Below, one piece after another: positions 1-64,000 of a stretch of 64,000 nucleotides of DNA. The stretch is from Spirosoma sp. GTDB lineage: Bacteria > Bacteroidota > Bacteroidia > Cytophagales > Spirosomataceae. The DNA is taken from NCBI RefSeq assembly GCF_026391055.1, contig NZ_JAPLET010000029.1, positions 248,001 to 312,000 of the forward strand, written 5' to 3'. Numbering within the stretch: position 1 is the first letter of the stretch; every line of letters starts with the position of its first letter. A program made the translations under genes and the position numbers. Under the pieces are notes generated by a model, which did not search any database, was not told where the DNA came from, and was given only the letters and a program-made list of their open reading frames with translations.

Positions 1-828
1 CGCTCCCGTTTTTTGATTCTCGATACGGATATCGTAATCGCTGGCCGTTGGCCCAAAACCGTGAACATCCGCCGTATACACGTTCTCTTTTTTCTCCAGA
101 TTACGGGCGTAAACAAACCGGTTGTCCTGCGTCACAATGAGGCTCCCGAATCCTTTTCCTTCGGCTTTTACGGCATACGGAAACCGGATTTCGATGCCGG
201 GACCGGTGGGTTCTTTGTCGATGATGAAGAAATTGTGGTCGTACACGCTCGTTTTGATGGGCAACTTGCCAGTGTTTTTCAGGCTGTGTTCCAACACCAA
301 TTCCGGTTTGCCCTTGATGAGCCTTACCGTTTTTCGGTACACATAGCCGTAGCCCGTTGGGTCGTTCAGTTCATGCGTAAACTCAATACGGTCTTTACGC
401 CGTTTTACCGTCCATTTGCCGTGGTCAGCCACTTCATAATTGCTCGCAAAAGTGTAGGGCTTGTCGGCAGCTTTGCGAAGGGTACCCACGCCAATCTTCA
501 CGAACGTATCCCCGGTTTTGGCCTCGGCATAACCCAGGGGCGTAAACTCCTCGGCAGGGCCGTTGATGGCATCGTGCATCTTAGGGTCGTAGTTCTCAAA
601 CCACTGGTCCACGAAACTGTGCCCTTTGTACGTCAGGCTTTTAAACGCCCCCGACCAGTCGAAACGGGTGCCCTGATAATAGCCCTGCTGTTCATCCGGC
701 ATATAAAGCGTTGTCTGAATAACACCGTTGGACAGGTCAGCCTGCGGCCAGTCGGCCAGAGGGACGGTTGTGCTGCACAAGCCGACTACGGCAAAGGCGG
801 GGAGAAGGATACGTTTCAGGCTGGACAT
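1..828 (-). CDS. Secreted mutarotase-fold protein, 3' end outside window
   Basis: The minus-strand frame is open from the ATG at 826-828 to the window edge, giving 276 codons without a stop, so the C-terminus is missing. The N-terminus (MSSLKRILLPAFAVVGLCST) looks like a signal peptide. The body is rich in beta-strand patterns, with segments such as FTHELNDPTGYGYVYRKTV and LEHSLKNTGKLPIKTSVYDH. These resemble galactose-mutarotase-like / carbohydrate-binding beta-sandwich proteins; this is a fold-level guess with no catalytic residues assigned. It is the last visible gene of the sugar-acid operon, 108 bases after the SusD stop and behind a 35-bp hairpin. Its upstream bases show no clear ribosome binding site, so an alternative start is possible. 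Confidence 0.7.
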   Translation of the reverse strand, partial: MSSLKRILLPAFAVVGLCSTTVPLADWPQADLSNGVIQTTLYMPDEQQGYYQGTRFDWSGAFKSLTYKGHSFVDQWFENYDPKMHDAINGPAEEFTPLGYAEAKTGDTFVKIGVGTLRKAADKPYTFASNYEVADHGKWTVKRRKDRIEFTHELNDPTGYGYVYRKTVRLIKGKPELVLEHSLKNTGKLPIKTSVYDHNFFIIDKEPTGPGIEIRFPYAVKAEGKGFGSLIVTQDNRFVYARNLEKKENVYTADVHGFGPTASDYDIRIENQKTGA

Positions 829-847
829 TTGGTGGATTGGTTAAGTC

Positions 848-937
848 GTGGAATGGTGGAGTGAGTGGAGTGGTGTCGGGTCCTGGAACGCCAGCCCGGT
901 CAGACCCGACACCACTCCACTCACTCCACCATTCCAC
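848..937 (-). repeat. Perfect 35-bp intra-operon hairpin
   Basis: The arms at 848-882 and 903-937 are exact reverse complements around a 20-base loop, which itself contains a small CTGG/CCAG stem. The outer end overlaps the TAG stop (937-939) of the SusD gene, and the hairpin ends about 20 bases before the next start codon on the same strand. There is no T-tract after it, so it is not a textbook intrinsic terminator. It may attenuate transcription, protect the upstream mRNA end, or be a mobile intergenic repeat; a related copy lies at 6773-6822. Confidence 0.9.
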
Positions 938-2412
938 TAATTTAAATTCGGGTTCAGCGACGTGTCACTATACGGCAGCGGGAACCAGTAATTGGCTTTT
1001 GTGATCGCTTTGATTGGTTGCAGGTCGTCAGGGCTCTTTTTGGCGTTGGCGGCTTCCACCTGTTCGAGCCGGACGAGGTCGAACCAACGGGTGCGCTCGG
1101 CGGCAAATTCCCAGGCTCGCTCCTCTACGACGGCGTCGGCAAACTGGCTGGCGGTCAGCCCATCACCGGGAGTTAGCGCTTTGGTTCCAGCAGCCCGTCC
1201 GCGCAACCGTACCTGATTCAGCGCATCATAGGCTGCCTGGTCGGGACCGCCGGTGCCCCGTGCTTTCGCTTCGGCGTAGATGGTCAGCACGTGGGCGTAG
1301 CGCATCATGACCGAGGGCAGCGAAATGCTCGACGTGACGATGTTTCCCTTGATGTACCACTTTTGGTAATACGGGTGCCGGGTCAGGCTTTGCTGCCACG
1401 GAATGGTAGAGGCCCCCAAACCAAACTGGGTGCGGAACGTCTTGTCTTTGCGGGGCCCTTCGGGGAACATCGCGAAGAAATTCAACTCCGCAAACATATC
1501 GTCCCAGCCGCCTTCTTCGCCGGGCATAGCCGTGTTGCCGTAGGTCGCATTGGCCGTGCCGCTGCCTGCCGCAAAGCCGCTGATTTGATAGACCGATTCG
1601 GGGATGATAGCCACCGCCGGGTCGTTTTCAAAGACGGCGGCAAAAGTAGGCATTAACTGAAATCCATACAGGGTGCTGTTGTTGATCACCTCTTTTGCTT
1701 TGGTCGCTGCGAGGTCATATTTGTCAGTTTGCTTTAACGGCCAGCCCGCCATTGTCAGGTACACATCGGCCAGAAATGCCTTCGCCGAGCCCGCATTGGG
1801 CCGACCCGGATCGCGCCGGGTGTTGGGCAGCATGGTTTCGGCTTTCTTTAGATCCGACACGATCAGGTCATACACCTGCGCTACCGTCGATTTTTTGATG
1901 GTCAGCAAACTATCCGAATATTCCCCCGCCGTAACGAGCGGAATATTGCCATAAAAGCGCGTCAGCCAGTAATACGAAAAGCCCCGGATGAAGTAGGCTT
2001 CGCCCGCAATGATGTCAATTGTGGCCTTGGTGCCCACCGTTTTCGAGTAGTTATTAATAACGTTGTTAGCTCCCTGAATGGCTTTGTAACAGCCATTGTA
2101 CACCGCCCCCGAGCGCTGGTTGGTGGTCGACACGTTGAACTGGTCGAACTCCCGCCAGTCGGCCTTGTTGCTGGCGGGGTGGGTGGTCACGTCGTCGGCC
2201 CCCAGCACAGCCCCGTTGGCCGAGGGGTGAATAAATCCGTACGTCCATTGGGAGCCCAGTCCTTTGTAAGCCCCCGTCAGCGCCGATTCCAGGCCGTCCT
2301 GAGTCGACAGCACATTGGGGCCGTAGAGCAGGCCGGTGGTGTCTTCGTTGAGGTAATTTTTGCAGCCCGTTGCCAGTGCGGCAGCGAGTAAACAGATCAA
2401 TATCTTTTTCAT
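937..2412 (-). CDS. SusD/RagB-family outer-membrane lipoprotein
   Basis: This 491-residue protein is the surface glycan- or solute-binding partner of the SusC porin encoded 20 bases upstream. It starts with a lipoprotein signal peptide (MKKILICLLAAALATGC), with the lipidated cysteine at residue 17. The helical N-terminal region carries SusD landmarks: GAYFIRGFSYYWLTRFYGN-type helices near residues 140-160, FLADVYLTMAGW around 215, and the closing ERAWEFAAERTRWFDLVRL block near 430-450. It belongs to the sugar-acid operon and most likely binds the same ligand class as its neighbours process. The exact ligand cannot be read from the sequence. Confidence 0.95.
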   Translation of the reverse strand: MKKILICLLAAALATGCKNYLNEDTTGLLYGPNVLSTQDGLESALTGAYKGLGSQWTYGFIHPSANGAVLGADDVTTHPASNKADWREFDQFNVSTTNQRSGAVYNGCYKAIQGANNVINNYSKTVGTKATIDIIAGEAYFIRGFSYYWLTRFYGNIPLVTAGEYSDSLLTIKKSTVAQVYDLIVSDLKKAETMLPNTRRDPGRPNAGSAKAFLADVYLTMAGWPLKQTDKYDLAATKAKEVINNSTLYGFQLMPTFAAVFENDPAVAIIPESVYQISGFAAGSGTANATYGNTAMPGEEGGWDDMFAELNFFAMFPEGPRKDKTFRTQFGLGASTIPWQQSLTRHPYYQKWYIKGNIVTSSISLPSVMMRYAHVLTIYAEAKARGTGGPDQAAYDALNQVRLRGRAAGTKALTPGDGLTASQFADAVVEERAWEFAAERTRWFDLVRLEQVEAANAKKSPDDLQPIKAITKANYWFPLPYSDTSLNPNLN

Positions 2413-2432
2413 ACTAGCGAAGAGTAAGGGGC

Positions 2433-5423
2433 TTAAAAACCGAGGTTCAGGCCGATGGTGTAGGTTTTTGAGTTAGGATAAGAGCCGTAATCGATACCGA
2501 TAGCCGTATCGGTACCGGAGCCAACGCTGCTCGATTCCGGATCTGGTCCCTTGTATTTGGTGATGGTCAGCAGGTTCGTCGCACTGAAAAATATCCGCGC
2601 ATTAGCCTTGTTGCGAAGCACCGACGCCGGTAAGTTGTACGAAAGACTCACGTTCTTGAGCCGGACGAAACTGCCATCTTCCAGGAATCGGCTCGACTGC
2701 GTGAACGGCTGATACGTTCTCGTGAAGGCGGGCACGTCGGAGGTTTCGTTGCCTGGTCGGTAGTAATCCCGAACTTCAGCCAGGATAAACTGACGCGCAT
2801 CGCCCGCGCCGGAAAGCGCAGCTGCCCGCGTGTAATTGAGCTTGTCGACGCCAAAGACGCCGTTGAAGAAAACGTTCAACGTCAGTCCTTTGTAACTGAG
2901 CGTGTTATTCCAGCCGCCGGTTGCTTTCGGAAAAGCGCGACCGATAATCTGGAAATCGTCGGTCGTGATGGAGTTGTCGCCGTTGAGGTCTTGGTAGTGC
3001 GGATCGCCGGGAACACGGCCGAATCGGGCGGCCAGATCGGATTCATTGGGCTTGAAGGTACCCAGGTATTTCAGGCCCCAGTATGATCCGAGGGGTTCGC
3101 CGGGCATCAACATAAACTCGTTGGTGGTCGACATCCCCGCGCCTACGCCTGTACCGGTACCCAGCCGGGGTAGTCCACCCAGGCTGATGACCTGATTTTT
3201 AAGGGTAGAGAAGTTCAGGTTCGTTTCCCAACGGAAGCCGCCTTTGTCGAAGGGCGTTCCACCGAGCGATAATTCAAATCCTTTATTCTCGATTTCGCCC
3301 ACGTTTCGGGTCTGCGTACCACCACCAGCATAACTCGGTAAGGCGACGTTCAGCAGCAGGTCGGTGGTGTTTTTCTTGAAGTAATCCGCTTCGAAGCGTA
3401 ACCGTCCGTTGAAGAACTCCATTTCCAGGCCAACGTCGGTCTGTTTAGTCGTTTCCCATTTGAGGTTGCGGTTGCCCTGATTTCCCTGAATCACCCCCGC
3501 CACAGCCGCTGTGTTGTTGAACGCCACAAAAGTGGTGTTGTAGGGCGACAGTGTAGCGTAGGGGTTGATGGCCTGACTGCCCGTCATACCCCAGCTTCCG
3601 CGAAGTTTGAGGTTGCTGAACACGTTCATCTTTTTGATGAATTCCTCTTCCGACAGTCGCCAGCCCAACGCCAGCGAGGGGAAAACACTGTTTCGGTTCT
3701 CGGGGCTGAACTTGGACGAGCCATCCTGCCGAACGGCTGCCGTGACCAGATATTTGTCTTTGTAGGCGTAATTGACCCGGCCAAGCAGTGAGAGCAGTGT
3801 CCATTTCTGGAAGCCGGAGCCTACCGAAGCCGCCGAGTTGCCGCCGATGTTATTGTAGCCCAGTTGCGGAAAACGCAGTCCCGTAGCGGTGGCCGTAAAG
3901 TTATTATCTGTAAACTGCTGCGTTTCCAGCACCGCCACCGCATTGATGGAGTGGTTGCCGAACGCCACCGTATAGTTCAGCGAGTTCGTGTTCTGTAACG
4001 TCACCTGCTCCGACGAATAGCGGCTGGCGCTGGGGTTGTTGTTAGAAAGCCGTTTGCCCGAAAAGTTCAGGTTTTGGGCGTTCAGGTAGTTGACAGCATA
4101 TTGCAAATCCAGCGTAAGGCCTTTGATCGGAAGCTTGTAATTCAAGCCGCCATTCACGTTGATGGATGACCGGTCGAGGTCTGCCGCCTGATCGTAGAGG
4201 TAGTCAATCGGATTGCGGTACACCGATCCGATAGGGTCGGTAAAGGTAGGTTGCCCGTCGGAGCCGTAAGCGGGGGTTGTAGGCGCCCACGCCAGTGCCT
4301 GAATGATGGCTCCACCCCCGTTGGTGTTATGGTTTCTCGACTTCGTACCCCATAAATTCAATCGGAACGAAAGCTTGTCATTGATCTGCGTATTCAGATT
4401 GGTGCGCAGAATATACCGTTTAAAACCGCTGTTTTCCACAATACCGTTCTGGTTGACGTAGTTACCGGAAATCAGAAACGTTGTTTTGTCGCCACCGCCC
4501 GATACGGTAATCTGGTGCTGCTGGCCGCTGCCCGTTCGGAAAACGATGTCTTGCCAGTCGGTGCCGCCATTTTGTTTAAACTGGGCGATCTGGTCGGTAG
4601 TAAAGGGGAGATTTGAGCCGGTAGCCGTGGCGCGGGCGTTCACGATTTCGGCAAATTCACCGGCGGGTAAAATGTCATATTTCTTGATCACGCTGGAGAC
4701 GCTGCCCTGCCCTTCGTAATTGACTTTAATACCCTTGGCTCCTTTTTTGGTGGTGATAATGACCACGCCATTTGCCCCGCGGCTGCCGTAAATAGAGGTC
4801 GAAGCGGCATCTTTCAACACCTGTAGCGTTTCGATGTCGCTGGGATTTATGAAGTTGAAATCAGCCCCGACAAAGCCATCTACCACGTACAATGGGTTGT
4901 TGCTGCCCAGCACCGAATTGGCTCCCCGTATCCGGATGCGGGCATCGCCACCGGGCGCTCCCGTTGCCTGGGTTACCTGTACGCCAGCCGCGCGGCCCTG
5001 CAAGACCTGATCAATGCGGGTAACGGGCTGCTGGGCAAATTCCTTCGTCGAGATGGCCGACAGAGCACCGGTAACGTCCGTTTTGCGTTGCGTACCATAC
5101 CCTACCACGACTACTTCATTGAGTGTTTTCTGGTCTTCGGCCAACTGCACATTAATGACCGTGCGTCCATTTATAGGCACCGTTTGCCCGGCATAGCCAA
5201 TGTTTGAGAACACCAGCGATCCATTACCCGGCGCATTTAGTGTAAAATTTCCCGACGCATCGGTGGACGTTCCCAGCGTAGTTCCGCTCACTTGGACGTT
5301 GACGCCCGGCAGCCCCTGATTGTCCGGTCCGGTAACCGTACCCGTGATTCTGGCGTTCTGTGCGAAGGCATAGCCCCGGCAGAGCAGCAGTAGAAAAAAG
5401 AAAAGTTTTACATGCTTTTTCAT
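2433..5423 (-). CDS. SusC/RagA-family TonB-dependent transporter
   Basis: This 996-residue outer-membrane channel imports ligand handed over by SusD, using TonB energy. In order it shows a signal peptide (to about residue 22, ending AFAQ), a carboxypeptidase-D-regulatory-like beta domain (about 25-95, ending NEVVVVGYGTQRK), a plug domain (about 110-225, with DAASTSIYGSRGANGVVIIT) and a 22-strand-type barrel to the C-terminal KTYTIGLNLGF. It sits between the galactonate dehydratase-type gene (70 bases upstream) and its SusD partner. It is the second SusC of the operon. Confidence 0.96.
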   Translation of the reverse strand: MKKHVKLFFFLLLLCRGYAFAQNARITGTVTGPDNQGLPGVNVQVSGTTLGTSTDASGNFTLNAPGNGSLVFSNIGYAGQTVPINGRTVINVQLAEDQKTLNEVVVVGYGTQRKTDVTGALSAISTKEFAQQPVTRIDQVLQGRAAGVQVTQATGAPGGDARIRIRGANSVLGSNNPLYVVDGFVGADFNFINPSDIETLQVLKDAASTSIYGSRGANGVVIITTKKGAKGIKVNYEGQGSVSSVIKKYDILPAGEFAEIVNARATATGSNLPFTTDQIAQFKQNGGTDWQDIVFRTGSGQQHQITVSGGGDKTTFLISGNYVNQNGIVENSGFKRYILRTNLNTQINDKLSFRLNLWGTKSRNHNTNGGGAIIQALAWAPTTPAYGSDGQPTFTDPIGSVYRNPIDYLYDQAADLDRSSINVNGGLNYKLPIKGLTLDLQYAVNYLNAQNLNFSGKRLSNNNPSASRYSSEQVTLQNTNSLNYTVAFGNHSINAVAVLETQQFTDNNFTATATGLRFPQLGYNNIGGNSAASVGSGFQKWTLLSLLGRVNYAYKDKYLVTAAVRQDGSSKFSPENRNSVFPSLALGWRLSEEEFIKKMNVFSNLKLRGSWGMTGSQAINPYATLSPYNTTFVAFNNTAAVAGVIQGNQGNRNLKWETTKQTDVGLEMEFFNGRLRFEADYFKKNTTDLLLNVALPSYAGGGTQTRNVGEIENKGFELSLGGTPFDKGGFRWETNLNFSTLKNQVISLGGLPRLGTGTGVGAGMSTTNEFMLMPGEPLGSYWGLKYLGTFKPNESDLAARFGRVPGDPHYQDLNGDNSITTDDFQIIGRAFPKATGGWNNTLSYKGLTLNVFFNGVFGVDKLNYTRAAALSGAGDARQFILAEVRDYYRPGNETSDVPAFTRTYQPFTQSSRFLEDGSFVRLKNVSLSYNLPASVLRNKANARIFFSATNLLTITKYKGPDPESSSVGSGTDTAIGIDYGSYPNSKTYTIGLNLGF

Positions 5424-5493
5424 GAGATAAATTAATTGAGTAGAGGAAATTGATTGTGTTGGGGTAGTTCACTATAGAATTGTAATAACTCCT

Positions 5494-6741
5494 CTACCAG
5501 TCCACCACCGAGCCGTCGAGCGCGTTGTACGATTCGGGGTTTTTCCAGTCGTGGCCGATCTTGTCTTTTAGCTGGGCTTCGTCCAGTTCGACACCCAGAC
5601 CGGGTCCCTGCGGAATCATGACGGTACCGTCTTTCTGTAGCTTGAACGGGTTCTTGATGTAGCCTTCGCCCAGCGATACCTGCTCCTGTACCAGAAAATT
5701 TGGTACACTGGCGGCTAGTTGCAGACCAACGGCCAGTGAGATTGGACCCATCGGGTTGTGCGGGGCAATGGGCACATAATACGCTTCGGCCATGCCCGCA
5801 ATCAGGCGACCTTCCGTAATACCGCCCGCATGACAGAGGTCGGGCTGGACGATGCTGACGGCCTTTTTCTCCAGCAGCTCGCGAAACCCCCATTTGGTGA
5901 AAATCCGCTCTCCGGCAGCAATGGGCAGGTGGGTGCCCCGTGCAATGTCGACCATTGTATCGACGTTCTGCGCCTGACAGGGCTCTTCCACGAACATGGG
6001 CTGATAACGCTCCAATTCTTTGATCAGAATCTTGGCCGTCTGGGGTGGAATACTGCCGTGGAAATCAATGGCAATGTCCATATCGTCGCCACCGGCCTGC
6101 CGCAGCTCCGCAAAATTGTTGATCGCATTCCGGACAAAACGGGGGTTCTCGACAATGTTGGCCGGGTCTTTTTTGAAAACACCCGTTTTGATGACGGTAT
6201 ACCCTTCGGCCTTCCGTTTCTTGATCTCCTCGCCCGAACTGGCGCGTCCGTACACGCGCACCCGGTCGCGGGTGGGGCCGCCTAGGAGTTCGTAGACCGG
6301 CACGTTCAGGAGCTTGCCTTTAATGTCCCATAGGGCGTGGTCGATGCCGCTCAGGGCGCTGGTCAGAATGGGACCGCCCCGGTAGAACGCGTGGCGATAA
6401 ATGGCCTGCCAGTGGTGAACGATATGACGCGGGTCTTTCCCGATCAGGTAAGGCTCCACTTCTTTAATGGCCGTTTGGATGGTCAGCGCCCGCCCTTCGA
6501 GCAGCGGCTCGCCCAGCCCGACGACGCCTACATCGGTATGGATTTTCAGGAAGATCCAGCGGGGCTTCACCAGAAAGGTTTCCAGCTTCGTGATCTTCAC
6601 CTTGCTGTAATCGGCAAAGTGCCCCGGACTGGCCGCATACGACGATTGCGGGAGCGTCATGGCCGTTACGCCCGTCACACCCAGTACCGACTGGATGGCC
6701 GCCCGGCGGGAGATACCCGTTTTTTTATTTGATGATTTCAT
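5494..6741 (-). CDS. dgoD: Tat-exported D-galactonate dehydratase-like enzyme
   Basis: This 415-residue enolase-superfamily enzyme is close to E. coli DgoD, which dehydrates D-galactonate to 2-dehydro-3-deoxygalactonate. Metal ligands D226, E252 and E278 and bases H228 and H328 are all present, and their spacing (26, 26 and 50) equals that of DgoD D183/E209/E235 and H185/H285. The N-terminus has a twin-arginine signal (SRRAAIQSVL, then a hydrophobic run), which the cytoplasmic E. coli enzyme lacks. I chose the ATG at 6741: a start further upstream would translate an intergenic hairpin into a proline-rich leader. Activity on galactonate is likely but not certain; a related sugar acid is possible. 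Confidence 0.85.
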   Translation of the reverse strand: MKSSNKKTGISRRAAIQSVLGVTGVTAMTLPQSSYAASPGHFADYSKVKITKLETFLVKPRWIFLKIHTDVGVVGLGEPLLEGRALTIQTAIKEVEPYLIGKDPRHIVHHWQAIYRHAFYRGGPILTSALSGIDHALWDIKGKLLNVPVYELLGGPTRDRVRVYGRASSGEEIKKRKAEGYTVIKTGVFKKDPANIVENPRFVRNAINNFAELRQAGGDDMDIAIDFHGSIPPQTAKILIKELERYQPMFVEEPCQAQNVDTMVDIARGTHLPIAAGERIFTKWGFRELLEKKAVSIVQPDLCHAGGITEGRLIAGMAEAYYVPIAPHNPMGPISLAVGLQLAASVPNFLVQEQVSLGEGYIKNPFKLQKDGTVMIPQGPGLGVELDEAQLKDKIGHDWKNPESYNALDGSVVDW

Positions 6742-6772
6742 AGAGGGTTTAGGGGAGTTTAGTGGTGGAGCA

Positions 6773-6822
6773 GGTGGGGTGGGTGGTGTCGGGTTCTTAA
6801 ACCCAACTCCACCCACTCCACC
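6773..6822 (-). repeat. Imperfect intra-operon hairpin related to 848-937
   Basis: Arms at 6773-6795 and 6800-6822 pair with three imperfect positions around a four-base loop. The left arm carries the same GGTGG...GGTGTCGGGT wording as the hairpin at 848-937. It begins just past the TGA stop (6826-6828) of the mannonate dehydratase-type gene and lies before the next start in the operon, so both copies occupy the same place relative to a stop codon. Confidence 0.75.
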
Positions 6823-6825
6823 AAA

Positions 6826-8181
6826 TCACGGCCGGATGATCGTTCCGTCCATCTTCCGCACCTGCCAGTTCGACTTGGTTGTAATCGGGTATTTGGCGGC
6901 TTCTTTCTCGTTGATGTCAACCCCTAAACCTGGCACCTCGTTGACCGACATGTAGCCTTTGTTCATCGTTGGGCAACCGCTGAAAACGGCCTGGGTCTTC
7001 TCCGAAAACTGCACCGCTTCCTGAATGCCGAAGTTCCAGACCGCGAGGTCGATGTGCGCGTGGGCGGCATGCCCCACCGGCGATACATCGCCCGGTCCGT
7101 GCCAGGCGGTGCGAACGTTGAACCACTCGCCCAGCCGCGCTACCTTCATGGCCGGGGTGATGCCGCCGATCTGCGACACGTGAATCCGGATGTAGTCGAA
7201 CCACTGGTTCACCATCGGCTCCTTGAACTCGTTGATGTTGTTAAATAGCTCACCCATCGCAATAGGTACCGTGGTCGTTTGCCGCAACTGGGCGAACCAC
7301 TTCATGTTTTCGGGCGAGAAGGGGTCTTCGATAAAGAAAGGGCGGTATTCTTCCACCTGCTTGATCATGTTGATGGCCTCCATGGGCTGTACCCGCTCGT
7401 GTACGTCGTGAAGCAGTTCGATTTCCTCGCCACACTCTTTGCGCACGACATTGAACATCTTGGGCACCGATTTCAGGTAGCCCATTACGTTCATGTACGC
7501 GTCGCCTTCGTAGCCGAAACCGGCCGCTTTGAAGTCGGGCTTGTCGACGGTGCTGCCTACGCCACCGTAGCCGCCCTGCTGAATACGGATGTACTTGAAG
7601 CCCTGTTCCATGAACTTCTTCACGCTATCGGCGGTGGCTTCGGGCGTGGTGCCGCCCGCGTGGGTGTAGCAGGGAATGGCGAAGCGCACTTTGCCGCCCA
7701 GCAACTGGTAAACCGGCATATTCGCCCGTTTGCCTTTGATGTCCCACAGTGCCTGATCAAGACCGGAGAGGGCGTTGTTGAGCACCGGCCCGTTGCGCCA
7801 GTAGGAACTGACATAGGCCGACTGCCACATGTCTTCAATGTTGTCGACGTCCTTGCCAACGCAGAAGTCATTGAGGTAGCTGTTGATGGCCACAACGACG
7901 GCGGCAGCGCGCTGGGTGAAGGTAGCACAGCCAAGGCCATACAGACCGGGTTCGGTGGTTTCCACCTTCACGACGATCAGGTTCGAGCCCTGTGGCGCGG
8001 TCGCGATGGCTTTGACACTTTTGATCTTGACGGGTGCCAGCCCTTTAGCATACTGCGGGGTTCCCTGCTGTTCACGGGCTTCGGCGGTGGAGATGCCACC
8101 AAACAGACTTAACAGACCGGCAGACGAGCCGAATCCAAGCATTTTCAACGTGTCGCGACGACTTTGATCAGGTTTATTCAT
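6826..8181 (-). CDS. Tat-exported mannonate dehydratase/RspA-family enzyme
   Basis: This 451-residue enolase-superfamily enzyme belongs to the RspA/ManD branch, whose active members dehydrate D-mannonate to 2-dehydro-3-deoxygluconate. The ManD-type block ELLHDVHERV places D259 and H261, followed by E285 (FFIEDP), E311 (AMGELF) and H361 (RTAWHG). The spacing matches the family metal site and base. The start at 8181 gives a twin-arginine signal, SRRDTLKML, and a hydrophobic stretch ending at an AEA-type cleavage site. Upstream codons in frame are poor and the region lies within 55 bases of the SusD stop. ManD-branch proteins vary in activity, some being weak, so substrate is inferred. Confidence 0.85.
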   Translation of the reverse strand: MNKPDQSRRDTLKMLGFGSSAGLLSLFGGISTAEAREQQGTPQYAKGLAPVKIKSVKAIATAPQGSNLIVVKVETTEPGLYGLGCATFTQRAAAVVVAINSYLNDFCVGKDVDNIEDMWQSAYVSSYWRNGPVLNNALSGLDQALWDIKGKRANMPVYQLLGGKVRFAIPCYTHAGGTTPEATADSVKKFMEQGFKYIRIQQGGYGGVGSTVDKPDFKAAGFGYEGDAYMNVMGYLKSVPKMFNVVRKECGEEIELLHDVHERVQPMEAINMIKQVEEYRPFFIEDPFSPENMKWFAQLRQTTTVPIAMGELFNNINEFKEPMVNQWFDYIRIHVSQIGGITPAMKVARLGEWFNVRTAWHGPGDVSPVGHAAHAHIDLAVWNFGIQEAVQFSEKTQAVFSGCPTMNKGYMSVNEVPGLGVDINEKEAAKYPITTKSNWQVRKMDGTIIRP

Positions 8182-8234
8182 TTGAGAAAAAGAAAGGTTA
8201 ATAGGTTGTAAGTATGAGGGGTAGGGGTGAATCC

Positions 8235-9770
8235 CTACTTCTTGTCCCACCACACTCGTGTATCAAGCGTGTTTGGTCCCTGCCGGGTGATGGCTTCGTT
8301 CAGGTTTGCCGAATTAACAACGATCTCGCTGTCCGGGTAGGGCATGCGCCGGATGAAGTCGCCTTTCACTTCGGAGCCGGGGTACGGATTTTTCTTCAGG
8401 GCCGGGAAGCCGCTGCGCCGGAAATTGGCGAAGGACTCATTGCCATCCAGGAAGGTTGCTACCCAGTACTGCGTGTTTATCAGTTCCAGCGCTTTGGCCG
8501 CATCCAGGGGGTGCGTATCCAGATACACTTTAATATCAGCTTCCGGAACGGCTGATCCATAAGACGCCATCTGTTCCAGATTGGCCCGGATACCTTTGGC
8601 GTAATAGTCGGCTGCCGAGCCCGTTACCCAGCCCCGAACGGCGGCTTCGGCCAGCAGCAACTGCACTTGTGAGTAGGTGATGTGAAACTCAGGGGCATCT
8701 AACTTCAATACCGTGTTCAGGTTTACCTGGCTGTAATCCCACAGGCTGGCTACTCCGTTTTGGGCTAGTGTCGTTGTAATGGACACGTCATTGTAGCCCA
8801 TCGGCATCCCGATCTGCACTTTTGGGTCGGAGGAGGCACGCGAAGTTGTTTGTTCCTGGCCACCTTTGGCCCCTACGTAGCGAACCGCGAAAATGGGCAG
8901 ACGCGGATCGTTGTTCTCTTTCAGGTAATTAACGAACGGAGCCGCGAGGTAGAAATTGGTTTTTTCGCGGGCGGCCAGGTGGTTGGCAATGTAGTTGTTG
9001 TAAATGGCCGTGTGCCTGATAATCGAGTTGTCGGCGTTGGACTGGAACACGCCCCCCGCTACAGCTTTGGCTACGTAGGATTGCGCCGTGGCGGGATCGA
9101 CTTTGGTTAACCGCATGGCGGCTCGCAGCATAAACGAATAGCCGAGCTTTTTCCATTTGGCAACGTCGCCCCCGTATAGAATATCCGTAACGACGGGCGT
9201 CTGTGCCGTGGTCAGCGCGGCCGATGCTTCCTCAAACTCTTTCAGGATATCTTTGTAAATGGCCTGTTGGGCGTCGTATTTAGGGGAGATGATCTCGTTC
9301 GTGTAGCCCTGTCCCGCTTCGAAATACGGTATATCGCCGTAGGTATCGGTCAGGATCATAAAGATGTATGCTTTCCAGATGCGGGCCTGGTTATAGGTAT
9401 TGGACTGGAGCGGGTCATTTTTGGTCTGGTCCAGCACGGCGACCAACTGTTTGAGCACATTTCGGTAGAAGTTAACCCACACCAGCGGGGTATTGCTCCC
9501 GTTGACCTGGTCGTAGTTGGCCCCCGACAACGAACTGCCATAAGGCGTAATGATCTGCTGCACAATGCCAAAATTGTACGTCAGCATGCCCAGCGTGCCA
9601 AAGCCATCGAGGTAGGTAGTGCTGATAATGGCTTTGTTAAGCACCAGCGAAGGAGCTAGTGCCGTCGGGTTTACCCGGTTCGTATTTAATTCGGTAAACC
9701 CTTCATCACAGCCCGAAAGCAGGCTTAGCGAGAGGAGTAAGGGAAGGATGTATCTTAGATTTGTTTTCAT
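8235..9770 (-). CDS. SusD-like lipoprotein (SusD_2-type)
   Basis: This 511-residue lipoprotein has its signal ending SLLSGC with Cys21. The sequence after it (FTELNTNRVNPTALAP) and later blocks (ILTDTYGDIPYFEAGQGY around residue 140; NTQYWVATFLDGNESFANFR near 445) match the SusD/RagB subgroup often called SusD-like 2. It is the partner of the SusC at 9817-12948 and so the second binding protein of this operon. The two SusD proteins of the operon belong to different subgroups, suggesting two ligands or two sizes of the same ligand. Confidence 0.93.
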   Translation of the reverse strand: MKTNLRYILPLLLSLSLLSGCDEGFTELNTNRVNPTALAPSLVLNKAIISTTYLDGFGTLGMLTYNFGIVQQIITPYGSSLSGANYDQVNGSNTPLVWVNFYRNVLKQLVAVLDQTKNDPLQSNTYNQARIWKAYIFMILTDTYGDIPYFEAGQGYTNEIISPKYDAQQAIYKDILKEFEEASAALTTAQTPVVTDILYGGDVAKWKKLGYSFMLRAAMRLTKVDPATAQSYVAKAVAGGVFQSNADNSIIRHTAIYNNYIANHLAAREKTNFYLAAPFVNYLKENNDPRLPIFAVRYVGAKGGQEQTTSRASSDPKVQIGMPMGYNDVSITTTLAQNGVASLWDYSQVNLNTVLKLDAPEFHITYSQVQLLLAEAAVRGWVTGSAADYYAKGIRANLEQMASYGSAVPEADIKVYLDTHPLDAAKALELINTQYWVATFLDGNESFANFRRSGFPALKKNPYPGSEVKGDFIRRMPYPDSEIVVNSANLNEAITRQGPNTLDTRVWWDKK

Positions 9771-9787
9771 GATTTCTGTCGTTTGGG

Positions 9788-9811
9788 TTTGTCATTGCGG
9801 GAAATGACAGA
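9788..9811 (-). promoter_or_regulatory. Small hairpin between susC and susD
   Basis: TGTCATT (9790-9796) pairs with AATGACA (9803-9809) around a six-base loop, in the 46-base gap between the SusC stop and the SusD start. It could adjust SusD expression relative to SusC. The stem is short, so this is tentative. Confidence 0.4.
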
Positions 9812-9816
9812 AAAAA

Positions 9817-12800
9817 TTAGAAGCGGGCGTTCAGGTTGAAACCGATGCTGCGGGTAGGTGGCAGGCCTGGCCAGAAATCCAGCCCTACGGCGTTATCCGA
9901 CGAAACAAGCACTTCTTCAGGGTCCATGTTCTCTGTCCACTTTTTGATGATCAGGACGTTGTTGGCCACCGCATTCACCCGCAGGCCTTTCAGGAAAAAC
10001 CGTTGGGGCAGGATCTTATCGAAATCGTAGCCCAGGGAAATCTGACGCAGTTTCCAGAAGCCGGCGTTGAATACGAAATCTTCATTGATACCCAGCGGAT
10101 TGATTGACTCGTAGAAGGGCTGCACGGCGGCTCTCGTCTGGTTGATCTCTCCGTTTGGATTGACCCCGTTGCCGATCACATACCCTACATCCCGACCCGG
10201 TAATGTCCGTTTCGACAGGCCGTGACGCATGTAATTGATGTTACGACCCGCAATCATTTTATGGCCCAGCTTGAAGTCGATCAGCGCCGATAGTACGATG
10301 CCCCGGTATGTGAAGGTGTTCGTAATACCACCGAAATAGTTTGGCAGGGCATTGCCCACGTTTTTCAGGGTATTGTTCCGAAGTGGCATTCCGCTGTTGG
10401 GGTCGAACACCTGCCGACCCTGCGCATCCCGCAGGTAGGTGAAGGTATACAACTGCCCGATGGGCTTGCCCACCACCTGATTGAGTGTGCGGCCACCGCC
10501 ACTGCTGACGGTAATGACGGTGTCGTTGGGGGATAAGCCAAGTTTCAGGACTTTAGAGGTATTGTACGACACGTTGGCGCTCACATCCCAGCGGAAGGCA
10601 GTCGTCCGCACGGGCGAGAAGGTTAGCAGCATCTCAAGTCCCTGGTTCATACTCCGGCCTACGTTGATCAGCTTGCTGGTGTACGACGAGGCATCGGAAA
10701 CCTGAGCGGCCAGAATCTGATCGTCCGTTGTTTTGTGGTAATACGTGAAATCAAAGCCTACTTTGTTGGCAAACAGCTTCAGTTCCAGTCCCACTTCGGC
10801 CTCCTGAATACGGAGCGGACGCAGGTTTTTATTGGGAACAACCGTTGCATTGATGCCGCCCACGGGCACCAGCGCTCCAGAAGGGTTCGGGAAGGAGTTG
10901 TTGTCTACCGAAAAATACAGCGCATTGGAGTAGGGGTCGACGTTGTCCGAGCCGACCTGCGCATAGGCCGCCCGCAACTTCCCGAACGATAGCCAGGCGG
11001 GCATGTTGTCGAACGCCTGGGAGAACACGAAACTACTTGTTACGGATGGGTATAGAATGCTTCGGTTGGAAGGGGCCAGTGTCGAGAACCAGTCATTGCG
11101 GGCGGTAGCGCTCAAAAACAGGAAGTCTTTGTAGGATACCGTAGCAGCCCCAAATACGGAGTTGATCTTTTTCTCGGCCAGACTGTAGAGCGGGTCTTTG
11201 ATGCGGCCGTTCATGACGGTATACAGCCCCGGCTGCACAAAATCCTGTACCGATACGCTGTTGTAATCGTTGCGGGCGTAGCGGTGGTTGCCACCCAGCG
11301 TTACGTCCACGCCGATCGTACCAAACGTCTTATTCATGCCAAGAATCAAGTCGAGGTTCCGTTCGGTGTTCTGACGGACATCCTGCGTGTAAGAACCGTT
11401 TACAAAACCTACCGGGGCGCGGGCAATGGGCGCATACCCGTTCGGGATGTTGTACTCCTGGTTACGCACATAATAATCCTGCGCCAGGCGGGCCTGAGCG
11501 TACAGCCAGTCGGTGAACTGGTATTTAAGGGCCACATTTCCGAACAGACGGTTTCGATTGACGTTCTCGAATTTATGGCTCATGGAATAGTAGGGGTTAT
11601 TCCGAACCAAAAACCGCGAAAAAACGAACTCATCGCCGTTGGGCAATGTCTGATTGTCGCGCAGTGCGTCGAAAGGCATCGAGTTGGCCAGTGTAAAAAT
11701 CACCGTTGAGACCGACAAGTCCTGGGTATTTAGCTGGGGTGGATTGACGTTATTCTCCAGCGAGTAATTGATGTTTCCCTGTGCGGTCAGTTTGGGCGTA
11801 ATGTTCTGCGTGAATCCCAGGTTGATCACCTTGCGGTTGAAGGTGTTGTTTTCCATGATTCCCCGGTTGTCTGTATTGCCAAAGGATAGGCTAAAACCGC
11901 CGTTCTGGCCGCTGTTCGAGACCGTTACAGTATTCGTAAAGTTGGTGCCTACGCGGTAGAACTGGCGCACCCGATTGTAAACGGGCTCGTAAGGGTAAGT
12001 CTTGTTATCGAACAGAATTTGCGTCATGCCCGGCTGGAATTTCTCCCCGAAGCTCCATACACCCGAGGTTGGATTACGGTCGGTTGGTCGTTTGCCGCCT
12101 TCGCCCTGCCCGTATTCGTATTGAAAGTCCGTAAAATCCAGCGGGGTGTCGGTCGTGAAGTTGGCGTTGTAGGTGACACCGAAGCCTTTGCCCGATCCCC
12201 GGCTTTTGGTCGTGATCATGACCACGCCGTCTTTGGCGCGCGAGCCGTACAGAGCTGCGGCTGTCGCTCCTTTCAACACAGTCATGGTCTCGATATCGTC
12301 GGGATTGATGCTGCTCAATCCATCGCCCCCATCCGAACTGTTGGACGCCCGGTTACCGAAATCACCCCCGAGGGAGTAGTTGGAGTTGTCGATGGGCACC
12401 CCGTTCACGACGATCAGCGGGTTGTTCTGTCCGCTGAACGACGACTGCCCCCTGATGCGGATTTTAGCCGTTCCGGCGGGACCGGTTCCCATAGATGTGA
12501 TGTTGACACCGGCCATTTTACCTTGTAACCCACTCATGAAATTGGGTGTCCGGTTTACGTTGATCTGTTCAGAATTGACCGTCGCCGTGGCGTAGCCCAG
12601 CGTTTTGGCTTCCCGCTTGATACCAAGGGCCGTGACCACTACCTCATCGATGGCCTTGGCATCTTCGGCCAGTTCGACGTTCACGACCGAGCGATTATTG
12701 ACGGGTACTGTCTGGCTGACGTAGCTGATGTAGGAGAAAATCAGCGAGGCATTGGCGGGTGCGTTGATGGCGTAATTCCCCGACGCATCGGTTGCAGTAC

Positions 12801-12948
12801 CAACAGAAGTACCACTGACCAGAACGTTCACGCCAGGTAATGGCTCCTTGTCCGTACCGGTTACCTTACCGGTTATTCGGTTCGTCTGGGCGTGTAACAG
12901 ACCGCAACTCAGGAGCAGACAACAAAGAAAGATTAGAGCTTTATTCAT
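9817..12948 (-). CDS. SusC/RagA-family TonB-dependent transporter
   Basis: This 1043-residue outer-membrane transporter has a signal peptide (to about residue 21, ending LLHAQ), a carboxypeptidase-D-regulatory-like domain (about 23-100) closed by IDEVVVTALGIKRE, a plug domain with GATAAALYGSRAKDGVVMIT around 235-255, and the barrel. It pairs with the SusD at 8235-9770. A 184-base gap separates it from the upstream enolase-superfamily gene, so an extra promoter before it is possible, but no convincing -33/-7 pair was found there. Confidence 0.96.
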   Translation of the reverse strand: MNKALIFLCCLLLSCGLLHAQTNRITGKVTGTDKEPLPGVNVLVSGTSVGTATDASGNYAINAPANASLIFSYISYVSQTVPVNNRSVVNVELAEDAKAIDEVVVTALGIKREAKTLGYATATVNSEQINVNRTPNFMSGLQGKMAGVNITSMGTGPAGTAKIRIRGQSSFSGQNNPLIVVNGVPIDNSNYSLGGDFGNRASNSSDGGDGLSSINPDDIETMTVLKGATAAALYGSRAKDGVVMITTKSRGSGKGFGVTYNANFTTDTPLDFTDFQYEYGQGEGGKRPTDRNPTSGVWSFGEKFQPGMTQILFDNKTYPYEPVYNRVRQFYRVGTNFTNTVTVSNSGQNGGFSLSFGNTDNRGIMENNTFNRKVINLGFTQNITPKLTAQGNINYSLENNVNPPQLNTQDLSVSTVIFTLANSMPFDALRDNQTLPNGDEFVFSRFLVRNNPYYSMSHKFENVNRNRLFGNVALKYQFTDWLYAQARLAQDYYVRNQEYNIPNGYAPIARAPVGFVNGSYTQDVRQNTERNLDLILGMNKTFGTIGVDVTLGGNHRYARNDYNSVSVQDFVQPGLYTVMNGRIKDPLYSLAEKKINSVFGAATVSYKDFLFLSATARNDWFSTLAPSNRSILYPSVTSSFVFSQAFDNMPAWLSFGKLRAAYAQVGSDNVDPYSNALYFSVDNNSFPNPSGALVPVGGINATVVPNKNLRPLRIQEAEVGLELKLFANKVGFDFTYYHKTTDDQILAAQVSDASSYTSKLINVGRSMNQGLEMLLTFSPVRTTAFRWDVSANVSYNTSKVLKLGLSPNDTVITVSSGGGRTLNQVVGKPIGQLYTFTYLRDAQGRQVFDPNSGMPLRNNTLKNVGNALPNYFGGITNTFTYRGIVLSALIDFKLGHKMIAGRNINYMRHGLSKRTLPGRDVGYVIGNGVNPNGEINQTRAAVQPFYESINPLGINEDFVFNAGFWKLRQISLGYDFDKILPQRFFLKGLRVNAVANNVLIIKKWTENMDPEEVLVSSDNAVGLDFWPGLPPTRSIGFNLNARF

Positions 12949-13132
12949 GTGTAACAGAGATTTAGGGTAGCAGAATAGGCAATGTATTGTCCTTGAATAT
13001 CAATGATTAATACTGATATAATTCTAATTTCTGACAGTGATGAAATGAGTTTACCCAACCCTGATTGGAACAGGATAAAGGAACTACAGCAACAAGCTTT
13101 TAATCGATCTTCAGGTTGTAGAAGGGGTACGC

Positions 13133-14374
13133 TTACCAGTTGTGGATGGCGCCATCGGGACTTTTCAGGATTGGGTGAGGAAACTCCGTTTTGGCCGCTA
13201 CCTCCAGTACAAACGTTGCTTTCTTGGGGTCGAATTTGACACCTAGGCCCGGCTCGGGATTTAGATACAGTTTGCCGTTTTTGAAGTTTATAAAATCCTC
13301 GTTGAAATAGGCAGGCCGTTCGGGTTCGCCACCGCCTAACTCCATCAGGCAGCGGGTGGGGCTGCTGGAGCCCAGAACGTGTACCAGTGCCGCAGTAGAC
13401 AGTGGCCCCGTGAAGTGCGGAATCATGCCTGCATAGTGCGTTTCGCACAGAGAGGCTATCTTTTTGAACTCACCGATGCCACCCGTATTGGGTAAGGTTA
13501 CCCGCGTATAGTCGATCAGGCGTTGCTCAATGAATTCGTTAATATCCCAGCGGTCGCCGAATTGCTCACCGACGGCAATGGGTACGGTGGTCATCTGGCG
13601 GACGGTTTTATAGACAGCCGGGTTTTCGGAGCGGACAATGTCTTCCACGAAGTAAGGCTCCAGATTTTCCAGCGCTTTGCAGATCTTGATACCCTCGGTG
13701 GTGTCGAAGCGGGTGTGCAGGTCGAGGGCCCATTTGCCGCCCCCGCCAACGGCCGCGTCGATGCGTTTGCAGATCTCAATCGTTTTCTTTGCGTTGTCGT
13801 AGAAATCGAACGGCTGTTCGCCGTTGCCGCCGGTTGGGCCGATGCGGTAGGCGCGTAAACCGGCCTCTATGCAGTCTCTGGCCCGTTCTTCTTCTGTTTT
13901 GGCTTTGGAAGCCCGAAACCCCGTAGCGTAACACTCAACATAATCGCGGGTAGCCCCGCCAAGCAATTCATAAACAGGTACACCCAACGCTTTTCCTTTA
14001 AGGTCCCAAAGGGCCATTTCCAGAGCACCCAGTGCGTGCAGTTTCTCGCGGCCCGGCGGATAGAACATGCCCCGGTACACGTTTTGCCAGATGTGCTCGA
14101 TGCGGAACGGGTTTTCGCCGATCATCATCTGGGCGCATTGCTCAATCATATCTTTGGAACCGCCCTCGCCAATGCCAATAATGCCGCCATCGGTGTAAAT
14201 CTCTACGATGCCACGCGCCTGGTTAAACAGGGGTTTGTTGTAGCCCGGGGCGCTGTAATACCTGATTTTCGTAATTTTTAGTTTCGGTGGTGCCTGCGCC
14301 AGACTCGTCGGCCAACCCGCCCAGAGGGCAGTTGAACCGACGAGCGCCGACTTGAGAAAGTTTCGTCTTTCCAT
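13133..14374 (-). CDS. Tat-exported mandelate racemase/muconate lactonizing-type enzyme
   Basis: This 413-residue enolase-superfamily protein is the first gene of the operon. It begins with a strong twin-arginine motif, ERRNFLKSA, and a hydrophobic run ending SLAQA. Active-site positions are complete: D218 and H220 (ALDLHTRF), E244 (FVEDI), E270 (AVGEQF) and H320 (IPHFTGP), with the same 26/26/50 spacing as the other two dehydratase-type enzymes here. The DLH...E...E...PH pattern fits sugar-acid dehydratases, but I cannot assign the sugar. The start at 14374 was chosen because it places the Tat signal at the N-terminus; an upstream in-frame ATG at 14452 would add an unrelated leader. It lies directly downstream of a LacI-type operator. 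Confidence 0.88.
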   Translation of the reverse strand: MERRNFLKSALVGSTALWAGWPTSLAQAPPKLKITKIRYYSAPGYNKPLFNQARGIVEIYTDGGIIGIGEGGSKDMIEQCAQMMIGENPFRIEHIWQNVYRGMFYPPGREKLHALGALEMALWDLKGKALGVPVYELLGGATRDYVECYATGFRASKAKTEEERARDCIEAGLRAYRIGPTGGNGEQPFDFYDNAKKTIEICKRIDAAVGGGGKWALDLHTRFDTTEGIKICKALENLEPYFVEDIVRSENPAVYKTVRQMTTVPIAVGEQFGDRWDINEFIEQRLIDYTRVTLPNTGGIGEFKKIASLCETHYAGMIPHFTGPLSTAALVHVLGSSSPTRCLMELGGGEPERPAYFNEDFINFKNGKLYLNPEPGLGVKFDPKKATFVLEVAAKTEFPHPILKSPDGAIHNW

Positions 14375-14489
14375 AAAGTTAAGGGTAAGTAATAGGCAGA
14401 TTAAGGGTAGGAATAGGCAATAAAAGGTGTCAATCTGGGTACATCCACCCAATCGGTCAAGGTTTAGGAATAATCAGTATAAGGTTCTC

Positions 14490-14505
14490 GCTTAAACGAT
14501 TAAGC
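14490..14505 (-). promoter_or_regulatory. LacI-family operator before the sugar-acid operon
   Basis: GCTTAAACGATTAAGC has perfect six-base arms (GCTTAA/TTAAGC) with a central CG, the usual shape of a LacI-family operator. Read on the minus strand it follows directly on a TTG (14505-14507) that could be the -33 element, with TATACT downstream. It lies 116 bases before the first operon start and shares a 14-base block with the site at 15633-15647. Confidence 0.8.
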
Positions 14506-14517
14506 AAGGGCATAAAA

Positions 14518-15558
14518 CTAGATGGTTAAGGTTTTCTTTGTTTTTGACGAGGCTCGTTCGATCAACTCTGCTTTCATAAGTATCTGGGCTGGTTCGGTTA
14601 GTTTATGGGTTAGTTTTTTTACCAGTAATTCAACCGCCGTTTGACCTAGCAGCACAATAGGCTGTTTGAGGTAAGTGATCGGGCAGTAGTACAATTCAAA
14701 TACTTCAGCTTGTCCGAAACTGACAATAGCCAGATCGTCCGGCACCTTTATGCCAAGCTTGTTTATATGTTTCAGTCCACTTACGGCCAGGCTGTAGGTG
14801 GCAAACAGCAGCGCGTCGATGGGCTGGTCAATAGCCAGCATGCTGTCGATGGCCGCTTTTACGCCGGTGTCGATGGCACTGATTTTCACTCGTTTCAACC
14901 AGTGTTCATGTGCCTGTACGTGGTTATCCCGGAGTGCGTCCTGATACCCTCTGATTCGTTCCTGCATATGAAACAGCTGCGAATCGTAGGCGATCATGCC
15001 AATGTGTTTGTATCGATTCCTGACTAAGTGGGTGCCTGCGTCATACGATGCCTTGTAATGGTCTGTTGATACAAAATCGGTTGGGATATCCGGAAAATAC
15101 CGGTCCAGCAGCACAAAGGGAATATGCTTGTCGTTCAGGCAGCGAATTTGCTCTTCCGAATCTTCTGACGAGACAATGATAAACCCATCTACTTGCCGGT
15201 TAATCAGCACGTCGAGTAAATCCTGCGATTTGCTGGCGTTTTCATCCGAACTGCCGATAATAACTGTATATCCGTTTCGTTTTGCTTCATCTTCAACCAC
15301 CCGTGCAATGTTGGCGAAGAAGGGGTTCGATATATCGGCGATGACCAGGCCTATAGTATGCGTTTTCCCGCTTCGTAAACTCTTTGCCAGATGGCTCGGC
15401 TGGTAGTTCAGTTCGGCAGCTATTTGCCGGACCTTCGTTGCTATTTCCTGCCCAACCCGACTTTCTTTTTCCTTTCCATTCAATACGTAAGACACTAAAG
15501 CGGTGGAGACACCGGCTCTTTGGGCTATATCTTTTATAGACACCTTCGTCTTACTCAT
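14518..15558 (-). CDS. LacI-family transcriptional regulator
   Basis: This 346-residue regulator has an N-terminal helix-turn-helix (VSIKDIAQRAGVSTALVSYV, about residues 6-25), a hinge helix (NYQPSHLAKSLRSGK, about 52-66) and a periplasmic-binding-protein-like effector domain (about 70-340, beginning HTIGLVIADISNPFF). It probably represses the sugar-acid operon on the same strand immediately downstream and is released by a sugar or sugar acid. Its own promoter holds a second copy of the predicted operator, so it most likely regulates itself. Confidence 0.95.
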   Translation of the reverse strand: MSKTKVSIKDIAQRAGVSTALVSYVLNGKEKESRVGQEIATKVRQIAAELNYQPSHLAKSLRSGKTHTIGLVIADISNPFFANIARVVEDEAKRNGYTVIIGSSDENASKSQDLLDVLINRQVDGFIIVSSEDSEEQIRCLNDKHIPFVLLDRYFPDIPTDFVSTDHYKASYDAGTHLVRNRYKHIGMIAYDSQLFHMQERIRGYQDALRDNHVQAHEHWLKRVKISAIDTGVKAAIDSMLAIDQPIDALLFATYSLAVSGLKHINKLGIKVPDDLAIVSFGQAEVFELYYCPITYLKQPIVLLGQTAVELLVKKLTHKLTEPAQILMKAELIERASSKTKKTLTI

Positions 15559-15622
15559 CCTTATTTTTCCGAATTAAACTATCCGATTGGTGGGATAAGC
15601 GGGCTCCGGTAATAAAATCAAA

Positions 15623-15654
15623 CAAATATAAAGTTAATCGTTTAAGCAAAGCAA
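15623..15654 (-). promoter_or_regulatory. Predicted lacI-type gene promoter
   Basis: On the minus strand the -7 box TATATTTG (15623-15630) fits the Bacteroidota consensus TAnnTTTG exactly. A TTG at 15652-15654 gives a 21-base spacer; a TTTG at 15647-15650 is an alternative with a 16-base spacer. The LacI-type operator lies between the two boxes, where bound repressor would block transcription. Confidence 0.65.
15633..15647 (-). promoter_or_regulatory. LacI-family operator in the regulator's promoter
   Basis: GTTAATCGTTTAAGC shares the 14-base block TTAATCGTTTAAGC with the reverse complement of the operator at 14490-14505. It lies between the predicted -33 and -7 boxes of the regulator gene, 75 bases before its start codon. 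This supports negative autoregulation. Confidence 0.78.
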
Positions 15655-15826
15655 GAACTATTATTATTTTTATTGCAATTTGTTTTATTATTAGAAAGCA
15701 TGCCTAGGTAAAGGATTATCAGGAAACTCAAAAAGATGGTTTCTGGCAGCCTTAAAGAGAACATACTGGCTAGTTGATTAAGCCAACAAGCGGTTTCTTT
15801 GTAGAAAAAATACCCGCTTAGCAATC

Positions 15827-16642
15827 ATGTTTGAACAGATTCAGGAAACCGCTCAGTTTATTCAATCAAAAACAACCCTTCGGCCAGCCATTGGTATTAT
15901 TCTCGGAACCGGTTTGGGTGCTCTCACCAATGAACTGGACATCGACACAACGATTCCTTACGAGACAATTCCGCATTTTCCCCTCTCGACGGTTGAGTTT
16001 CATTCGGGCAAATTACTGATTGGCACACTGGGTGGTAAATCGGTGATGGTTATGCAGGGGCGGTTTCATTATTATGAAGGCTATACCATGCAGCAGGTTA
16101 CCTACCCGGTTCGGGTGATGCATGCGCTGGGTATACAAACGCTGCTCGTTTCCAATGCGGCCGGCGGAATGAATCCGGCCTTTCAGACCAGCGATCTGAT
16201 GGTGATCAACGACCACATTAGTCTACTGTTGCCGCAAAATCCGCTGATCTGCCCGAATCCGCCCATTTTTGGCGACAGATTTCCCGATATGAGTGAGCCG
16301 TACCGAAAATCCCTTATCGATCTGGCGTTTAAGATTGCATCAGAGCTAGCTATCCCGTTGAAAAAGGGTGTATATGTGAGCGTAACGGGGCCGCAACTAG
16401 AAACGCGGGCCGAATACCGAATGCTACGCCAATGGGGTGCCGATGCCGTTGGCATGTCAACAGTACCCGAAGTGATCGTGGCGAATCAGCTCGGTATGGA
16501 GGTTTTTGGCATATCTGTCATTACTGATTTATGCTTTCCCGATACGCTGGAAAAGGCAGAACTGGTTAAGATTCTGGCAGCTGCTGCACAAGCCGAACCA
16601 AAGCTAACGGCGCTGATTCGAGAAATGATTGGTCGCTTGTAA
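15827..16642 (+). CDS. Purine nucleoside phosphorylase
   Basis: This 271-residue cytoplasmic enzyme splits purine nucleosides with phosphate into free base and ribose-1-phosphate, for purine salvage. It matches the trimeric PNP family throughout: [11 protein letters not shown] near the N-terminus, the [20 protein letters not shown] block (about residue 78), [11 protein letters not shown] (about 110), and the base-binding [20 protein letters not shown] (about 190-210). Length is normal for the family. It is divergent from the LacI-type gene and stands alone; nothing suggests co-regulation with the sugar-acid operon. Confidence 0.96.
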
Positions 16643-16812
16643 AATGGACTATTCGGTTGGCTGGCAGGCGCTCCCTCAGCAGGGTCGTACGACCATTTGC
16701 TAAGGGCTGTCGTGTGAAACACAACGAAAAAGCCTATATTCCTTCTTAATAATCATCTGTAACGAGTCATGATCCCAAGCCTGTTCATTTCCTCCTGAAG
16801 ATACATACTGAT

Positions 16813-18510
16813 ATGAAAACTGTCTTTCTTGTTTTGTTCTTTCCTCTACTTTTAGCTGCCTTTTTCGTTAGCAAGCCCTCCTCTGTATCCGTTTCTGAAA
16901 CGGGCACAAGTATCGCCATGTGTGGGTCTGATGCCAGTGGCCGTGTCAGTCAGCTGGAAAATGGAAAATTTATGGTTCCTCTGCCAGGTTGGGGAGATCA
17001 TTCGTATCCGATCTCTACCCGGTCGGATAGTGCTCAGTTTTACTTCAATCAGGGTCTGACGATGTACTACAGCTACCACATGAAGGAAGCGATGGCATCG
17101 TTTAAAGAGGTGTCCCGTCTGGACCCCACCTGCCCGATGGCCTGGTGGGGACAGGCATTGGCCGGAGGACCTTATTACAATGCGGCCCATACATACACCG
17201 TTCCCCCGAATATGCCCACTATTCTGACTCGCATGAACGAGTTAGTATCGAATGCTACCGCGAAAGAGAAAAGGCTGATTCAGGTTATGAACACCCGATA
17301 CGCGACCGATACGGCCGTGGATGATCGCAAAACGCTTAACCAAGCCTACGCGTCGGCAACCAAAGAACTGATTGCCGAGTTTGATGACCCGGAGATCAAG
17401 ATGCTGTATGTAGATGCCATCATGTTGATCCATGCCTGGGACTTCTGGACAACCGATGGCAAGCCCAAAGACTGGACGCAGGAGGTAGTCGACCTGACCG
17501 GGGATGTACTGACGCAATACCCGAATCATCCGGCAGCCCTGCATTACCAGATCCATCTGACCGAAGCGTCCCGACAGCCTGAAGTGGCCTTGCCCAGCGC
17601 CGATAAACTCAAAACACTGCTGCCGGGCGTTGCGCACATGGTTCACATGGCGAGCCACGAATACCAGCGAAACGGTCTTTTTGAGCAGGGTGTACAGGTC
17701 AACGACAAAGCCGATGCCAACTTGCTGATCTATGATTCGCTGGCGGCTCATTTAAATCTGGTAAAGCATTCGCCCCATTATTTTGCCGTTCAGACGTACT
17801 GCGCTTTGTCGGGAGGGATGTACGAAGTTGGCTTGAAAGACGCCCTGCGCTGCCGCAAATCCGTTTCTCCGGTGGCCGGGAATACCTACGATCAATACTT
17901 GTACATGTTACCTTCCCTGACGTTGGTGAGGTTGGGTAAATGGAACGAGATTCTGGCGGCACCAAAACCGCAGAATGAGTGGGCTTATGCCATGTTGCTG
18001 GATCATTTTTCACGGGGCATGGCGCTGGTGGCCCTAGGGAAAACGGCGGAAGCTCAACGGGAACTGACACGGCTTCGGGAGCGGTTGAGTGACCCGATTC
18101 TTGAAAAACGACGTATTCCTTTCAATGCGCCCCTGCCCGTAGCCCGTATGGCCGGACATATTCTGGACGCTTCACTACAGTTCGCTCAAAAGGCGCCTGA
18201 TCCGGCTTTTGCGGCCCTCGATCAGGCTATCAAACTGGAAGATCAACTGATCTATACGGAGCCTAGCGATTGGCCTCTGCCAGCCCGTCAGTTTTTAGGA
18301 GCTTATCTGCTGCAACTAAAAAAAGCAAAAGAAGCTGAACTTGTGTATCGCGAGGATTTGGCGCATCATCCGGGTAATGGCTGGTCGTTGGTTGGGCTTC
18401 ATATAGCGCTTGCCCTTCAGGGTAAACGGGCTGAACTGGCGAGAATCGAGGCCGGTTACAAATCCGCTTTTTCAAAGGCCGAGCGCCTTCCGGTATCGTC
18501 TGTTTACTGA
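16813..18510 (+). CDS. Secreted TPR-containing protein
   Basis: This 565-residue protein starts with a hydrophobic signal segment (MKTVFLVLFFPLLLAAFFVS). Tetratricopeptide-like helical pairs are visible from about residue 75 (FNQGLTMYYSYHMKEAMASF...LDP), around 190-260, and at 390-410 (MALVALGKTAEAQREL), with a final pair near 500-555. Close relatives in this phylum are annotated only as TPR proteins. No catalytic motif is evident. It probably acts as a periplasmic or cell-envelope scaffold; the partner is unknown. A 21-bp hairpin ends the transcription unit downstream. Confidence 0.8.
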   Translation: MKTVFLVLFFPLLLAAFFVSKPSSVSVSETGTSIAMCGSDASGRVSQLENGKFMVPLPGWGDHSYPISTRSDSAQFYFNQGLTMYYSYHMKEAMASFKEVSRLDPTCPMAWWGQALAGGPYYNAAHTYTVPPNMPTILTRMNELVSNATAKEKRLIQVMNTRYATDTAVDDRKTLNQAYASATKELIAEFDDPEIKMLYVDAIMLIHAWDFWTTDGKPKDWTQEVVDLTGDVLTQYPNHPAALHYQIHLTEASRQPEVALPSADKLKTLLPGVAHMVHMASHEYQRNGLFEQGVQVNDKADANLLIYDSLAAHLNLVKHSPHYFAVQTYCALSGGMYEVGLKDALRCRKSVSPVAGNTYDQYLYMLPSLTLVRLGKWNEILAAPKPQNEWAYAMLLDHFSRGMALVALGKTAEAQRELTRLRERLSDPILEKRRIPFNAPLPVARMAGHILDASLQFAQKAPDPAFAALDQAIKLEDQLIYTEPSDWPLPARQFLGAYLLQLKKAKEAELVYREDLAHHPGNGWSLVGLHIALALQGKRAELARIEAGYKSAFSKAERLPVSSVY

Positions 18511-18582
18511 TTGGTGAGCGGTTTCCCTGCTACGTGTTGACAAACGGTCAATCCGGCTTTTGCTGTTGGCAATTCTGTCCGG

Positions 18583-18631
18583 CTGATTTGTACGATAGCG
18601 GACCACTTTTGTCCGCTATCGTACAAATCAG
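18583..18631 (+). terminator. Perfect 21-bp hairpin, probable terminator
   Basis: Arms 18583-18603 and 18611-18631 are exact reverse complements around the seven-base loop CACTTTT. It follows the TPR gene by 72 bases. There is no clear T-tract after it, so it may be a terminator of the long-stem kind or an mRNA-protecting structure. Confidence 0.65.
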
Positions 18632-18743
18632 TTCATGCTTGTTTTATGTAATTTGTTGGTAGTCAATGGGTTGATCTATTGGCATACTTGTTGGCATATA
18701 GTACGTGAACTCAAACAGTACGTAAAAACAACAACTTACAGCC

Positions 18744-19145
18744 ATGAACAACTCACTTACTTCCGCTTTTGCTAAAATAGTTGCCGCCCTCTTTGTAAGC
18801 GCCACACCTTTGCTGGCCAATCCAACTAATCCAACAAAACCGGCTTCTTTCGATGCCAGCGTTTACATCACCAATACCAACAAAATTAAGCTGGCCGTCG
18901 ACAAGACAACGGTTGAGTCGGTAAGTATCAGTCTGCGTGAAGTTGGTCAGAGTAATTATTTGTTTACGCAACAGGTAGGCAAACGACAAACGCAGGCTCG
19001 CTTGCAGCTTAACGTAGAGGATTTACCAAATGGAGCTTACGAGCTGGAAATAAAGTCGGCAAGCGGTGCCAGCATTATTAAGCAGGTACAACTTGGGGCT
19101 ACCACGCCAATGGCTGCCCCGCAACGTCTGGTCGCGATTAATTAG
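18744..19145 (+). CDS. Small secreted protein of unknown function
   Basis: This 133-residue protein has a signal peptide (to about residue 25, TPLLA). The rest alternates in a beta-strand manner (ESVSISLREVGQSNYLFTQQ; LNVEDLPNGAYELEIKSASG), like the short Ig-like secreted proteins common in Bacteroidota. I do not recognise a specific family. It is monocistronic, bounded by a 21-bp hairpin on each side. Confidence 0.75.
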   Translation: MNNSLTSAFAKIVAALFVSATPLLANPTNPTKPASFDASVYITNTNKIKLAVDKTTVESVSISLREVGQSNYLFTQQVGKRQTQARLQLNVEDLPNGAYELEIKSASGASIIKQVQLGATTPMAAPQRLVAIN

Positions 19146-19158
19146 CGCAAAGAGTTCT

Positions 19159-19205
19159 CTACAACGACACGGGCTACACTTTTGGTGTAGCCCGTGTCGT
19201 TGTAG
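19159..19205. terminator. Perfect 21-bp hairpin between convergent genes
   Basis: Arms 19159-19179 and 19185-19205 are exact reverse complements around a TTTTG loop. It lies between the small secreted protein gene (plus) and the arsenite permease gene (minus), so it can serve as a bidirectional terminator. Confidence 0.75.
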
Positions 19206-19224
19206 GGTAGCGGCTATTCTTATA

Positions 19225-20286
19225 TCAACTACTAAATTTAGGTTGCTGTTTAAGCGCAAAGCCGACTAACAGAATCAGTACAGGTACTTCGATCAGCGGC
19301 CCGATAACAGCGGCAAACGCTACGCCGGAATTGATGCCGAACACAGAAATGGCTACGGCAATGCCCAGTTCGAAATTATTGCCAGCGGCTGTAAAGGCGA
19401 GCGACGTGCTTTTGGGGTAATCGGCTCCAGCGCGTTTGGCCAGGTAGAAAGCGGCAAAGAACATTAGAACAAAGTAGATAACCAGCGGCAGGGCTATTCG
19501 TAATACATCGCCCGGAAGTTCCAAGACCAGACGACCCTTCAGGCTAAACATGGCCACGATGGTAAAGAGCAAGGCTACCAGCGTAATGGGACTGATGGCT
19601 GGCAGAAAACGGGTTTCGTACCAGTGCTGCCCTTTCCAGCGGGTCAGTGACCAGCGAGACAACATGCCTGCCAGGAACGGAACACCCAGGTAGATGAACA
19701 CGCTCTCGGCAATCTGACTGATGCTGATGTCGACTGCCATACCGGGCAAACCGAATAGGGGAGGTAGTACCGTAACAAAAACATAGGCGTAAATCGAATA
19801 GAAAAAGACCTGAAAGACGCTGTTAAAGGCCACCAGGCCGGCTACGTATTCGCGGTCGCCGAGGGCCAGATCATTCCAGACAATGACCATGGCGATACAA
19901 CGCGCGATGCCGATCATGATCAGGCCGGTCATGTATTCGGGTTTGTCGGGCAATAGTAAAACGGCCAGCACAAACATCAACACCGGTCCGATAAGCCAGT
20001 TTTGTACCAGCGAAAGAAGCAGGATTTTCCGGTTTCGGAATACCTGAGGCAACTGGTCATAGCGGACTTTGGCCAGGGGCGGATACATCATCAGGATTAG
20101 GCCAATTGCCAGTGGAATATTGGTTGTACCCTGCTGGTAGGCATTCAGGGATTGCTCAATTTGAGGAAACAGGTTGCCCAGCAGAATACCCAGGGCCATC
20201 GCTCCGAATATCCACAGCGTGAGGTAGCGGTCCAGAAAAGGAAGCTGTCGGTTGACGGGTTTACCCGGTAGCGTTTCGGTATTCAT
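19225..20286 (-). CDS. acr3: ACR3-family arsenite efflux permease
   Basis: This 353-residue inner-membrane transporter with about ten hydrophobic segments exports arsenite. It carries the ACR3 hallmark [19 protein letters not shown], whose cysteine is the conserved one required for transport, and the conserved [13 protein letters not shown] and [17 protein letters not shown] blocks. It is the last gene of the arsenic cluster and overlaps arsC by four bases (ATGA), a sign of translational coupling. Arsenite made by the ArsC reductase is the expected substrate. Confidence 0.95.
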
Positions 20287-20708
20287 TCCCCTACCGACTC
20301 AGCCAGCCGTTCGTTAATAAATTGTTCACTATACTGTTTTATCTGGTCCCGAACCACCCGGAACTGCGTCAACCGTTCGCTTTCCGGAGCATGAGAAGGG
20401 TCCGTAAAACTGTGGTGGATCATCTCCGCCGTCGACGGAAAATAAGGACACTGTTCACGGGCGTTGTCGCATACGGTAATGACATAGTCGATGGGGAGAT
20501 TCATGTATTCATCGACATGGTTGGAGGTATGGTGCGAAATATCGACATGGTCTTCGGCCATTACCTGAATGGCCAGCGGATTGACACCATGCGGGGCTAC
20601 CCCGGCGCTGTATACCGTGGCGCGGTCTGCCGCAAAATACTGAAGGTAGCCGTGGGCCATTTGCGACCGGGCTGAATTGCCCGTGCAGAGTACTAGAATC
20701 GTTTTCAT
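20283..20708 (-). CDS. arsC: Arsenate reductase, low-MW phosphatase-like
   Basis: This 141-residue cytoplasmic enzyme reduces arsenate to arsenite. The phosphatase-type loop [10 protein letters not shown] places Cys8 and Arg14, and Cys80 and Cys87 in [12 protein letters not shown] supply the redox relay, as in the thioredoxin-coupled ArsC family. Length is normal. It is translationally coupled to the permease gene downstream and follows the acetyltransferase gene by 11 bases. Confidence 0.95.
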
Positions 20709-20719
20709 CTTTTTTGGGA

Positions 20720-21211
20720 TTAATCAATGCCTACGGTTGGGCTCCGTCGTTCGAGGAGTAAAATATCCCGCCAGACACCAGCCCGTTTGCCAATGCGTTC
20801 ATGGTAGCCAATTTCGCGGAAGCCGCAGCGTTTGTGCAGGGCTATACTGGCTGTGTTCTCGCGCAAAACACTCGCCTGTAAAGTCCAGAGGTTCTTTGCT
20901 TCACTCTCGGCAATGAGTCGATTAAGGAGTTGTTGCCCCACGCCTTTGCCCCGGTGAGCGGCATCAATATACAGGCTCACTTCGGCCACGCCCGCAAAAA
21001 TACACCGGCCCGACACGGCTGTGAGCAGGGCGTAGCCAATAACGATATCGCCTTCAACGGCCACTAACTGCGGGGAAGCCATATAGGAGGTCGCCATCGT
21101 TTTGGGCGAGGGTGCCTGCGTTTCCATGGTGGCATTGCCCGTGTCGATGCCTTGCTGATAAATAGCGGCCATCGCAGGCCAGTCGGTGGGCTGTACAGGT
21201 CTGATTAACAT
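20720..21211 (-). CDS. arsN: GNAT acetyltransferase, ArsN-like
   Basis: This 163-residue GNAT protein has the acetyl-CoA-binding R/Q-x-x-G-x-G/A signature at HRGKGVGQQLLNRL and the typical C-terminal HKRCGFREIGYHERIGKR. It resembles phosphinothricin/pat-type N-acetyltransferases. In arsenic clusters such genes are called arsN1 and are known to acetylate trivalent organoarsenical analogues of phosphinothricin. The assignment to ArsN rests on family resemblance plus its place between arsM and arsC. Confidence 0.8.
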   Translation of the reverse strand: MLIRPVQPTDWPAMAAIYQQGIDTGNATMETQAPSPKTMATSYMASPQLVAVEGDIVIGYALLTAVSGRCIFAGVAEVSLYIDAAHRGKGVGQQLLNRLIAESEAKNLWTLQASVLRENTASIALHKRCGFREIGYHERIGKRAGVWRDILLLERRSPTVGID

Positions 21212-21289
21212 AGTGGTTAGTTATTGGTCGTTCGTTATCGGTACTGGTTATTGGTAGCAGCGATTGATTAATTAATAATCAGTAACCAC

Positions 21290-22186
21290 TTAGCAACAAC
21301 TGCTGCCGGGTTCGCAGCAGGCATCCGTTTTCGTTGTCAAGTCGATGAGCTGAACACGGGGCTTAGCGAGCGTTGAGGGTTTCTCGGCATAAGCTGTCAG
21401 GCTAACGATGCCCGTGCCTGCTTGACGGAAGGACGCTATTTCGTCGGTCGTGAGGTAGTTGGCCAATAGCTCATCGGGCAGGAAGATAGCTTTCTGCTTT
21501 TGCAGCGTCAGGTTGGTAAAACCGGCTTCCTGAATCAGATTCAAGTAAATGTCCTGCTGAATAGCTCCCGACACACAACCCGCATACAGTTCGGCCGCTT
21601 TGAGTAAGTTGGCGGGTAAATCACCGACGAGTACGATGTCGGAAATACTGAAATGACCACCGGGTTTGAGTACGCGCCAGATTTCGGAAATTACGTTTTT
21701 CTTGTTGGGAACCAGATTCAGCACACAGTTGGAAACGATAACGTCGGCGGTATTATCGGCAACGGGCATCTCTTCAATATCTCCGAATCGAAATTCGACA
21801 TTGTTGTAGCCCAGCGAATCGACGTTTTTCCGGGCGCGGCTGATCATGGCTTCGGTGAAGTCGATACCGATGACCTTGCCGGTTGGGCCTGTGGCATGGC
21901 GAGCGACAAAACAATCGTTGCCCGCGCCCGAACCGAGGTCAATAACCGTATCGCCGGGTTTAATCTGTGCGAACTGGGTAGGCAAGCCACAGCCTAAGCC
22001 AAGATCGGCATCAGCTACGTAACCGGCAAGCTGGCTATAGTCGTCGGCCATAATAGCGGGATTGTCGGTGGGCGAACAGCAACTGGTTGCACCACAGCAG
22101 GATGCTTCGTTATACGCTTTCGACTGGCTGGCAATCTGACCGTACGCTTCGCGGACAACGGTTTTTAACTGATCATCGGTTTGCAT
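21290..22186 (-). CDS. arsM: Arsenite S-adenosylmethionine methyltransferase
   Basis: This 298-residue class I methyltransferase converts As(III) to methylated arsenicals. The SAM-binding motif is TVIDLGSGAGNDCFVA. Cysteines in GLGCGLP, SNCVLNLVP and YAGCVSGA match the conserved arsenic-binding cysteines of ArsM. Extra cysteine pairs occur at both ends (SCCGATSCC near residue 30 and CCEPGSSCC at the C-terminus), which could bind or hand over As(III). It has its own upstream copy of the ArsR-type palindrome, so it can be induced separately from arsR. Confidence 0.93.
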   Translation of the reverse strand: MQTDDQLKTVVREAYGQIASQSKAYNEASCCGATSCCSPTDNPAIMADDYSQLAGYVADADLGLGCGLPTQFAQIKPGDTVIDLGSGAGNDCFVARHATGPTGKVIGIDFTEAMISRARKNVDSLGYNNVEFRFGDIEEMPVADNTADVIVSNCVLNLVPNKKNVISEIWRVLKPGGHFSISDIVLVGDLPANLLKAAELYAGCVSGAIQQDIYLNLIQEAGFTNLTLQKQKAIFLPDELLANYLTTDEIASFRQAGTGIVSLTAYAEKPSTLAKPRVQLIDLTTKTDACCEPGSSCC

Positions 22187-22203
22187 AGTTGTATTGGTTA
22201 ATT

Positions 22204-22216
22204 GTAATATTACGAT
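22204..22216 (-). promoter_or_regulatory. Predicted ArsR operator before arsM
   Basis: GTAATATTACGAT is identical to 13 bases of the 16-base palindrome upstream of arsR at 22668-22683. It lies 18 bases before the arsM start codon. The core GTAATATTAC is fully palindromic. Confidence 0.7.
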
Positions 22217-22310
22217 TGACTAGGGTAAAAGTTGGTTGATAATTAGTAGCTATTGAGTTAATGAGTATTACTCTTGACTAGTAATTGTTAACTCGATAAA
22301 TAATAACCAA

Positions 22311-22640
22311 TCAGCAACAGCTTTTTTCAACAATAACTGAGTCAAATACCTGTCCAAATAACTGGCGGGCTTCTTCCCAGATAGATTCATCGATGCAGTA
22401 GCAAACCCGTGGCGGGTCGATGCTACCCTGAATGATGCCTATGCGTTTCAACTCTTTCAAATGCTGCGAAACGGTTGCCTGAGCCAACGGCAATTCGTCA
22501 ACAATATCGCCACAGACGCAAGCCTTCTTCTGGGCTAACAATTGCAGGATAGCGACACGAGCCGGGTGGGCGAAAGCTTTTGCCAGATCCGCAATGCGGT
22601 TCTGTTCTGCCGTGAAAATTTCTGTTTTGGTCAGTCCCAT
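22311..22640 (-). CDS. arsR: ArsR-family arsenic-responsive repressor
   Basis: This 109-residue winged-helix regulator has the ArsR pattern in order: [16 protein letters not shown], then the metal-sensing [11 protein letters not shown] segment (Cys41 and Cys43), then the DNA-reading helix [16 protein letters not shown]. The C-terminal Cys pair and CYC near residue 85 are additional possible As(III) ligands. It heads the arsenic cluster and probably represses itself and arsM through the matching palindromes before each gene. A GGAGG lies just before its start. Confidence 0.95.
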
Positions 22641-22667
22641 CCTCCAAAAGTAAGAAGAATATTTATA

Positions 22668-22683
22668 ATCGTAATATTACGAT
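22668..22683 (-). promoter_or_regulatory. Predicted ArsR operator before arsR
   Basis: ATCGTAATATTACGAT is a perfect 16-base palindrome 28 bases before the arsR start, of the size and placement expected for an ArsR dimer. Its core recurs before arsM. Confidence 0.78.
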
Positions 22684-22728
22684 AAATTTTTTCAGGTAAA
22701 AAGAGCGTGTTAAAGCGAGTAAAGTGGG

Positions 22729-23559
22729 CTAGAAATGATAAGTTAGTGTTAGCCCTTTTTGGCCGGTTGGGGAAAAGAAAGGGTCCAGAGCCACCGCCTT
22801 CGACTGTTTAATGCGTTTGTGCAGCTCTGGAATAAGGATGCCCGAGGCCGCTCCAACCGCAAATCCCAGCATAACATCGGTCTTAAAATGTTTGCCAGCT
22901 TCCATTCGATTATAGGCAACCAGGGCTGGCGGAACGCTCGTCAGCGAAAAAATAGCCACTCGTTTCCAGCCTTTAATATGATGATAGTCCGTAAACACCT
23001 TGGCCAGAAAGAACGTGGCCGTTGAGCTGAAGGACACATGACCGCTGTAGAATGAATTACTTTTGGCTACTCCGACTTTTGTTTCCAGCGGCACATCCGG
23101 ATTGTAGGTAAAAGGTCTGGCTCGCCGAACGGAATAGGCCGACGCAAAGTAGATTGCATTATCTACGGCATGAGTTACGACGTACAGAGTCAACAGATCG
23201 AGCCAGTCTTTGCGAATCCGTTTGTCAGCCATCAACAGCAGCGGACTTAGGATGGATACATTCAGGAAAAGATCCGACCGTTTTTGCGCCCGGTCATAGT
23301 TTGCCGGATTGTTGAAAATAACCGACCGGTCGAAGGCATTAACGGAGTTTGGATCAAGATGAACAACATCGGCCTGATCGAAGGACGCGACGCGATCGAG
23401 TTGTTTGAAGCCCAGAGCCGAAACGCCGATGAAGACTAACGACCCGCCCCCTTCATACGGCAGGCTTACCCGATAAACCTTTTGTGTTGTGGTATCTGTC
23501 TGACCAGATACATTCGTTAGAGAGAGGGATAAAAAGATAAGTACACTGAGCAGTTTCAT
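22729..23559 (-). CDS. PAP2-family membrane-associated phosphatase
   Basis: This protein (276 residues from the chosen start) has a signal peptide (MKLLSVLIFLSLSLTNVSGQ), which is why 23559 is preferred over the ATG 36 bases upstream. The three PAP2 phosphatase motifs are present in order: RRARPFTYNP, FYSGHVSFSS and RMEAGKHFKTDVMLG, giving the catalytic histidines and aspartate. It probably acts in the periplasm or outer membrane on lipid phosphates such as undecaprenyl pyrophosphate or phosphatidic acid. The C-terminus (GLTLTYHF) ends on an aromatic residue, as many outer-membrane proteins do. Confidence 0.88.
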   Translation of the reverse strand: MKLLSVLIFLSLSLTNVSGQTDTTTQKVYRVSLPYEGGGSLVFIGVSALGFKQLDRVASFDQADVVHLDPNSVNAFDRSVIFNNPANYDRAQKRSDLFLNVSILSPLLLMADKRIRKDWLDLLTLYVVTHAVDNAIYFASAYSVRRARPFTYNPDVPLETKVGVAKSNSFYSGHVSFSSTATFFLAKVFTDYHHIKGWKRVAIFSLTSVPPALVAYNRMEAGKHFKTDVMLGFAVGAASGILIPELHKRIKQSKAVALDPFFSPTGQKGLTLTYHF

Positions 23560-23627
23560 AAGCAGAATACCATTGAGTAGGTAGTTATTCTGCAAAGATC
23601 ATCATGGACGTTAATTTTCCTGTATGA

Positions 23628-25358
23628 TCACCACGATACCTTCACCAGCGAAACGCCCTGACGGGGTAGCTGGAACGGCATGGTCAGTACACCTTTTTCG
23701 ATCGTTACCCAGATTGGGGAAGTGAGTAGCTGCAGTTGACCAGCTTTCTCAAGTTCGGCCACCTGTTCGGCAGTTGGAGCTTTCGGAGAACCCATTTTCT
23801 TCCAGACCTCGTACGAGTTACTGAATTGCTGATCAATCCGGTAATGCTGCACCCATACTTTTTTGGCCGTAAGCCCATTGAGCGTGAGCGACACTGACGA
23901 ACCGGGACCCTGTACATTATCGTCGTGGTAATTCCAGACCATGACCGAAGCCGACTGGGCATCTTTAGTAGCCAGCGCATTGATATCCGGCTCGCCCCGA
24001 ACGCTCTCGTCACGTATCTTTTTGGCGTTATAGGTCAGGTCTGTGTTGACCGCTACCCGATTGCCCTGCATCATGCCGAACATCCGAAACACATTCAGTA
24101 CCGGTTTATCGACGCCATTGGTCGCTAAGTCGCGGAAGCCCCGGAACCAAGCCTGATCTTCAAACTCAAATCCCCAGGTAACGGCTCCCGCCAGATTAAC
24201 GCCCCGCGCTTCGGCCAGATCGTATTTGCGGGCAAAGGAAGCTGCTGTATAACTGGAATACATCGTGCCATTACGATAGGCATTTTGGGGGTGCAGGTCT
24301 TCCGAACAGGCCGCGCAGCCTTCTGGGTCCGATTCGCCAATGATAATGGGCAGGTTTTTCAGGCTGGGGTACGACGACACAATTTCAAAGCCTTTGTCGA
24401 TGTCGCGCAGTTGCGTGCCCATGTTCATCTGCACTACGCCATTCACCACTTTGGGTGCCCCTTTGGCGTGGAAGGTGATGAAGTCAATTGGGGTACCAAC
24501 TTTGCCCGTAACGGCGTTCGTACCCTTTACGACGTGGTCCATGAAGGCCCGGAAGAATTTTTCGGAAACATCCCAGTTGGGACCGGTAACTTCGGGTCCG
24601 CCGATTTTAGCCGTTGGCAGCGCCCGTTTTACCGCGTCGGCAGTGTAATCATATAGTTTGATGTATTCTTCGGTAGTGCCTTTCCAGTAGCTGATGTTAG
24701 GCTCGTTCCATAACTCCCAGTACCAGCTTTCAACTTCTTTCTGCCCGTAACGCTGAACCGAGTGTTTTACCCACTGGTACACCAGTTCGCTCCATTTCTT
24801 GTAATCTTTTGGCGGGTAAGCCCAGCCGGTGTAAATGTCATTGTAGTTGTCGCCGGGTTTCCAGTAGTGCCGGTAGGGTTGCGGTTTGGTGGAAAGGGCT
24901 TCGGGCATAAACCCGATCTGGGCGATGGGCTTCATGCCCCGCTCGATAAACGTATCGAAGATTTTGTCAATAATCGTCCAGTTATAAATTGGATTACCGG
25001 CCTTATCCTCAGTATAGGCATTGGTCGATCCCCATTTCAGCGCGGCCGTTCCATCGCCCGTAACCAGCAGACTGTGAACCCGAACGTTCACCGGGACCTT
25101 GCTCAGCTGCGAAATTTCGGTGAGCAGTTTCTGCCCATCTTTCATGTAGGTGTAATTGGGCTCGTCATACCCAAACCAGGCCCATATGGGTTTTAATGGT
25201 CCCTTATCCTTTGTCAAATCAACCCGAATCGCCACCGGTTTATCTTGACTGGTTTGCGCATGGCTGTCAATGCTACCGAACGCAGCTGAAAGAACCAGAC
25301 CAAAAAATAAGGCCGAAAGGTGGCCCGTTTGCAAGCAAAGGCTTCGAAGTAAAGGCAT
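23628..25358 (-). CDS. GH39-like secreted glycoside hydrolase
   Basis: This protein is 576 residues from the ATG at 25358, chosen because it gives a signal peptide (LRSLCLQTGHLSALFFGLVL...HAQ); a longer frame reaches 25532 but overlaps the neighbouring kinase gene. The TIM-barrel region resembles GH39 beta-xylosidases and relatives, with acid/base Glu219 in ELWNEPNISY and nucleophile Glu342 in IIIGESDPEG. It likely retains configuration and acts on xylose- or arabinose-containing glycans. It stands alone, with no SusC/SusD nearby. Sub-family could instead be a GH39-like clan A enzyme. Confidence 0.85.
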   Translation of the reverse strand: MPLLRSLCLQTGHLSALFFGLVLSAAFGSIDSHAQTSQDKPVAIRVDLTKDKGPLKPIWAWFGYDEPNYTYMKDGQKLLTEISQLSKVPVNVRVHSLLVTGDGTAALKWGSTNAYTEDKAGNPIYNWTIIDKIFDTFIERGMKPIAQIGFMPEALSTKPQPYRHYWKPGDNYNDIYTGWAYPPKDYKKWSELVYQWVKHSVQRYGQKEVESWYWELWNEPNISYWKGTTEEYIKLYDYTADAVKRALPTAKIGGPEVTGPNWDVSEKFFRAFMDHVVKGTNAVTGKVGTPIDFITFHAKGAPKVVNGVVQMNMGTQLRDIDKGFEIVSSYPSLKNLPIIIGESDPEGCAACSEDLHPQNAYRNGTMYSSYTAASFARKYDLAEARGVNLAGAVTWGFEFEDQAWFRGFRDLATNGVDKPVLNVFRMFGMMQGNRVAVNTDLTYNAKKIRDESVRGEPDINALATKDAQSASVMVWNYHDDNVQGPGSSVSLTLNGLTAKKVWVQHYRIDQQFSNSYEVWKKMGSPKAPTAEQVAELEKAGQLQLLTSPIWVTIEKGVLTMPFQLPRQGVSLVKVSW

Positions 25359-25506
25359 AAACCGGGTTGATAGCGGGGAAAAATCACCAGCATCAACAAG
25401 GGTAAACGCCCCCCAATCTACCCATGATGGATGAGGCCGTTCGGGCAGAAAACTGTCCGTAACCGGCCTGGTCAGGATAGTTTTGCCGGAACAAGGCGAC
25501 AGACCA

Positions 25507-26052
25507 TTACCGGCTAACCTGGTCGAGAACATTTGCCCGGCTCGGTTGCGCCAAACTGCTTAAAAACGTTTTCAACTGCCTGGGCTGTTTGAAAATCAGG
25601 ACAGTACGGTTATCGAGATGTTCGTTAATTCGCTTCAAAACCTGCGGCCGATTGAGGTATTTGTAGGTTAATATCCAGCCCAGAAAGCGCCAGTTCACTT
25701 TCTCGGGGCAACCGGGGCTCATATCGGGTCGGCTTTTTCCCCGGTAGGTGATGAACCGTTTGATAACGCGCCGGAAGCAGAGCAAAACAGGGAAATCCAG
25801 AAAAATAATGGTGTCGGCCGCTTCGAAACGCAACTCCATGGTCGCGTTGTAATTTCCGTCGATGATCCAGCTGGACTGATTTGTCAGCTGGTTTAATACA
25901 ATAATCTCTTCCGCTTTGGAAATCATCTTCCAGCCCGGCTTCCAGAACTGGGCATCCAGATGAACAACAGGCAAGTGAAGTACTTCGCCAAGCTGCCGGG
26001 CCAATGTGGATTTGCCTGCACCTCCACAACCGACAATAACGATCTTTCTCAT
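25507..26052 (-). CDS. P-loop kinase-like protein, FlaR-type
   Basis: This 181-residue protein has a Walker A loop GCGGAGKST (residues 8-16) followed by LHLPVVHLDAQFWKPGW and WIIDGNYNATMELRFEAADTIIFLD. That series is typical of the small P-loop proteins annotated as topology modulation protein (FlaR) or adenylate-kinase-like. It is probably a cytoplasmic nucleotide-binding protein or small-molecule kinase; no substrate is known for the family with certainty. It ends 148 bases before the GH39 start and may share a transcript with it. Confidence 0.85.
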   Translation of the reverse strand: MRKIVIVGCGGAGKSTLARQLGEVLHLPVVHLDAQFWKPGWKMISKAEEIIVLNQLTNQSSWIIDGNYNATMELRFEAADTIIFLDFPVLLCFRRVIKRFITYRGKSRPDMSPGCPEKVNWRFLGWILTYKYLNRPQVLKRINEHLDNRTVLIFKQPRQLKTFLSSLAQPSRANVLDQVSR

Positions 26053-26478
26053 TCCCTCAATCCTCCTTTACATACAGTTTTTAGAAATCTTCATCAGGAA
26101 TCGGCACCTCATTGTGGCATTATTGCTGTACCAACCTATAAATACGCCAGGGCGCTGGTTATACTTGTTCCCTGTTTAGGCTTTTATCGAATGATTTGCA
26201 AACGAATTAGTTCGCCAAAACAAAGCAGTGAAGCCGTAATACGATAGCTGCTGAAACCGGAATGTAAGCAATAGACGCAACACTTGCCTGTTTATCCGTC
26301 CAATTTACCGACATGGCAGCAAAAGCCGGCAAATCGACTAGAGTATTGATTCTTTAGACGTGTCTTTTGACTAGGAAAGTACAGGAAGGATGTAAATTTG
26401 TAGTATCTACATTTGCCGAATGAAGTTGCCCTGTTTTTGCCCGCTCTGCACAGGGAAATTGCCTAGTCTGAATAGAAC
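26053..26478. other. 426-base intergenic region before lutABC
   Basis: No convincing coding frame is present. The region separates the divergent kinase and lutA genes and contains the candidate lut promoter at 26367-26401. Just after it, TGTAGTATCTACA is a short palindrome that could be an operator. Nothing else stands out. Confidence 0.6.
26367..26401 (+). promoter_or_regulatory. Candidate lutABC promoter
   Basis: TTTG (26367-26370) and TAAATTTG (26394-26401) match the Bacteroidota -33 and -7 boxes, but the 23-base spacer is a little long. The lutA start lies 78 bases downstream. Confidence 0.45.
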
Positions 26479-27216
26479 ATGAAAGTTGGCCTGTTTATCC
26501 CTTGTTACATTGACCAGTTTTATCCCAACGTAGCCATTGCTACGCTGAAGTTGTTGGAAAAAGTAGGCTGCGATGTTTCGTATCCACTCCAGCAAACCTG
26601 TTGCGGGCAGCCGATGGCCAACTCCGGTTTTGAACATCTGACGGGCGGCTGTAACGAGAATTTCGTTCGTAATTTTGCCGACTTCGACTACGTCGTTTCG
26701 CCTTCGGGCAGTTGCACCCTGCACATAAAACATCACCTTCATTCGACCAATGAAGAGGCCGCAACCGGCATTCGCTCCCGCATTTACGAATTAACGGAAT
26801 TCCTGACGGACGTGCTGAAGGTAACCAGTCTAGACGCGACCTTTCCCTATAAAGTTGGGTTACACCAAAGTTGCCACGGCCAGCGCGGGCTGCATCTGGC
26901 GCAAATGTCGGAACTGGTGGTTTCGCCACCTTTTTCGAAGCCGGTGCAGTTGCTCAACCTGGTCAATGGCATTGAGTTGATCCAGCTCGACCGGCGCGAT
27001 GAGTGCTGCGGATTTGGGGGTACGTTCTGCGTGACAGAAGAAGCTGTTTCGGTGAAAATGGGAAAAGATCGGGTGGCGGATCACCTGCGCCACGGCGTTA
27101 ATTACATTACCGGTGTCGATGTGTCCTGCCTGATGCACATGGAAGGCATTCTGAAACGGGCAAACTCCGCCGTGGAAGTCAAACACATTGCTGAAATTTT
27201 AACGGCTACGCTTTAA
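26479..27216 (+). CDS. lutA: Lactate utilization protein LutA
   Basis: This 245-residue protein has two cysteine-rich domains of the CCG type: TCCGQPM near residue 41 with SGSCTLHIKHH near 83, then QSCHGQRGL near 135 with DECCGFGGTF near 180 and VSCLMHMEG. These bind the iron-sulfur clusters of the LutABC (YkgEFG) complex, which oxidises L-lactate to pyruvate and feeds electrons to the respiratory chain. It is the first gene of lutABC, 13 bases before lutB. Confidence 0.95.
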   Translation: MKVGLFIPCYIDQFYPNVAIATLKLLEKVGCDVSYPLQQTCCGQPMANSGFEHLTGGCNENFVRNFADFDYVVSPSGSCTLHIKHHLHSTNEEAATGIRSRIYELTEFLTDVLKVTSLDATFPYKVGLHQSCHGQRGLHLAQMSELVVSPPFSKPVQLLNLVNGIELIQLDRRDECCGFGGTFCVTEEAVSVKMGKDRVADHLRHGVNYITGVDVSCLMHMEGILKRANSAVEVKHIAEILTATL

Positions 27217-27229
27217 TCAACAACACCCG

Positions 27230-28609
27230 ATGAACAAGCAGCTTATCTTAGATCACGCTGATGCCGCCGTTGAGTTCAATAAGAACGAAGCGAAGGTCGA
27301 CTGGCACGACGAAACGCTCTGGTTTGTACGTACCAAACGAGACCGGGCCGTTGCCCAGATACCCGAGTGGGAACAGCTCCGGGAAGCAGCCTCGCAGATA
27401 AAAAACCATGTGCTGTCCAATATGCACGATTTGCTGATTCAGTTCGAAGAGAATGCCGCTCGCAATGGCATCAAAATTCACTGGGCTGCCGATGGTGACG
27501 AACATAATGCCATTATTCTCGACATTATAAAACAGGCGGGAGCTAACCGGATGGTCAAGTCGAAGTCGATGCTGACCGAAGAATGCCACCTCAATCAATT
27601 CCTGATTGACAAAGGTATCGAGGTCATTGACAGCGATTTGGGCGAACGGATTGTGCAGATGCGCAACGAGCCACCATCCCACATTGTGCTGCCCGCCATT
27701 CACCTGACCAAAGCTGAAGTTGGCGAGACATTTCACGAGCACCTAGGTACGGAGAAGGGTGCCACCGACCCGCAATACCTGACCGAAGCCGCCCGGCAGC
27801 ACCTGCGCGAAACCTTCCTGACGCGTAAAGTGGCACTCACGGGTGTCAATTTCGCCATTGCCGAAACAGGCGGATTTGTCGTGTGTACCAACGAAGGCAA
27901 TGCGGATATGGGCGCGCACCTGGCCGATGTACACATTGCGGCTATGGGTTTCGAAAAGATCATTCCCCGTGCCGAGCATTTAGGCGTTTTCCTGCGGCTG
28001 CTGGCCCGTTCGGCAACCGGACAGCCCATTACGACGTTCTCCAGCCATTTTCACCGGCCGCGTCCGGGGCAGGAGATGCACATCGTTATCGTCGATAACG
28101 GACGCAGCCGCCAGTTAGGACGACCCGATTTTCGAAATTCGCTCAAGTGCATCCGCTGTGCGGCCTGCTTAAATACTTGTCCCGTTTACCGGCGGTCGGG
28201 TGGGTTTAGTTACCACAGCGCGGTTGCCGGGCCAATTGGCTCTATTTTAGCGCCGAATCTGGACATGAAAAAGAACGCCGATTTGCCGTTTGCCTCGACG
28301 CTTTGCGGATCGTGCTCCAACGTATGTCCGGTTAAGATTGATATTCACGACCAGCTCTATAAATGGCGTCAAGTGCTGATGAAAGAAGGATACGGCCCCG
28401 GCAGCAAAACCGTTGCTATGAAAGCCATGGCTACCGTGCTGGAGTCGCCCCGTTTGTACCGAATGGCGGGTAAAGTAGGGCGGGGGGTACTGCGATTTGC
28501 CCCGATCACCGTCGAAAACGGACTGAACCCCTGGTATAACCAGCGCGAAATGCCCGAACCACCTTCCGAGAGTTTCCACGACTGGTACGTTAATAATAAG
28601 AAAGCATGA
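27230..28609 (+). CDS. lutB: Lactate utilization iron-sulfur protein LutB
   Basis: This 459-residue protein has an N-terminal LUD domain (to about residue 290) followed by two 4Fe-4S motifs, CIRCAACLNTCPVYRR near residue 307 and CGSCSNVCPVKIDIHDQ near 362. Order and length are normal for LutB. It overlaps lutC by four bases (ATGA), indicating translational coupling. Confidence 0.96.
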   Translation: MNKQLILDHADAAVEFNKNEAKVDWHDETLWFVRTKRDRAVAQIPEWEQLREAASQIKNHVLSNMHDLLIQFEENAARNGIKIHWAADGDEHNAIILDIIKQAGANRMVKSKSMLTEECHLNQFLIDKGIEVIDSDLGERIVQMRNEPPSHIVLPAIHLTKAEVGETFHEHLGTEKGATDPQYLTEAARQHLRETFLTRKVALTGVNFAIAETGGFVVCTNEGNADMGAHLADVHIAAMGFEKIIPRAEHLGVFLRLLARSATGQPITTFSSHFHRPRPGQEMHIVIVDNGRSRQLGRPDFRNSLKCIRCAACLNTCPVYRRSGGFSYHSAVAGPIGSILAPNLDMKKNADLPFASTLCGSCSNVCPVKIDIHDQLYKWRQVLMKEGYGPGSKTVAMKAMATVLESPRLYRMAGKVGRGVLRFAPITVENGLNPWYNQREMPEPPSESFHDWYVNNKKA

Positions 28610-29190
28610 CCACCCGCGATCAGATGCTGGCCAGTATCAAGGCGAATCAGCCTGCCTTGCTGCCTACTCCGACCAACTTTACGTTTATGTCGGTTTATCC
28701 CGACCTGACGCAGCAATTCATTGATGTGCTCACGTTTGTAGGTGGGGCCGCCCTTGTCGTACCGGATTTTGCATCTATCCGGGCTTCATTGCACACGCAA
28801 TTTCCAAATATGACAAGTGTGGCGACAACCTGCCCGGAACTCACTGATCTGGCCGATGTAACGATGAATGTTACGGACCCGCACGAACTCTCGGGGCTAA
28901 ATCTGGCGATTATCGAAGGGCCATTAGCGGTTGCAGAGAATGCGGCTATCTGGGTTGACGAGCGTCAACTGCCCCAGCGGGTAGCGCCCATGATTACGCA
29001 GTATCTGGTGATCATCATCCGGCAATCGACCATTGTGCCTAACATGCATGATGCGTATAAGCTGTTGAACGTCGATGAAACCGGTTTCGGGACGTTTATC
29101 TGCGGCCCCTCAAAAACGGCCGATATTGAGCAGAGTCTGGTAATTGGTGCCCACGGTGCCCGGTCATTGATGGTCTATATCCTGCCGTAA
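28606..29190 (+). CDS. lutC: Lactate utilization protein LutC
   Basis: This 194-residue LUD-domain protein is the third subunit of the lactate-oxidising complex. Its C-terminal half has the family blocks NLAIIEGPLAVAENAAIWV and GFGTFICGPSKTADIEQSLV...GAHGARSLMVYIL. It follows lutB with a four-base overlap, and its TAA stop lies within the outer stem of a long hairpin that ends the operon. Confidence 0.94.
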   Translation: MTTRDQMLASIKANQPALLPTPTNFTFMSVYPDLTQQFIDVLTFVGGAALVVPDFASIRASLHTQFPNMTSVATTCPELTDLADVTMNVTDPHELSGLNLAIIEGPLAVAENAAIWVDERQLPQRVAPMITQYLVIIIRQSTIVPNMHDAYKLLNVDETGFGTFICGPSKTADIEQSLVIGAHGARSLMVYILP

Positions 29191-29234
29191 AACTGTACCA
29201 AAACAGACGTCTGTCTTGGTACAGTTTTACGGCA
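29183..29234. terminator. 26-base-arm hairpin at the end of lutABC
   Basis: Outer arms 29183-29201 and 29216-29234 (19 bases each) pair exactly. After one mismatch the centre ACAGACGTCTGT is also palindromic. It overlaps the lutC stop and lies between lutC and the convergent AraC-type gene, so it can terminate both. Confidence 0.75.
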
Positions 29235-29250
29235 AGCTAAAACTACGTGA

Positions 29251-30159
29251 TTAATTAAGGTGCTGCTCTTTGTATTGCATGGGCGTCAGACCCACCATCT
29301 TTTTGAACAGCCGGGTGAAATAGGGCGGATTCTCAAAACCCAGCTGGTAGGCTATTTCAGCAATATTGTGGTCGGAGCTAAGCAACCTGTTTTTAGCTTC
29401 GTCGACCAGGTAGATATGGATATGCTCCAGCGCGGTTTTACCCGTTTCCAACTTCAGTACATCGCTCAGGTAGCGTGACGAAAGAGACAATTCATCGGCC
29501 AGTTGGTGCACCGACGGCAACCCCTGGTTCTGAAGCTGGCCGTTTGCGGCATACCGGTTCAGTGCTTCGTGAAATTTACGAATCGTCGTTCCCGAGAGGT
29601 TGGTGCTTCGATTAACAAATTGCCGTTTATAAAACCGCTCTGAGTACGTCAGGATGGAGTCGATGTGGGTGAGAATGATCTCTCGGCTAAACTCATCCTG
29701 GTTGTTGTCGTATTCTGTTCGAATCTTCTCGTACGAATCCCACATGATTCTCTCTTCGGACGGCGACAGATGCAGGGCTTCGTTGATTTCATACTCAAAG
29801 TAGCCGTATTTTTTGATCTGCTCGTGCAACCGATGCCCCGACAGGTACTCTTCATGGAAAAAGATCAAAAACCCTTTTTCGGCAAACTGCACATTGCTAA
29901 CCTCAATGATCTGCCGCGGTTTCACAAAAACCATAGAGCCATTGTCGTGGTCGTATCTGGTTTTGCCATATAGCACATAACCCGATTTGATCTTCTTCAG
30001 CGCAATCATGTAAAAGTCGCTGGTGAACCGGGATTCGCCTACAGAATACGTCATTAACTCCCTGCATGTCATCAGGCTCAGCAATGGGTGTTCCGGCGGA
30101 GGAAAGCCGCTTTTCTGGTGCAGTTCCGAGATGGTTTTATAGTGGTTGATCCGGTCCAT
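29251..30159 (-). CDS. AraC-family transcriptional regulator
   Basis: This 302-residue regulator has an N-terminal cupin-like sensing region (about residues 20-180) and a C-terminal AraC DNA-binding domain with two helix-turn-helices: VHQLADELSLSSRYLSDVLK (about 220-240) and NIAEIAYQLGFENPPYFTRLFKK split across 265-290. It starts two bases after the stop of the upstream dehydrogenase gene and so is the last gene of an SDR / dehydrogenase / regulator operon. It probably controls that operon. Confidence 0.93.
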   Translation of the reverse strand: MDRINHYKTISELHQKSGFPPPEHPLLSLMTCRELMTYSVGESRFTSDFYMIALKKIKSGYVLYGKTRYDHDNGSMVFVKPRQIIEVSNVQFAEKGFLIFFHEEYLSGHRLHEQIKKYGYFEYEINEALHLSPSEERIMWDSYEKIRTEYDNNQDEFSREIILTHIDSILTYSERFYKRQFVNRSTNLSGTTIRKFHEALNRYAANGQLQNQGLPSVHQLADELSLSSRYLSDVLKLETGKTALEHIHIYLVDEAKNRLLSSDHNIAEIAYQLGFENPPYFTRLFKKMVGLTPMQYKEQHLN

Positions 30160-30161
30160 GA

Positions 30162-31175
30162 TCAGAACGAGATAACCAGTTTTCCAATCGTTGTGCCCGA
30201 CTCAAGCTGGGCGTGGGCTTGCTTCAACGTGTCGGCCGTCAGGCCATGCAGGGTTTGGGTGACCGTCGGTTGCAGCACACCTTCGTCCAGCAACTCGGCT
30301 ACCCGGTTCAGAATATGGTACTGCTCGATCATATCATCGGTCTGGTAGGTAGATCGCGTGAACATGAACTCCCACGAAAAGCTGACGCTTTTGTTTTTGA
30401 GCTTGTTTAGCACAACGGGCGCGGCACTACCCGTAATGGAGGCAATGTGTCCCTGGGGTTTGATGAGCTCGGCCAGCGTATCCCAATAGCCGTTGGTATC
30501 TACAAAATCCACGATGTAGTCAACATGCTGAAAACCGGCGTTTCGAACCTCGTCAACCAGATTTCGATGGTTAACGACCAGATCGGCTCCCATCTTCTTG
30601 CACCAGTCAATCGTTTGGGGGCGCGATGCGGTGGCGATTACGTGCAGGCCCAGTAGTTTTTTTGCCAGTTGAATGGCAATGGAGCCAACACCCCCGGCCC
30701 CTCCGATGATCAGCAGGGTTTTATTCCGGTCGCGTTCGGGCGAAAGCCGCATCCGGTCGAAGAAGATTTCCCAGGCGGTCAGGGCGGTCAATGGAATGCC
30801 AGCAGCCGCTTCGTTTGATAACGTAGTTGGCTTGCGGCCCACGATCCGCTCGTCTATTAGCTGGTATTCGGCATTGCTGCCCGATCTGGTAATATCTCCG
30901 GCGTAGTACACAGCGTCGCCCACCTTGAACAGGGTAACGTCACTGCCCACTGCTTCTACTATACCTGAGGCATCCCAGCCAATGATTTTGGGTTGTTCCA
31001 GCACCGTGTCCTTCGCTGAATTCTGCCGGATTTTAAAATCGACCGGATTGACGGAGATGGCGTTGATCTTCACCAGCAAGTCTCGACCGCCCGGAGCGGG
31101 TTTTTCAATGTCAACGTCGATAAAACTCTCGTCTTCTGAAATGGGGAGCGATGTTTTAAATCCTACTGCTTTCAT
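30162..31175 (-). CDS. Zinc-binding-type alcohol dehydrogenase / quinone oxidoreductase
   Basis: This 337-residue medium-chain dehydrogenase/reductase has a GroES-like N-terminal domain (AISVNPVDFKIRQNS; IIGWDASGIVEAVGSDV) and an NADPH-binding Rossmann domain starting at LLIIGGAGGVGSIAIQLAKK near residue 155. The structural-zinc cysteines are absent, so it is probably a zinc-free quinone or enone reductase of the family often called zinc-binding alcohol dehydrogenase. It lies between an SDR gene and an AraC regulator; the set suggests response to reactive carbonyl compounds. Confidence 0.9.
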   Translation of the reverse strand: MKAVGFKTSLPISEDESFIDVDIEKPAPGGRDLLVKINAISVNPVDFKIRQNSAKDTVLEQPKIIGWDASGIVEAVGSDVTLFKVGDAVYYAGDITRSGSNAEYQLIDERIVGRKPTTLSNEAAAGIPLTALTAWEIFFDRMRLSPERDRNKTLLIIGGAGGVGSIAIQLAKKLLGLHVIATASRPQTIDWCKKMGADLVVNHRNLVDEVRNAGFQHVDYIVDFVDTNGYWDTLAELIKPQGHIASITGSAAPVVLNKLKNKSVSFSWEFMFTRSTYQTDDMIEQYHILNRVAELLDEGVLQPTVTQTLHGLTADTLKQAHAQLESGTTIGKLVISF

Positions 31176-31198
31176 GTCTGATTTACGTTAATGCGGTA

Positions 31199-32017
31199 TT
31201 ATTTGCCGTGGGCTTCTGTGCTCACTTGGTTCCAGGCTCCCCAGGTTGCCAGCCGCTGTTCGTAAACGGCTTTGACGGTTGGATAGCCAATTTTCCCTAA
31301 AATTAAGCGGAGTGGTGGTTCCGGCGCATCGACAAGTTGTAAAAGTGCGTTGACCGTAGCCGCCGGAACGCCGTAGTGGTCGGGATTATAGCCATTGCGG
31401 AAAGCTGTTTTCAGATTAGTGTAAGCGTCCAGTTCCTGTGCATGACTGGCCGAGGTGCCGCCCCATTCGGTTTCGTAGCCGTTTGGCTCGATCAGGGAAA
31501 CATGAATACCGAACTCCTTCACTTCGGTAGCCAGGGTTTCGGTGAGTCCTTCGACCGCAAATTTAGACGCGTTATACAACCCCAGCGTAGGTACCGTGAA
31601 TAGTCCCAGCACACTGGATACCTGAATAATGTGGCCGCTCTTCTGCGCCCGCATGTACGGCAAAACTGCCTGAGTAGCCCAAAGTAAGCCAAAGAAATTG
31701 ACATCCATCTGCTTACGGGCCTCCTCTTCCGACACTTCCTCTACGGCACCAAACACGCCATAGCCTGCATTGTTGATCAGTACGTCGATCTTACCGAAAT
31801 GATCATGGGCTTTTTTTACGGCCTCAATGGTCTGTGCTTTGTTGGTTACGTCGACCTGTACGGGCAAAACCCTGTCGCCAAACTCCTGAACCAGATCAGT
31901 CAGGTCTGCCAGATTGCGGGCTGTAGCCGCCACCTTGTCGCCACGTTGCAGGAATGCCTTTGCCCATAATTTCCCGAAGCCACGGGAAGCGCCCGTAATA
32001 AAGATTGTCTTTGCCAT
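31199..32017 (-). CDS. Short-chain dehydrogenase/reductase
   Basis: This 272-residue classical SDR has the cofactor motif TGASRGFGK near residue 8, NNAGYG near 85, catalytic Ser in VSSVLG near 143, and the YNASK motif near 157. It is an NAD(P)-dependent oxidoreductase in the cytoplasm; the substrate is unknown. It is the first gene of the SDR / dehydrogenase / AraC operon, 23 bases before the next start. Confidence 0.93.
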   Translation of the reverse strand: MAKTIFITGASRGFGKLWAKAFLQRGDKVAATARNLADLTDLVQEFGDRVLPVQVDVTNKAQTIEAVKKAHDHFGKIDVLINNAGYGVFGAVEEVSEEEARKQMDVNFFGLLWATQAVLPYMRAQKSGHIIQVSSVLGLFTVPTLGLYNASKFAVEGLTETLATEVKEFGIHVSLIEPNGYETEWGGTSASHAQELDAYTNLKTAFRNGYNPDHYGVPAATVNALLQLVDAPEPPLRLILGKIGYPTVKAVYEQRLATWGAWNQVSTEAHGK

Positions 32018-32140
32018 TGCCTTGTTTTGTTATCGTGAATTGATAAGGCAAAGGTGGCGTACTAATCGGGCGAACTGCTTATACAGAAAGCGGCATTAAT
32101 GATACAGTTTTACGCAGGCGTATCCGTTCATGAACTCGAT

Positions 32141-32854
32141 TCACACACCTAATAACTTGTAGAATCTCTCCCGGTAGACATCGCCAATGGGAATGTTTAC
32201 CGGTTCCTGATTGCCATTTTTGATGTAAATACGACTACGTTCAACCGTAGAAATATGGGCCAGGGCTACAATAAATGATTTATGTACCCGGACAAAAGAC
32301 GAGGGTGGCAGATTACTCTCTAAACTGCCAAATGTTTGCCGGGCTATTACTTTTTCGGCCACGGTATGCACTACGGTGTAGTTCTGCAAACCCTCTGCAT
32401 ATAGGATATCGGCTATATTGACCCGTTGCATTCGGTGTTCGGTGCGAATGAATAGGTAAGTACGCGGTTCAAGTGGCAGATCGGGCGAAGGCCGCATCTG
32501 CTGCTGAACTTTCAGGACCGATCGATAGAATCGCTCAAACGAAATCGGCTTGAGCAGGTAATCTACCACATCGTGTTCAAAGCCATCCAGCGCATATTCG
32601 GCGTAGGCTGTCGTTAAAATCACTCGCGAACGGCTGTTGAGGGCTGTAAGAAATTGAAGGCCGGTGAGTTCCGGCATTTGAATATCCAGAAAAATCAGGT
32701 CTATCGGTTCTTGGGCCACCCGCATCAGCGCGTCGAGTGGGTTCGTCGTTGCCGCTGCCAGGTGCAGGAAAGGCACTTTGCCAATGTAATCGGTCAGAAT
32801 GTCGAGTGCCAGGGGCTTATCGTCGACAACCAGGCAACGAATGGGTAAGGTCAT
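32141..32854 (-). CDS. LytTR-family response regulator
   Basis: This 237-residue regulator has a receiver domain (about residues 5-120) with the phosphorylated Asp in DLIFLDIQMPELTG, and a LytTR DNA-binding domain (about 135-235; RVHKSFIVALAHISTVERS). Its start overlaps the kinase stop by four bases (ATGA). It is the output half of the LytS/LytR-type pair and the last gene of a three-gene operon. Confidence 0.95.
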   Translation of the reverse strand: MTLPIRCLVVDDKPLALDILTDYIGKVPFLHLAAATTNPLDALMRVAQEPIDLIFLDIQMPELTGLQFLTALNSRSRVILTTAYAEYALDGFEHDVVDYLLKPISFERFYRSVLKVQQQMRPSPDLPLEPRTYLFIRTEHRMQRVNIADILYAEGLQNYTVVHTVAEKVIARQTFGSLESNLPPSSFVRVHKSFIVALAHISTVERSRIYIKNGNQEPVNIPIGDVYRERFYKLLGV

Positions 32855-33915
32855 AGATCGAGGTGCAGGTTTATGTGGTAATCAGTTGGATGGTCGATCA
32901 CCTCCAAACGGTGCTGACCAGGGTACAACAGCGCAAGTCGCCGTTGGACATTAGCCAGACCGATGCCACCCGTATGATCTTTATGCTGCTGGTTTTTGCG
33001 GTTATTCAGTTGAAAGTCCAATGTTGTTTCGGTCAGGTTGAGTGTCAGGCAAATGGGGTGCAGAGGGTCCGACAACACGCCATGCTTAAAGGCATTTTCG
33101 ACAAAAGATACGAGCAGTAAAGGGGCTATCATTTGTCCATTGATTGAACCCTGAAGTTGATAGTTAACATATAGATTGTCTTTAGCACCAATGCGTTGCA
33201 GATCGATCAGGCTATGCAGGTAGTCAAGTTCTCTGGCCAGCAACACGTAATCGTGCCGAGCCTCGTGCAGGACATAACGAAGCAATTCTGAAAGTTTAAG
33301 TAAGGCTCTCGGTGCTTCTTCGGACTTACAGTAGACTAACGCATAGATGTCGTTAATGGTGTTGAACAGAAAATGAGGGTTCAACTGTGATCGTAGAAAA
33401 GCCAGTTCGGCAGACGTTCGGGCCTGTTCCGTTTCTCGTCGGAGCTGCTCATTGATGAAATGACGCTTGATAAAGGTATAGAGCAGCCCATAAGTGATAT
33501 AATCGGCATAGTAAAACACGCTATTTCGTATGAACCAAGCTATGGTGAGCGTTTTATTACGGCTGTAATTATCAAATCCCAGTACCGGTTTGAAGAGGTG
33601 CATTTCAAGCGCATATCGCCATAAAATGATACTCAGCAGGGTCGTCAGGAGCCCGCCAAGTGCCCAGCTATACTGTCGCCAGCTGAGAGGGACTGTCAAC
33701 AAAGGCCGGGCTACCAGAAACACGGAGCCATAAAATGCACCGGCACTGATGGAGGTATAGCCGATTACCAGCAGCCAGTAGGTAGCGATAGCCGTTTTTG
33801 GAACCGGATATGCCGGATTGTAATACATATTCGCAACGTCTTTTACTACCAGAAGCGCCCATACAAGCACATGAATGCTCCATTCGGGTAGCGCGCGAAA
33901 TCGGAAATGGCTCAT
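32851..33915 (-). CDS. LytS-type sensor histidine kinase
   Basis: This 354-residue inner-membrane kinase has about four hydrophobic segments in the first 145 residues, then the His_kinase domain with the phosphorylated His in LRSQLNPHFLFNTINDIYAL (around residue 180) and a C-terminal ATPase region (LVSFVENAFKHGV; GGIGLANVQRRL). It is coupled by ATGA overlaps on both sides, to the metalloprotease-like gene before it and to the LytTR regulator after it. The signal is unknown. Confidence 0.94.
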   Translation of the reverse strand: MSHFRFRALPEWSIHVLVWALLVVKDVANMYYNPAYPVPKTAIATYWLLVIGYTSISAGAFYGSVFLVARPLLTVPLSWRQYSWALGGLLTTLLSIILWRYALEMHLFKPVLGFDNYSRNKTLTIAWFIRNSVFYYADYITYGLLYTFIKRHFINEQLRRETEQARTSAELAFLRSQLNPHFLFNTINDIYALVYCKSEEAPRALLKLSELLRYVLHEARHDYVLLARELDYLHSLIDLQRIGAKDNLYVNYQLQGSINGQMIAPLLLVSFVENAFKHGVLSDPLHPICLTLNLTETTLDFQLNNRKNQQHKDHTGGIGLANVQRRLALLYPGQHRLEVIDHPTDYHINLHLDL

Positions 33916-35015
33916 CGATCAGTCAGTTGCCTATTCGGATATTTTTGGGCTAAGTACGTCAGGATTTGCGGGAAGAATTGAGGAAAATTGACGTAGGCAG
34001 GATTGCCGATGTAGTTACTTGTCAGCACATCGGCAATGTCTTCTGCGTACAGGAAATCACCGACTATTTCGCGGGCGGCCTGTTTACGGGCTTCTTTAGG
34101 GCTGCGATATTGACGAAAGAGGGCAATAACAATCCCCCGGACCAGGTTCTCATCGAAACAATGCGCCCAGGTGTTGATATTATTCCGTTTCATACCTTCA
34201 TCGCCTTTATTTAGCAGATAGGTTAGTTTGGCGATATCAGCCGCGTATCGCTTCTGCAACTCATTCGTATAGCTATGACTCCCTTCATGCCAGACCATCG
34301 AGACCGGCTCTGAACCAATTATAAAGGTAGGAGCGTCTGTATCTTTTGCGTTTTGGTCAAAGAAACCAACATTATACACCACGTGGTCTGCATACCGTGG
34401 GTTAATCGTTTTGGTCATGATCGCATGCGCCCCCCAACTGTTGAGCGGGTCCAGGCAAATCGTCCAGTTGGTATGACCGTCAAATCGATAAAACGAGTCT
34501 AGTTTAGCCACCCACCCTTTCTGCGTAAGTTCTTGCTGCACGGGTGTAGCCCAGGCCTTGTAATCGGGCTGGTGCTGCTGGTAGAAGTCCCAGAATTTCG
34601 TTTCTTGGGCGAATTGTTTACACAGCCTCATATAGGTTTGTACGGTGTCTTTACCATACTTTTTATACCAGTGCAGGCTGTCTGGATAATAAATCCGGAT
34701 GGCCGGGAATGCATCAAAGCAGTAGCCAAGTTCGGCCAGATCGGCATAAACCCGGCCCATCTTTTTTACCTGCTCCACTGCCGGGTGGTTCGCGTAGGGC
34801 TTGAAATAGGTTTCAACTGCTTTGGCATAGGCTGATGGGGTAGGCATTTTGTACTGACCGGCCAGCAGTTGTACCACTGTAAAGAGTTCAATGCCCGGAT
34901 GGACCGTTACTTCAATCCGTTTGGAGGCCGGAGCCGGGGTAGACAACTGAGCCTGTATGGGCTGCGTTAATCCAACTAAGAATAGGCAAAAAAATATATG
35001 TTTCATGGCAGACAT
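33912..35015 (-). CDS. DUF4932-type secreted metalloprotease-like protein
   Basis: This 367-residue protein has a signal peptide starting at Met4 (MKHIFFCLFLVGL...AQ); the ATG at 35006 is therefore an equally good start. It contains a zinc-protease-like motif HEGSH at residues 243-247 within SMVWHEGSHSYTNEL, with Glu244 as likely base. The overall pattern fits DUF4932 proteins. It is the first gene of an operon with a LytS kinase and a LytTR regulator, overlapping the kinase start by four bases. Peptidase activity is not proven for this family. Confidence 0.82.
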   Translation of the reverse strand: MSAMKHIFFCLFLVGLTQPIQAQLSTPAPASKRIEVTVHPGIELFTVVQLLAGQYKMPTPSAYAKAVETYFKPYANHPAVEQVKKMGRVYADLAELGYCFDAFPAIRIYYPDSLHWYKKYGKDTVQTYMRLCKQFAQETKFWDFYQQHQPDYKAWATPVQQELTQKGWVAKLDSFYRFDGHTNWTICLDPLNSWGAHAIMTKTINPRYADHVVYNVGFFDQNAKDTDAPTFIIGSEPVSMVWHEGSHSYTNELQKRYAADIAKLTYLLNKGDEGMKRNNINTWAHCFDENLVRGIVIALFRQYRSPKEARKQAAREIVGDFLYAEDIADVLTSNYIGNPAYVNFPQFFPQILTYLAQKYPNRQLTDR

Positions 35016-35036
35016 ATTGATTGAAAGTTTCTGCCT

Positions 35037-35068
35037 TAAACCTACCTACCCATCCGTACGGTATCAAA
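35037..35068 (-). promoter_or_regulatory. Candidate promoter of the DUF4932-lytS-lytR operon
   Basis: On the minus strand, TTTG (35065-35068), a 20-base spacer and TAGGTTTA (35037-35044) fit the Bacteroidota promoter with one mismatch in the -7 box. It lies 21 bases before the annotated start. Confidence 0.55.
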
Positions 35069-35091
35069 AGCGATTGACAAACGCCTGATTT

Positions 35092-35166
35092 TCGTTGACG
35101 AACCCCAATAAGGCAAACGCCATATCTGGTAGATATGGCGTTTGCCTTATTGGGGTTCGTCAACGA
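35092..35166. repeat. Perfect 36-bp palindrome with a 3-base loop
   Basis: Arms 35092-35127 and 35131-35166 are exact reverse complements around GGT. It begins 3 bases past the ctpA stop codon region on the minus strand and ends before the promoter of the next operon on the same strand. It is probably a terminator, but the stem is far longer than a usual intrinsic terminator and there is no T-tract. Confidence 0.9.
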
Positions 35167-35169
35167 GTT

Positions 35170-36843
35170 TTACTTTCCCTTCAATATCGTCCCGTACCGG
35201 TTCATGTCTTTGAACAGGTCAAGGGCCGCTTTCATTTCGGGGTCGGTAGCGAACGAGGCTTCCTTAATGCCTTTTTGCAGGAAGTAATGACCAGCTATTT
35301 CCTGCTCAAGCAGAGTTTTTAACTCAGGCTTGAATGTGTTCAGGTCGGCATCTTTACTGTGCGACATTTTGGTCTTCAGCGACTTCAGTTGATCCTGAAT
35401 CTGGTCGAAATATTTTTCTTTCCGGGCCGACGCTTCCAGGGTGCCGAGGTCTTTCTCGACCTGAGTCGTATAGTCGTACTCTTTATCGCCGAGCCACTTC
35501 GTAAACTCACTGTATTCGGTATCGGTCAGGCGGAATTCGCGGGCGGGTTTGATGCTCGCATGCTCGTGTCGGTACTTCACGGCATAATCGAAAATCAGCC
35601 CTTTGTTTGTCAGGCTCAACGCTACTGGCGAGGGCGTCTGCGCTTCCACGACAATATCGGGCAATACGCCACCGCCGTCGTATACCACCCGACCCGCCTT
35701 TGTTTTGAATGCGGTTTTCAGAGAATCCGGAATTTTACCCACGCTGCCATCGGCGTTGCGGTGGCTGTAGTCGATGGCCTGAATGCACCGGCCACTCGGA
35801 ATGTAATACTTGGCCGTTGTGATTTTTAGCTTGGTGTTGAACGACAATTCACGCGTGGTCTGTACAAGACCTTTTCCGTAAGTACGCTGCCCGATCAACA
35901 CGCCCCGGTCGTAATCCTGAATAACTCCCGATACAATCTCGGCGGCCGAAGCGCTGTGGCTGTTTGTCAGCACAACAATAGGAATGTCGAGGTCGAGAGG
36001 TGGGTTCATGGCGGTGTAGGTCTTGTTCCACTCCGTCACTTTACCTTTAGTCGTCACGACTTCCGAATCTTTCGGGATAAAGATATTCGAGATGTCGATG
36101 GCCATGTTGAGGAGCCCGCCCGGATTTTCACGAACGTCGAGGATAAGTTTTTTCATCCCTTTGCCCTTCAGTTCCTGATAGGCGGTTCGTACCTCACGCG
36201 AAGCCGTGGCTGTAAAATCTTTGAGGTCGATATACCCCACTTCGTCCGATACCATGCCATAGTAAGGCACATTGGTCATTTTAACCACATCCCGGATAAC
36301 GCTGAGTTCGAGTGGGGATTTTTGTCCGTACCGACTAACGGTCAGTTTTACGGCCGTGTTGTTCTGCCCTTTCAGGAGTTTGCCCGGGTCGAGTGGTCCG
36401 CCATCGCGGTCTTTGCGAGTCTTCAGGTCAACACCGTCCACCTTAATCACTTCATCGCCGATTTGCAGCCCCGATTTTTCGGCGGGGGTGCCTTCATACA
36501 CCATCAGCACAATGCTTTTACCCTGTCGTTGCCCAATGAGCGCCCCAATGCCGTTGTAGCGGCCGGTGGTCATGGTCATGTAATCCTCGATTTCGTCTTC
36601 GGCGAAGAAGTTCGTGTACGGATCGAGGGCTTTCAGCATGGCGTCGATGCTGGTTTTAACCATGCGGTTCGGGTTTACCTCATCTACGTAATAGAGATTG
36701 AGTTCCTTGAAGAGCGTGGCGTAAATGTCAAGGTTGCGGGCTATCTCGAAAAACCGGTCGTCGGTCTTGAACGAAAAGAAGCCGATGCCACCCGCTACAA
36801 GGGCCGAGGAGGCTAACAGGGTGAGTCGTTTAGAGAAGCGCAT
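35170..36843 (-). CDS. ctpA: S41 carboxy-terminal processing peptidase
   Basis: This 557-residue periplasmic serine protease has an N-terminal signal/anchor (about residues 7-25), a PDZ domain (about 95-180; MVYEGTPAEKSGLQIGDEVI) and the S41 catalytic core. The nucleophilic Ser is in NSHSASAAEIVSGV and the general-base Lys in RTYGKGLVQT. It trims C-termini of envelope proteins. It lies downstream of rpmH and rnpA on the same strand, 100 bases after rnpA. Confidence 0.94.
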   Translation of the reverse strand: MRFSKRLTLLASSALVAGGIGFFSFKTDDRFFEIARNLDIYATLFKELNLYYVDEVNPNRMVKTSIDAMLKALDPYTNFFAEDEIEDYMTMTTGRYNGIGALIGQRQGKSIVLMVYEGTPAEKSGLQIGDEVIKVDGVDLKTRKDRDGGPLDPGKLLKGQNNTAVKLTVSRYGQKSPLELSVIRDVVKMTNVPYYGMVSDEVGYIDLKDFTATASREVRTAYQELKGKGMKKLILDVRENPGGLLNMAIDISNIFIPKDSEVVTTKGKVTEWNKTYTAMNPPLDLDIPIVVLTNSHSASAAEIVSGVIQDYDRGVLIGQRTYGKGLVQTTRELSFNTKLKITTAKYYIPSGRCIQAIDYSHRNADGSVGKIPDSLKTAFKTKAGRVVYDGGGVLPDIVVEAQTPSPVALSLTNKGLIFDYAVKYRHEHASIKPAREFRLTDTEYSEFTKWLGDKEYDYTTQVEKDLGTLEASARKEKYFDQIQDQLKSLKTKMSHSKDADLNTFKPELKTLLEQEIAGHYFLQKGIKEASFATDPEMKAALDLFKDMNRYGTILKGK

Positions 36844-36943
36844 AGATTGAGTGAAGAATACAGAGTGGAGAATGGCAAATAAAGATCTGAAGAGATAGAA
36901 CTGACTCCTTATTAGGAATATTCTTCACTTCACGTTCTTCATT

Positions 36944-37324
36944 CTACATTTTCTGTAAAGCTAATTTCATACCTTTTTCTATCTCTTCAAACGAAATTAT
37001 TTGTTTGGCCGTATAAAGAAAGGCAATAGTAGCTGGTGGTGTGCCGGTTTGGCTGAAAAGAACCTTATTCAGGCGGTAGGCTTCCCGTACGCGTCGTTTG
37101 ATCTGGTTGCGGTCAACGGCGCGTTTGAAGATGCGCTTGGGAACGGTAATGACAATAGCGGGCAGAAGCGGCTCGCTGTCTGGACCCGGTTCGGGTTGGG
37201 GGATGTATAATATCCGAAACGGAAAAAGGTAGAACGTCCGTACGGATGCACTACCTTTTTTAAATAATTCGCCAAGAATCTTTTTGCTGCAAAGACGTTC
37301 GGATTTCGTGAAGGTTTGCGGCAT
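36944..37324 (-). CDS. rnpA: Ribonuclease P protein component
   Basis: This 126-residue basic protein partners the RNase P RNA in 5' maturation of tRNA. It carries the family signature around DRNQIKRRVREAYRLNK and the N-terminal TKSERLCSKKILGELFKKG. It follows rpmH by 54 bases, the usual rpmH-rnpA order. Confidence 0.95.
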   Translation of the reverse strand: MPQTFTKSERLCSKKILGELFKKGSASVRTFYLFPFRILYIPQPEPGPDSEPLLPAIVITVPKRIFKRAVDRNQIKRRVREAYRLNKVLFSQTGTPPATIAFLYTAKQIISFEEIEKGMKLALQKM

Positions 37325-37378
37325 GAGAGACGGGTAAATCAGCTTACTGACTTGGAGACTTGCTGACTTACCGACTAA

Positions 37379-37546
37379 TTAAATTTTGAAGCGGTCGCCT
37401 TTTTTCTCGTCAGAGACAGTCAACTTGTGGCGGCCTTTGGCACGACGGCGGGCCAAAACCTGACGGCCATTGGCAGTAGCCATCCGCTCGCGGAAGCCGT
37501 GTTTGTTTTTCCGCTTCCGGTTCGATGGTTGGTACGTTCTTTTCAT
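37379..37546 (-). CDS. rpmH: Ribosomal protein bL34
   Basis: This 55-residue basic protein begins [18 protein letters not shown] and continues [20 protein letters not shown], the unmistakable bL34 sequence. The C-terminus is slightly longer than the E. coli protein (46 residues), as is usual in Bacteroidota. It heads the rpmH-rnpA-ctpA group and has a well-formed promoter 43 bases upstream. Confidence 0.97.
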
Positions 37547-37588
37547 GATATATAATCCCTAAAACCTTTATTTTTCCAAATGAGTCCG

Positions 37589-37620
37589 CAAAGATAGGAG
37601 AATGCCTGAGTTTTTCCAAA
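37589..37620 (-). promoter_or_regulatory. rpmH promoter
   Basis: On the minus strand, TTTG (37617-37620), a 20-base spacer and TATCTTTG (37589-37596) match both Bacteroidota promoter boxes exactly. This is the clearest promoter in the window and fits a ribosomal protein gene. Confidence 0.75.
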
Positions 37621-37689
37621 CCTGATTTCAGAAAAACGATTTGACTGACTGATAGTTACTTTTGTACGACTTACCTTGCCATTACCCGT

Positions 37690-39276
37690 ATGCGCTATCG
37701 CCTGTCTGCTGATCCCATTCATTCACACTATATTGCCGTTGATGCCTATTTAACCAACATTTCGACCTCGGAAGTTGAACTGCAATTGCCCGCCTGGCGC
37801 CCCGGCCGCTATGAACTGCAGCAGTTCGCAAAAAATATTCAGCGGTTTGAGATCGTTGACCAGGCTGGTAAACCACTTTCGTTTCGAAAAATTACTAAAG
37901 ATCGCTGGCTAGTACAAACCGACGGCGTTAGTGAGCTTACCGTTCGGTATACCTATTACGCCCTCCTGCCAACGCCTAACCAGCTTAATGCCGGCAGCAG
38001 TTTTATCAGCGAGTCGCTCCTCTATGTTAACCCGGTAAATCTGTGCCTGTATGCCGAAGGACGCATTTCGGAGCCCTGTGCGCTGGAACTGGCCATTCCC
38101 GATAGCTGGACGGTTGCCTGTGGCCTGACCGAAGCCCGCTCCGAACAACCCAATATACGTACGTTGCTGGCCGCCGACTTTTATGAACTGGTCGATTGCC
38201 CGCTCATGGCCGCTCCGGTTATTCAGGATATACAGTACACTGTCGGCGATACGGATTTTCACGTCTGGGTTCAGGGCGGTCGGCGGACGGATGGCAATCC
38301 GACCTTCGATGCCGCCCGGATTGTGACCGACTTCCGGCGTTTTTCGGTGAAGCAGATCGAACTTTACGGCGAGTTTCCCGAAAAAGAGTATCATTTCCTG
38401 ACGCTCATTTTACCCGTTCCCTATTATCACGGTGTCGAACACCGCAACTCGACCGTACTAACGCTCGGCCCGAACGATGAGGGAGAGGGGCTGTATCAGG
38501 ATTTGTTGGGGGTTTCGTCGCACGAGTTGTTTCATGCCTGGAACATTATCCGCATTCGCCCTAGCGAGCTGCTTCCGTACGATTTTACCAGGGAGAATTA
38601 TTTTACGACCTGCTTCGTCGCCGAGGGGGTAACGACCTATTACGGCGATTTAATGCTGCGGCAATCGGGCGTGTTTACCGATGAAGCGTACTTAAAAGAA
38701 TTACAGGTTTTGTTGAAGCGTCATTTCGAGAATAACGGACGGGCCTTCCAGTCGCTTACCGAATCGTCCTGGGATTTGTGGCTCGACGGTTACGACAAGG
38801 GCGTTCCCGACCGCAAAGTGTCGGTTTACCACAAAGGGGCTATTGCCGCTCTGATTCTCGATCTGCACATTCGTCAGGCCACCAACCACGCCCGCTCACT
38901 TGACGACGTTATGCGCGAAATGTGGCAGCGTTTCGGCAAACCATTCATTGGCTATACTCTGGACGATTACCGCGCTGTAACAGAAGCCATTGCGGGCGAG
39001 TCGCTTGACTGGTATTATGCCGTGTGTATCTTTGGCAATCAGCCACTTGAGCCCTTGCTGAACAAGTATCTGTCGTGGGTTGGCCTGCTGGTTGCCTATG
39101 AAGAGCCAACGCCCGACCAGCCGGGTGGCATACGCTTACTGGAGATCGATAGCCAGGAGGGCCGTCAGCAGCGAGCAAGGTGGTTTGGGCAAGGCAAGGT
39201 TGACAAGGCTGTTTCAGAAGGGAGTGTACATCCTGTACCTGAAGAGAAATTGGGTAAAAACGTAGTCGCGAAATGA
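37690..39276 (+). CDS. M61-family aminopeptidase-like protein
   Basis: This 528-residue protein resembles M61 glycyl-type aminopeptidases. The N-terminal beta-rich domain (AWRPGRYELQQFAKNIQRFE) is followed by the zinc site SSHELFHAWNIIRIRP, with HELFH at residues 278-282 and the third ligand probably in FVAEGVTTYYGDL. No signal peptide is seen. Many M61 proteins have a C-terminal PDZ domain; here only about 70 residues follow the catalytic region and no clear PDZ fold can be read. A TACTTTTG box at 37657-37664 could be its -7 element. Confidence 0.88.
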   Translation: MRYRLSADPIHSHYIAVDAYLTNISTSEVELQLPAWRPGRYELQQFAKNIQRFEIVDQAGKPLSFRKITKDRWLVQTDGVSELTVRYTYYALLPTPNQLNAGSSFISESLLYVNPVNLCLYAEGRISEPCALELAIPDSWTVACGLTEARSEQPNIRTLLAADFYELVDCPLMAAPVIQDIQYTVGDTDFHVWVQGGRRTDGNPTFDAARIVTDFRRFSVKQIELYGEFPEKEYHFLTLILPVPYYHGVEHRNSTVLTLGPNDEGEGLYQDLLGVSSHELFHAWNIIRIRPSELLPYDFTRENYFTTCFVAEGVTTYYGDLMLRQSGVFTDEAYLKELQVLLKRHFENNGRAFQSLTESSWDLWLDGYDKGVPDRKVSVYHKGAIAALILDLHIRQATNHARSLDDVMREMWQRFGKPFIGYTLDDYRAVTEAIAGESLDWYYAVCIFGNQPLEPLLNKYLSWVGLLVAYEEPTPDQPGGIRLLEIDSQEGRQQRARWFGQGKVDKAVSEGSVHPVPEEKLGKNVVAK

Positions 39277-39350
39277 ACCATACCCCACACGATCTTAGTA
39301 TCTCCACTTCCTTTGATCCTTTACCAGATATACATTTATCGAGTACCTTC

Positions 39351-40445
39351 ATGCTAAAACGTTTGTCTTTCCTTTTTCTGCTGATTCCGAGTCTGCTCCT
39401 GGCGCAGGCCAAGCCCGAAAAGCCCTGGATGCTCGGCCCTTTTCATAAAGAGAATGCGTTTAATCCCATTCTAAACGCCAAGGCCACGACCGAATTTTAT
39501 TGCCCGATCCGGCAAAAGCTGGTGCGTTGGGAGGAGAAAGATGTATACAATCCAGCCACGGTGGTCCGAAATAATAAAGTGTATATGCTCTACCGGGCCG
39601 AAGATACCGTTCGGAGCGTGGGCGGCACCTCACGGTTGGGACTGGCAGTTAGTACGGACGGTATTCACTTCAAACGGATGCCCAAACCCGTTTTTTATCC
39701 TGATAACGACCCGATGAAAGTCTACGAGTGGGAGGGCGGCTGCGAAGATCCCAGGGTGGTGGAAAGTCCCAATGGCGTATATGTGATGACCTACACTTCC
39801 TACGACGGTGACAAAGCCCGGCTCTGCGTTGCCACCTCGCGTGACCTCATAAAGTGGACTAAGCAGGGACTGATCTTTGGCGATGCTGACAATGGGAAAT
39901 ACCGGAATAGCTGGTCGAAGTCGGGTGCCATTGTCTGCAAACGAATCGGGAACCGGTTGGTTGCACAGAAGATCAATGGCAAATACTGGATGTACTGGGG
40001 CGACCAACCCCAGCTTCGGGTAGCCACGTCGGACGACCTCCTGCACTGGACTCCCCTCGAAACCCCTGCGGGCCAACCCATCGTGGCGGCTGAGTCGCGG
40101 AGAGGAAAGCACGATGTGCGGCTGATTGAACCCGGACCGTTTGCCATGCTGACGCCAAACGGAATTCTGTTGATTTACAACGGCATGAACGACGCTAAAA
40201 ACGGAGATAAAACCCTGGCCGAAGGCGCTTATGCCGGTGGACAGCTCCTGTTCGATGCAAACGACCCCGCCAAACTGCTCGACCGGTCGGAGAATTACTT
40301 CATCAAGCCCGACCAGCCTTACGAAATGGTGGGGCAGGTGAATCAGGTGTGTTTTCTGGAGGGGATGGTGCCGTTTCGGGGTAAATGGTTTTTATACTAC
40401 GGCACCGCTGATTCAAAAATTGGCGTAGCTACTGCCAACCAGTAA
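39351..40445 (+). CDS. GH130-family mannoside phosphorylase/hydrolase
   Basis: This protein is 364 residues from the ATG at 39351, which opens with a signal peptide (MLKRLSFLFLLIPSLLLAQA). An earlier in-frame ATG at 39273 overlaps the M61 stop but would place 26 extra residues before the signal. The five-blade propeller repeats of GH130 are visible (YMLYRAED; LGLAVSTDGIHF; LCVATSRDLIKW), with the hallmark GGCEDPR at about residues 129-135. GH130 enzymes act on beta-mannosides, by phosphorolysis or hydrolysis. An exported member more likely hydrolyses, since free phosphate-dependent cleavage is usually cytoplasmic; this is inference. Confidence 0.85.
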   Translation: MLKRLSFLFLLIPSLLLAQAKPEKPWMLGPFHKENAFNPILNAKATTEFYCPIRQKLVRWEEKDVYNPATVVRNNKVYMLYRAEDTVRSVGGTSRLGLAVSTDGIHFKRMPKPVFYPDNDPMKVYEWEGGCEDPRVVESPNGVYVMTYTSYDGDKARLCVATSRDLIKWTKQGLIFGDADNGKYRNSWSKSGAIVCKRIGNRLVAQKINGKYWMYWGDQPQLRVATSDDLLHWTPLETPAGQPIVAAESRRGKHDVRLIEPGPFAMLTPNGILLIYNGMNDAKNGDKTLAEGAYAGGQLLFDANDPAKLLDRSENYFIKPDQPYEMVGQVNQVCFLEGMVPFRGKWFLYYGTADSKIGVATANQ

Positions 40446-40496
40446 ACAATGGCCTGAGCCTCGTCCTATATCTATCCGCCTTCCAACCACTTCTTT

Positions 40497-42071
40497 ATGC
40501 AAACATCCCGCCCGCAAATCCTGCCTTTCGAAGAATACGTTAAACACGATGCTACATCACTGGCCGAACTGGTACGCAACGGTGAGGTTGCTCCCTCCGA
40601 ACTGCTGGAAACGGCCATTGCACGGGCTGAAGCGGTTAATCCACAGCTGAATGCCATTGTAACGCCCCTGTACGATAAGGGTCGGGACATGGCGAATCAA
40701 CTGCCCGACAACGGAGCATTTCGTGGCGTTCCTTTTCTGCTGAAAGATCTGGAACTGGAGTGGGCCGGAACACCGCTGAAATCAGGTTCCGTAGGGTATA
40801 AGAATTATGTTTCCCAGACCGACAGTGAAACGGTTAAACGCTTTAAAGCGGCCGGGCTCGTCTTTTTCGGAAAAACCAATACTCCTGAGTTTGGTCTGAC
40901 ACCGTACACGGAGTCAACGCTCTATGGCCCGGCTCACAACCCCTGGAAACTGAGCCATTCGCCGGGTGGGTCGAGTGGCGGGTCGGCGGCAGCGGTGGCG
41001 GCTGGTATCGTACCCGCTGCATCGGGCTCCGATGGGGGTGGGTCGATCCGTATACCGGCTTCCTGCTGCGGCTTGTTTGGGCTAAAACCCTCACGGGGAC
41101 GTGTTACGCTGGGGCCGGGTTTCGGTGAGTTGTGGAATGGTGCCGTAACGGGGCATTCGCTCACACGCAGCGTGCGCGACAGTGCTCGCCTGCTGGATGT
41201 AATTGCGGGTGGTCCGACGTATCGGCCATTGGCGGGCGAACCGTACGGCATTGCGCCACCCGAGCGTCCGTTTGCCGACGAAGTTGTCCGGGAGCCGGGT
41301 AAGCTGCGAATTGCGTTCTCGACGCAGGCCCTGATGCTAGGGCAGGTAATTGATCCCGAGTGCATAAAGGCTGTTCAGGAAGCGGCCCGCCTACTCGAAA
41401 GTCTGGGTCATACGCTGGAAGAAATACCATTACCCTACGAGAAAACGCTGGTAACGGAAGCCTTTTTTGTGTCGGTACTGAGCGAAACGGCGGCTACTCT
41501 CCGTGAGTTGAGTGCATACCTAGGCCGACCAGCCCGGCGCGAAGATGTGGAACTCAATACCTGGGCGCAGGCCCGGCTGGCTGAAGGGTTCTCGGCGGCT
41601 GATCTGGCCTTCCAGAAACGGCGCTGGAATACCCTGAACCGAAGCATGGGCCAGCTGCACGAAACCTACGACCTGTTTCTGACGCCTACTTTACCGCAGC
41701 CGCCCATTGCCATTGGAACCTTTCAAAATGCGCCTTCGGAGCAGCGTATCCTGAAACTGGTCGATTCATTCGGGGGACTTAAGTACCTGAACGGCAGTAA
41801 AACCGTGAATGATTTAGCGGAGCGCTCCTTAGGCTATATATCCTTTACGGTTATCACTAACATGACCGGGCAACCGTCTATGTCCGTGCCCCTGCACTGG
41901 TCGGCCGAGGAGCCCTCCAGTCCTGGACTCTCCAGTCCGGGACCCTCCAGTCTGGGCTTGCCCATTGGGGTGATGTTTGCCGCCAAACTGGGCGATGAAG
42001 CAACCCTATTTCGGTTAGCGGGTCAGTTGGAACAGGCCAAACCCTGGTTCGACAGGCGTCCGGTTTTATAA
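40497..42071 (+). CDS. Amidase signature-family amidase
   Basis: This 524-residue amidase has the Ser-cisSer-Lys triad: Lys83 in LLKDLELEW, cis-Ser159 in SPGGSSGGSAAAVAAG, and nucleophile Ser183 in SDGGGSIRIPAS, with normal spacing. It has no signal peptide and acts in the cytoplasm on an amide; substrate unknown. GatA is unlikely because no gatB or gatC is adjacent and the sequence fits the general amidase branch. An in-frame 15-base triplication near residues 473-488 adds a Ser/Pro/Gly loop. Confidence 0.92.
   Translation: MQTSRPQILPFEEYVKHDATSLAELVRNGEVAPSELLETAIARAEAVNPQLNAIVTPLYDKGRDMANQLPDNGAFRGVPFLLKDLELEWAGTPLKSGSVGYKNYVSQTDSETVKRFKAAGLVFFGKTNTPEFGLTPYTESTLYGPAHNPWKLSHSPGGSSGGSAAAVAAGIVPAASGSDGGGSIRIPASCCGLFGLKPSRGRVTLGPGFGELWNGAVTGHSLTRSVRDSARLLDVIAGGPTYRPLAGEPYGIAPPERPFADEVVREPGKLRIAFSTQALMLGQVIDPECIKAVQEAARLLESLGHTLEEIPLPYEKTLVTEAFFVSVLSETAATLRELSAYLGRPARREDVELNTWAQARLAEGFSAADLAFQKRRWNTLNRSMGQLHETYDLFLTPTLPQPPIAIGTFQNAPSEQRILKLVDSFGGLKYLNGSKTVNDLAERSLGYISFTVITNMTGQPSMSVPLHWSAEEPSSPGLSSPGPSSLGLPIGVMFAAKLGDEATLFRLAGQLEQAKPWFDRRPVL
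41915..41959 (+). repeat. Three 15-base in-frame tandem repeats in the amidase gene
   Basis: Units at 41915, 41930 and 41945 begin CTCCAGTC and end in a GGAC/GGGC block; they encode SSPGL, SSPGP and SSLGL. Each unit contains a small quasi-palindrome (AGTCC/GGACT). The insert lies in the C-terminal part, away from the active site. Confidence 0.8.
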
Positions 42072-42118
42072 GTTTTGTTTTGAGTTTGGGACGGATAGAT
42101 GATAGATCAAACTCTGCT

Positions 42119-44173
42119 TTAAGCCGCAGGTAAATAAATATGGAATGTAGTGCCTTTGTTAGCCTGGCTTGTTGCCGTAATGAAGCCCCCATGGTTGAGC
42201 ACCACTTTTTCGCAGATCGCCAACCCGATGCCGGTACCGGCAAATTCGCGCTGGCTGTGTAAGCGCTGGAAAACCTGAAAAATCCGGTCGAGGTATTTCT
42301 CGTCGAAGCCAATCCCATTGTCGGCTACATCAATGCGGTGATAGGTCCGCGCGGAGCGGGTAGGTTTAATTTTCAGGGGTAGATCAGCGGCCTGTACCGT
42401 ATCGGCTTTTACCTGAATCTGCGGGATTATGTCCGGCTGACGAAATTTGAGGGCGTTATGCAACAGGTTCTGGAAAAGCTGCTCTAACTGGGTGGGGTCT
42501 CCGGATAGCGTTGGCATGGTGCCAACCCGAACTACGGCACCTGTTTCCTCAATGAGTAGTTCCAGATCGGTTAAAACGAGGCTCAGAATCCGGTCGAGCG
42601 AAACCCGCTTGATAGTTTCCTGCCGGGTAGAGATGCGGGAGAAACTGAGTAAATCACGGATCAGGGTAGACATCCGTCGAGCGGCCGACTGAATACGCTC
42701 CAGGTATGTTAATTCTTCTTTTGACGAGGTGTTGCCGTACTGAATCCGTAGCAGGTCGCTGAACTGCTGAATTTTGCGCAGTGGCTCCTGTAAATCATGG
42801 CTGGCCACATAGGCAAACTTTTCCAGATTTTCGTTTGACCGACTCAACAACTGATTGGATTCCGTCAGTTCTTCATTGGAAGCCGCCAGTTCTTCGTTGG
42901 TAGCGGCTAGCTCCTCATTGATGGTTGCCAGGTCTTCATTGGCCGATTTTAACTCTTCCGTGCGTTCCTCGACTTGCTTTTCCAGTGCCAATTGCAGATT
43001 TCGCTGGGCGGTAACATCCCGGGCAGTTCCGCTCAGGACCTTGGGTTTACCATCGAGATTATAAAATACCTGACCTTGCGCATGGATGATCCGGACCTGC
43101 CCCGTGAGCCGGTTGATAATAGAGTGTTCATTCCGGTAAACGCCGGACGAGCCCGGCTTTAGGGTAGCGGCAATGGCAGCGACAACAGACTGTCGGGCCT
43201 CGTCGAGCAAAGGGTTAAAGGCTTCGTTCAGCTGTTTGGTGGCGTTGGAAAAGCCCAGCCAGTCCATAAACCGTTGTGAATAAGTAAATACGCCGGTTTC
43301 GACATCCATACTCCAGGTAGCCAGCTCAGCTAGTTCAATCGCATCCAGAAGAGACGTTTCCCGGACTTTGAGCTGCAACTGAGCTGTTATCTCGTCCGTA
43401 ACTTCCCGGGCAGTGCCGTAAAAAATACCGGGTGTTTCGTCTGTTTCATAATCGTATGTACCCAGCACCCGAACCCAGTGAATACTGCCATCCTTCCAGA
43501 TAAAACGGGCTTCATACTGCAATTTTCCCGTCTTTGACGCCACCTCATAAGCCGCATCGCGAATGGGCAAGTCTTCCGGATGAATGTGTTCGATGAACAA
43601 CGCACGGCTGAGCCGACTTTTTTCTTCCCCTGTCATGATTTTGGCCAGCAGGGGGGAATAATCCAGATGGTCGTCTGCCAGACGTACACTAAACCAGCCC
43701 GTGTTACTACCCTCAAGAGCTAATTTAGCCAGTCGCTCGGAGCTTTTAAACTGATCCTGTAAGGAAACAATTTCGGTGATGTTCTGGGCCGTGCCCGAAA
43801 GTCGGAACGCTTCGCCCTGTTCGTTGAAAAAGGCTTTACCCTGGCAACGTAACCAGCGAAGTTTATTATTGGCAGGGTCGATTATCCGAAAGTCGGTTTT
43901 AAACCGACCATTAGACGCTGGATTCAGGCTCCTGCGAACGGCTTCGATAACCTGGGCGTGGTCATCCGTATGGATGTACTTTAACGCCTGATTATACGGC
44001 AAAAGGTCCGTTTGCGTTGCCCCGAAAAGTAGCCTGGTATAATCGTCCCATCTCATCAGTTGATCCATGGGGTCGACCTCCCAGGTGCCGATCTCTGCGG
44101 CCTGAATCGCAAAAGACAATCGCTCGTTTTCAGCTCCACTATCGGGGTAAAAGGATTTTTGCTCCTCGGTCAT
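42119..44173 (-). CDS. Multi-PAS sensor histidine kinase
   Basis: This 684-residue kinase lacks membrane segments. It has three PAS/PAC units (about residues 18-140, 145-270, 275-400), a coiled-coil rich in NEELAATNEELAASNEEL (about 405-445), then HisKA with phosphorylated His459 in YVASHDLQEPLRKIQQF. The ATPase domain has the N box NLLHNALKF (about 569), DNGIGF (about 618) and GTGIGLAI (about 647). No response regulator lies beside it, so it is an orphan. PAS contents suggest a cytoplasmic redox, light or ligand cue. Confidence 0.94.
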   Translation of the reverse strand: MTEEQKSFYPDSGAENERLSFAIQAAEIGTWEVDPMDQLMRWDDYTRLLFGATQTDLLPYNQALKYIHTDDHAQVIEAVRRSLNPASNGRFKTDFRIIDPANNKLRWLRCQGKAFFNEQGEAFRLSGTAQNITEIVSLQDQFKSSERLAKLALEGSNTGWFSVRLADDHLDYSPLLAKIMTGEEKSRLSRALFIEHIHPEDLPIRDAAYEVASKTGKLQYEARFIWKDGSIHWVRVLGTYDYETDETPGIFYGTAREVTDEITAQLQLKVRETSLLDAIELAELATWSMDVETGVFTYSQRFMDWLGFSNATKQLNEAFNPLLDEARQSVVAAIAATLKPGSSGVYRNEHSIINRLTGQVRIIHAQGQVFYNLDGKPKVLSGTARDVTAQRNLQLALEKQVEERTEELKSANEDLATINEELAATNEELAASNEELTESNQLLSRSNENLEKFAYVASHDLQEPLRKIQQFSDLLRIQYGNTSSKEELTYLERIQSAARRMSTLIRDLLSFSRISTRQETIKRVSLDRILSLVLTDLELLIEETGAVVRVGTMPTLSGDPTQLEQLFQNLLHNALKFRQPDIIPQIQVKADTVQAADLPLKIKPTRSARTYHRIDVADNGIGFDEKYLDRIFQVFQRLHSQREFAGTGIGLAICEKVVLNHGGFITATSQANKGTTFHIYLPAA

Positions 44174-44478
44174 TGGAGTACTTTCAGAAAGATATTGTCA
44201 ATTAACCTGATGTGATAAAGTAAGGTTTATAGTTTAATGAATCAATATTATTACATGTATAAATATAAAGTTTTTATAGGTAAGTAAGTGTAACTGACTA
44301 GTTACCCGTTTTTGTTGAGCTAATTTTATATAGATACTTATTTCAATAAATTCATGCAAATTTACTCTACTATGACTCTGTTGTTAGTAGTTTTTGCTCA
44401 TAATCAATAAGATATGAGTCGATTTCGGGGTTTTGGACCGAGGTAGTTTGTTTTTTTTTACCAGTCAATTAATCACTT
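44174..44478. other. 305-base AT-rich intergenic region
   Basis: The region lies between the divergent PAS kinase and DUF4907 genes. It is strongly AT-rich, with a nine-T run near 44450. It must contain both promoters, but no exact TTTG/TAnnTTTG pair was found. No gene, repeat or RNA was recognised. Confidence 0.6.
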
Positions 44479-44835
44479 ATGAAAAAAATATCCTTTTTGA
44501 TTTATGCTGTTGGGCTATCCTTTACGCTCGCAGCTCAACAGTATGAACCCGTAAATCCGGCGAAAGATAAACTCGATTATCAGGGCTATACAATCCGGTT
44601 GATGCCGGCCCGGGATGGGTCGTACGGATATAGCGTACTGAAGGGTAAAACGGTCGTTGCGCATCAAATGCATAACCCTGTCTCGATGGCACCTGTCGGC
44701 TTACGACGAAAAGAAGATGTGTATAAAGTGGCCCGGTGGCAGATTGAGCAAGTACAGACCGGAAAATCCGGGGCCGACATCTTTGCCAAACCGCTGCCCG
44801 CTCGTGTCGCTCAGGAACTGCAACTAAAAGATTAA
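44479..44835 (+). CDS. DUF4907-like small secreted protein
   Basis: This 118-residue protein has a signal peptide (MKKISFLIYAVGLSFTLAAQ). The body GYSVLKGKTVVAHQMHNPVSM...GLRRKEDVYKVARWQIEQV matches the pattern of DUF4907 proteins, which are short, secreted and of unknown function. It lies 47 bases before the delta-60 repeat surface protein gene and may share its transcript. Confidence 0.7.
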   Translation: MKKISFLIYAVGLSFTLAAQQYEPVNPAKDKLDYQGYTIRLMPARDGSYGYSVLKGKTVVAHQMHNPVSMAPVGLRRKEDVYKVARWQIEQVQTGKSGADIFAKPLPARVAQELQLKD

Positions 44836-44882
44836 CCCTAAACCAATCTATCCCGAAGAGCATACCCTTTATCTCAGCACGC

Positions 44883-47800
44883 ATGAAAAAGATCTACCTA
44901 TTATTTTTTTTGGGCAGTTTAATTGGCAATGTTAACGGTCAAAGCGGATCCCCTGACCCGGCTTTCGGCAAGAATGGGCTTCAAACGACCGCTGTTCCGA
45001 TCAATGTTCTACAGGAGGAGGCTAGAAAAGTACTGCCACTATCTAGTGGAATGTATGTTGTTACCCAGATCAACAGCACGGCCGTTGTGGCCAAGTACCT
45101 CAATAATGGAGCAATTGATACCTCGTATGGGCGGAATGGCTACTCGGCTCAGGTAGACGGTGTGGCAGCTGATGCCGCCCTACAGAGCGATGGTAAAGTT
45201 GTTGTAATAACGGGCTCGTCGGTAGTGCGTTTTACTACCAACGGCTTGCTGGACAATACCTTTAGCGAAGACGGCATCCAAACCGTTAATTCATCTTCTA
45301 TATCGATACGGTCCGTTGGTGTGCAAAATGGAAAAATCGTTGTGGCTGGTAGCCGTACGGTATTAGGTGAGGTCGATTTTGCGGTACTTCGCTATAATGC
45401 TGATGGCTCGCCGGATACCAGTTTTAGTGATGATGGCCTGCAAACGACCAATTTTGGTCAGAATATCCTGGATAATGGCCTGGCACTTGCCATACAGGGC
45501 GATAAAATCGTGGTTGCCGGCACCAGCAGTGGGTATCTGGCCATTGTCCGCTATAATTCGGATGGTTCGCTGGATAACAGTTTCAGTCAGGATGGTAAGG
45601 TAACGTATGATAACCAACTGTTTTCACCGGCCCTGTCGGTAGCCATTCAGGGAAACAAAATTCTGGTGCCCGGTGGTCTGAATAGCGATTTCGCGGTGGT
45701 TCGTTTCAATTCGGATGGTGCGCTGGACACAACATTTGGTACATCAGGTGTGCTGACAACAGATGTTGGCGATCAGTTCAACGAGTCGGCGCGGACAGTT
45801 ACGATTCAGGGCGACAAGTTTGTGCTGACTGGCAATACCGCCTACGATCTGGCGGCCGTACGATACAACAGCGATGGATCGCTGGATACTGGTTTTGGAT
45901 CAAATGGTAAAGTGATCACCCATTTCGATGGTGTTGATTTCGTCAGACCGGCATCTGCCGCACTACAGGGCGACAAGCTTCTGATAGCCGGATTCACCTA
46001 TACCTTTGCGCGGGCGAGCGATGAGGATGTAGCGCTGGTGCGGTACAATGCCAATGGCTCGCCCGACACCAGCTTTAGCGATGATGGCAAGCTCACGAGC
46101 TTTTTTCCGTATGCCCGTACGTTTTTCACCAGTTCCGTTGTTCAGCCCGATGGGAAAGTCGTAGCCGCCGGGTATACGTTTATGTACCTGCCCGGCTCCC
46201 TGAGCGATGTCTTCGTTGTGGTCCGGTACAATACCGATGGTACGCTGGATAAAACGTTTAGTGACGACGGTATACAAACGACCGATTTTGGGCCAGGTTC
46301 GCAGTCCGTAGCGAATGCGGTTATACTTCAGGGGAACAAGATCGTGCTGGCGGGGTATTCCTACAACTCGGATAACAACAATAACACGGATTTTGCAGTG
46401 GCACGTTACAATTCCGATGGTACGCCGGATAATACCTTTAGTGGCGATGGTAAGCAACTGACCGATTTAGGACCTGCATCCAATGATTTTGGGCAGCTTG
46501 TCATCGGCCAGGGCGATAAGATCGTTGTGGGTGGCTACTCCTACAATTATGAAACGGGCATGAGCACGACGCTGGCCCGCTATAATGCGGATGGCTCGCT
46601 GGACAACTCCTTTAGTAATGATGGTATACAGACAACCAGCTTTGGCGATGCGGGGATAACCACCGGCGCTCTGGCGCTTCAGGGCGACAAACTGCTTTTG
46701 GCGGGTACCAGCTATAATTCGCAAACAAGTACCCTCGGATTTCTGGTAGCCCGCTACAATGCAGATGGCTCACTCGATACGAGTTTTGGCGAAACAGGTG
46801 TTGTTACCACGGATTTTGGCCCCGGCTCCAGTGTATTTGCCAAGTTCATCCGGGTTCAGAACGACCGGATTCTCGTTGTCGGGTATCAGAGCAATGAAAC
46901 GCAGGTAGCAACGGCCCGCTATAAGCTGGACGGAACACTGGATACCAGCTTCGGTCAGAATGGAAAACGACTAAGTCCGTTTCCGAACGGTTCAACAACC
47001 TATTTAACGGCTGTAGTGGGGCAGGACGACGGGAAATTTATTGTAGCAGGCAATACAACGGACCTGGCTACGTACCGGCAAACGTTTGCACTGGCCCGTT
47101 ATAACCCCGATGGCTCCTTAGATACTGGCTTTGCCGCGAGTGCAATCCCTGCCGACAATAACACCACGTATTATGTACAGGCCCTCAGTACCCGGGGTAA
47201 TCGGCTTTATGCGGTTGGCTACAGGCAATCGTCCTTTTTCAATGGCTTTGGGCTTGGCCCCATGAGCGAAGGTGTTGTGGCCGCTTATAAACTCGAAACG
47301 AGTGTAAGCTTGGCCTGTCCGGTCAATAAAACAGTCGTGACGGATCAGGGTATTTGTGGCGCCGTCGTAAAAGATATCGATCCGATAGCCGCTAATTCGC
47401 CCACCAAATACACCTTATCGGGTGCTACAACGGGTAGCGATATGGGTAATGTCAGCGGCAAACTATTCAATATTGGCGCTACGGTCGTGACCTATACGCA
47501 GGCCAGTGAACCCGCCAAAACCTGTTCGTTTACGATAACGGTCGTTGACCGGCAGTTACCCACGATAACGGGTCTTTCGGTAAGCCCGAACAGATTATGG
47601 CCCCCTAATCACAAGATGGTGGATGTGACGCTCACATACAACGTGCTGGACAACTGCAAAGCAACTTCCGTCGTGTCGGTATCCAGTAATGAACCCCAAA
47701 CCGGTCCCGATGACAACACGCCCGACGACTGGCAGATTATCGATGCCAATCATTTGAAACTTCGGGCCGAGCGAACCGGCAGCGGAAATGGCCGAATCTA

Positions 47801-48185
47801 TACCATTACTGTCACGGCTACGGACCCATCGGGTAACAAGGCAATACAATTGACGCAGGTAACCGTACCAAAAAATAACGCGGGTCGGGCAGGGGGCGAC
47901 GAGCTAAGCTTATTGGAAGAAGGCGGGGAGGTCAATGGCCTGACGGTGAAAGTGATGCCCAATCCATCGTCGGGGTATTTTACTATACTTACCAAAAGTG
48001 CTACGGCCAGCGTCCTGACCATTCGGGTGTCTGACCTTCAAGGACGGCCGATGCCCGGTTTAGACAATGTACCGGCCAATGGAACCCTGCAATTGGGCCA
48101 TACCTATGCACCGGGTGTTTATGTCCTCACGGTGATTGACGGTCCGAGAAAAGTAACGGTCAAGCTGCTCAAATTAGCGGAATAA
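44883..48185 (+). CDS. Delta-60 repeat surface protein with T9SS signal
   Basis: This 1100-residue secreted protein has a signal peptide (about residues 1-19), then about 14 delta-60-type repeats up to about residue 780, each with a phrase like DGSLDTSFGxxG followed by a GDKIVVAG strand pair. Next come an HYR-like Ig region (about 810-985; CSFTITVVDRQLPTI; RLWPPNHKMVDV) and a C-terminal type IX secretion sorting domain (about 1020-1100, with MPNPSSGYF and GVYVLTVI). It is probably displayed on or released from the cell surface. No enzyme site is visible. A classic terminator follows. Confidence 0.92.
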   Translation: MKKIYLLFFLGSLIGNVNGQSGSPDPAFGKNGLQTTAVPINVLQEEARKVLPLSSGMYVVTQINSTAVVAKYLNNGAIDTSYGRNGYSAQVDGVAADAALQSDGKVVVITGSSVVRFTTNGLLDNTFSEDGIQTVNSSSISIRSVGVQNGKIVVAGSRTVLGEVDFAVLRYNADGSPDTSFSDDGLQTTNFGQNILDNGLALAIQGDKIVVAGTSSGYLAIVRYNSDGSLDNSFSQDGKVTYDNQLFSPALSVAIQGNKILVPGGLNSDFAVVRFNSDGALDTTFGTSGVLTTDVGDQFNESARTVTIQGDKFVLTGNTAYDLAAVRYNSDGSLDTGFGSNGKVITHFDGVDFVRPASAALQGDKLLIAGFTYTFARASDEDVALVRYNANGSPDTSFSDDGKLTSFFPYARTFFTSSVVQPDGKVVAAGYTFMYLPGSLSDVFVVVRYNTDGTLDKTFSDDGIQTTDFGPGSQSVANAVILQGNKIVLAGYSYNSDNNNNTDFAVARYNSDGTPDNTFSGDGKQLTDLGPASNDFGQLVIGQGDKIVVGGYSYNYETGMSTTLARYNADGSLDNSFSNDGIQTTSFGDAGITTGALALQGDKLLLAGTSYNSQTSTLGFLVARYNADGSLDTSFGETGVVTTDFGPGSSVFAKFIRVQNDRILVVGYQSNETQVATARYKLDGTLDTSFGQNGKRLSPFPNGSTTYLTAVVGQDDGKFIVAGNTTDLATYRQTFALARYNPDGSLDTGFAASAIPADNNTTYYVQALSTRGNRLYAVGYRQSSFFNGFGLGPMSEGVVAAYKLETSVSLACPVNKTVVTDQGICGAVVKDIDPIAANSPTKYTLSGATTGSDMGNVSGKLFNIGATVVTYTQASEPAKTCSFTITVVDRQLPTITGLSVSPNRLWPPNHKMVDVTLTYNVLDNCKATSVVSVSSNEPQTGPDDNTPDDWQIIDANHLKLRAERTGSGNGRIYTITVTATDPSGNKAIQLTQVTVPKNNAGRAGGDELSLLEEGGEVNGLTVKVMPNPSSGYFTILTKSATASVLTIRVSDLQGRPMPGLDNVPANGTLQLGHTYAPGVYVLTVIDGPRKVTVKLLKLAE

Positions 48186-48237
48186 CCGGCTGGTCGAAGG
48201 CGCGCCTGGCTGCCTGATTTCGGGGTCAATAGAGTTT

Positions 48238-48265
48238 AAAAAGGAGCCCTTCGGCTCCTTTTTTT
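48238..48265 (+). terminator. Intrinsic terminator after the delta-60 gene
   Basis: Arms 48238-48248 (AAAAAGGAGCC) and 48253-48263 pair around a CTTC loop and end in a seven-T tract, the classic intrinsic terminator form. Confidence 0.88.
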
Positions 48266-48356
48266 ATGGCTCCAATATAGTATCAGGTTCCTGATCCCAA
48301 TAGGGTAGGTTTGTTAAAACATACCTTTTAAAGCCTATTGAACTAACTCTGCTACA

Positions 48357-49031
48357 ATGAAAACTTTTCGATACAGTGTTCTGCTTGGCTCGTTGCTACT
48401 GATCAATCTGCAAAACTCGTTCGGTCAGAGCAAATTTTCCGTCTCCGTCAATCTGGCTCCTGTGTATACGCACACCGACTTCAGCCTACCTGTTCCTTTA
48501 CCAAATTCGCCGGTTGTTCTCACCGAATACGCCGGGAGAGCCTATGGCCTGCATTATTCCGTTGGCCTGATGGGCTGGTACCATTTCTCGTCCAAATGGT
48601 CCGCTTCGGCAGGCATTTGGGCCACTCATCAGGCCATTGGCAAAACCAATATTACCTACAACGGTGTAGCCTCTTCAACAACCTACCAATACAACCATCC
48701 CTTCAATAATTATTACAAAGTGCCTGTCCAGATCAACTACCAACCCGCACAAAAGAAACTTTCTCCTTATTTCTCGGCGGGCGTGTCCTTTGATCTTAGG
48801 GGAACCAGCTATGTAGATTTGTTTGGCGATGGAACGTACACGGCAGTGAAGTTTGGTAAGCCGGTTGTAGTTACCCCTTTGGTAGGCGTGGGGTTGATTT
48901 ATCAGCTAACGAACCGTTTATCGTTGCTTACCCAGCCCACTTTTCAATATGATTTGCAAGCCCGGCCTGCCAATAATTATTACCATGCGTATCAGGTGAG
49001 TTTACAGACTCAGCTGATTTGGCACCTCTAA
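48357..49031 (+). CDS. Outer-membrane beta-barrel protein
   Basis: This 224-residue protein has a signal peptide (to about residue 23, NSFGQ) and alternating amphipathic strands such as YGLHYSVGLMGWYHF and RLSLLTQPTFQYDLQ. It ends in aromatic-rich strands (LQTQLIWHL), as in small outer-membrane barrels. Function is unknown. TAGGTTTG at 48306-48313 fits a -7 box, though no good -33 box accompanies it. A 21-base hairpin lies downstream. Confidence 0.8.
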   Translation: MKTFRYSVLLGSLLLINLQNSFGQSKFSVSVNLAPVYTHTDFSLPVPLPNSPVVLTEYAGRAYGLHYSVGLMGWYHFSSKWSASAGIWATHQAIGKTNITYNGVASSTTYQYNHPFNNYYKVPVQINYQPAQKKLSPYFSAGVSFDLRGTSYVDLFGDGTYTAVKFGKPVVVTPLVGVGLIYQLTNRLSLLTQPTFQYDLQARPANNYYHAYQVSLQTQLIWHL

Positions 49032-49094
49032 ACGAAGCTAAATCAAACGGCCCTGTAGCGTTTAAATCCATGCCAAAGTTACGTGTGCAGAAAC

Positions 49095-49150
49095 GCAGAA
49101 GCGTATCGTCTGATTGCTCAACCAAGCGTAATCAGACAATACGCTTCTGC
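49095..49150. terminator. 21-base-arm hairpin between convergent genes
   Basis: Arms 49095-49115 and 49130-49150 pair with a single mismatch around a 14-base loop. It separates the beta-barrel gene (plus) and the hydrolase gene (minus), ending five bases before the hydrolase stop region. Probable bidirectional terminator. Confidence 0.7.
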
Positions 49151-49154
49151 TTCA

Positions 49155-49976
49155 TCACGACTTAATAAAGGCCAGCAGATCCGCGTTAATTGTTGCGGCT
49201 TCGGTGGTGGGCATGCCGTGCGGAAAGCCTGGGTACGAAATCAGTTTCCCGTGTTTTAACAGCTTTATCGCCTTTACTGCCGAAATAGCGAAGGGAACGA
49301 TCTGGTCATCTTCCCCGTGCAAAACCAGCACGGGCACATCCACACTCTTAAGATCTTCCGTAAAATCGGTCTCCGAAAAGGCCTTAATTCCGTCGTGGTG
49401 GGCTTTGATGCTGCCCATCATGCCCTGCCGCCACCAGTTGTCCTGAATGCCCTGCGATACGTTTGCGCCTTCCCGATTGTAGCCGTAAAAAGCGGTGGTG
49501 AAATCCTTGAAATACTGAGGCCGATGTTTGGCGGTACCTTCGCGTATTTCATCAAATACCGACATCGGAACACCGTCCGGATTGGCTTCGGTCTGAACCA
49601 TAAGGGGCGTTACGGCACTGACCAGTACCGCTTTAGCTACCCGGCCCTGTCCATGCTTCGCTACATACCGAATCACTTCGCCACCACCGGTCGAGTGGCC
49701 AATATGGATGGCATCTTTCAAGTCCAGGAACTGGGTAAGTTCAGCTACGTCGGCCACGTACGTATCCATGTTATGCCCCTCGGAGGTTTGGGATGATCGG
49801 CCGTGTCCTCTTCGGTCATGCGCAATCACGCGAAATCCCTGCGCTACGAAAAACATCAGTTGCGCGTCCCAGTCGTCGCTGGAAAGCGGCCAGCCGTGAT
49901 GAAAAACCAGTGGCTGACCTGTTCCCCAATCCTTGTAGTAAATCTCGGTACCGTCACTTACTGTGATCTTGCTCAT
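49155..49976 (-). CDS. Alpha/beta hydrolase, non-heme chloroperoxidase type
   Basis: This 273-residue cytoplasmic hydrolase matches the cofactor-free haloperoxidase/esterase family: oxyanion HHGWPL, RRGHGRS, nucleophile elbow GHSTGGGEVIRYVAKHG (Ser near residue 96), acid Asp in LVLHGEDDQIVPF and His in GFPHGMP. Such proteins are mainly esterases and can form peracids in acetate. It is a single gene, convergent with the beta-barrel gene. Confidence 0.94.
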   Translation of the reverse strand: MSKITVSDGTEIYYKDWGTGQPLVFHHGWPLSSDDWDAQLMFFVAQGFRVIAHDRRGHGRSSQTSEGHNMDTYVADVAELTQFLDLKDAIHIGHSTGGGEVIRYVAKHGQGRVAKAVLVSAVTPLMVQTEANPDGVPMSVFDEIREGTAKHRPQYFKDFTTAFYGYNREGANVSQGIQDNWWRQGMMGSIKAHHDGIKAFSETDFTEDLKSVDVPVLVLHGEDDQIVPFAISAVKAIKLLKHGKLISYPGFPHGMPTTEAATINADLLAFIKS

Positions 49977-50391
49977 GTCTTCCGAAGTTAATTGTTGATA
50001 GTAAATTGAAAGAGGTTTATAAAGGACTTTTGCCGGAACAAACCTACACGAAGATGGACCGAGGGGCGCGGTACAAATGGCGGGTATTGCAGTAAAAACA
50101 AGAGATTTTACCCGTAGAGGCCGTACGTAATCAATACCTTCATTGACCCATTGCTCTTTCTCGATGCCGAGCGGCCCACCTTAACGCATCCTGGTATAAC
50201 CCCGGTTTTTATCATTTTTTCAGAAGGGGGTACCCTGCCCGGCGATTCGATTGTCTTTTAGGTAATCAGTGCCCATCTGTTGACGTATTCGCTATTGGTT
50301 AATAAGCCGTTTTTCGAGTCCCTGCTGATTAACCAATAACCCGACAACCGATAACTGATGCTAACTACAACCTGAAAACTGATAGGAATCA
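49977..50391. other. 415-base intergenic region before the peptide locus
   Basis: No coding frame is convincing. It separates the divergent hydrolase gene and the seven-gene operon and must hold the operon promoter. TATTGGTTAAT (50293-50303) and ATTAACCAATA (50338-50348) form an 11-base inverted repeat about 40 bases before the SusC start, which could be a regulator site or hairpin. No exact -33/-7 pair was found. Confidence 0.6.
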
Positions 50392-53300
50392 ATGAGAGAG
50401 TCGCTACAAAAGAGAATACGGTTTCTGTGCTTTTTGATCGTCTTCGTTTCGGTGCTGGCAACGGGCGAGGGCCATAATCGAACAAAGCTGCCTGTTACCA
50501 CTAGTAAAAAAGCGCCCATCACTATTAAAGGAAAAGTAACGGCACAGGAAGACCGGATGGCGTTACCCGGCGTCAACATCAGCATTAAAGGCACCACCGT
50601 AGGGACGACCACGGATGCCGACGGGAACTACTCCATTAGTGTACCGGCCAAAGAAAATACGCTGATCTTTTCGTTTCTGGGGTATATCTCACAGGAAATT
50701 CCGGTTGGCAATCAAACCACTATTAACGTAAGCCTCACCACCGATTCCAAAGTGCTTAATGAAGTGGTTGTAACGGCGCTGGGATTTAAAGAAGAAAAAG
50801 ACCGGATGGGGTCGACTTTATCGGCAATCAAACCCGAAGATATTAAACGCTCCGGCGAAACGGGGGTTATCAACGGGCTGGCCGGGAAGGCGGCTGGCGT
50901 ACAGATCTCGCGTTCTACCGGCGATCCGGGCGCGGGTTCTTACATCCAGATTCGGGGGCAGAATACCATTACGGGCTCTAACCAACCCCTCATTATCATC
51001 GACGGAATACCCATCAGCAACAGCACCACGGGCGATTCCCGGTCTGGCGTGGCGCAGCAGTCGCGTCTCAATGACATCAACCCCGAAGATATTGCTTCCA
51101 TGCAAATCCTGAAGGGGGCCTCGGCCGCCGGTTTGTGGGGGTCGAGGGCCGCCAACGGCGTTATTGTGATCACCACAAAACGCGGGGCTAACGACAATAA
51201 ACTGAGCGTCAACGTCAGCTCGACGGTTTCATTCGATAAGGTCAACGTCATTCACCCCTTACAGGAAGCGTACGGGCAGGGGTCGGGCGGTATCTATAAC
51301 CCAACGACACAGTACTCCTGGGGGGATAAAATTGCCGACCGGTCGGGTGCCGACGATGTGGTTAACATGAATGGTGCCCGTTTCGAGTCGTATCAGGGGA
51401 AAACGTTTTATCCTATTCTTTCCAAAAACTCGAAAGAAACGTATAACCAGGCCCGGCAGGATGCGGTATTCCGGACGGGAACGTATTACGACAACAACGT
51501 TAGCCTGAGCGGGGGCAACGAAAAGGGAAATTTCTACCTCAGTCTGGGCAACCTGAGCCAGAAAGGGATTTTTGCCGGTCAGAGCGATTACAAGCGCAAC
51601 TCGGTTCGCTTCAACTCCAGCCGCCAGTTCAACGACATCATCCGGGCCTCCACCAACGCCAACTTTATCCGGACAACCTCTAACCGAATTCAGAAGGGCG
51701 ATAACACCAGCGGCCTTTACATTGGTATGCTGCGTTCCGCACCCGATTTCGACAGCCGCTACTGGAAAGGGAGTTACTATTCATCGCCCACGGCTGCGGC
51801 CATCCGGAACCGCCAGCGGTCTTATCGGAATTACCTGGGGGCATCGGCCAACCCGAGCTATAACGACCCGCTCTGGACGATCAACGAACTCACCAACCTC
51901 TCGGAAGTCGACCGGTTTATCATGAATTCGGAGATTGTGATTACGCCCAAAGACTGGCTTAGCTTTACCGCCCGCGGTGGTCTGGATACCTATAGCGACC
52001 GCCGGGTAACCAACAACCCGGTATCGTCGGTGGTCAACTCCGGAGCAGGGCAGTACGAGCAGCAGATCATTTCGGAGAAAGAGCTTAACCTCGACGTAAT
52101 CGGACGGGCCAGCAAGGATTTTGGCGAGAACCTAACGAGTACGCTGATTGTCGGCTTTAACGTCAACGACCGCCGGTACAACAGCCTGGGCGGCCAGATG
52201 AACGGTTTCATTCTGGAAGAAGCACCACCAAACTTTGCTAACTCCACCGCCGTCAACAACTACCCGTACAACTCGGAATCACATCGCCGGACGGCCCGTC
52301 TGTACTCCACGCTGAACCTGGGTTTTTTTAACCAGTTGTATGTGAACGGGTCAATTGCCAGTGAGAGTGGGTCTACGTTCGGAAGCGCATCTAAATCGAC
52401 TTTTTTCTATCCGTCTGCCGATGTGGCGTGGCAGTTCAGTCAGTTACCTATTTTCCGGGGTGGGCCGCTTTCGTTCGGTAAGCTGCGGGCTTCTTACGGA
52501 ATTGTGGGTATCCAGCCGGAACCTTATCGGAATACAACCTCGTACGTAACGGCTTCTTTCGGTAGTTGGGCCACTAACCTGACCAGCTCCGGCTACGGGG
52601 GCGCTTACGTGGAAAGTGCCACCCAAGGCGACCCCAACCTGTTTCCGGAGCGCAAAACCGAGTGGGAGATTGGAGGTGATCTGCGATTTTTTAAGAACAA
52701 GCTGACCGTTGGCTATACCTATTACCAGAACAACATCCGGGATTTGCTGCTTCAGGTATCATCGGCGGGGTCTACCGGCTATAGCCAGCGATATACCAAT
52801 GCGGGCAGCATGGAGAACAAGGGCATGGAGGTCGACTTCAACCTGAACGTGCTCCAGAAGAAAGATTTCCAGTGGAATGTGTTTGCCAACTGGAGCCGCA
52901 ACCGGAACCGGGTAACCAGCCTGGGCGGTACCGAAATAGTTACTTTCACGGGCGGGGCGCTGAGTACCGTTGCCCACGTGGGGGATGCCCTGTCGTCTTT
53001 TTATGGGGGCGTTTACCAGCGAAACGAAGACGGTTCTATGAACCTGACGGCTACGGGTTTTCCGAGACTCGGTACTACGCTCGGCATCGTTGGCGACCCG
53101 AACCCCGATTGGCGCGGTGGTTTTGGTACGAATTTCTCCTACAAAAAGCTTTCCCTGAACGTTCTGTTTGAAACCTTTCAGGGGGGCGATTTCTACGAAG
53201 GAACCCGTGGTGTGTTAGTCAACTTCGGGACCTATGCAGACGTAGGCAATGAAGTGACGTTGTCGCAAGACACGTACAACTATGCCGGAACTCTGTTTAA

Positions 53301-53670
53301 AGCGGGCACAGCCCTGCGTGGCAACGTGGTCGATTACGGTGGAGGCCCCGTGCTGCTCGATCAATCCTTCTACACCTCCATTGGCGGGCATTCCGGGCAA
53401 TTGACGGAGCAGTTCGTTCGGGACGGCAGCTGGACCCGGATTCGCGAAATCACCCTGGGCTATCAGTTAAACTCGGCCGGTTTCCGGAAGAAAACGAAGC
53501 TGGAATCGGTCGGGTTCTCGGTAACGGCCCGTAATCCGGTGCTCTGGACCAAAGTGGTTGGCATTGACCCGGAAACCAACGTATCGGGTGTTGGCAATGC
53601 CCGTGGCGTTGACTATTTCAACAATCCAAGTACGAAATCCCTGGTTTTCAGCCTGAAGATCAATTATTAA
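50392..53670 (+). CDS. SusC/RagA-family TonB-dependent transporter
   Basis: This 1092-residue outer-membrane transporter is the first gene of the seven-gene operon. It has a signal region (about residues 1-25), a carboxypeptidase-D-regulatory-like domain (about 43-125), the NEVVVTALGFKEEKDRMG linker, a plug (about 140-265; GASAAGLWGSRAANGVIVIT) and the barrel. The neighbours encode peptidase- and acylase-type enzymes rather than glycosidases, so peptide or acyl-peptide import is inferred. The gap to its SusD is 19 bases. Confidence 0.96.
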   Translation: MRESLQKRIRFLCFLIVFVSVLATGEGHNRTKLPVTTSKKAPITIKGKVTAQEDRMALPGVNISIKGTTVGTTTDADGNYSISVPAKENTLIFSFLGYISQEIPVGNQTTINVSLTTDSKVLNEVVVTALGFKEEKDRMGSTLSAIKPEDIKRSGETGVINGLAGKAAGVQISRSTGDPGAGSYIQIRGQNTITGSNQPLIIIDGIPISNSTTGDSRSGVAQQSRLNDINPEDIASMQILKGASAAGLWGSRAANGVIVITTKRGANDNKLSVNVSSTVSFDKVNVIHPLQEAYGQGSGGIYNPTTQYSWGDKIADRSGADDVVNMNGARFESYQGKTFYPILSKNSKETYNQARQDAVFRTGTYYDNNVSLSGGNEKGNFYLSLGNLSQKGIFAGQSDYKRNSVRFNSSRQFNDIIRASTNANFIRTTSNRIQKGDNTSGLYIGMLRSAPDFDSRYWKGSYYSSPTAAAIRNRQRSYRNYLGASANPSYNDPLWTINELTNLSEVDRFIMNSEIVITPKDWLSFTARGGLDTYSDRRVTNNPVSSVVNSGAGQYEQQIISEKELNLDVIGRASKDFGENLTSTLIVGFNVNDRRYNSLGGQMNGFILEEAPPNFANSTAVNNYPYNSESHRRTARLYSTLNLGFFNQLYVNGSIASESGSTFGSASKSTFFYPSADVAWQFSQLPIFRGGPLSFGKLRASYGIVGIQPEPYRNTTSYVTASFGSWATNLTSSGYGGAYVESATQGDPNLFPERKTEWEIGGDLRFFKNKLTVGYTYYQNNIRDLLLQVSSAGSTGYSQRYTNAGSMENKGMEVDFNLNVLQKKDFQWNVFANWSRNRNRVTSLGGTEIVTFTGGALSTVAHVGDALSSFYGGVYQRNEDGSMNLTATGFPRLGTTLGIVGDPNPDWRGGFGTNFSYKKLSLNVLFETFQGGDFYEGTRGVLVNFGTYADVGNEVTLSQDTYNYAGTLFKAGTALRGNVVDYGGGPVLLDQSFYTSIGGHSGQLTEQFVRDGSWTRIREITLGYQLNSAGFRKKTKLESVGFSVTARNPVLWTKVVGIDPETNVSGVGNARGVDYFNNPSTKSLVFSLKINY

Positions 53671-53689
53671 CTCTAACGACAGCCATCGA

Positions 53690-55138
53690 ATGAAACGACG
53701 ATATAAAACCCTTTGCACCGCCTTGCTGGGATTGATACTTTTCTCCTGTGAGTCGCTGGTGTCCGACCTGAACAAAGACCCCAATAATCCAACAGACGCG
53801 TCTGCCGAATATATTTTTACCGGCACCCAGATCGCCCACATGGCCGCACAGGAAGGCATGGCCAGCCGACTCACCATTGTCTGGACAGGCTATGGGTTCG
53901 GAAGTTTTCAGCAGTTTGGCACCTGGGGACAGTACCAGATCACAGCCGCCAACTTCGACGACGACTGGAACCTGTTCTACACCGGCGTGAATAAAAATGC
54001 CGTTCGGGCACTCGAAAAAGCCGATCAGTTGGGGAACCGTGTGATGGGCGGCATCACCAGGATCATCCAGGCGCAGAACATTGGTACCGTCACGGAGCTC
54101 TGGGGCGATGCGCCGTTTACCGAAGCCAGCGATGCGACTAAATACCCGAACCCACGCTTCGAAACGCAGGCCGAACTGATCCCCAAACTGATTGCCCGGC
54201 TAAACGATGGCATCGCCGATCTGGAATCCGGCATTGGTACGGTGGGCACAAAAGACATCTTCTTTGGTGGTGATGTGACGAAGTGGAAGCAGGTTGCCAA
54301 TACCCTGAAAGCCCGGCTTTATGTCGACCTGAAACAGTACGACAATGCCTACACGGCGGCTACGGCGGGGGTGAGTACGTTCGCTAACTCCATGTATGCC
54401 CTACACGGCACAACGGCCAGCGTGAACGAAAACGCCAACTACAGCTTCCTGACCAACATCCGGGCGGGGAGCATCACCGGCGAAAACGCCTACAATGCCC
54501 TGTTGCTCAACCCCGCCAAGGCGGCTACGTACCGGGGTAATGCCAAAACGAACGAGACGGCCCGGTTCAAATTCTATTACCTCGAAAACGGCGTTAATGC
54601 GCCGGGGGTGATCGAACCCAATACGCTCACGACGAACGCCAGCCGGGGCTTTTTTGCCCGCGATGCCAGTTTTCCGCTCGTAACCTATCAGGAAAACATC
54701 CTGACCCTGGCCGAAATGGCCCTCCGTGCCGGAAAAGGTTTCGACGTGGCGCTAGCACACCTGAATACCTACCGCAGTTTTCTGAACAGTGGCGGCTACC
54801 TGCACGCGACGTATAAAGTGGCCGGTACTTACAAATACGACCCTTATGTGGCCGCCGACTTTGCCCCTGGTGGAATGGAAAACAAAGACGGCATCACGGC
54901 ATCGAACGCCCTGCTGCGGGAAATTCTGGAAGAGCGGTACGTTACCTTTTACGGGCAGCATCTGGGCTGGAATGACGAACGCCGGACCCGTACGGAAGGC
55001 TTGGGCGTTAAACTTCAGCCCAACAACGGCAGTCAGCTACCCTGGCGGTTCATTTACTCCCAGAACGAGTTGAACTCAAACCCGAACAGCCCCCGCTCGG
55101 CCCCGAGCCTGTTTGACCCAATGGCGATTTATAAGTAA
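53690..55138 (+). CDS. SusD-like outer-membrane lipoprotein
   Basis: This 482-residue lipoprotein has its signal ending LFSC with Cys20. The SusD-like 2 landmarks are GTVTELWGDAPFTEASD near residue 130, KQVANTLKARLYVDLKQYD near 205 and the closing EILEERYVTFYGQHLGWNDERR near 425. It binds ligand for the SusC encoded immediately upstream. Confidence 0.93.
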   Translation: MKRRYKTLCTALLGLILFSCESLVSDLNKDPNNPTDASAEYIFTGTQIAHMAAQEGMASRLTIVWTGYGFGSFQQFGTWGQYQITAANFDDDWNLFYTGVNKNAVRALEKADQLGNRVMGGITRIIQAQNIGTVTELWGDAPFTEASDATKYPNPRFETQAELIPKLIARLNDGIADLESGIGTVGTKDIFFGGDVTKWKQVANTLKARLYVDLKQYDNAYTAATAGVSTFANSMYALHGTTASVNENANYSFLTNIRAGSITGENAYNALLLNPAKAATYRGNAKTNETARFKFYYLENGVNAPGVIEPNTLTTNASRGFFARDASFPLVTYQENILTLAEMALRAGKGFDVALAHLNTYRSFLNSGGYLHATYKVAGTYKYDPYVAADFAPGGMENKDGITASNALLREILEERYVTFYGQHLGWNDERRTRTEGLGVKLQPNNGSQLPWRFIYSQNELNSNPNSPRSAPSLFDPMAIYK

Positions 55139-55176
55139 GTTGGGGGTGGTAAAAGCTCCCCGTAACCCAATCTCCA

Positions 55177-57381
55177 ATGAAATTACCCCCTTACTTGTTC
55201 TTTGCCCTTAGTTGCCTGTTTATCAGCCCACTCACCACCAAGGCTCAATTCTCTCCTCAGGAGGCCGATGAATTAGCTAAACAGGCCAAAGGTGTAGAGA
55301 TCGTGAAAGACACATATGGCGTTCCGCACGTGTACGCGAAGACCGACGCCGATGCTATATTCGGTCTCATGTACGTTCAGTGCGAAGAGTACTTCGACAA
55401 AGTAGAAACGTCGATCGTTGGTCGACTGGGGCGTACCGCCGAACTCGAAGGCGAAGCCGCCATCTACCGCGACCTCTGGACGCACATGTACATCGACTCC
55501 GCGCAGGCCGTTCAGCTCTACAAAAAAACACCCGACTGGCTCAAGAAGCTCTGCGATGGTTATGCCGGTGGAATCAACTATTATCTCATTACGCACCCGG
55601 CCGTAAAACCCAAACTGCTGACCCGCGTTGAGCCCTGGGTGATTCTGATGAACAACGTCCCCGCTATGGGCGGCAGCAACGTCGGCGAACCCGATTTCAA
55701 AGCGTTTTACCTGAAAGAGGTGGCGCAGGCCGCTACCGGGAGCCGGAGCTTTACCGCCGAACCACCTAAAAACGACGGCTCTAACGGCTGGGCACTGGCT
55801 CCGTCGCGAACGAAGAATAAGAAGGCTATCCTGCTCATCAACCCCCATTCGGAATACTATGGCCGACTGGAAGTTCAGATGGTGAGCAACGAAGGGCTAA
55901 ATGTGTATGGCGCACCGTTTCTGGGGCAGTTTAACATTTTTCAGGGCTTCAACGAGTTCTGCGGCTGGATGCACCCCGTTTCGCTGTCGGATGCCAAAGA
56001 CCTGTACGCCGAGGTCGTCGAACGCAGAAACGGCAGGCTGATGTACCGCTACAACGGTGCCTGGAAATCGGTCGACAGCACCACGCACGAACTTCGGTAC
56101 AAGAAAAAAGGGGGCGGGCTAGGCACGAAAACGTTTGTTACCTACCGAACTCACCACGGCCCGATCGTGTACGCCACCGCCACCCGCTGGATTGCCCTCA
56201 AAACGTATGAGCCTAACATCGACCTGCTGGCTATGAACTGGCTGAAAACCAAAGCCCGGAACCTGAAGGAGTTTACTACTGCCATTAACAAACGGGCTAT
56301 GGTGGGCAGCAACATTGTGTATGCCGATAAGGCCGGGAACATTGCCTACTGGCACGGGAACTTCGTACCGAAGAAAAACCCGCTTCTCGACTGGCGACGA
56401 CCCGTCGACGGAACCACCCCGGCGACGGAATGGCAGGGGACACACGAGTTGACCGACATGCCGCACTACCTCAACCCGGCAAACGGCTGGATCCAGAACT
56501 GCAACTCAACGCCGTTGTACGCCATCGGTAAGCTGGATACGGTCATGTTGAAACTGCCGTCCTATATGCTTCCCGATGGCCATACCCCACGGGCCGTTCA
56601 TGCCGTTCGGGTGCTGACGCTCCTCAAAAATGCGACGATGGACGATGTCATCGCGGCCTCGTACGACAATTATCTGCCCAGCGGGGAGCGGTTTATCCCG
56701 AGTCTGGTTGCCGCTTACAATGCGGTATCCTCAGATTCTATCCGTACGAAACTGGCTCAACCCATCGAGGTGCTAAAACAGTGGGATTTCAGGGCCGACA
56801 CCAGTTCCGTTGCGACCACGCTGGCGGTACACTGGATGGAAAAAATAATTCAACTCGATATGGCCCGTCTGGCGAAACCCGCCACCACAGAGGAACAATA
56901 CGCATTAACGAACGGAGCAGCCATCACCACCGAGTTCATTTCGCCCATGGAGCAGGTCACGGCGCTGGCTCAGGTCGTGGCCGAACTCGAAAAGGAGTTT
57001 GGCACCTGGCAGGTTGCCTGGGGAACGGACAACCGGTTTCAGCGGACGGCCGATAACGAACCCAGCGACGACAAACCAAGCTGGGCCGTACCTGCCACAC
57101 CCGGTTTTATGGGCTCACTGAATGCCTATGTGAGCCGAAAGACACCAAAAACGCACAAACGCTACGGAATTACGGGCAATACGTTCGTAGCCGCCGTCGA
57201 GTTTGGCGATAAACTCCGGGCTAAAACCATCCTGACCGGCGGAGCCAGCACCGATCCCAGTTCTCCGCATTATCTGGATCAGGTAAAGGGCTATATTAAC
57301 GGTACGTACAAGGAGATTTATTTCTATAAAGACGAGGTGTATAAACACGCCGAAAAAATTTACCATCCCGGCGATAAGTGA
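55177..57381 (+). CDS. Penicillin acylase-family Ntn hydrolase (S45)
   Basis: This 734-residue precursor of a periplasmic N-terminal-nucleophile amidohydrolase has a signal peptide (to about residue 23, TTKAQ). An alpha region begins VEIVKDTYGVPHVYAKTDAD, and the autoproteolytic site is at Gly-Ser202 in NDGSNGWALAPSRT; Ser202 becomes the catalytic beta-chain N-terminus. Substrates of the family include penicillins, N-acyl-homoserine lactones, aculeacin-type lipopeptides and N-acyl amino acids. The alpha/beta split and length are normal. In this operon it would remove an acyl cap before the peptidases act. Confidence 0.92.
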   Translation: MKLPPYLFFALSCLFISPLTTKAQFSPQEADELAKQAKGVEIVKDTYGVPHVYAKTDADAIFGLMYVQCEEYFDKVETSIVGRLGRTAELEGEAAIYRDLWTHMYIDSAQAVQLYKKTPDWLKKLCDGYAGGINYYLITHPAVKPKLLTRVEPWVILMNNVPAMGGSNVGEPDFKAFYLKEVAQAATGSRSFTAEPPKNDGSNGWALAPSRTKNKKAILLINPHSEYYGRLEVQMVSNEGLNVYGAPFLGQFNIFQGFNEFCGWMHPVSLSDAKDLYAEVVERRNGRLMYRYNGAWKSVDSTTHELRYKKKGGGLGTKTFVTYRTHHGPIVYATATRWIALKTYEPNIDLLAMNWLKTKARNLKEFTTAINKRAMVGSNIVYADKAGNIAYWHGNFVPKKNPLLDWRRPVDGTTPATEWQGTHELTDMPHYLNPANGWIQNCNSTPLYAIGKLDTVMLKLPSYMLPDGHTPRAVHAVRVLTLLKNATMDDVIAASYDNYLPSGERFIPSLVAAYNAVSSDSIRTKLAQPIEVLKQWDFRADTSSVATTLAVHWMEKIIQLDMARLAKPATTEEQYALTNGAAITTEFISPMEQVTALAQVVAELEKEFGTWQVAWGTDNRFQRTADNEPSDDKPSWAVPATPGFMGSLNAYVSRKTPKTHKRYGITGNTFVAAVEFGDKLRAKTILTGGASTDPSSPHYLDQVKGYINGTYKEIYFYKDEVYKHAEKIYHPGDK

Positions 57382-57390
57382 TCATTATCT

Positions 57391-59034
57391 ATGAAAAGAC
57401 GTGAGTTTGCGAAGTTATCCGGTCTGGGTCTGAGCGCTACCCTGTTTGCGGGTGGAGCAATGGCCGGAAACCGGATTTCGGCGGAGGAATTGCTGAATCC
57501 GGGTTTGGATGTGGCGGTAAAAAAACGACTGGCAGATGCCGCCCTGAACGCGGCCAAAAGTAAAGGGGCCACCTATGCCGATGTACGGGTGGGCCGGTAT
57601 CTGAGGCAGTACCTGTTCACGAGGGAAAACAAGGTGCAGAACATTGTCAATTCGGAGTCGTACGGTATTGGCATCCGGGTCATTGCCAACGGCACCTGGG
57701 GCTTTGCGTCGACCAATGAAATGACGCCCGCCAGCATTGCCGCCTGTGCCGAAATGGCCGTGGAAATGGCGAAGGCCAATGCCGAAATTCAGCTGGAACC
57801 GGTGGTGCTGGCCCCGCAGAAAGGGGTAGGGGAGCAAACCTGGCGAACACCCATCCAGAAGAATGCCTTCGATATTCCGGTTAAGGAAAAGATCGACCTG
57901 CTGATGGAGGTGAACGGTGCCGCCATGAAAAACGGTGCGTCGTTCGTTACGTCCAATCTCTTCTTCGTGAACGAACAGAAGTACTTTGCCTCTACCGATG
58001 GCTCGTACATCGACCAGGACGTGCATCGAATGTGGCCCACCTTTACGGTATCGGCGGTGAACAAACAGACGGGCCGTTTCAAAACCCGCGACGCGCTCAG
58101 TGCGCCCATCGGCATGGGATACGAATACCTGAGCAACAAAGCTTCCGAGAAAATTGTGGTGCCCAATGGTCCGACCGTGTATCGGTATGCCTACGATATG
58201 ATCGAGGATGCCACGCTGGCGGCTCTTCAGGCCAAAGAAAAACTATCGGCAAAATCAGTACCGGCGGGAAAGTACGACATGATTCTCGATCCGTCCAACC
58301 TGGGTCTGACCATCCACGAGTCCGTCGGACACCCGCTCGAACTGGACCGGGTGCTGGGTTATGAAGCCAATCTGGCCGGTACCAGCTTCGCGTCGATGGA
58401 AAAGCTGAAATCGAAGAACTTTCAGTATGGCAGCAAGATCGTCAATCTGATGGCCGATAAAATCCAGCCCAACACCATGGGTCTGGTGGCCTACGACGAC
58501 GAAGGTGTTCCCTGTAAACAGTGGCCGCTGGTGAAAGACGGTATTCTGGTCAATTTTCAGGCCACCCGCGATCAGGTGCATCTGCTGGGCGAGAACGAAT
58601 CGCAGGGGTGCAGCTTCGCCGAAAGCTGGGACAGTGTGCAGTTTCAGCGAATGCCCAACGTGTCGCTGCAACCGGGGCCGGACAAATACAGCATTCACGA
58701 CATGATTAAGGACACCGAAAAAGGAATTTATATTCTGGGGCGCGGGTCGTCGTCCATTGATCAGCAGCGGTACAACTTCCAGTTCAGCGGGCAGCTTTTT
58801 TACGAGATTAAAAATGGGGCTATTGTGGGTATGCTGGACGATGTGGCGTACCAGTCCAACACCCAGGAATTCTGGAATTCCTGCGCCAGAATCTGTGACA
58901 AAGACGATTATCGCCTGTTCGGAACCTTCTTCGATGGTAAAGGGCAGCCGGGTCAGGTGAGTGCCGTTTCGCACGGATGTCCCACCACGCGCTTCAACGG
59001 TGTCAATGTAATCAACACAGGTCGTAAAATTTAA
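57391..59034 (+). CDS. tldD: Tat-exported TldD-family metallopeptidase
   Basis: This 547-residue protein carries the TldD zinc motif HESVGH (residues 309-314) in TIHESVGHPLELD, and Cys530 in SHGCPTTRFNG as the likely third ligand. TldD forms a heterodimeric protease with TldE that degrades unfolded peptides and trims leader peptides of modified peptides such as microcin B17. The N-terminus is a twin-arginine signal (MKRREFAKLSG, then a hydrophobic run ending AMAG), whereas the well-known enzymes are cytoplasmic. It starts nine bases after the acylase stop. Confidence 0.92.
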   Translation: MKRREFAKLSGLGLSATLFAGGAMAGNRISAEELLNPGLDVAVKKRLADAALNAAKSKGATYADVRVGRYLRQYLFTRENKVQNIVNSESYGIGIRVIANGTWGFASTNEMTPASIAACAEMAVEMAKANAEIQLEPVVLAPQKGVGEQTWRTPIQKNAFDIPVKEKIDLLMEVNGAAMKNGASFVTSNLFFVNEQKYFASTDGSYIDQDVHRMWPTFTVSAVNKQTGRFKTRDALSAPIGMGYEYLSNKASEKIVVPNGPTVYRYAYDMIEDATLAALQAKEKLSAKSVPAGKYDMILDPSNLGLTIHESVGHPLELDRVLGYEANLAGTSFASMEKLKSKNFQYGSKIVNLMADKIQPNTMGLVAYDDEGVPCKQWPLVKDGILVNFQATRDQVHLLGENESQGCSFAESWDSVQFQRMPNVSLQPGPDKYSIHDMIKDTEKGIYILGRGSSSIDQQRYNFQFSGQLFYEIKNGAIVGMLDDVAYQSNTQEFWNSCARICDKDDYRLFGTFFDGKGQPGQVSAVSHGCPTTRFNGVNVINTGRKI

Positions 59035-59089
59035 AAACCATGCCACGGAGATGCACCGCACATCTCTATGGCACCAAAACAGCTGAAGC

Positions 59090-60406
59090 ATGGCAATTTT
59101 ATCCCAGGAGGAAGCCAAAAAGATCATAGATAAGGTATTAGGGTATTCCAAATCCGACGAGATGAAGGTCGAACTGACCGGCGGTCGGTCCGGGAATATT
59201 CGCTTCGCCCGCAACTCGGTATCCACTGCCGGAGCGTCCAATAACCTGGCGCTGTCCATTACCTCGGTGCTGGGAAAGAAAACGGGTACGTCGGATATCA
59301 ACGAGTTTGACGATGCATCGCTGGAAAAAGCCGTTCGTCGGGCCGAAGAAATGGCGCGGCTGGCCCCCGAAAATCCGGAGTACATGCCGATGCCGGGGCC
59401 GCAGACGTTCGGCAAACCGCAGGCTTTTGTCGATACCACAGCCAACATGAAAGCCCCCGACCGGGCCAAACTCGCCGGAGCCAGCATCAAATCCATCCGC
59501 GACAGTCAGTTGAGCGGGGCGGGTTTTCTGGAAGACTCCGCGAATTTTAACGCCATCGGCAATAGCAAAGGCCTTTTCGGATACCACAAAAGTACCAATG
59601 TCGACTTCTCGCTGACCATTCGCACCCCCGACGGCACCGGTTCCGGCTATGCTGCGGGTGATTTCAACGACGTCAGCAAACTTAACACGGCTGCACTGAC
59701 CGAGGTTGCTATTCAAAAAGCGAAGGCGTCGCAAAAGGCCGTTGCGCTGGAGCCGGGCAAGTACACCGTTATTCTGGAGCCGCTGGCTGCTGGCGAACTG
59801 GTGCAATTCATGGTCCGCGCTATGGAAGCCCGCACCGCCGACGAAGGCCGTAGTTTCCTGAGCAAGAAAGGTGGTGGGACGCGTCTGGGTGAAAAGATAC
59901 TCGACGAGCGGGTCACAATTTATTCCGATCCCGGAAACGGGCAGATTCCCGGTTCGCCGTTTTCGTCGGAGGGCTACCCGCACGAAAAGGTGATGTGGTT
60001 CGACAAGGGCGTGGTCAAAAATATGTCTTACTCGCCGTACTGGGCGCAGCAAAAAGGGGCGAAGCCGCTCCCGCAACCGTCGGGCTTTGTCATGGAAGGG
60101 GGCTCGCAATCCCTGGCCGAACTCATCAAAGGAACCGAAAAGGGCATTCTGGTCACTCGTTTCTGGTACACCCGCTGGCTCGACCCGCAGACCCTGCTCT
60201 ATACCGGCCTCACCCGCGACGGCACCTTTTACATCGACAAGGGACAAATAAAGCACCCGGTCAAAAACTTCCGCTTCAATGAAAGCCCGGTCATCATGCT
60301 CAATAACCTGGAGGCTATGGGGATTCCGGTTCGGACGCGGGGTAATCTGGTACCGCCGTTGCGCATTCGGGACTTCACGTTCAGCAGCCTTTCGGATGCG
60401 GTGTAA
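59090..60406 (+). CDS. tldE: TldE/PmbA-family protease subunit
   Basis: This 438-residue partner of TldD lacks the HExxxH motif, as TldE proteins do. It has the family pattern ELTGGRSGNIRFARNSVSTA near the N-terminus and KGTEKGILVTRFWYTRWLDP near residue 340-360. It has no signal peptide (MAILSQEEAKKIIDKVLG), although its partner carries a Tat signal. It would have to be exported as a folded complex with TldD, or TldD must act without it. It lies 55 bases after tldD. Confidence 0.92.
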   Translation: MAILSQEEAKKIIDKVLGYSKSDEMKVELTGGRSGNIRFARNSVSTAGASNNLALSITSVLGKKTGTSDINEFDDASLEKAVRRAEEMARLAPENPEYMPMPGPQTFGKPQAFVDTTANMKAPDRAKLAGASIKSIRDSQLSGAGFLEDSANFNAIGNSKGLFGYHKSTNVDFSLTIRTPDGTGSGYAAGDFNDVSKLNTAALTEVAIQKAKASQKAVALEPGKYTVILEPLAAGELVQFMVRAMEARTADEGRSFLSKKGGGTRLGEKILDERVTIYSDPGNGQIPGSPFSSEGYPHEKVMWFDKGVVKNMSYSPYWAQQKGAKPLPQPSGFVMEGGSQSLAELIKGTEKGILVTRFWYTRWLDPQTLLYTGLTRDGTFYIDKGQIKHPVKNFRFNESPVIMLNNLEAMGIPVRTRGNLVPPLRIRDFTFSSLSDAV

Positions 60407-60444
60407 GAAGACAATTTCATTACTAACTCTATTTCCCTTCACCC

Positions 60445-61533
60445 ATGAAAAAACTCACCGGACTTGTCTTATCGCTCTTGTTAGTGGCCATCCTGCACCA
60501 CCAGACAATGGCGCAGGAAGCTGCGTCTACAACTCAGGCAAACGCCGTTCAGCGTCAGTTGGCCGCCATGCAGCATCAGTTCGATGCGCTCGACAAAGCC
60601 ATTGACGACCTCACCTGGAGCCAGCGGCTGGGCGATGCTACCGTTGTGGACAAAGTCATCATTACCGGGCCGCCACCGGCCGTTATCAAAAATCCTACCG
60701 GGCAGGGGGCCAAAAACCCGGTTCGCTTTTCGGCCTATGTATTCATCCCGGCTAAGATCGATCCGGCCAAAAAATACCCCCTGCTGGTGTTGCCGCATGG
60801 CGGGGTTCATAGCAACTTTAACACGGCTTATGCGCATATTATCAAAGAACTAACGGCGCAGGAATACGTAGTTATTGCGCCCGATTATCGGGGTAGCACC
60901 GGTTACGGGCAGGGGTTTTACCAACTCATCGACTACGGCGGACTGGAAGTGGAGGATACCAAAAGCTGCCGCGACTACATGCTCGATAACTACGATTTTA
61001 TCGACAAAAAACGCGTCGGGATTATGGGCTGGAGTCATGGCGGGATGATTACGCTGCTCAACCTGTTCGACCACCCGTCAGATTATGCCGTGGGATACGC
61101 CGGTGTTCCCGTAAGCGACCTCGTTGCCCGGATGGGCTACAAGAGTCAGAGTTACCGGGATGCCTATTCGGCGGATTACCACATCGGTAAATCGGCCGAC
61201 CAGAACGTGGCCGAATACCGCAGACGTTCTCCGGCCTGGAATGCCGAAAAGCTACAGACGCCCCTGTTGATACATACCAACACCAACGACGAAGATGTAA
61301 ACGTGCTGGAAGTGGAACACCTGATCAAATCGCTGAAAGCCGAGGGTAAAAAATTCGAGTACGAAATCTACAAAGAAGCACCGGGTGGGCATACCTTCAA
61401 CCGGATCGACTCGTACGGGGCCAAAGAAAGCCGCATGAAAATCTATGATTTTCTGGCCCAGTACCTCAAGCCCAACAAGAAGTTCAAAGACGTAAAAGCC
61501 CTCATCGAAGCCAGCTACTTCCCTAAGAAGTAG
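60445..61533 (+). CDS. S9-type prolyl oligopeptidase-like hydrolase
   Basis: This 362-residue secreted alpha/beta hydrolase has a signal peptide (to about residue 23, QTMAQ). The catalytic triad is Ser197 (MGWSHGGM), Asp282 (TNDEDVNV) and His316 (PGGHTFNR). It resembles the catalytic domain of dipeptidyl peptidase/prolyl oligopeptidase relatives but lacks the beta-propeller. It could cleave short peptides or esters released by the operon's other enzymes. Gap to the preceding gene is 38 bases. Confidence 0.9.
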   Translation: MKKLTGLVLSLLLVAILHHQTMAQEAASTTQANAVQRQLAAMQHQFDALDKAIDDLTWSQRLGDATVVDKVIITGPPPAVIKNPTGQGAKNPVRFSAYVFIPAKIDPAKKYPLLVLPHGGVHSNFNTAYAHIIKELTAQEYVVIAPDYRGSTGYGQGFYQLIDYGGLEVEDTKSCRDYMLDNYDFIDKKRVGIMGWSHGGMITLLNLFDHPSDYAVGYAGVPVSDLVARMGYKSQSYRDAYSADYHIGKSADQNVAEYRRRSPAWNAEKLQTPLLIHTNTNDEDVNVLEVEHLIKSLKAEGKKFEYEIYKEAPGGHTFNRIDSYGAKESRMKIYDFLAQYLKPNKKFKDVKALIEASYFPKK

Positions 61534-61556
61534 TATCGACGGTCGGTACTACAATC

Positions 61557-62720
61557 ATGAAAAATCTATACCGGATCTTTATTTTAAGCCTTTGCAGCGT
61601 TGGGCTGGCGATTGGTTCGCTGGCCCAAACGCCACAAGTTCGCACGTCACCCGTACACCCGGTCGCGGATTCGTACGTGTTGGATTACCTTCAGCAGGTA
61701 GCCAACCAAAGTGGCGCACCGGGCGTTTCGGCAGCTGTTTCGGTGAGGGGGAAGACCGTCTTTTCGGGGGGCGTTGGCTATGCCGATCTGGATAACCGGG
61801 TGCCGCAAAACGGCAAAACGGTACATTGCATCGGATCGGTTTCCAAAGCGGTGGCCGTTATTGCCGTGATGCAACTGGAAGAAAAAGGGCTGCTCAATCT
61901 GAACGACGAAATTCAGAAATACCTGCCATACATGCCAAAAAAGCAGAAACCCATTACGATCAACCAGATTCTCACGCACACGTCAGGCATCCGGCATTAC
62001 GCAAAGCAGGATAATGATAACTACAATATCAAACGGATGCGGCATTACGACACGTTCGAAGAAGCCACGACCATCTTCCGCGACGATCCGCTGCTCTTTG
62101 AGCCTGGAGCCTACTATTCTTACTCGTCCTATTCGAGCAGCCTGATGCACGGCATCGTAGAAAAAGTATCGGGTGTTCCGTTTGAGGAGTACATGAAGAG
62201 AAACATCTGGCAACCCGCAGGTATGTTGAGCACCTGCTTCGATGTGCCCTCCCGAATTGTGGCTAATCGGGGGAAAGGGTACGTGAAAGATACGGATGGT
62301 ACGCTCGTCAACGCACCCTACGAAGATGTCAGCTACAAGTATTCCAGTGGCGGTATTCTTTCCACGCCCGAAGACATGCTGAAACTGGCCGTAGCCCTCA
62401 ACAAAGGCGTTCTGCTGAAACCCGCCACACTCGAAAAGCTCTACAAACCTCAGTTCGACAAGAACAAAAAGGACTTCCGGGCAAACCCAAACCAGCCTAA
62501 AGAACCACTGGAGCAGGGGCTCATCTGGTGGAGTGGCAAAGACCGGCAGGGACGCACCTGGTACGGGCATAGCGGCACCGTGAAAGGCACCCGTTCCTTC
62601 CTGATCAACTTTCCCGCAGAGCAGGTGGTTGTGGCGATTCAGGCCAATATCGGATCGATAAAAATCGACGAATACGCTATTGAACTGGCGCAACTGTTCC
62701 TGGTCGATTCTGGTAGATAG
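61557..62720 (+). CDS. Class C beta-lactamase-type serine hydrolase
   Basis: This 387-residue secreted serine hydrolase has a signal peptide (to about residue 23, GSLAQ). It has the SxxK motif S94-V-S-K97, a Tyr-containing second motif in YYSYSSYSSSLM and an HSG triad at 338-340 in WYGHSGTVKGT. The family (PF00144) contains beta-lactamases, D-amino-acid peptidases and esterases. In this setting D-peptidase or esterase activity is more likely than antibiotic resistance. It is the last gene of the operon, 23 bases after the S9-type gene. Confidence 0.92.
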   Translation: MKNLYRIFILSLCSVGLAIGSLAQTPQVRTSPVHPVADSYVLDYLQQVANQSGAPGVSAAVSVRGKTVFSGGVGYADLDNRVPQNGKTVHCIGSVSKAVAVIAVMQLEEKGLLNLNDEIQKYLPYMPKKQKPITINQILTHTSGIRHYAKQDNDNYNIKRMRHYDTFEEATTIFRDDPLLFEPGAYYSYSSYSSSLMHGIVEKVSGVPFEEYMKRNIWQPAGMLSTCFDVPSRIVANRGKGYVKDTDGTLVNAPYEDVSYKYSSGGILSTPEDMLKLAVALNKGVLLKPATLEKLYKPQFDKNKKDFRANPNQPKEPLEQGLIWWSGKDRQGRTWYGHSGTVKGTRSFLINFPAEQVVVAIQANIGSIKIDEYAIELAQLFLVDSGR

Positions 62721-62750
62721 CGCTGGCCTGTTCCTGTTTTTGTGGCTTAA

Positions 62751-63359
62751 TCAGGCAATGAGCAGTACATCACTAACATCGAAAACGATTTCCATAAGCA
62801 CACTGAAGGCAAGGCCAATGTCTTTTTTAACGGCAAACCGGATCACTTTCATCGACTTCACCATGTGCTTTTTAATGGCGTTACTGGAGATGCCCAAAAT
62901 CTGGGCGGCCTCTTCATAACTTTTCTCCTGCTGTCGGCAAAGTCTAAAAACGGTTCGGCTTTGGGGCGGCAGGGTATCGAGGGTAGTCTGGAGAAACTGC
63001 TGGTATTCTTTCAACTGAAGGGATTCTTCGGTATCATTCTTCGACAGGCAATAATTACTGGAGACATACGTCTTGATCCGGTTTTCGACGGCTGCCCGTC
63101 TCAAAAAATTAAATGTGTGATTTCGGGTAACTGCGAAAAGATAGGCGCTAAACGATTTGATATCCAGCAGCTTGTGCCGGTCTTCCCAGATTTTTATGAA
63201 AACCTCCTGGCAGATATCATTTGCTACATCTGCCGATTCGATGTAACGAATGATAAATCGGCAAATAGAGGGATGATAAAAGGCATATAGCTTACCAAAG
63301 GCTTTTTCGTCTCCAGCGGAGAGTTGAGCGAGCAACAGGCTTTCGTTCGGAAAAATCAT
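62751..63359 (-). CDS. ECF RNA polymerase sigma factor
   Basis: This 202-residue sigma-70 family ECF factor has region 2 (about residues 25-95; SADVANDICQEVFIKIWEDRHKL split over the core-binding helix) and region 4 (about 130-180; TLPPQSRTVFRLCRQQEKSY with the HTH SYEEAAQILGISSNAIKKHM). A hydrophobic tail of about 20 residues (GLAFSVLMEIVFDVSDVLLI) follows. It is convergent with the peptide operon and has no FecR-type anti-sigma gene beside it in the window, unlike most Bacteroidota SusC-linked sigma factors. Confidence 0.93.
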   Translation of the reverse strand: MIFPNESLLLAQLSAGDEKAFGKLYAFYHPSICRFIIRYIESADVANDICQEVFIKIWEDRHKLLDIKSFSAYLFAVTRNHTFNFLRRAAVENRIKTYVSSNYCLSKNDTEESLQLKEYQQFLQTTLDTLPPQSRTVFRLCRQQEKSYEEAAQILGISSNAIKKHMVKSMKVIRFAVKKDIGLAFSVLMEIVFDVSDVLLIA

Positions 63360-63746
63360 TGAATGAAGAAGTTTTGATAGACATGGGTATTGATCGTTAC
63401 GGATTTGGGTGGATAAAACAGGCCGCGAACCAGACAGAAAAGAATCGTCAAACAGGTAATCTTGAAATAAATCTATTTTTGTTTATTTAATTAAAATTTA
63501 ATTCTAAAGTTTAGTTAAATATAAAAATATTATTCTCACTATGTTTAGAAATATGAAATTTAATGGATTCTTTGATCTACGGTAATTATGGCTGAAAATG
63601 ATGGATAAACTTATGGCTTAAGGTGATTTTTGCCGCCTGTGCGTAGTGACTACACCCGGATTGGTGGATGATCTGGCAGAATGCCTGTTCAAAAATCAGT
63701 ATCTTGACCGCTTTAAAAGCTCTTGACTAACTTTTACAAAAACAGT
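63360..63746. other. 387-base intergenic region between sigma factor and M20-type peptidase
   Basis: The central part (63470-63570) is very AT-rich. Before the peptidase start, TTG (63704-63706), a 21-base spacer and TAACTTTT (63728-63735) weakly resemble a promoter. No gene or repeat was recognised. Confidence 0.55.
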
Positions 63747-64000
63747 ATGCTAAACCGACTACCCACCTGTCTTACCGGACTATTGATCGCCAGCTTACTA
63801 ACCCACTCTACGCTACAGGCGCAGGATCTGGAACCGGGCAAACTGGCTAACGTGCAAACCCAGTACAGTAAGGAAATTGACCAGTTAGCGAAGAATAAGC
63901 AGGTCCAGAAGGCGTTTCAATTCATTGCCGCCCAAAACAAACGGAACCGCGACGAACTGATTATGCTCACCGAGATTCCGGCTCCGCCCTTTCAGGAAGA
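63747..64000 (+). CDS. M20-type peptidase, N-terminal fragment
   Basis: The first 84 codons of a gene that continues past the window. It has a signal peptide (MLNRLPTCLTGLLIASLLTH...LQAQ) followed by a helical segment and LIMLTEIPAPPFQE. The last phrase is typical of the start of the catalytic domain in M20 dinuclear-zinc aminopeptidases. Its position next to the acylase/TldDE operon fits a role in peptide breakdown. Identification rests on a short stretch. Confidence 0.65.
   Translation, partial: MLNRLPTCLTGLLIASLLTHSTLQAQDLEPGKLANVQTQYSKEIDQLAKNKQVQKAFQFIAAQNKRNRDELIMLTEIPAPPFQE

Follow-up and report, generated by a model that had tools for sequence, protein, structure and literature searches.

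We found that seven adjacent genes of Spirosoma sp. couple a SusC/SusD pair to a set of hydrolases from amide- and peptide-cleaving families, and we propose that they form a peptide-type SusCD utilization locus for N-acylated (capped) peptides, a reading to which we assign a probability of roughly 55%. SusCD loci are known chiefly for glycans; a conserved, acylase-led locus with amide-bond enzymes instead of glycosidases points to N-capped peptides as food for some soil and plant Bacteroidota. The seven open reading frames (ORFs) all lie on the plus strand, at 50392-62720 of the window (the whole 64,000-nucleotide stretch of DNA that was analyzed), and the gaps between them, in order from SusC to the terminal PF00144 hydrolase, are 19, 38, 9, 55, 38, and 23 bases. 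A previous account drawn from the DNA letters (the sequence-only reading) had described an operon of seven genes with gaps of 9 to 55 bases, encoding SusC, SusD, a penicillin-acylase-type hydrolase, TldD, TldE, an S9-type hydrolase, and a class C serine hydrolase. The ORF list bears out this arrangement, and all seven proteins matched the families named, far above chance, in Pfam/NCBIfam profile searches. Its statement that no glycosidase is present also holds for the seven proteins: the family search found no glycosidase or other CAZyme among them, and none of the glycan glycoside hydrolases, lyases, or esterases that a polysaccharide utilization locus (PUL) would need. Spacing and conserved gene order suggest that the seven genes are read as a single transcript. 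Promoter-like and terminator-like sites occurred in the window at chance levels (10 versus 9.9 and 17 versus 18.5, respectively), and neither of the two matches to a strict Bacteroidota promoter pattern (1.2 expected) lay before the SusC gene.

The locus opens with a SusC-type TonB-dependent transporter (50392..53670, plus strand; 1092 aa), which matched TIGR04056 at 1e-182 together with Plug and CarbopepD_reg_2; the family search saw no STN signaling domain in it. Its orthologues are 75 to 87% identical in 17 loci, and in L115 the protein is in two pieces, of 79 and 91% identity. The SusD-like surface lipoprotein that follows after 19 bases (53690..55138, plus strand; 482 aa; PF12771, 7e-27) has a Cys at position 20, and this adjacency of TIGR04056 and PF12771 genes identifies a SusCD uptake locus. 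The nearest fold to that predicted for SusD was BT2259 (4q69), with a glycan-binding SusD-like protein at rank 4, above BT2263 at ranks 5 and 8; these matches are weak (TM 0.65 to 0.69), with identities to the best PDB folds of 15 to 20%. BT2263 is described in PMC7782687, which also discusses SusCD cavity size, as part of the oligopeptide-binding Bt2261-64 complex.

The third gene encodes a predicted Ntn-hydrolase acylase of the cephalosporin-acylase type (55177..57381, plus strand; 734 aa). Its match to PF01804 (Penicil_amidase; 3e-113, 381 bits) and a nucleophile Ser at the N terminus of the processed beta chain place it in that family: alignment to 1keh (3e-44) predicts Ser202 for this position, plus His224. 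Ser202 and GSNG were invariant in 26 aligned acylase rows, and GSNGW was present in 13 of 20 rows, some of which repeat a locus. In both sequence and predicted fold, the nearest relative is cephalosporin (GL-7-ACA) acylase, ahead of the AHL acylases MacQ and PvdQ, and the fold matched GL-7-ACA acylases at a TM of 0.77 to 0.79 by query length and 0.83 to 0.85 by target length. Aligned by eye, Arg57, Gln50, and Tyr33 of the GL-7-ACA acylase beta chain, which we take to be glutaryl-pocket residues, correspond to Phe255, Phe248, and Arg230. The replacement of Arg57 and Tyr33, which bind the glutaryl group, speaks against a GL-7-ACA acylase by function, and a PvdQ-type AHL acylase was rejected on the score of the sole NCBIfam match (93 bits against a cutoff of 950). 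The specificity of the acylase cannot be read from the PF01804 family.

Two further hydrolases end the locus. The first is an S9-type alpha/beta hydrolase (60445..61533, plus strand; 362 aa) that matched PF00326 (Peptidase_S9) at 1e-36 and an S9 peptidase in the PDB at 2e-24. It consists of one catalytic domain and lacks the beta-propeller that DPP-type enzymes have; GWSHGG and GGHTF occurred in every one of 18 rows, which include two repeats of a locus. We rejected a lasso-peptide isopeptidase as its identity (NF033523, 35 versus 400 bits, with the catalytic domain alone covered). The second is a PF00144 serine hydrolase (class C beta-lactamase/S12-like; 61557..62720, plus strand; 387 aa; 8e-69) whose nearest PDB entry is LACTB (3e-47), with GSxSK and GHSG in all nine rows, one repeating a locus. 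A class C beta-lactamase was rejected: the general model, NF033085, gave 78 bits against 415, and the scores were far under the class C cutoffs among the 25 of 48 matching families listed.

We therefore think it highly improbable that the locus defends against or consumes antibiotics or signals, with the acylase acting on beta-lactams or AHLs and the PF00144 protein acting as a beta-lactamase. The cephalosporin-acylase type, the PvdQ match below its cutoff, and the PF00144 family would fit such a role, but the LACTB-like character of the PF00144 protein, the low PvdQ score, and the loss of the glutaryl-binding Arg speak against it, and a SusCD uptake system would bring the drug in. AHL or beta-lactam degradation was rejected as the main role, since the PvdQ, class C, and glutaryl-pocket tests all went against it. 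The substrates named in the sequence-only reading (lipopeptides, N-acyl amino acids, homoserine lactones, and ribosomally made modified peptides) find no support for any one in particular; what survives of that interpretation is a transporter combined with a deacylase and peptidases and no glycosidase.

Between the acylase and these hydrolases lie the genes for TldD, the catalytic subunit (57391..59034, plus strand; PmbA_TldD domains; E. coli TldD, 9e-18), and TldE (PmbA), its noncatalytic partner (59090..60406, plus strand; PmbA_TldD_3rd, 2e-42). TldD contains HESVGH, and HExxxH was present in 51 of 51 TldD copies gathered and in 0 of 44 TldE copies; this division of the motif between adjacent genes is that of a TldD/TldE protease. 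A sequence pattern built around a Cys, the candidate third metal ligand, matched only 27 of the 51 copies. In E. coli, both TldD and TldE are required for activity, and they degrade unfolded peptides from the N terminus (PMC5810440).

Signal peptides, both Sec and Tat, were read by motif and eye. TldD carries the twin-arginine motif MKRREFAKLSG at its N terminus, with F at +2 as in Tat substrates, and TldE is without one; the acylase and the S9 and PF00144 proteins have Sec-type N-terminal signals by eye. Both kinds of signal had been missed at first reading. Across the copies gathered, RRxF was found in all 50 TldD proteins reaching the N terminus and in none of 44 TldE proteins; a second count of TldD N termini gave RRxF in 24 of 29 and RKDF in 5 of 29. 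We used RRxF to separate TldD from TldE signals; N-terminal hydropathy split them uncleanly because some ORFs had been called from starts too far upstream. TatC is encoded in the genome, and heterodimers that bear a signal on just one subunit are known to be exported by Tat (PMC10924467). We infer that the TldD/E heterodimer may be exported by Tat with TldE hitchhiking, and the motif suggests that TldD/E digestion takes place in the periplasm, outside the cytoplasm.

The TldDs of these operons form a single clade, beside a housekeeping TldDE-DUF4159-MoxR locus, and stem from a housekeeping-type copy. A plasmid collection searched at E ≤ 1e-100 did not show this TldD on Bacteroidota plasmids and returned only two actinobacterial records, at ~40% identity, matching from residues 45 and 64. 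RiPP processing was rejected as a reading: the genes identified in the operon include none of RiPP type, nothing found connects the locus with RiPPs, and its TldD derives from the housekeeping-type copy. We give even odds to a broader proposal, in which part of the Bacteroidota relocated TldD/E outside the cytoplasm, through a Tat signal on TldD and with TldE carried along as part of a folded, metal-loaded heterodimer. In this proposal, a duplicated pair was recruited to a SusCD locus, where it trims peptides from the N terminus as one component of a nutrient system of a new class, serving acyl-capped peptides. If true, the combination of a Tat-tagged TldD and an untagged TldE would add a protease pair to the known hitchhiker complexes and would put a protease of the microcin-processing type into the periplasm within one lineage of bacteria.

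Among 222 genomes of the family, 18 carry this SusD at an identity of at least 73%. Besides the window there were 17 orthologous loci, with the acylase in 17 and TldD-TldE in 16; the fetched loci of lower-identity SusDs had the acylase in 0 of 25 and TldDE in 0 of 25. Linked secreted hydrolases are thus conserved with this SusCD, as the acylase counts (17/17 versus 0/25) indicate. The same gene order in other Bacteroidota, which had been proposed as a check, was present in orthologous loci of Spirosoma (S. endophyticum and S. panaciterrae are examples of species with the locus), Dyadobacter, and Rhabdobacter; versions without TldDE, in one genome with the Siphonobacter genus number (g20) and two Pontibacter, imply that TldDE is inessential to the core. 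Most of the enzymes that could be identified in the relatives' loci cleave amide bonds, namely, M20, M14, a second acylase (in 3 of 17 loci: L036, L039/L145, and L111), and gamma-glutamyltransferase (GGT). The Pontibacter loci additionally have a Vps10-type protein, a PD40-amidohydrolase, and further ORFs, and the window operon itself has no M20, M14, or GGT. In a phylum-wide named scan, 36 loci held an acylase of at least 50% identity; a SusC lay upstream in 18 of these loci, half of the 18 (9) being outside the family, and none lay upstream in the other 18. Below 50% identity, SusC was upstream in 2 of 44. In 6 of the 36, from uncultured Bacteroidota, the acylase stood with a quite different SusCD and GGT, and L178 likewise has it beside a quite different SusCD. 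Six Runella acylases at 60 to 61% (L159-L163 and L186) lay outside any SusCD locus as fetched.

The acylase looks central to the locus because it is the most constant enzyme, is sometimes duplicated, and is paired with different SusCDs. These same observations argue against general oligopeptide scavenging, in which SusCD would import ordinary protein fragments and the acylase would occasionally clear formyl, acetyl, or pyroglutamyl N termini; the peptidases (M14, M20, S9, and TldDE) that dominate the variable part of the locus favor it, as does the existence of known SusCD peptide importers (PMC7782687), and we regard it as a real but doubtful possibility. Consumption of small plant or soil molecules, namely, N-acyl amino acid or aryl-amino acid conjugates (e.g., acyl-glutamate or gamma-glutamyl compounds), with the acylase, an M20 amidohydrolase, and GGT freeing the amino acid and the peptidases secondary, seems unlikely. 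In its favor, the M20c protein of L118 passes the TIGR01891 amidohydrolase cutoff (249.7 versus 153.75 bits), M20b of L045 resembles glutamate carboxypeptidase, albeit under the cutoff (172 versus 349 bits), and GGT adjoins the acylase in the six loci above. However, SusCD cavities suit oligomers, TldDE, M14, and S9 are peptide enzymes, and neither M20 nor GGT is in the window operon. PF00144 (DD-peptidase-like), M14, and acylase proteins could also act on muropeptides, but the seven proteins and those extra genes of relatives that were run against Pfam included none for wall recycling, and peptidoglycan or muropeptide recycling and tailoring is very improbable.

Downstream, on the minus strand and convergent with the operon, lies the gene for an ECF sigma factor (62751..63359; TIGR02985, 1e-43), a candidate regulator that probably controls the locus. 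Of the 17 orthologous loci, 11 contain, within the stretch fetched, a homologue of 45 to 69% identity, and L036 and L039 also have FecR. Beyond it, an M20 peptidase gene starts on the plus strand (63723..64000, continuing at L004:3723-5069; PF01546, 4e-16). Its longest ORF opens at 63723 with TTG, but an ATG a few codons downstream is the likelier start; the gene begins ~250 bases before the end of the window, which holds about its first 84 to 92 codons. It forms a separate unit and is very unlikely to share the operon transcript because the convergent sigma factor gene lies between. The sequence-only reading, in which an M20-type peptidase follows the operon, was therefore right about the gene and wrong about its place; it was also right about the seven genes and their families, with the S9 call now refined to a single domain. 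One of the two Pontibacter loci, L164, contains a homologue of this M20 gene at 57%.

For the use of capped peptides that we favor, the following order of steps can be envisaged. Short capped peptides would enter across the outer membrane through SusCD, and the Ntn acylase would take off the N-acyl cap in the periplasm. The Tat-exported, folded TldD/E metalloprotease, with TldE riding on the signal of TldD, would then trim from the freed N terminus, and the S9 and PF00144 hydrolases, in relatives also M14 and M20, would complete the breakdown, with the ECF sigma factor of the locus as the likely controller. A defined seven-gene set is now available for testing.

The locus shares the anatomy of PULs, in which hydrolases destined for secretion accompany SusCD and an ECF sigma factor (L036 and L039 add FecR), but unlike PULs it has no CAZyme among the seven proteins, its hydrolases coming instead from amide- and peptide-cleaving families. 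The acylase belongs to the same family as the GL-7-ACA acylase (1keh/3s8r), shares its fold, begins its beta chain with an autoprocessing Ser, and has an equivalent of His23, but it is 22% identical to that enzyme, and the glutaryl-pocket residues, as judged by eye, are replaced. E. coli TldD/TldE, the microcin B17 leader protease, is likewise a two-gene heterodimeric metalloprotease with HExxxH in TldD only; here, however, TldD has a Tat motif, and the neighborhood is that of a nutrient importer rather than a RiPP cluster. We know of no protease pair exported by Tat hitchhiking, and our literature search found none. Hydrogenases and formate dehydrogenases similarly carry the signal on one subunit of the dimer, but the hitchhikers named in PMC10924467 are cofactor-containing redox enzymes, whereas here the pair would be a protease. 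Closest in outline are RagAB of Porphyromonas gingivalis and BT2261-2264 of Bacteroides thetaiotaomicron, described in PMC7782687 as oligopeptide transporters, which also have a SusC/SusD pair and no glycosidase; the SusD fold here is nearer BT2259 than BT2263, at the identities given above, and unlike in those systems, an acylase, TldDE, and further amide hydrolases are consistently linked to the pair.

We examined a run of seven ORFs on the plus strand of the window (G000:C24:248001-312000, from a genome of 7.98 Mb) at 50392-62720, with gaps of 19, 38, 9, 55, 38, and 23 bases. The sequence-only reading had described a seven-gene SusCD-acylase-TldDE-peptidase run, and the family assignments bore this out: Pfam and NCBIfam identified, in order, SusC, SusD, Penicil_amidase, TldD, TldE, Peptidase_S9, and a PF00144 serine hydrolase. 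It had also placed an M20 peptidase after the operon. An M20 gene is present, but it is a separate unit that begins only at about 63.7 kb. Between them lies a Bacteroidota-type ECF sigma gene (TIGR02985), convergent with the operon and ending 30 bases past its last gene.

A search of 222 genomes of the family found SusD at 73 to 100% identity in 18, including the window's own. The next tier comprised 25 places at about 60 to 66% identity (one, in genome G464, in pieces at 60 and 71%), and a hand count of the match listing gave about 73 places below that. We fetched stretches of 18 to 20 kb around the other 17 high-identity SusDs. The acylase follows SusCD in all 17 of these orthologous loci, some of which have one to three M20 genes in between; in one (L045) it is split into two ORFs. 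TldD-TldE comes next in 16, the exception being L036, from genus g20. S9 is found in 14; the remaining three (L120 to L122) stop at an M14 gene as fetched, and the record continuing L122 (L185) has S9 and the PF00144 gene behind M14. An M14 gene occurs in 6/17 loci, the PF00144 gene in 6/17 (counting L145), and a second acylase in 3/17 (L036, L111, and L039 as continued in L145). For comparison, we took 14 of the 25 places at 60 to 66% and 11 lower SusD places, with stretches of 14 to 20 kb, and found neither the acylase nor TldDE beside any of them as fetched (0/14 and 0/11). Thus, the enzyme set goes with the operon's SusCD in this sample. The few neighbors of lower-identity SusDs that were run against Pfam included sortilin/Vps10-type propeller proteins, PD40-amidohydrolase, M20, MacB/FtsX, and PIG-L. 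Big sortilin/Vps10-type beta-propeller proteins of 1,095 to 1,115 amino acids adjoin SusCD in L123, L127, and L164, the last a Pontibacter acylase locus.

We then compared 51 TldD and 44 TldE copies from the fetched loci, the window's included. HExxxH is present in 51/51 TldDs and 0/44 TldEs. The twin-arginine (Tat) motif RRxF stands near the N terminus of all 50 TldDs that reach it (one copy is cut off) and of none of the 44 TldEs; 48 were counted by pattern and two by eye, because their ORFs have no ATG at that place. TldD homologues were found in 108 of 291 genomes of the order (E ≤ 1e-60) and 39 of 395 genomes of the phylum (E ≤ 1e-100). Among 29 copies from these searches, some from genomes already counted, 24 have RRxF and five RKDF; RK is a weaker variant of the twin arginine. 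The window's genome has one TatC match. The parts consulted of two papers describe Escherichia coli TldD and TldE as active only as a pair (PMC5810440) and heterodimers with a single signal as being moved by Tat (PMC10924467). On these grounds, Tat export of the TldD/TldE pair would be the simplest reading. Our literature search found no report of export of the pair and, among the matches listed, no paper joining TldD with SusCD; TldD with MoxR returned only unrelated papers.

The window's genome holds three TldD copies. Two tandem TldD-TldE pairs with the Tat motif lie on the minus strand of an own-genome stretch, L005 (C3:276001-296000), at 2364-12988. They are followed by two small ORFs, DUF4159 (Pfam), a MoxR-like AAA ATPase (weak matches), and ORFs of DUF58 and BatA/VWA gene size (named by eye). 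By ORF sizes alone, the same TldDE-linked run was seen in nine of 19 loci of the order, L091 to L109 (L091 to L094, L098, L099, L102, L105, and L109); some others end early. In a tree of 50 TldDs, rooted at the midpoint only, the 17 operon copies form one clade (support, 100/100). Nearest to it are four first copies, from the family, of the DUF4159-MoxR cluster, at a fork that is not starred (91/72); the 22 rows made up of the operon clade, these four, and one copy from another family are starred (100/98). Since the operon copies form a single clade neighboring the cluster copies, the simplest account would be that the operon TldDE arose by duplication of the housekeeping-type pair, joined the operon on one occasion, and was afterwards retained, or else traveled with it, in four genera (g1, g32, g24, and the genus of genome G003). 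In L110 (genome G445), a second TldDE pair (2879-5901, minus strand) occupies the place of the others' PF00144 gene and belongs to the other housekeeping branch.

To look beyond the family, genome contigs were scanned with the acylase alignment, yielding named loci for the best 80 of 245 confirmed candidates. Among the 36 acylases with at least 50% identity, SusC lies upstream of 18, and TldDE accompanies 10, a gamma-glutamyltransferase (GGT) 6, M20 6, M14 5, S9 10, and the PF00144 gene 5. Among the 44 below 50%, SusC lies within 9 kb upstream in two, several genes away, and the same test found none of the other six (0/44). The SusC difference gives a Fisher P value of 3e-6, on rows that lack phylogenetic independence. 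Of the 18 SusC-linked loci, nine belong to the family and repeat genomes covered by the SusD search or come from their kin: Spirosoma endophyticum, S. terrae, S. panaciterrae, S. validum, Spirosoma sp. 48-14, Dyadobacter koreensis, Dyadobacter sp. CY356, Dyadobacter sp. 3J3, and Rhabdobacter roseus. New among the 18 are two Pontibacter loci and seven of uncultured Bacteroidota. Pontibacter harenae and P. silvestris have SusC (71 to 73%), SusD (68%), M20 genes, and the acylase, with M14 in P. harenae; TldDE is absent from the fetched stretches. Thus, the gene order that the sequence-only reading proposed to seek in other Bacteroidota was recovered in Spirosoma, Dyadobacter, and Rhabdobacter, with a Pontibacter version lacking TldDE. 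The seven uncultured loci have a quite different SusCD (SusC 27 to 28% identical to the window's), so that two or more dissimilar kinds of SusCD have been linked with the acylase. Six of them (L171, L174, L175, L176, L180, and L181; one named Chitinophagaceae) carry ECF, a FecR-matching or FecR-sized ORF, SusC, SusD, acylase, and GGT, called by Pfam for L171 and by BLAST for the rest. In the seventh, L178, M20 precedes SusC and the stretch stops after the acylase. Counting against the tie to SusCD, no SusC was found upstream of the other 18 of the 36 as fetched, some on short contigs, including six Runella loci (L159 to L163 and L186). The Spirosoma arboris locus (L151) has acylase, TldDE, and ECF without SusC, SusD, S9, or the PF00144 gene, and ThuA/GSDH and CotH proteins lie upstream. 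Bacteroidota-clade acylases also appeared in a "Williamsia" MAG (L168) and a "Comamonas" MAG (L177), assemblies that are perhaps misbinned or misnamed. An acylase match of some kind (E ≤ 1e-50) occurs in 78 of 101 family genomes. The window's genome has a second acylase (G000:C15:702083-704278; 43% identity), with a SusC-like ORF about 6 kb off on the other strand (L046) and no SusD or TldDE beside it.

An ECF sigma homologue (45 to 69% identity) is present in 11 of the 17 orthologous loci as fetched, and two Dyadobacter records, L167 and L185 (continuations of L119 and L122), have one too. In Rhabdobacter (L039), ECF lies upstream with a FecR anti-sigma gene, and in L036, FecR is accompanied by a SusC bearing an N-terminal extension with a FecR_C-like match. 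In Spirosoma, ECF is convergent, and the window's SusC has no N-terminal extension. Upstream of SusC in L090 (genome G337), a 117-amino-acid FecR-like anti-sigma stub remains at 3314-3667; in the window only short FecR-like residue similarity is left at about 50210-50265 (frames read by eye). This stub and these residues suggest that cell-surface signaling decayed, and regulation of the locus appears to have been rearranged in Spirosoma.

Among proteins of solved structure, the acylase comes nearest to the GL-7-ACA (cephalosporin) acylases (3e-44). These were also the best fold matches of its AlphaFold2 model (26 rows; mean pLDDT, 86), with 1keh at TM 0.78 by query and 0.83 by target; D-succinylase, the AHL acylase MacQ, penicillin G acylases, and PvdQ ranked lower. 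Ser202 lines up with the start of the beta chain, and His224 with His23. Residues that bind the glutaryl group in GL-7-ACA acylases are replaced by Phe and Arg here, in an alignment read by eye; therefore, a dicarboxylic acyl group is no likelier than a hydrophobic or aryl one. No propeller is present in the S9 protein, and the PF00144 protein is nearest LACTB and then a peptidase-type/penicillin-binding set including alkaline D-peptidase. The SusD model (mean pLDDT, 83) best matches BT2259. Its fold weakly supports a peptide ligand, since BT2263 takes only ranks 5 and 8 and a glycan-binding protein rank 4. Together, the locus is a real, conserved variant of the SusCD nutrient locus, probably directed at peptides; its new features are an acylase that is fixed in the locus, a TldD with a Tat tag beside a tagless TldE, and recruitment from a housekeeping-type locus.
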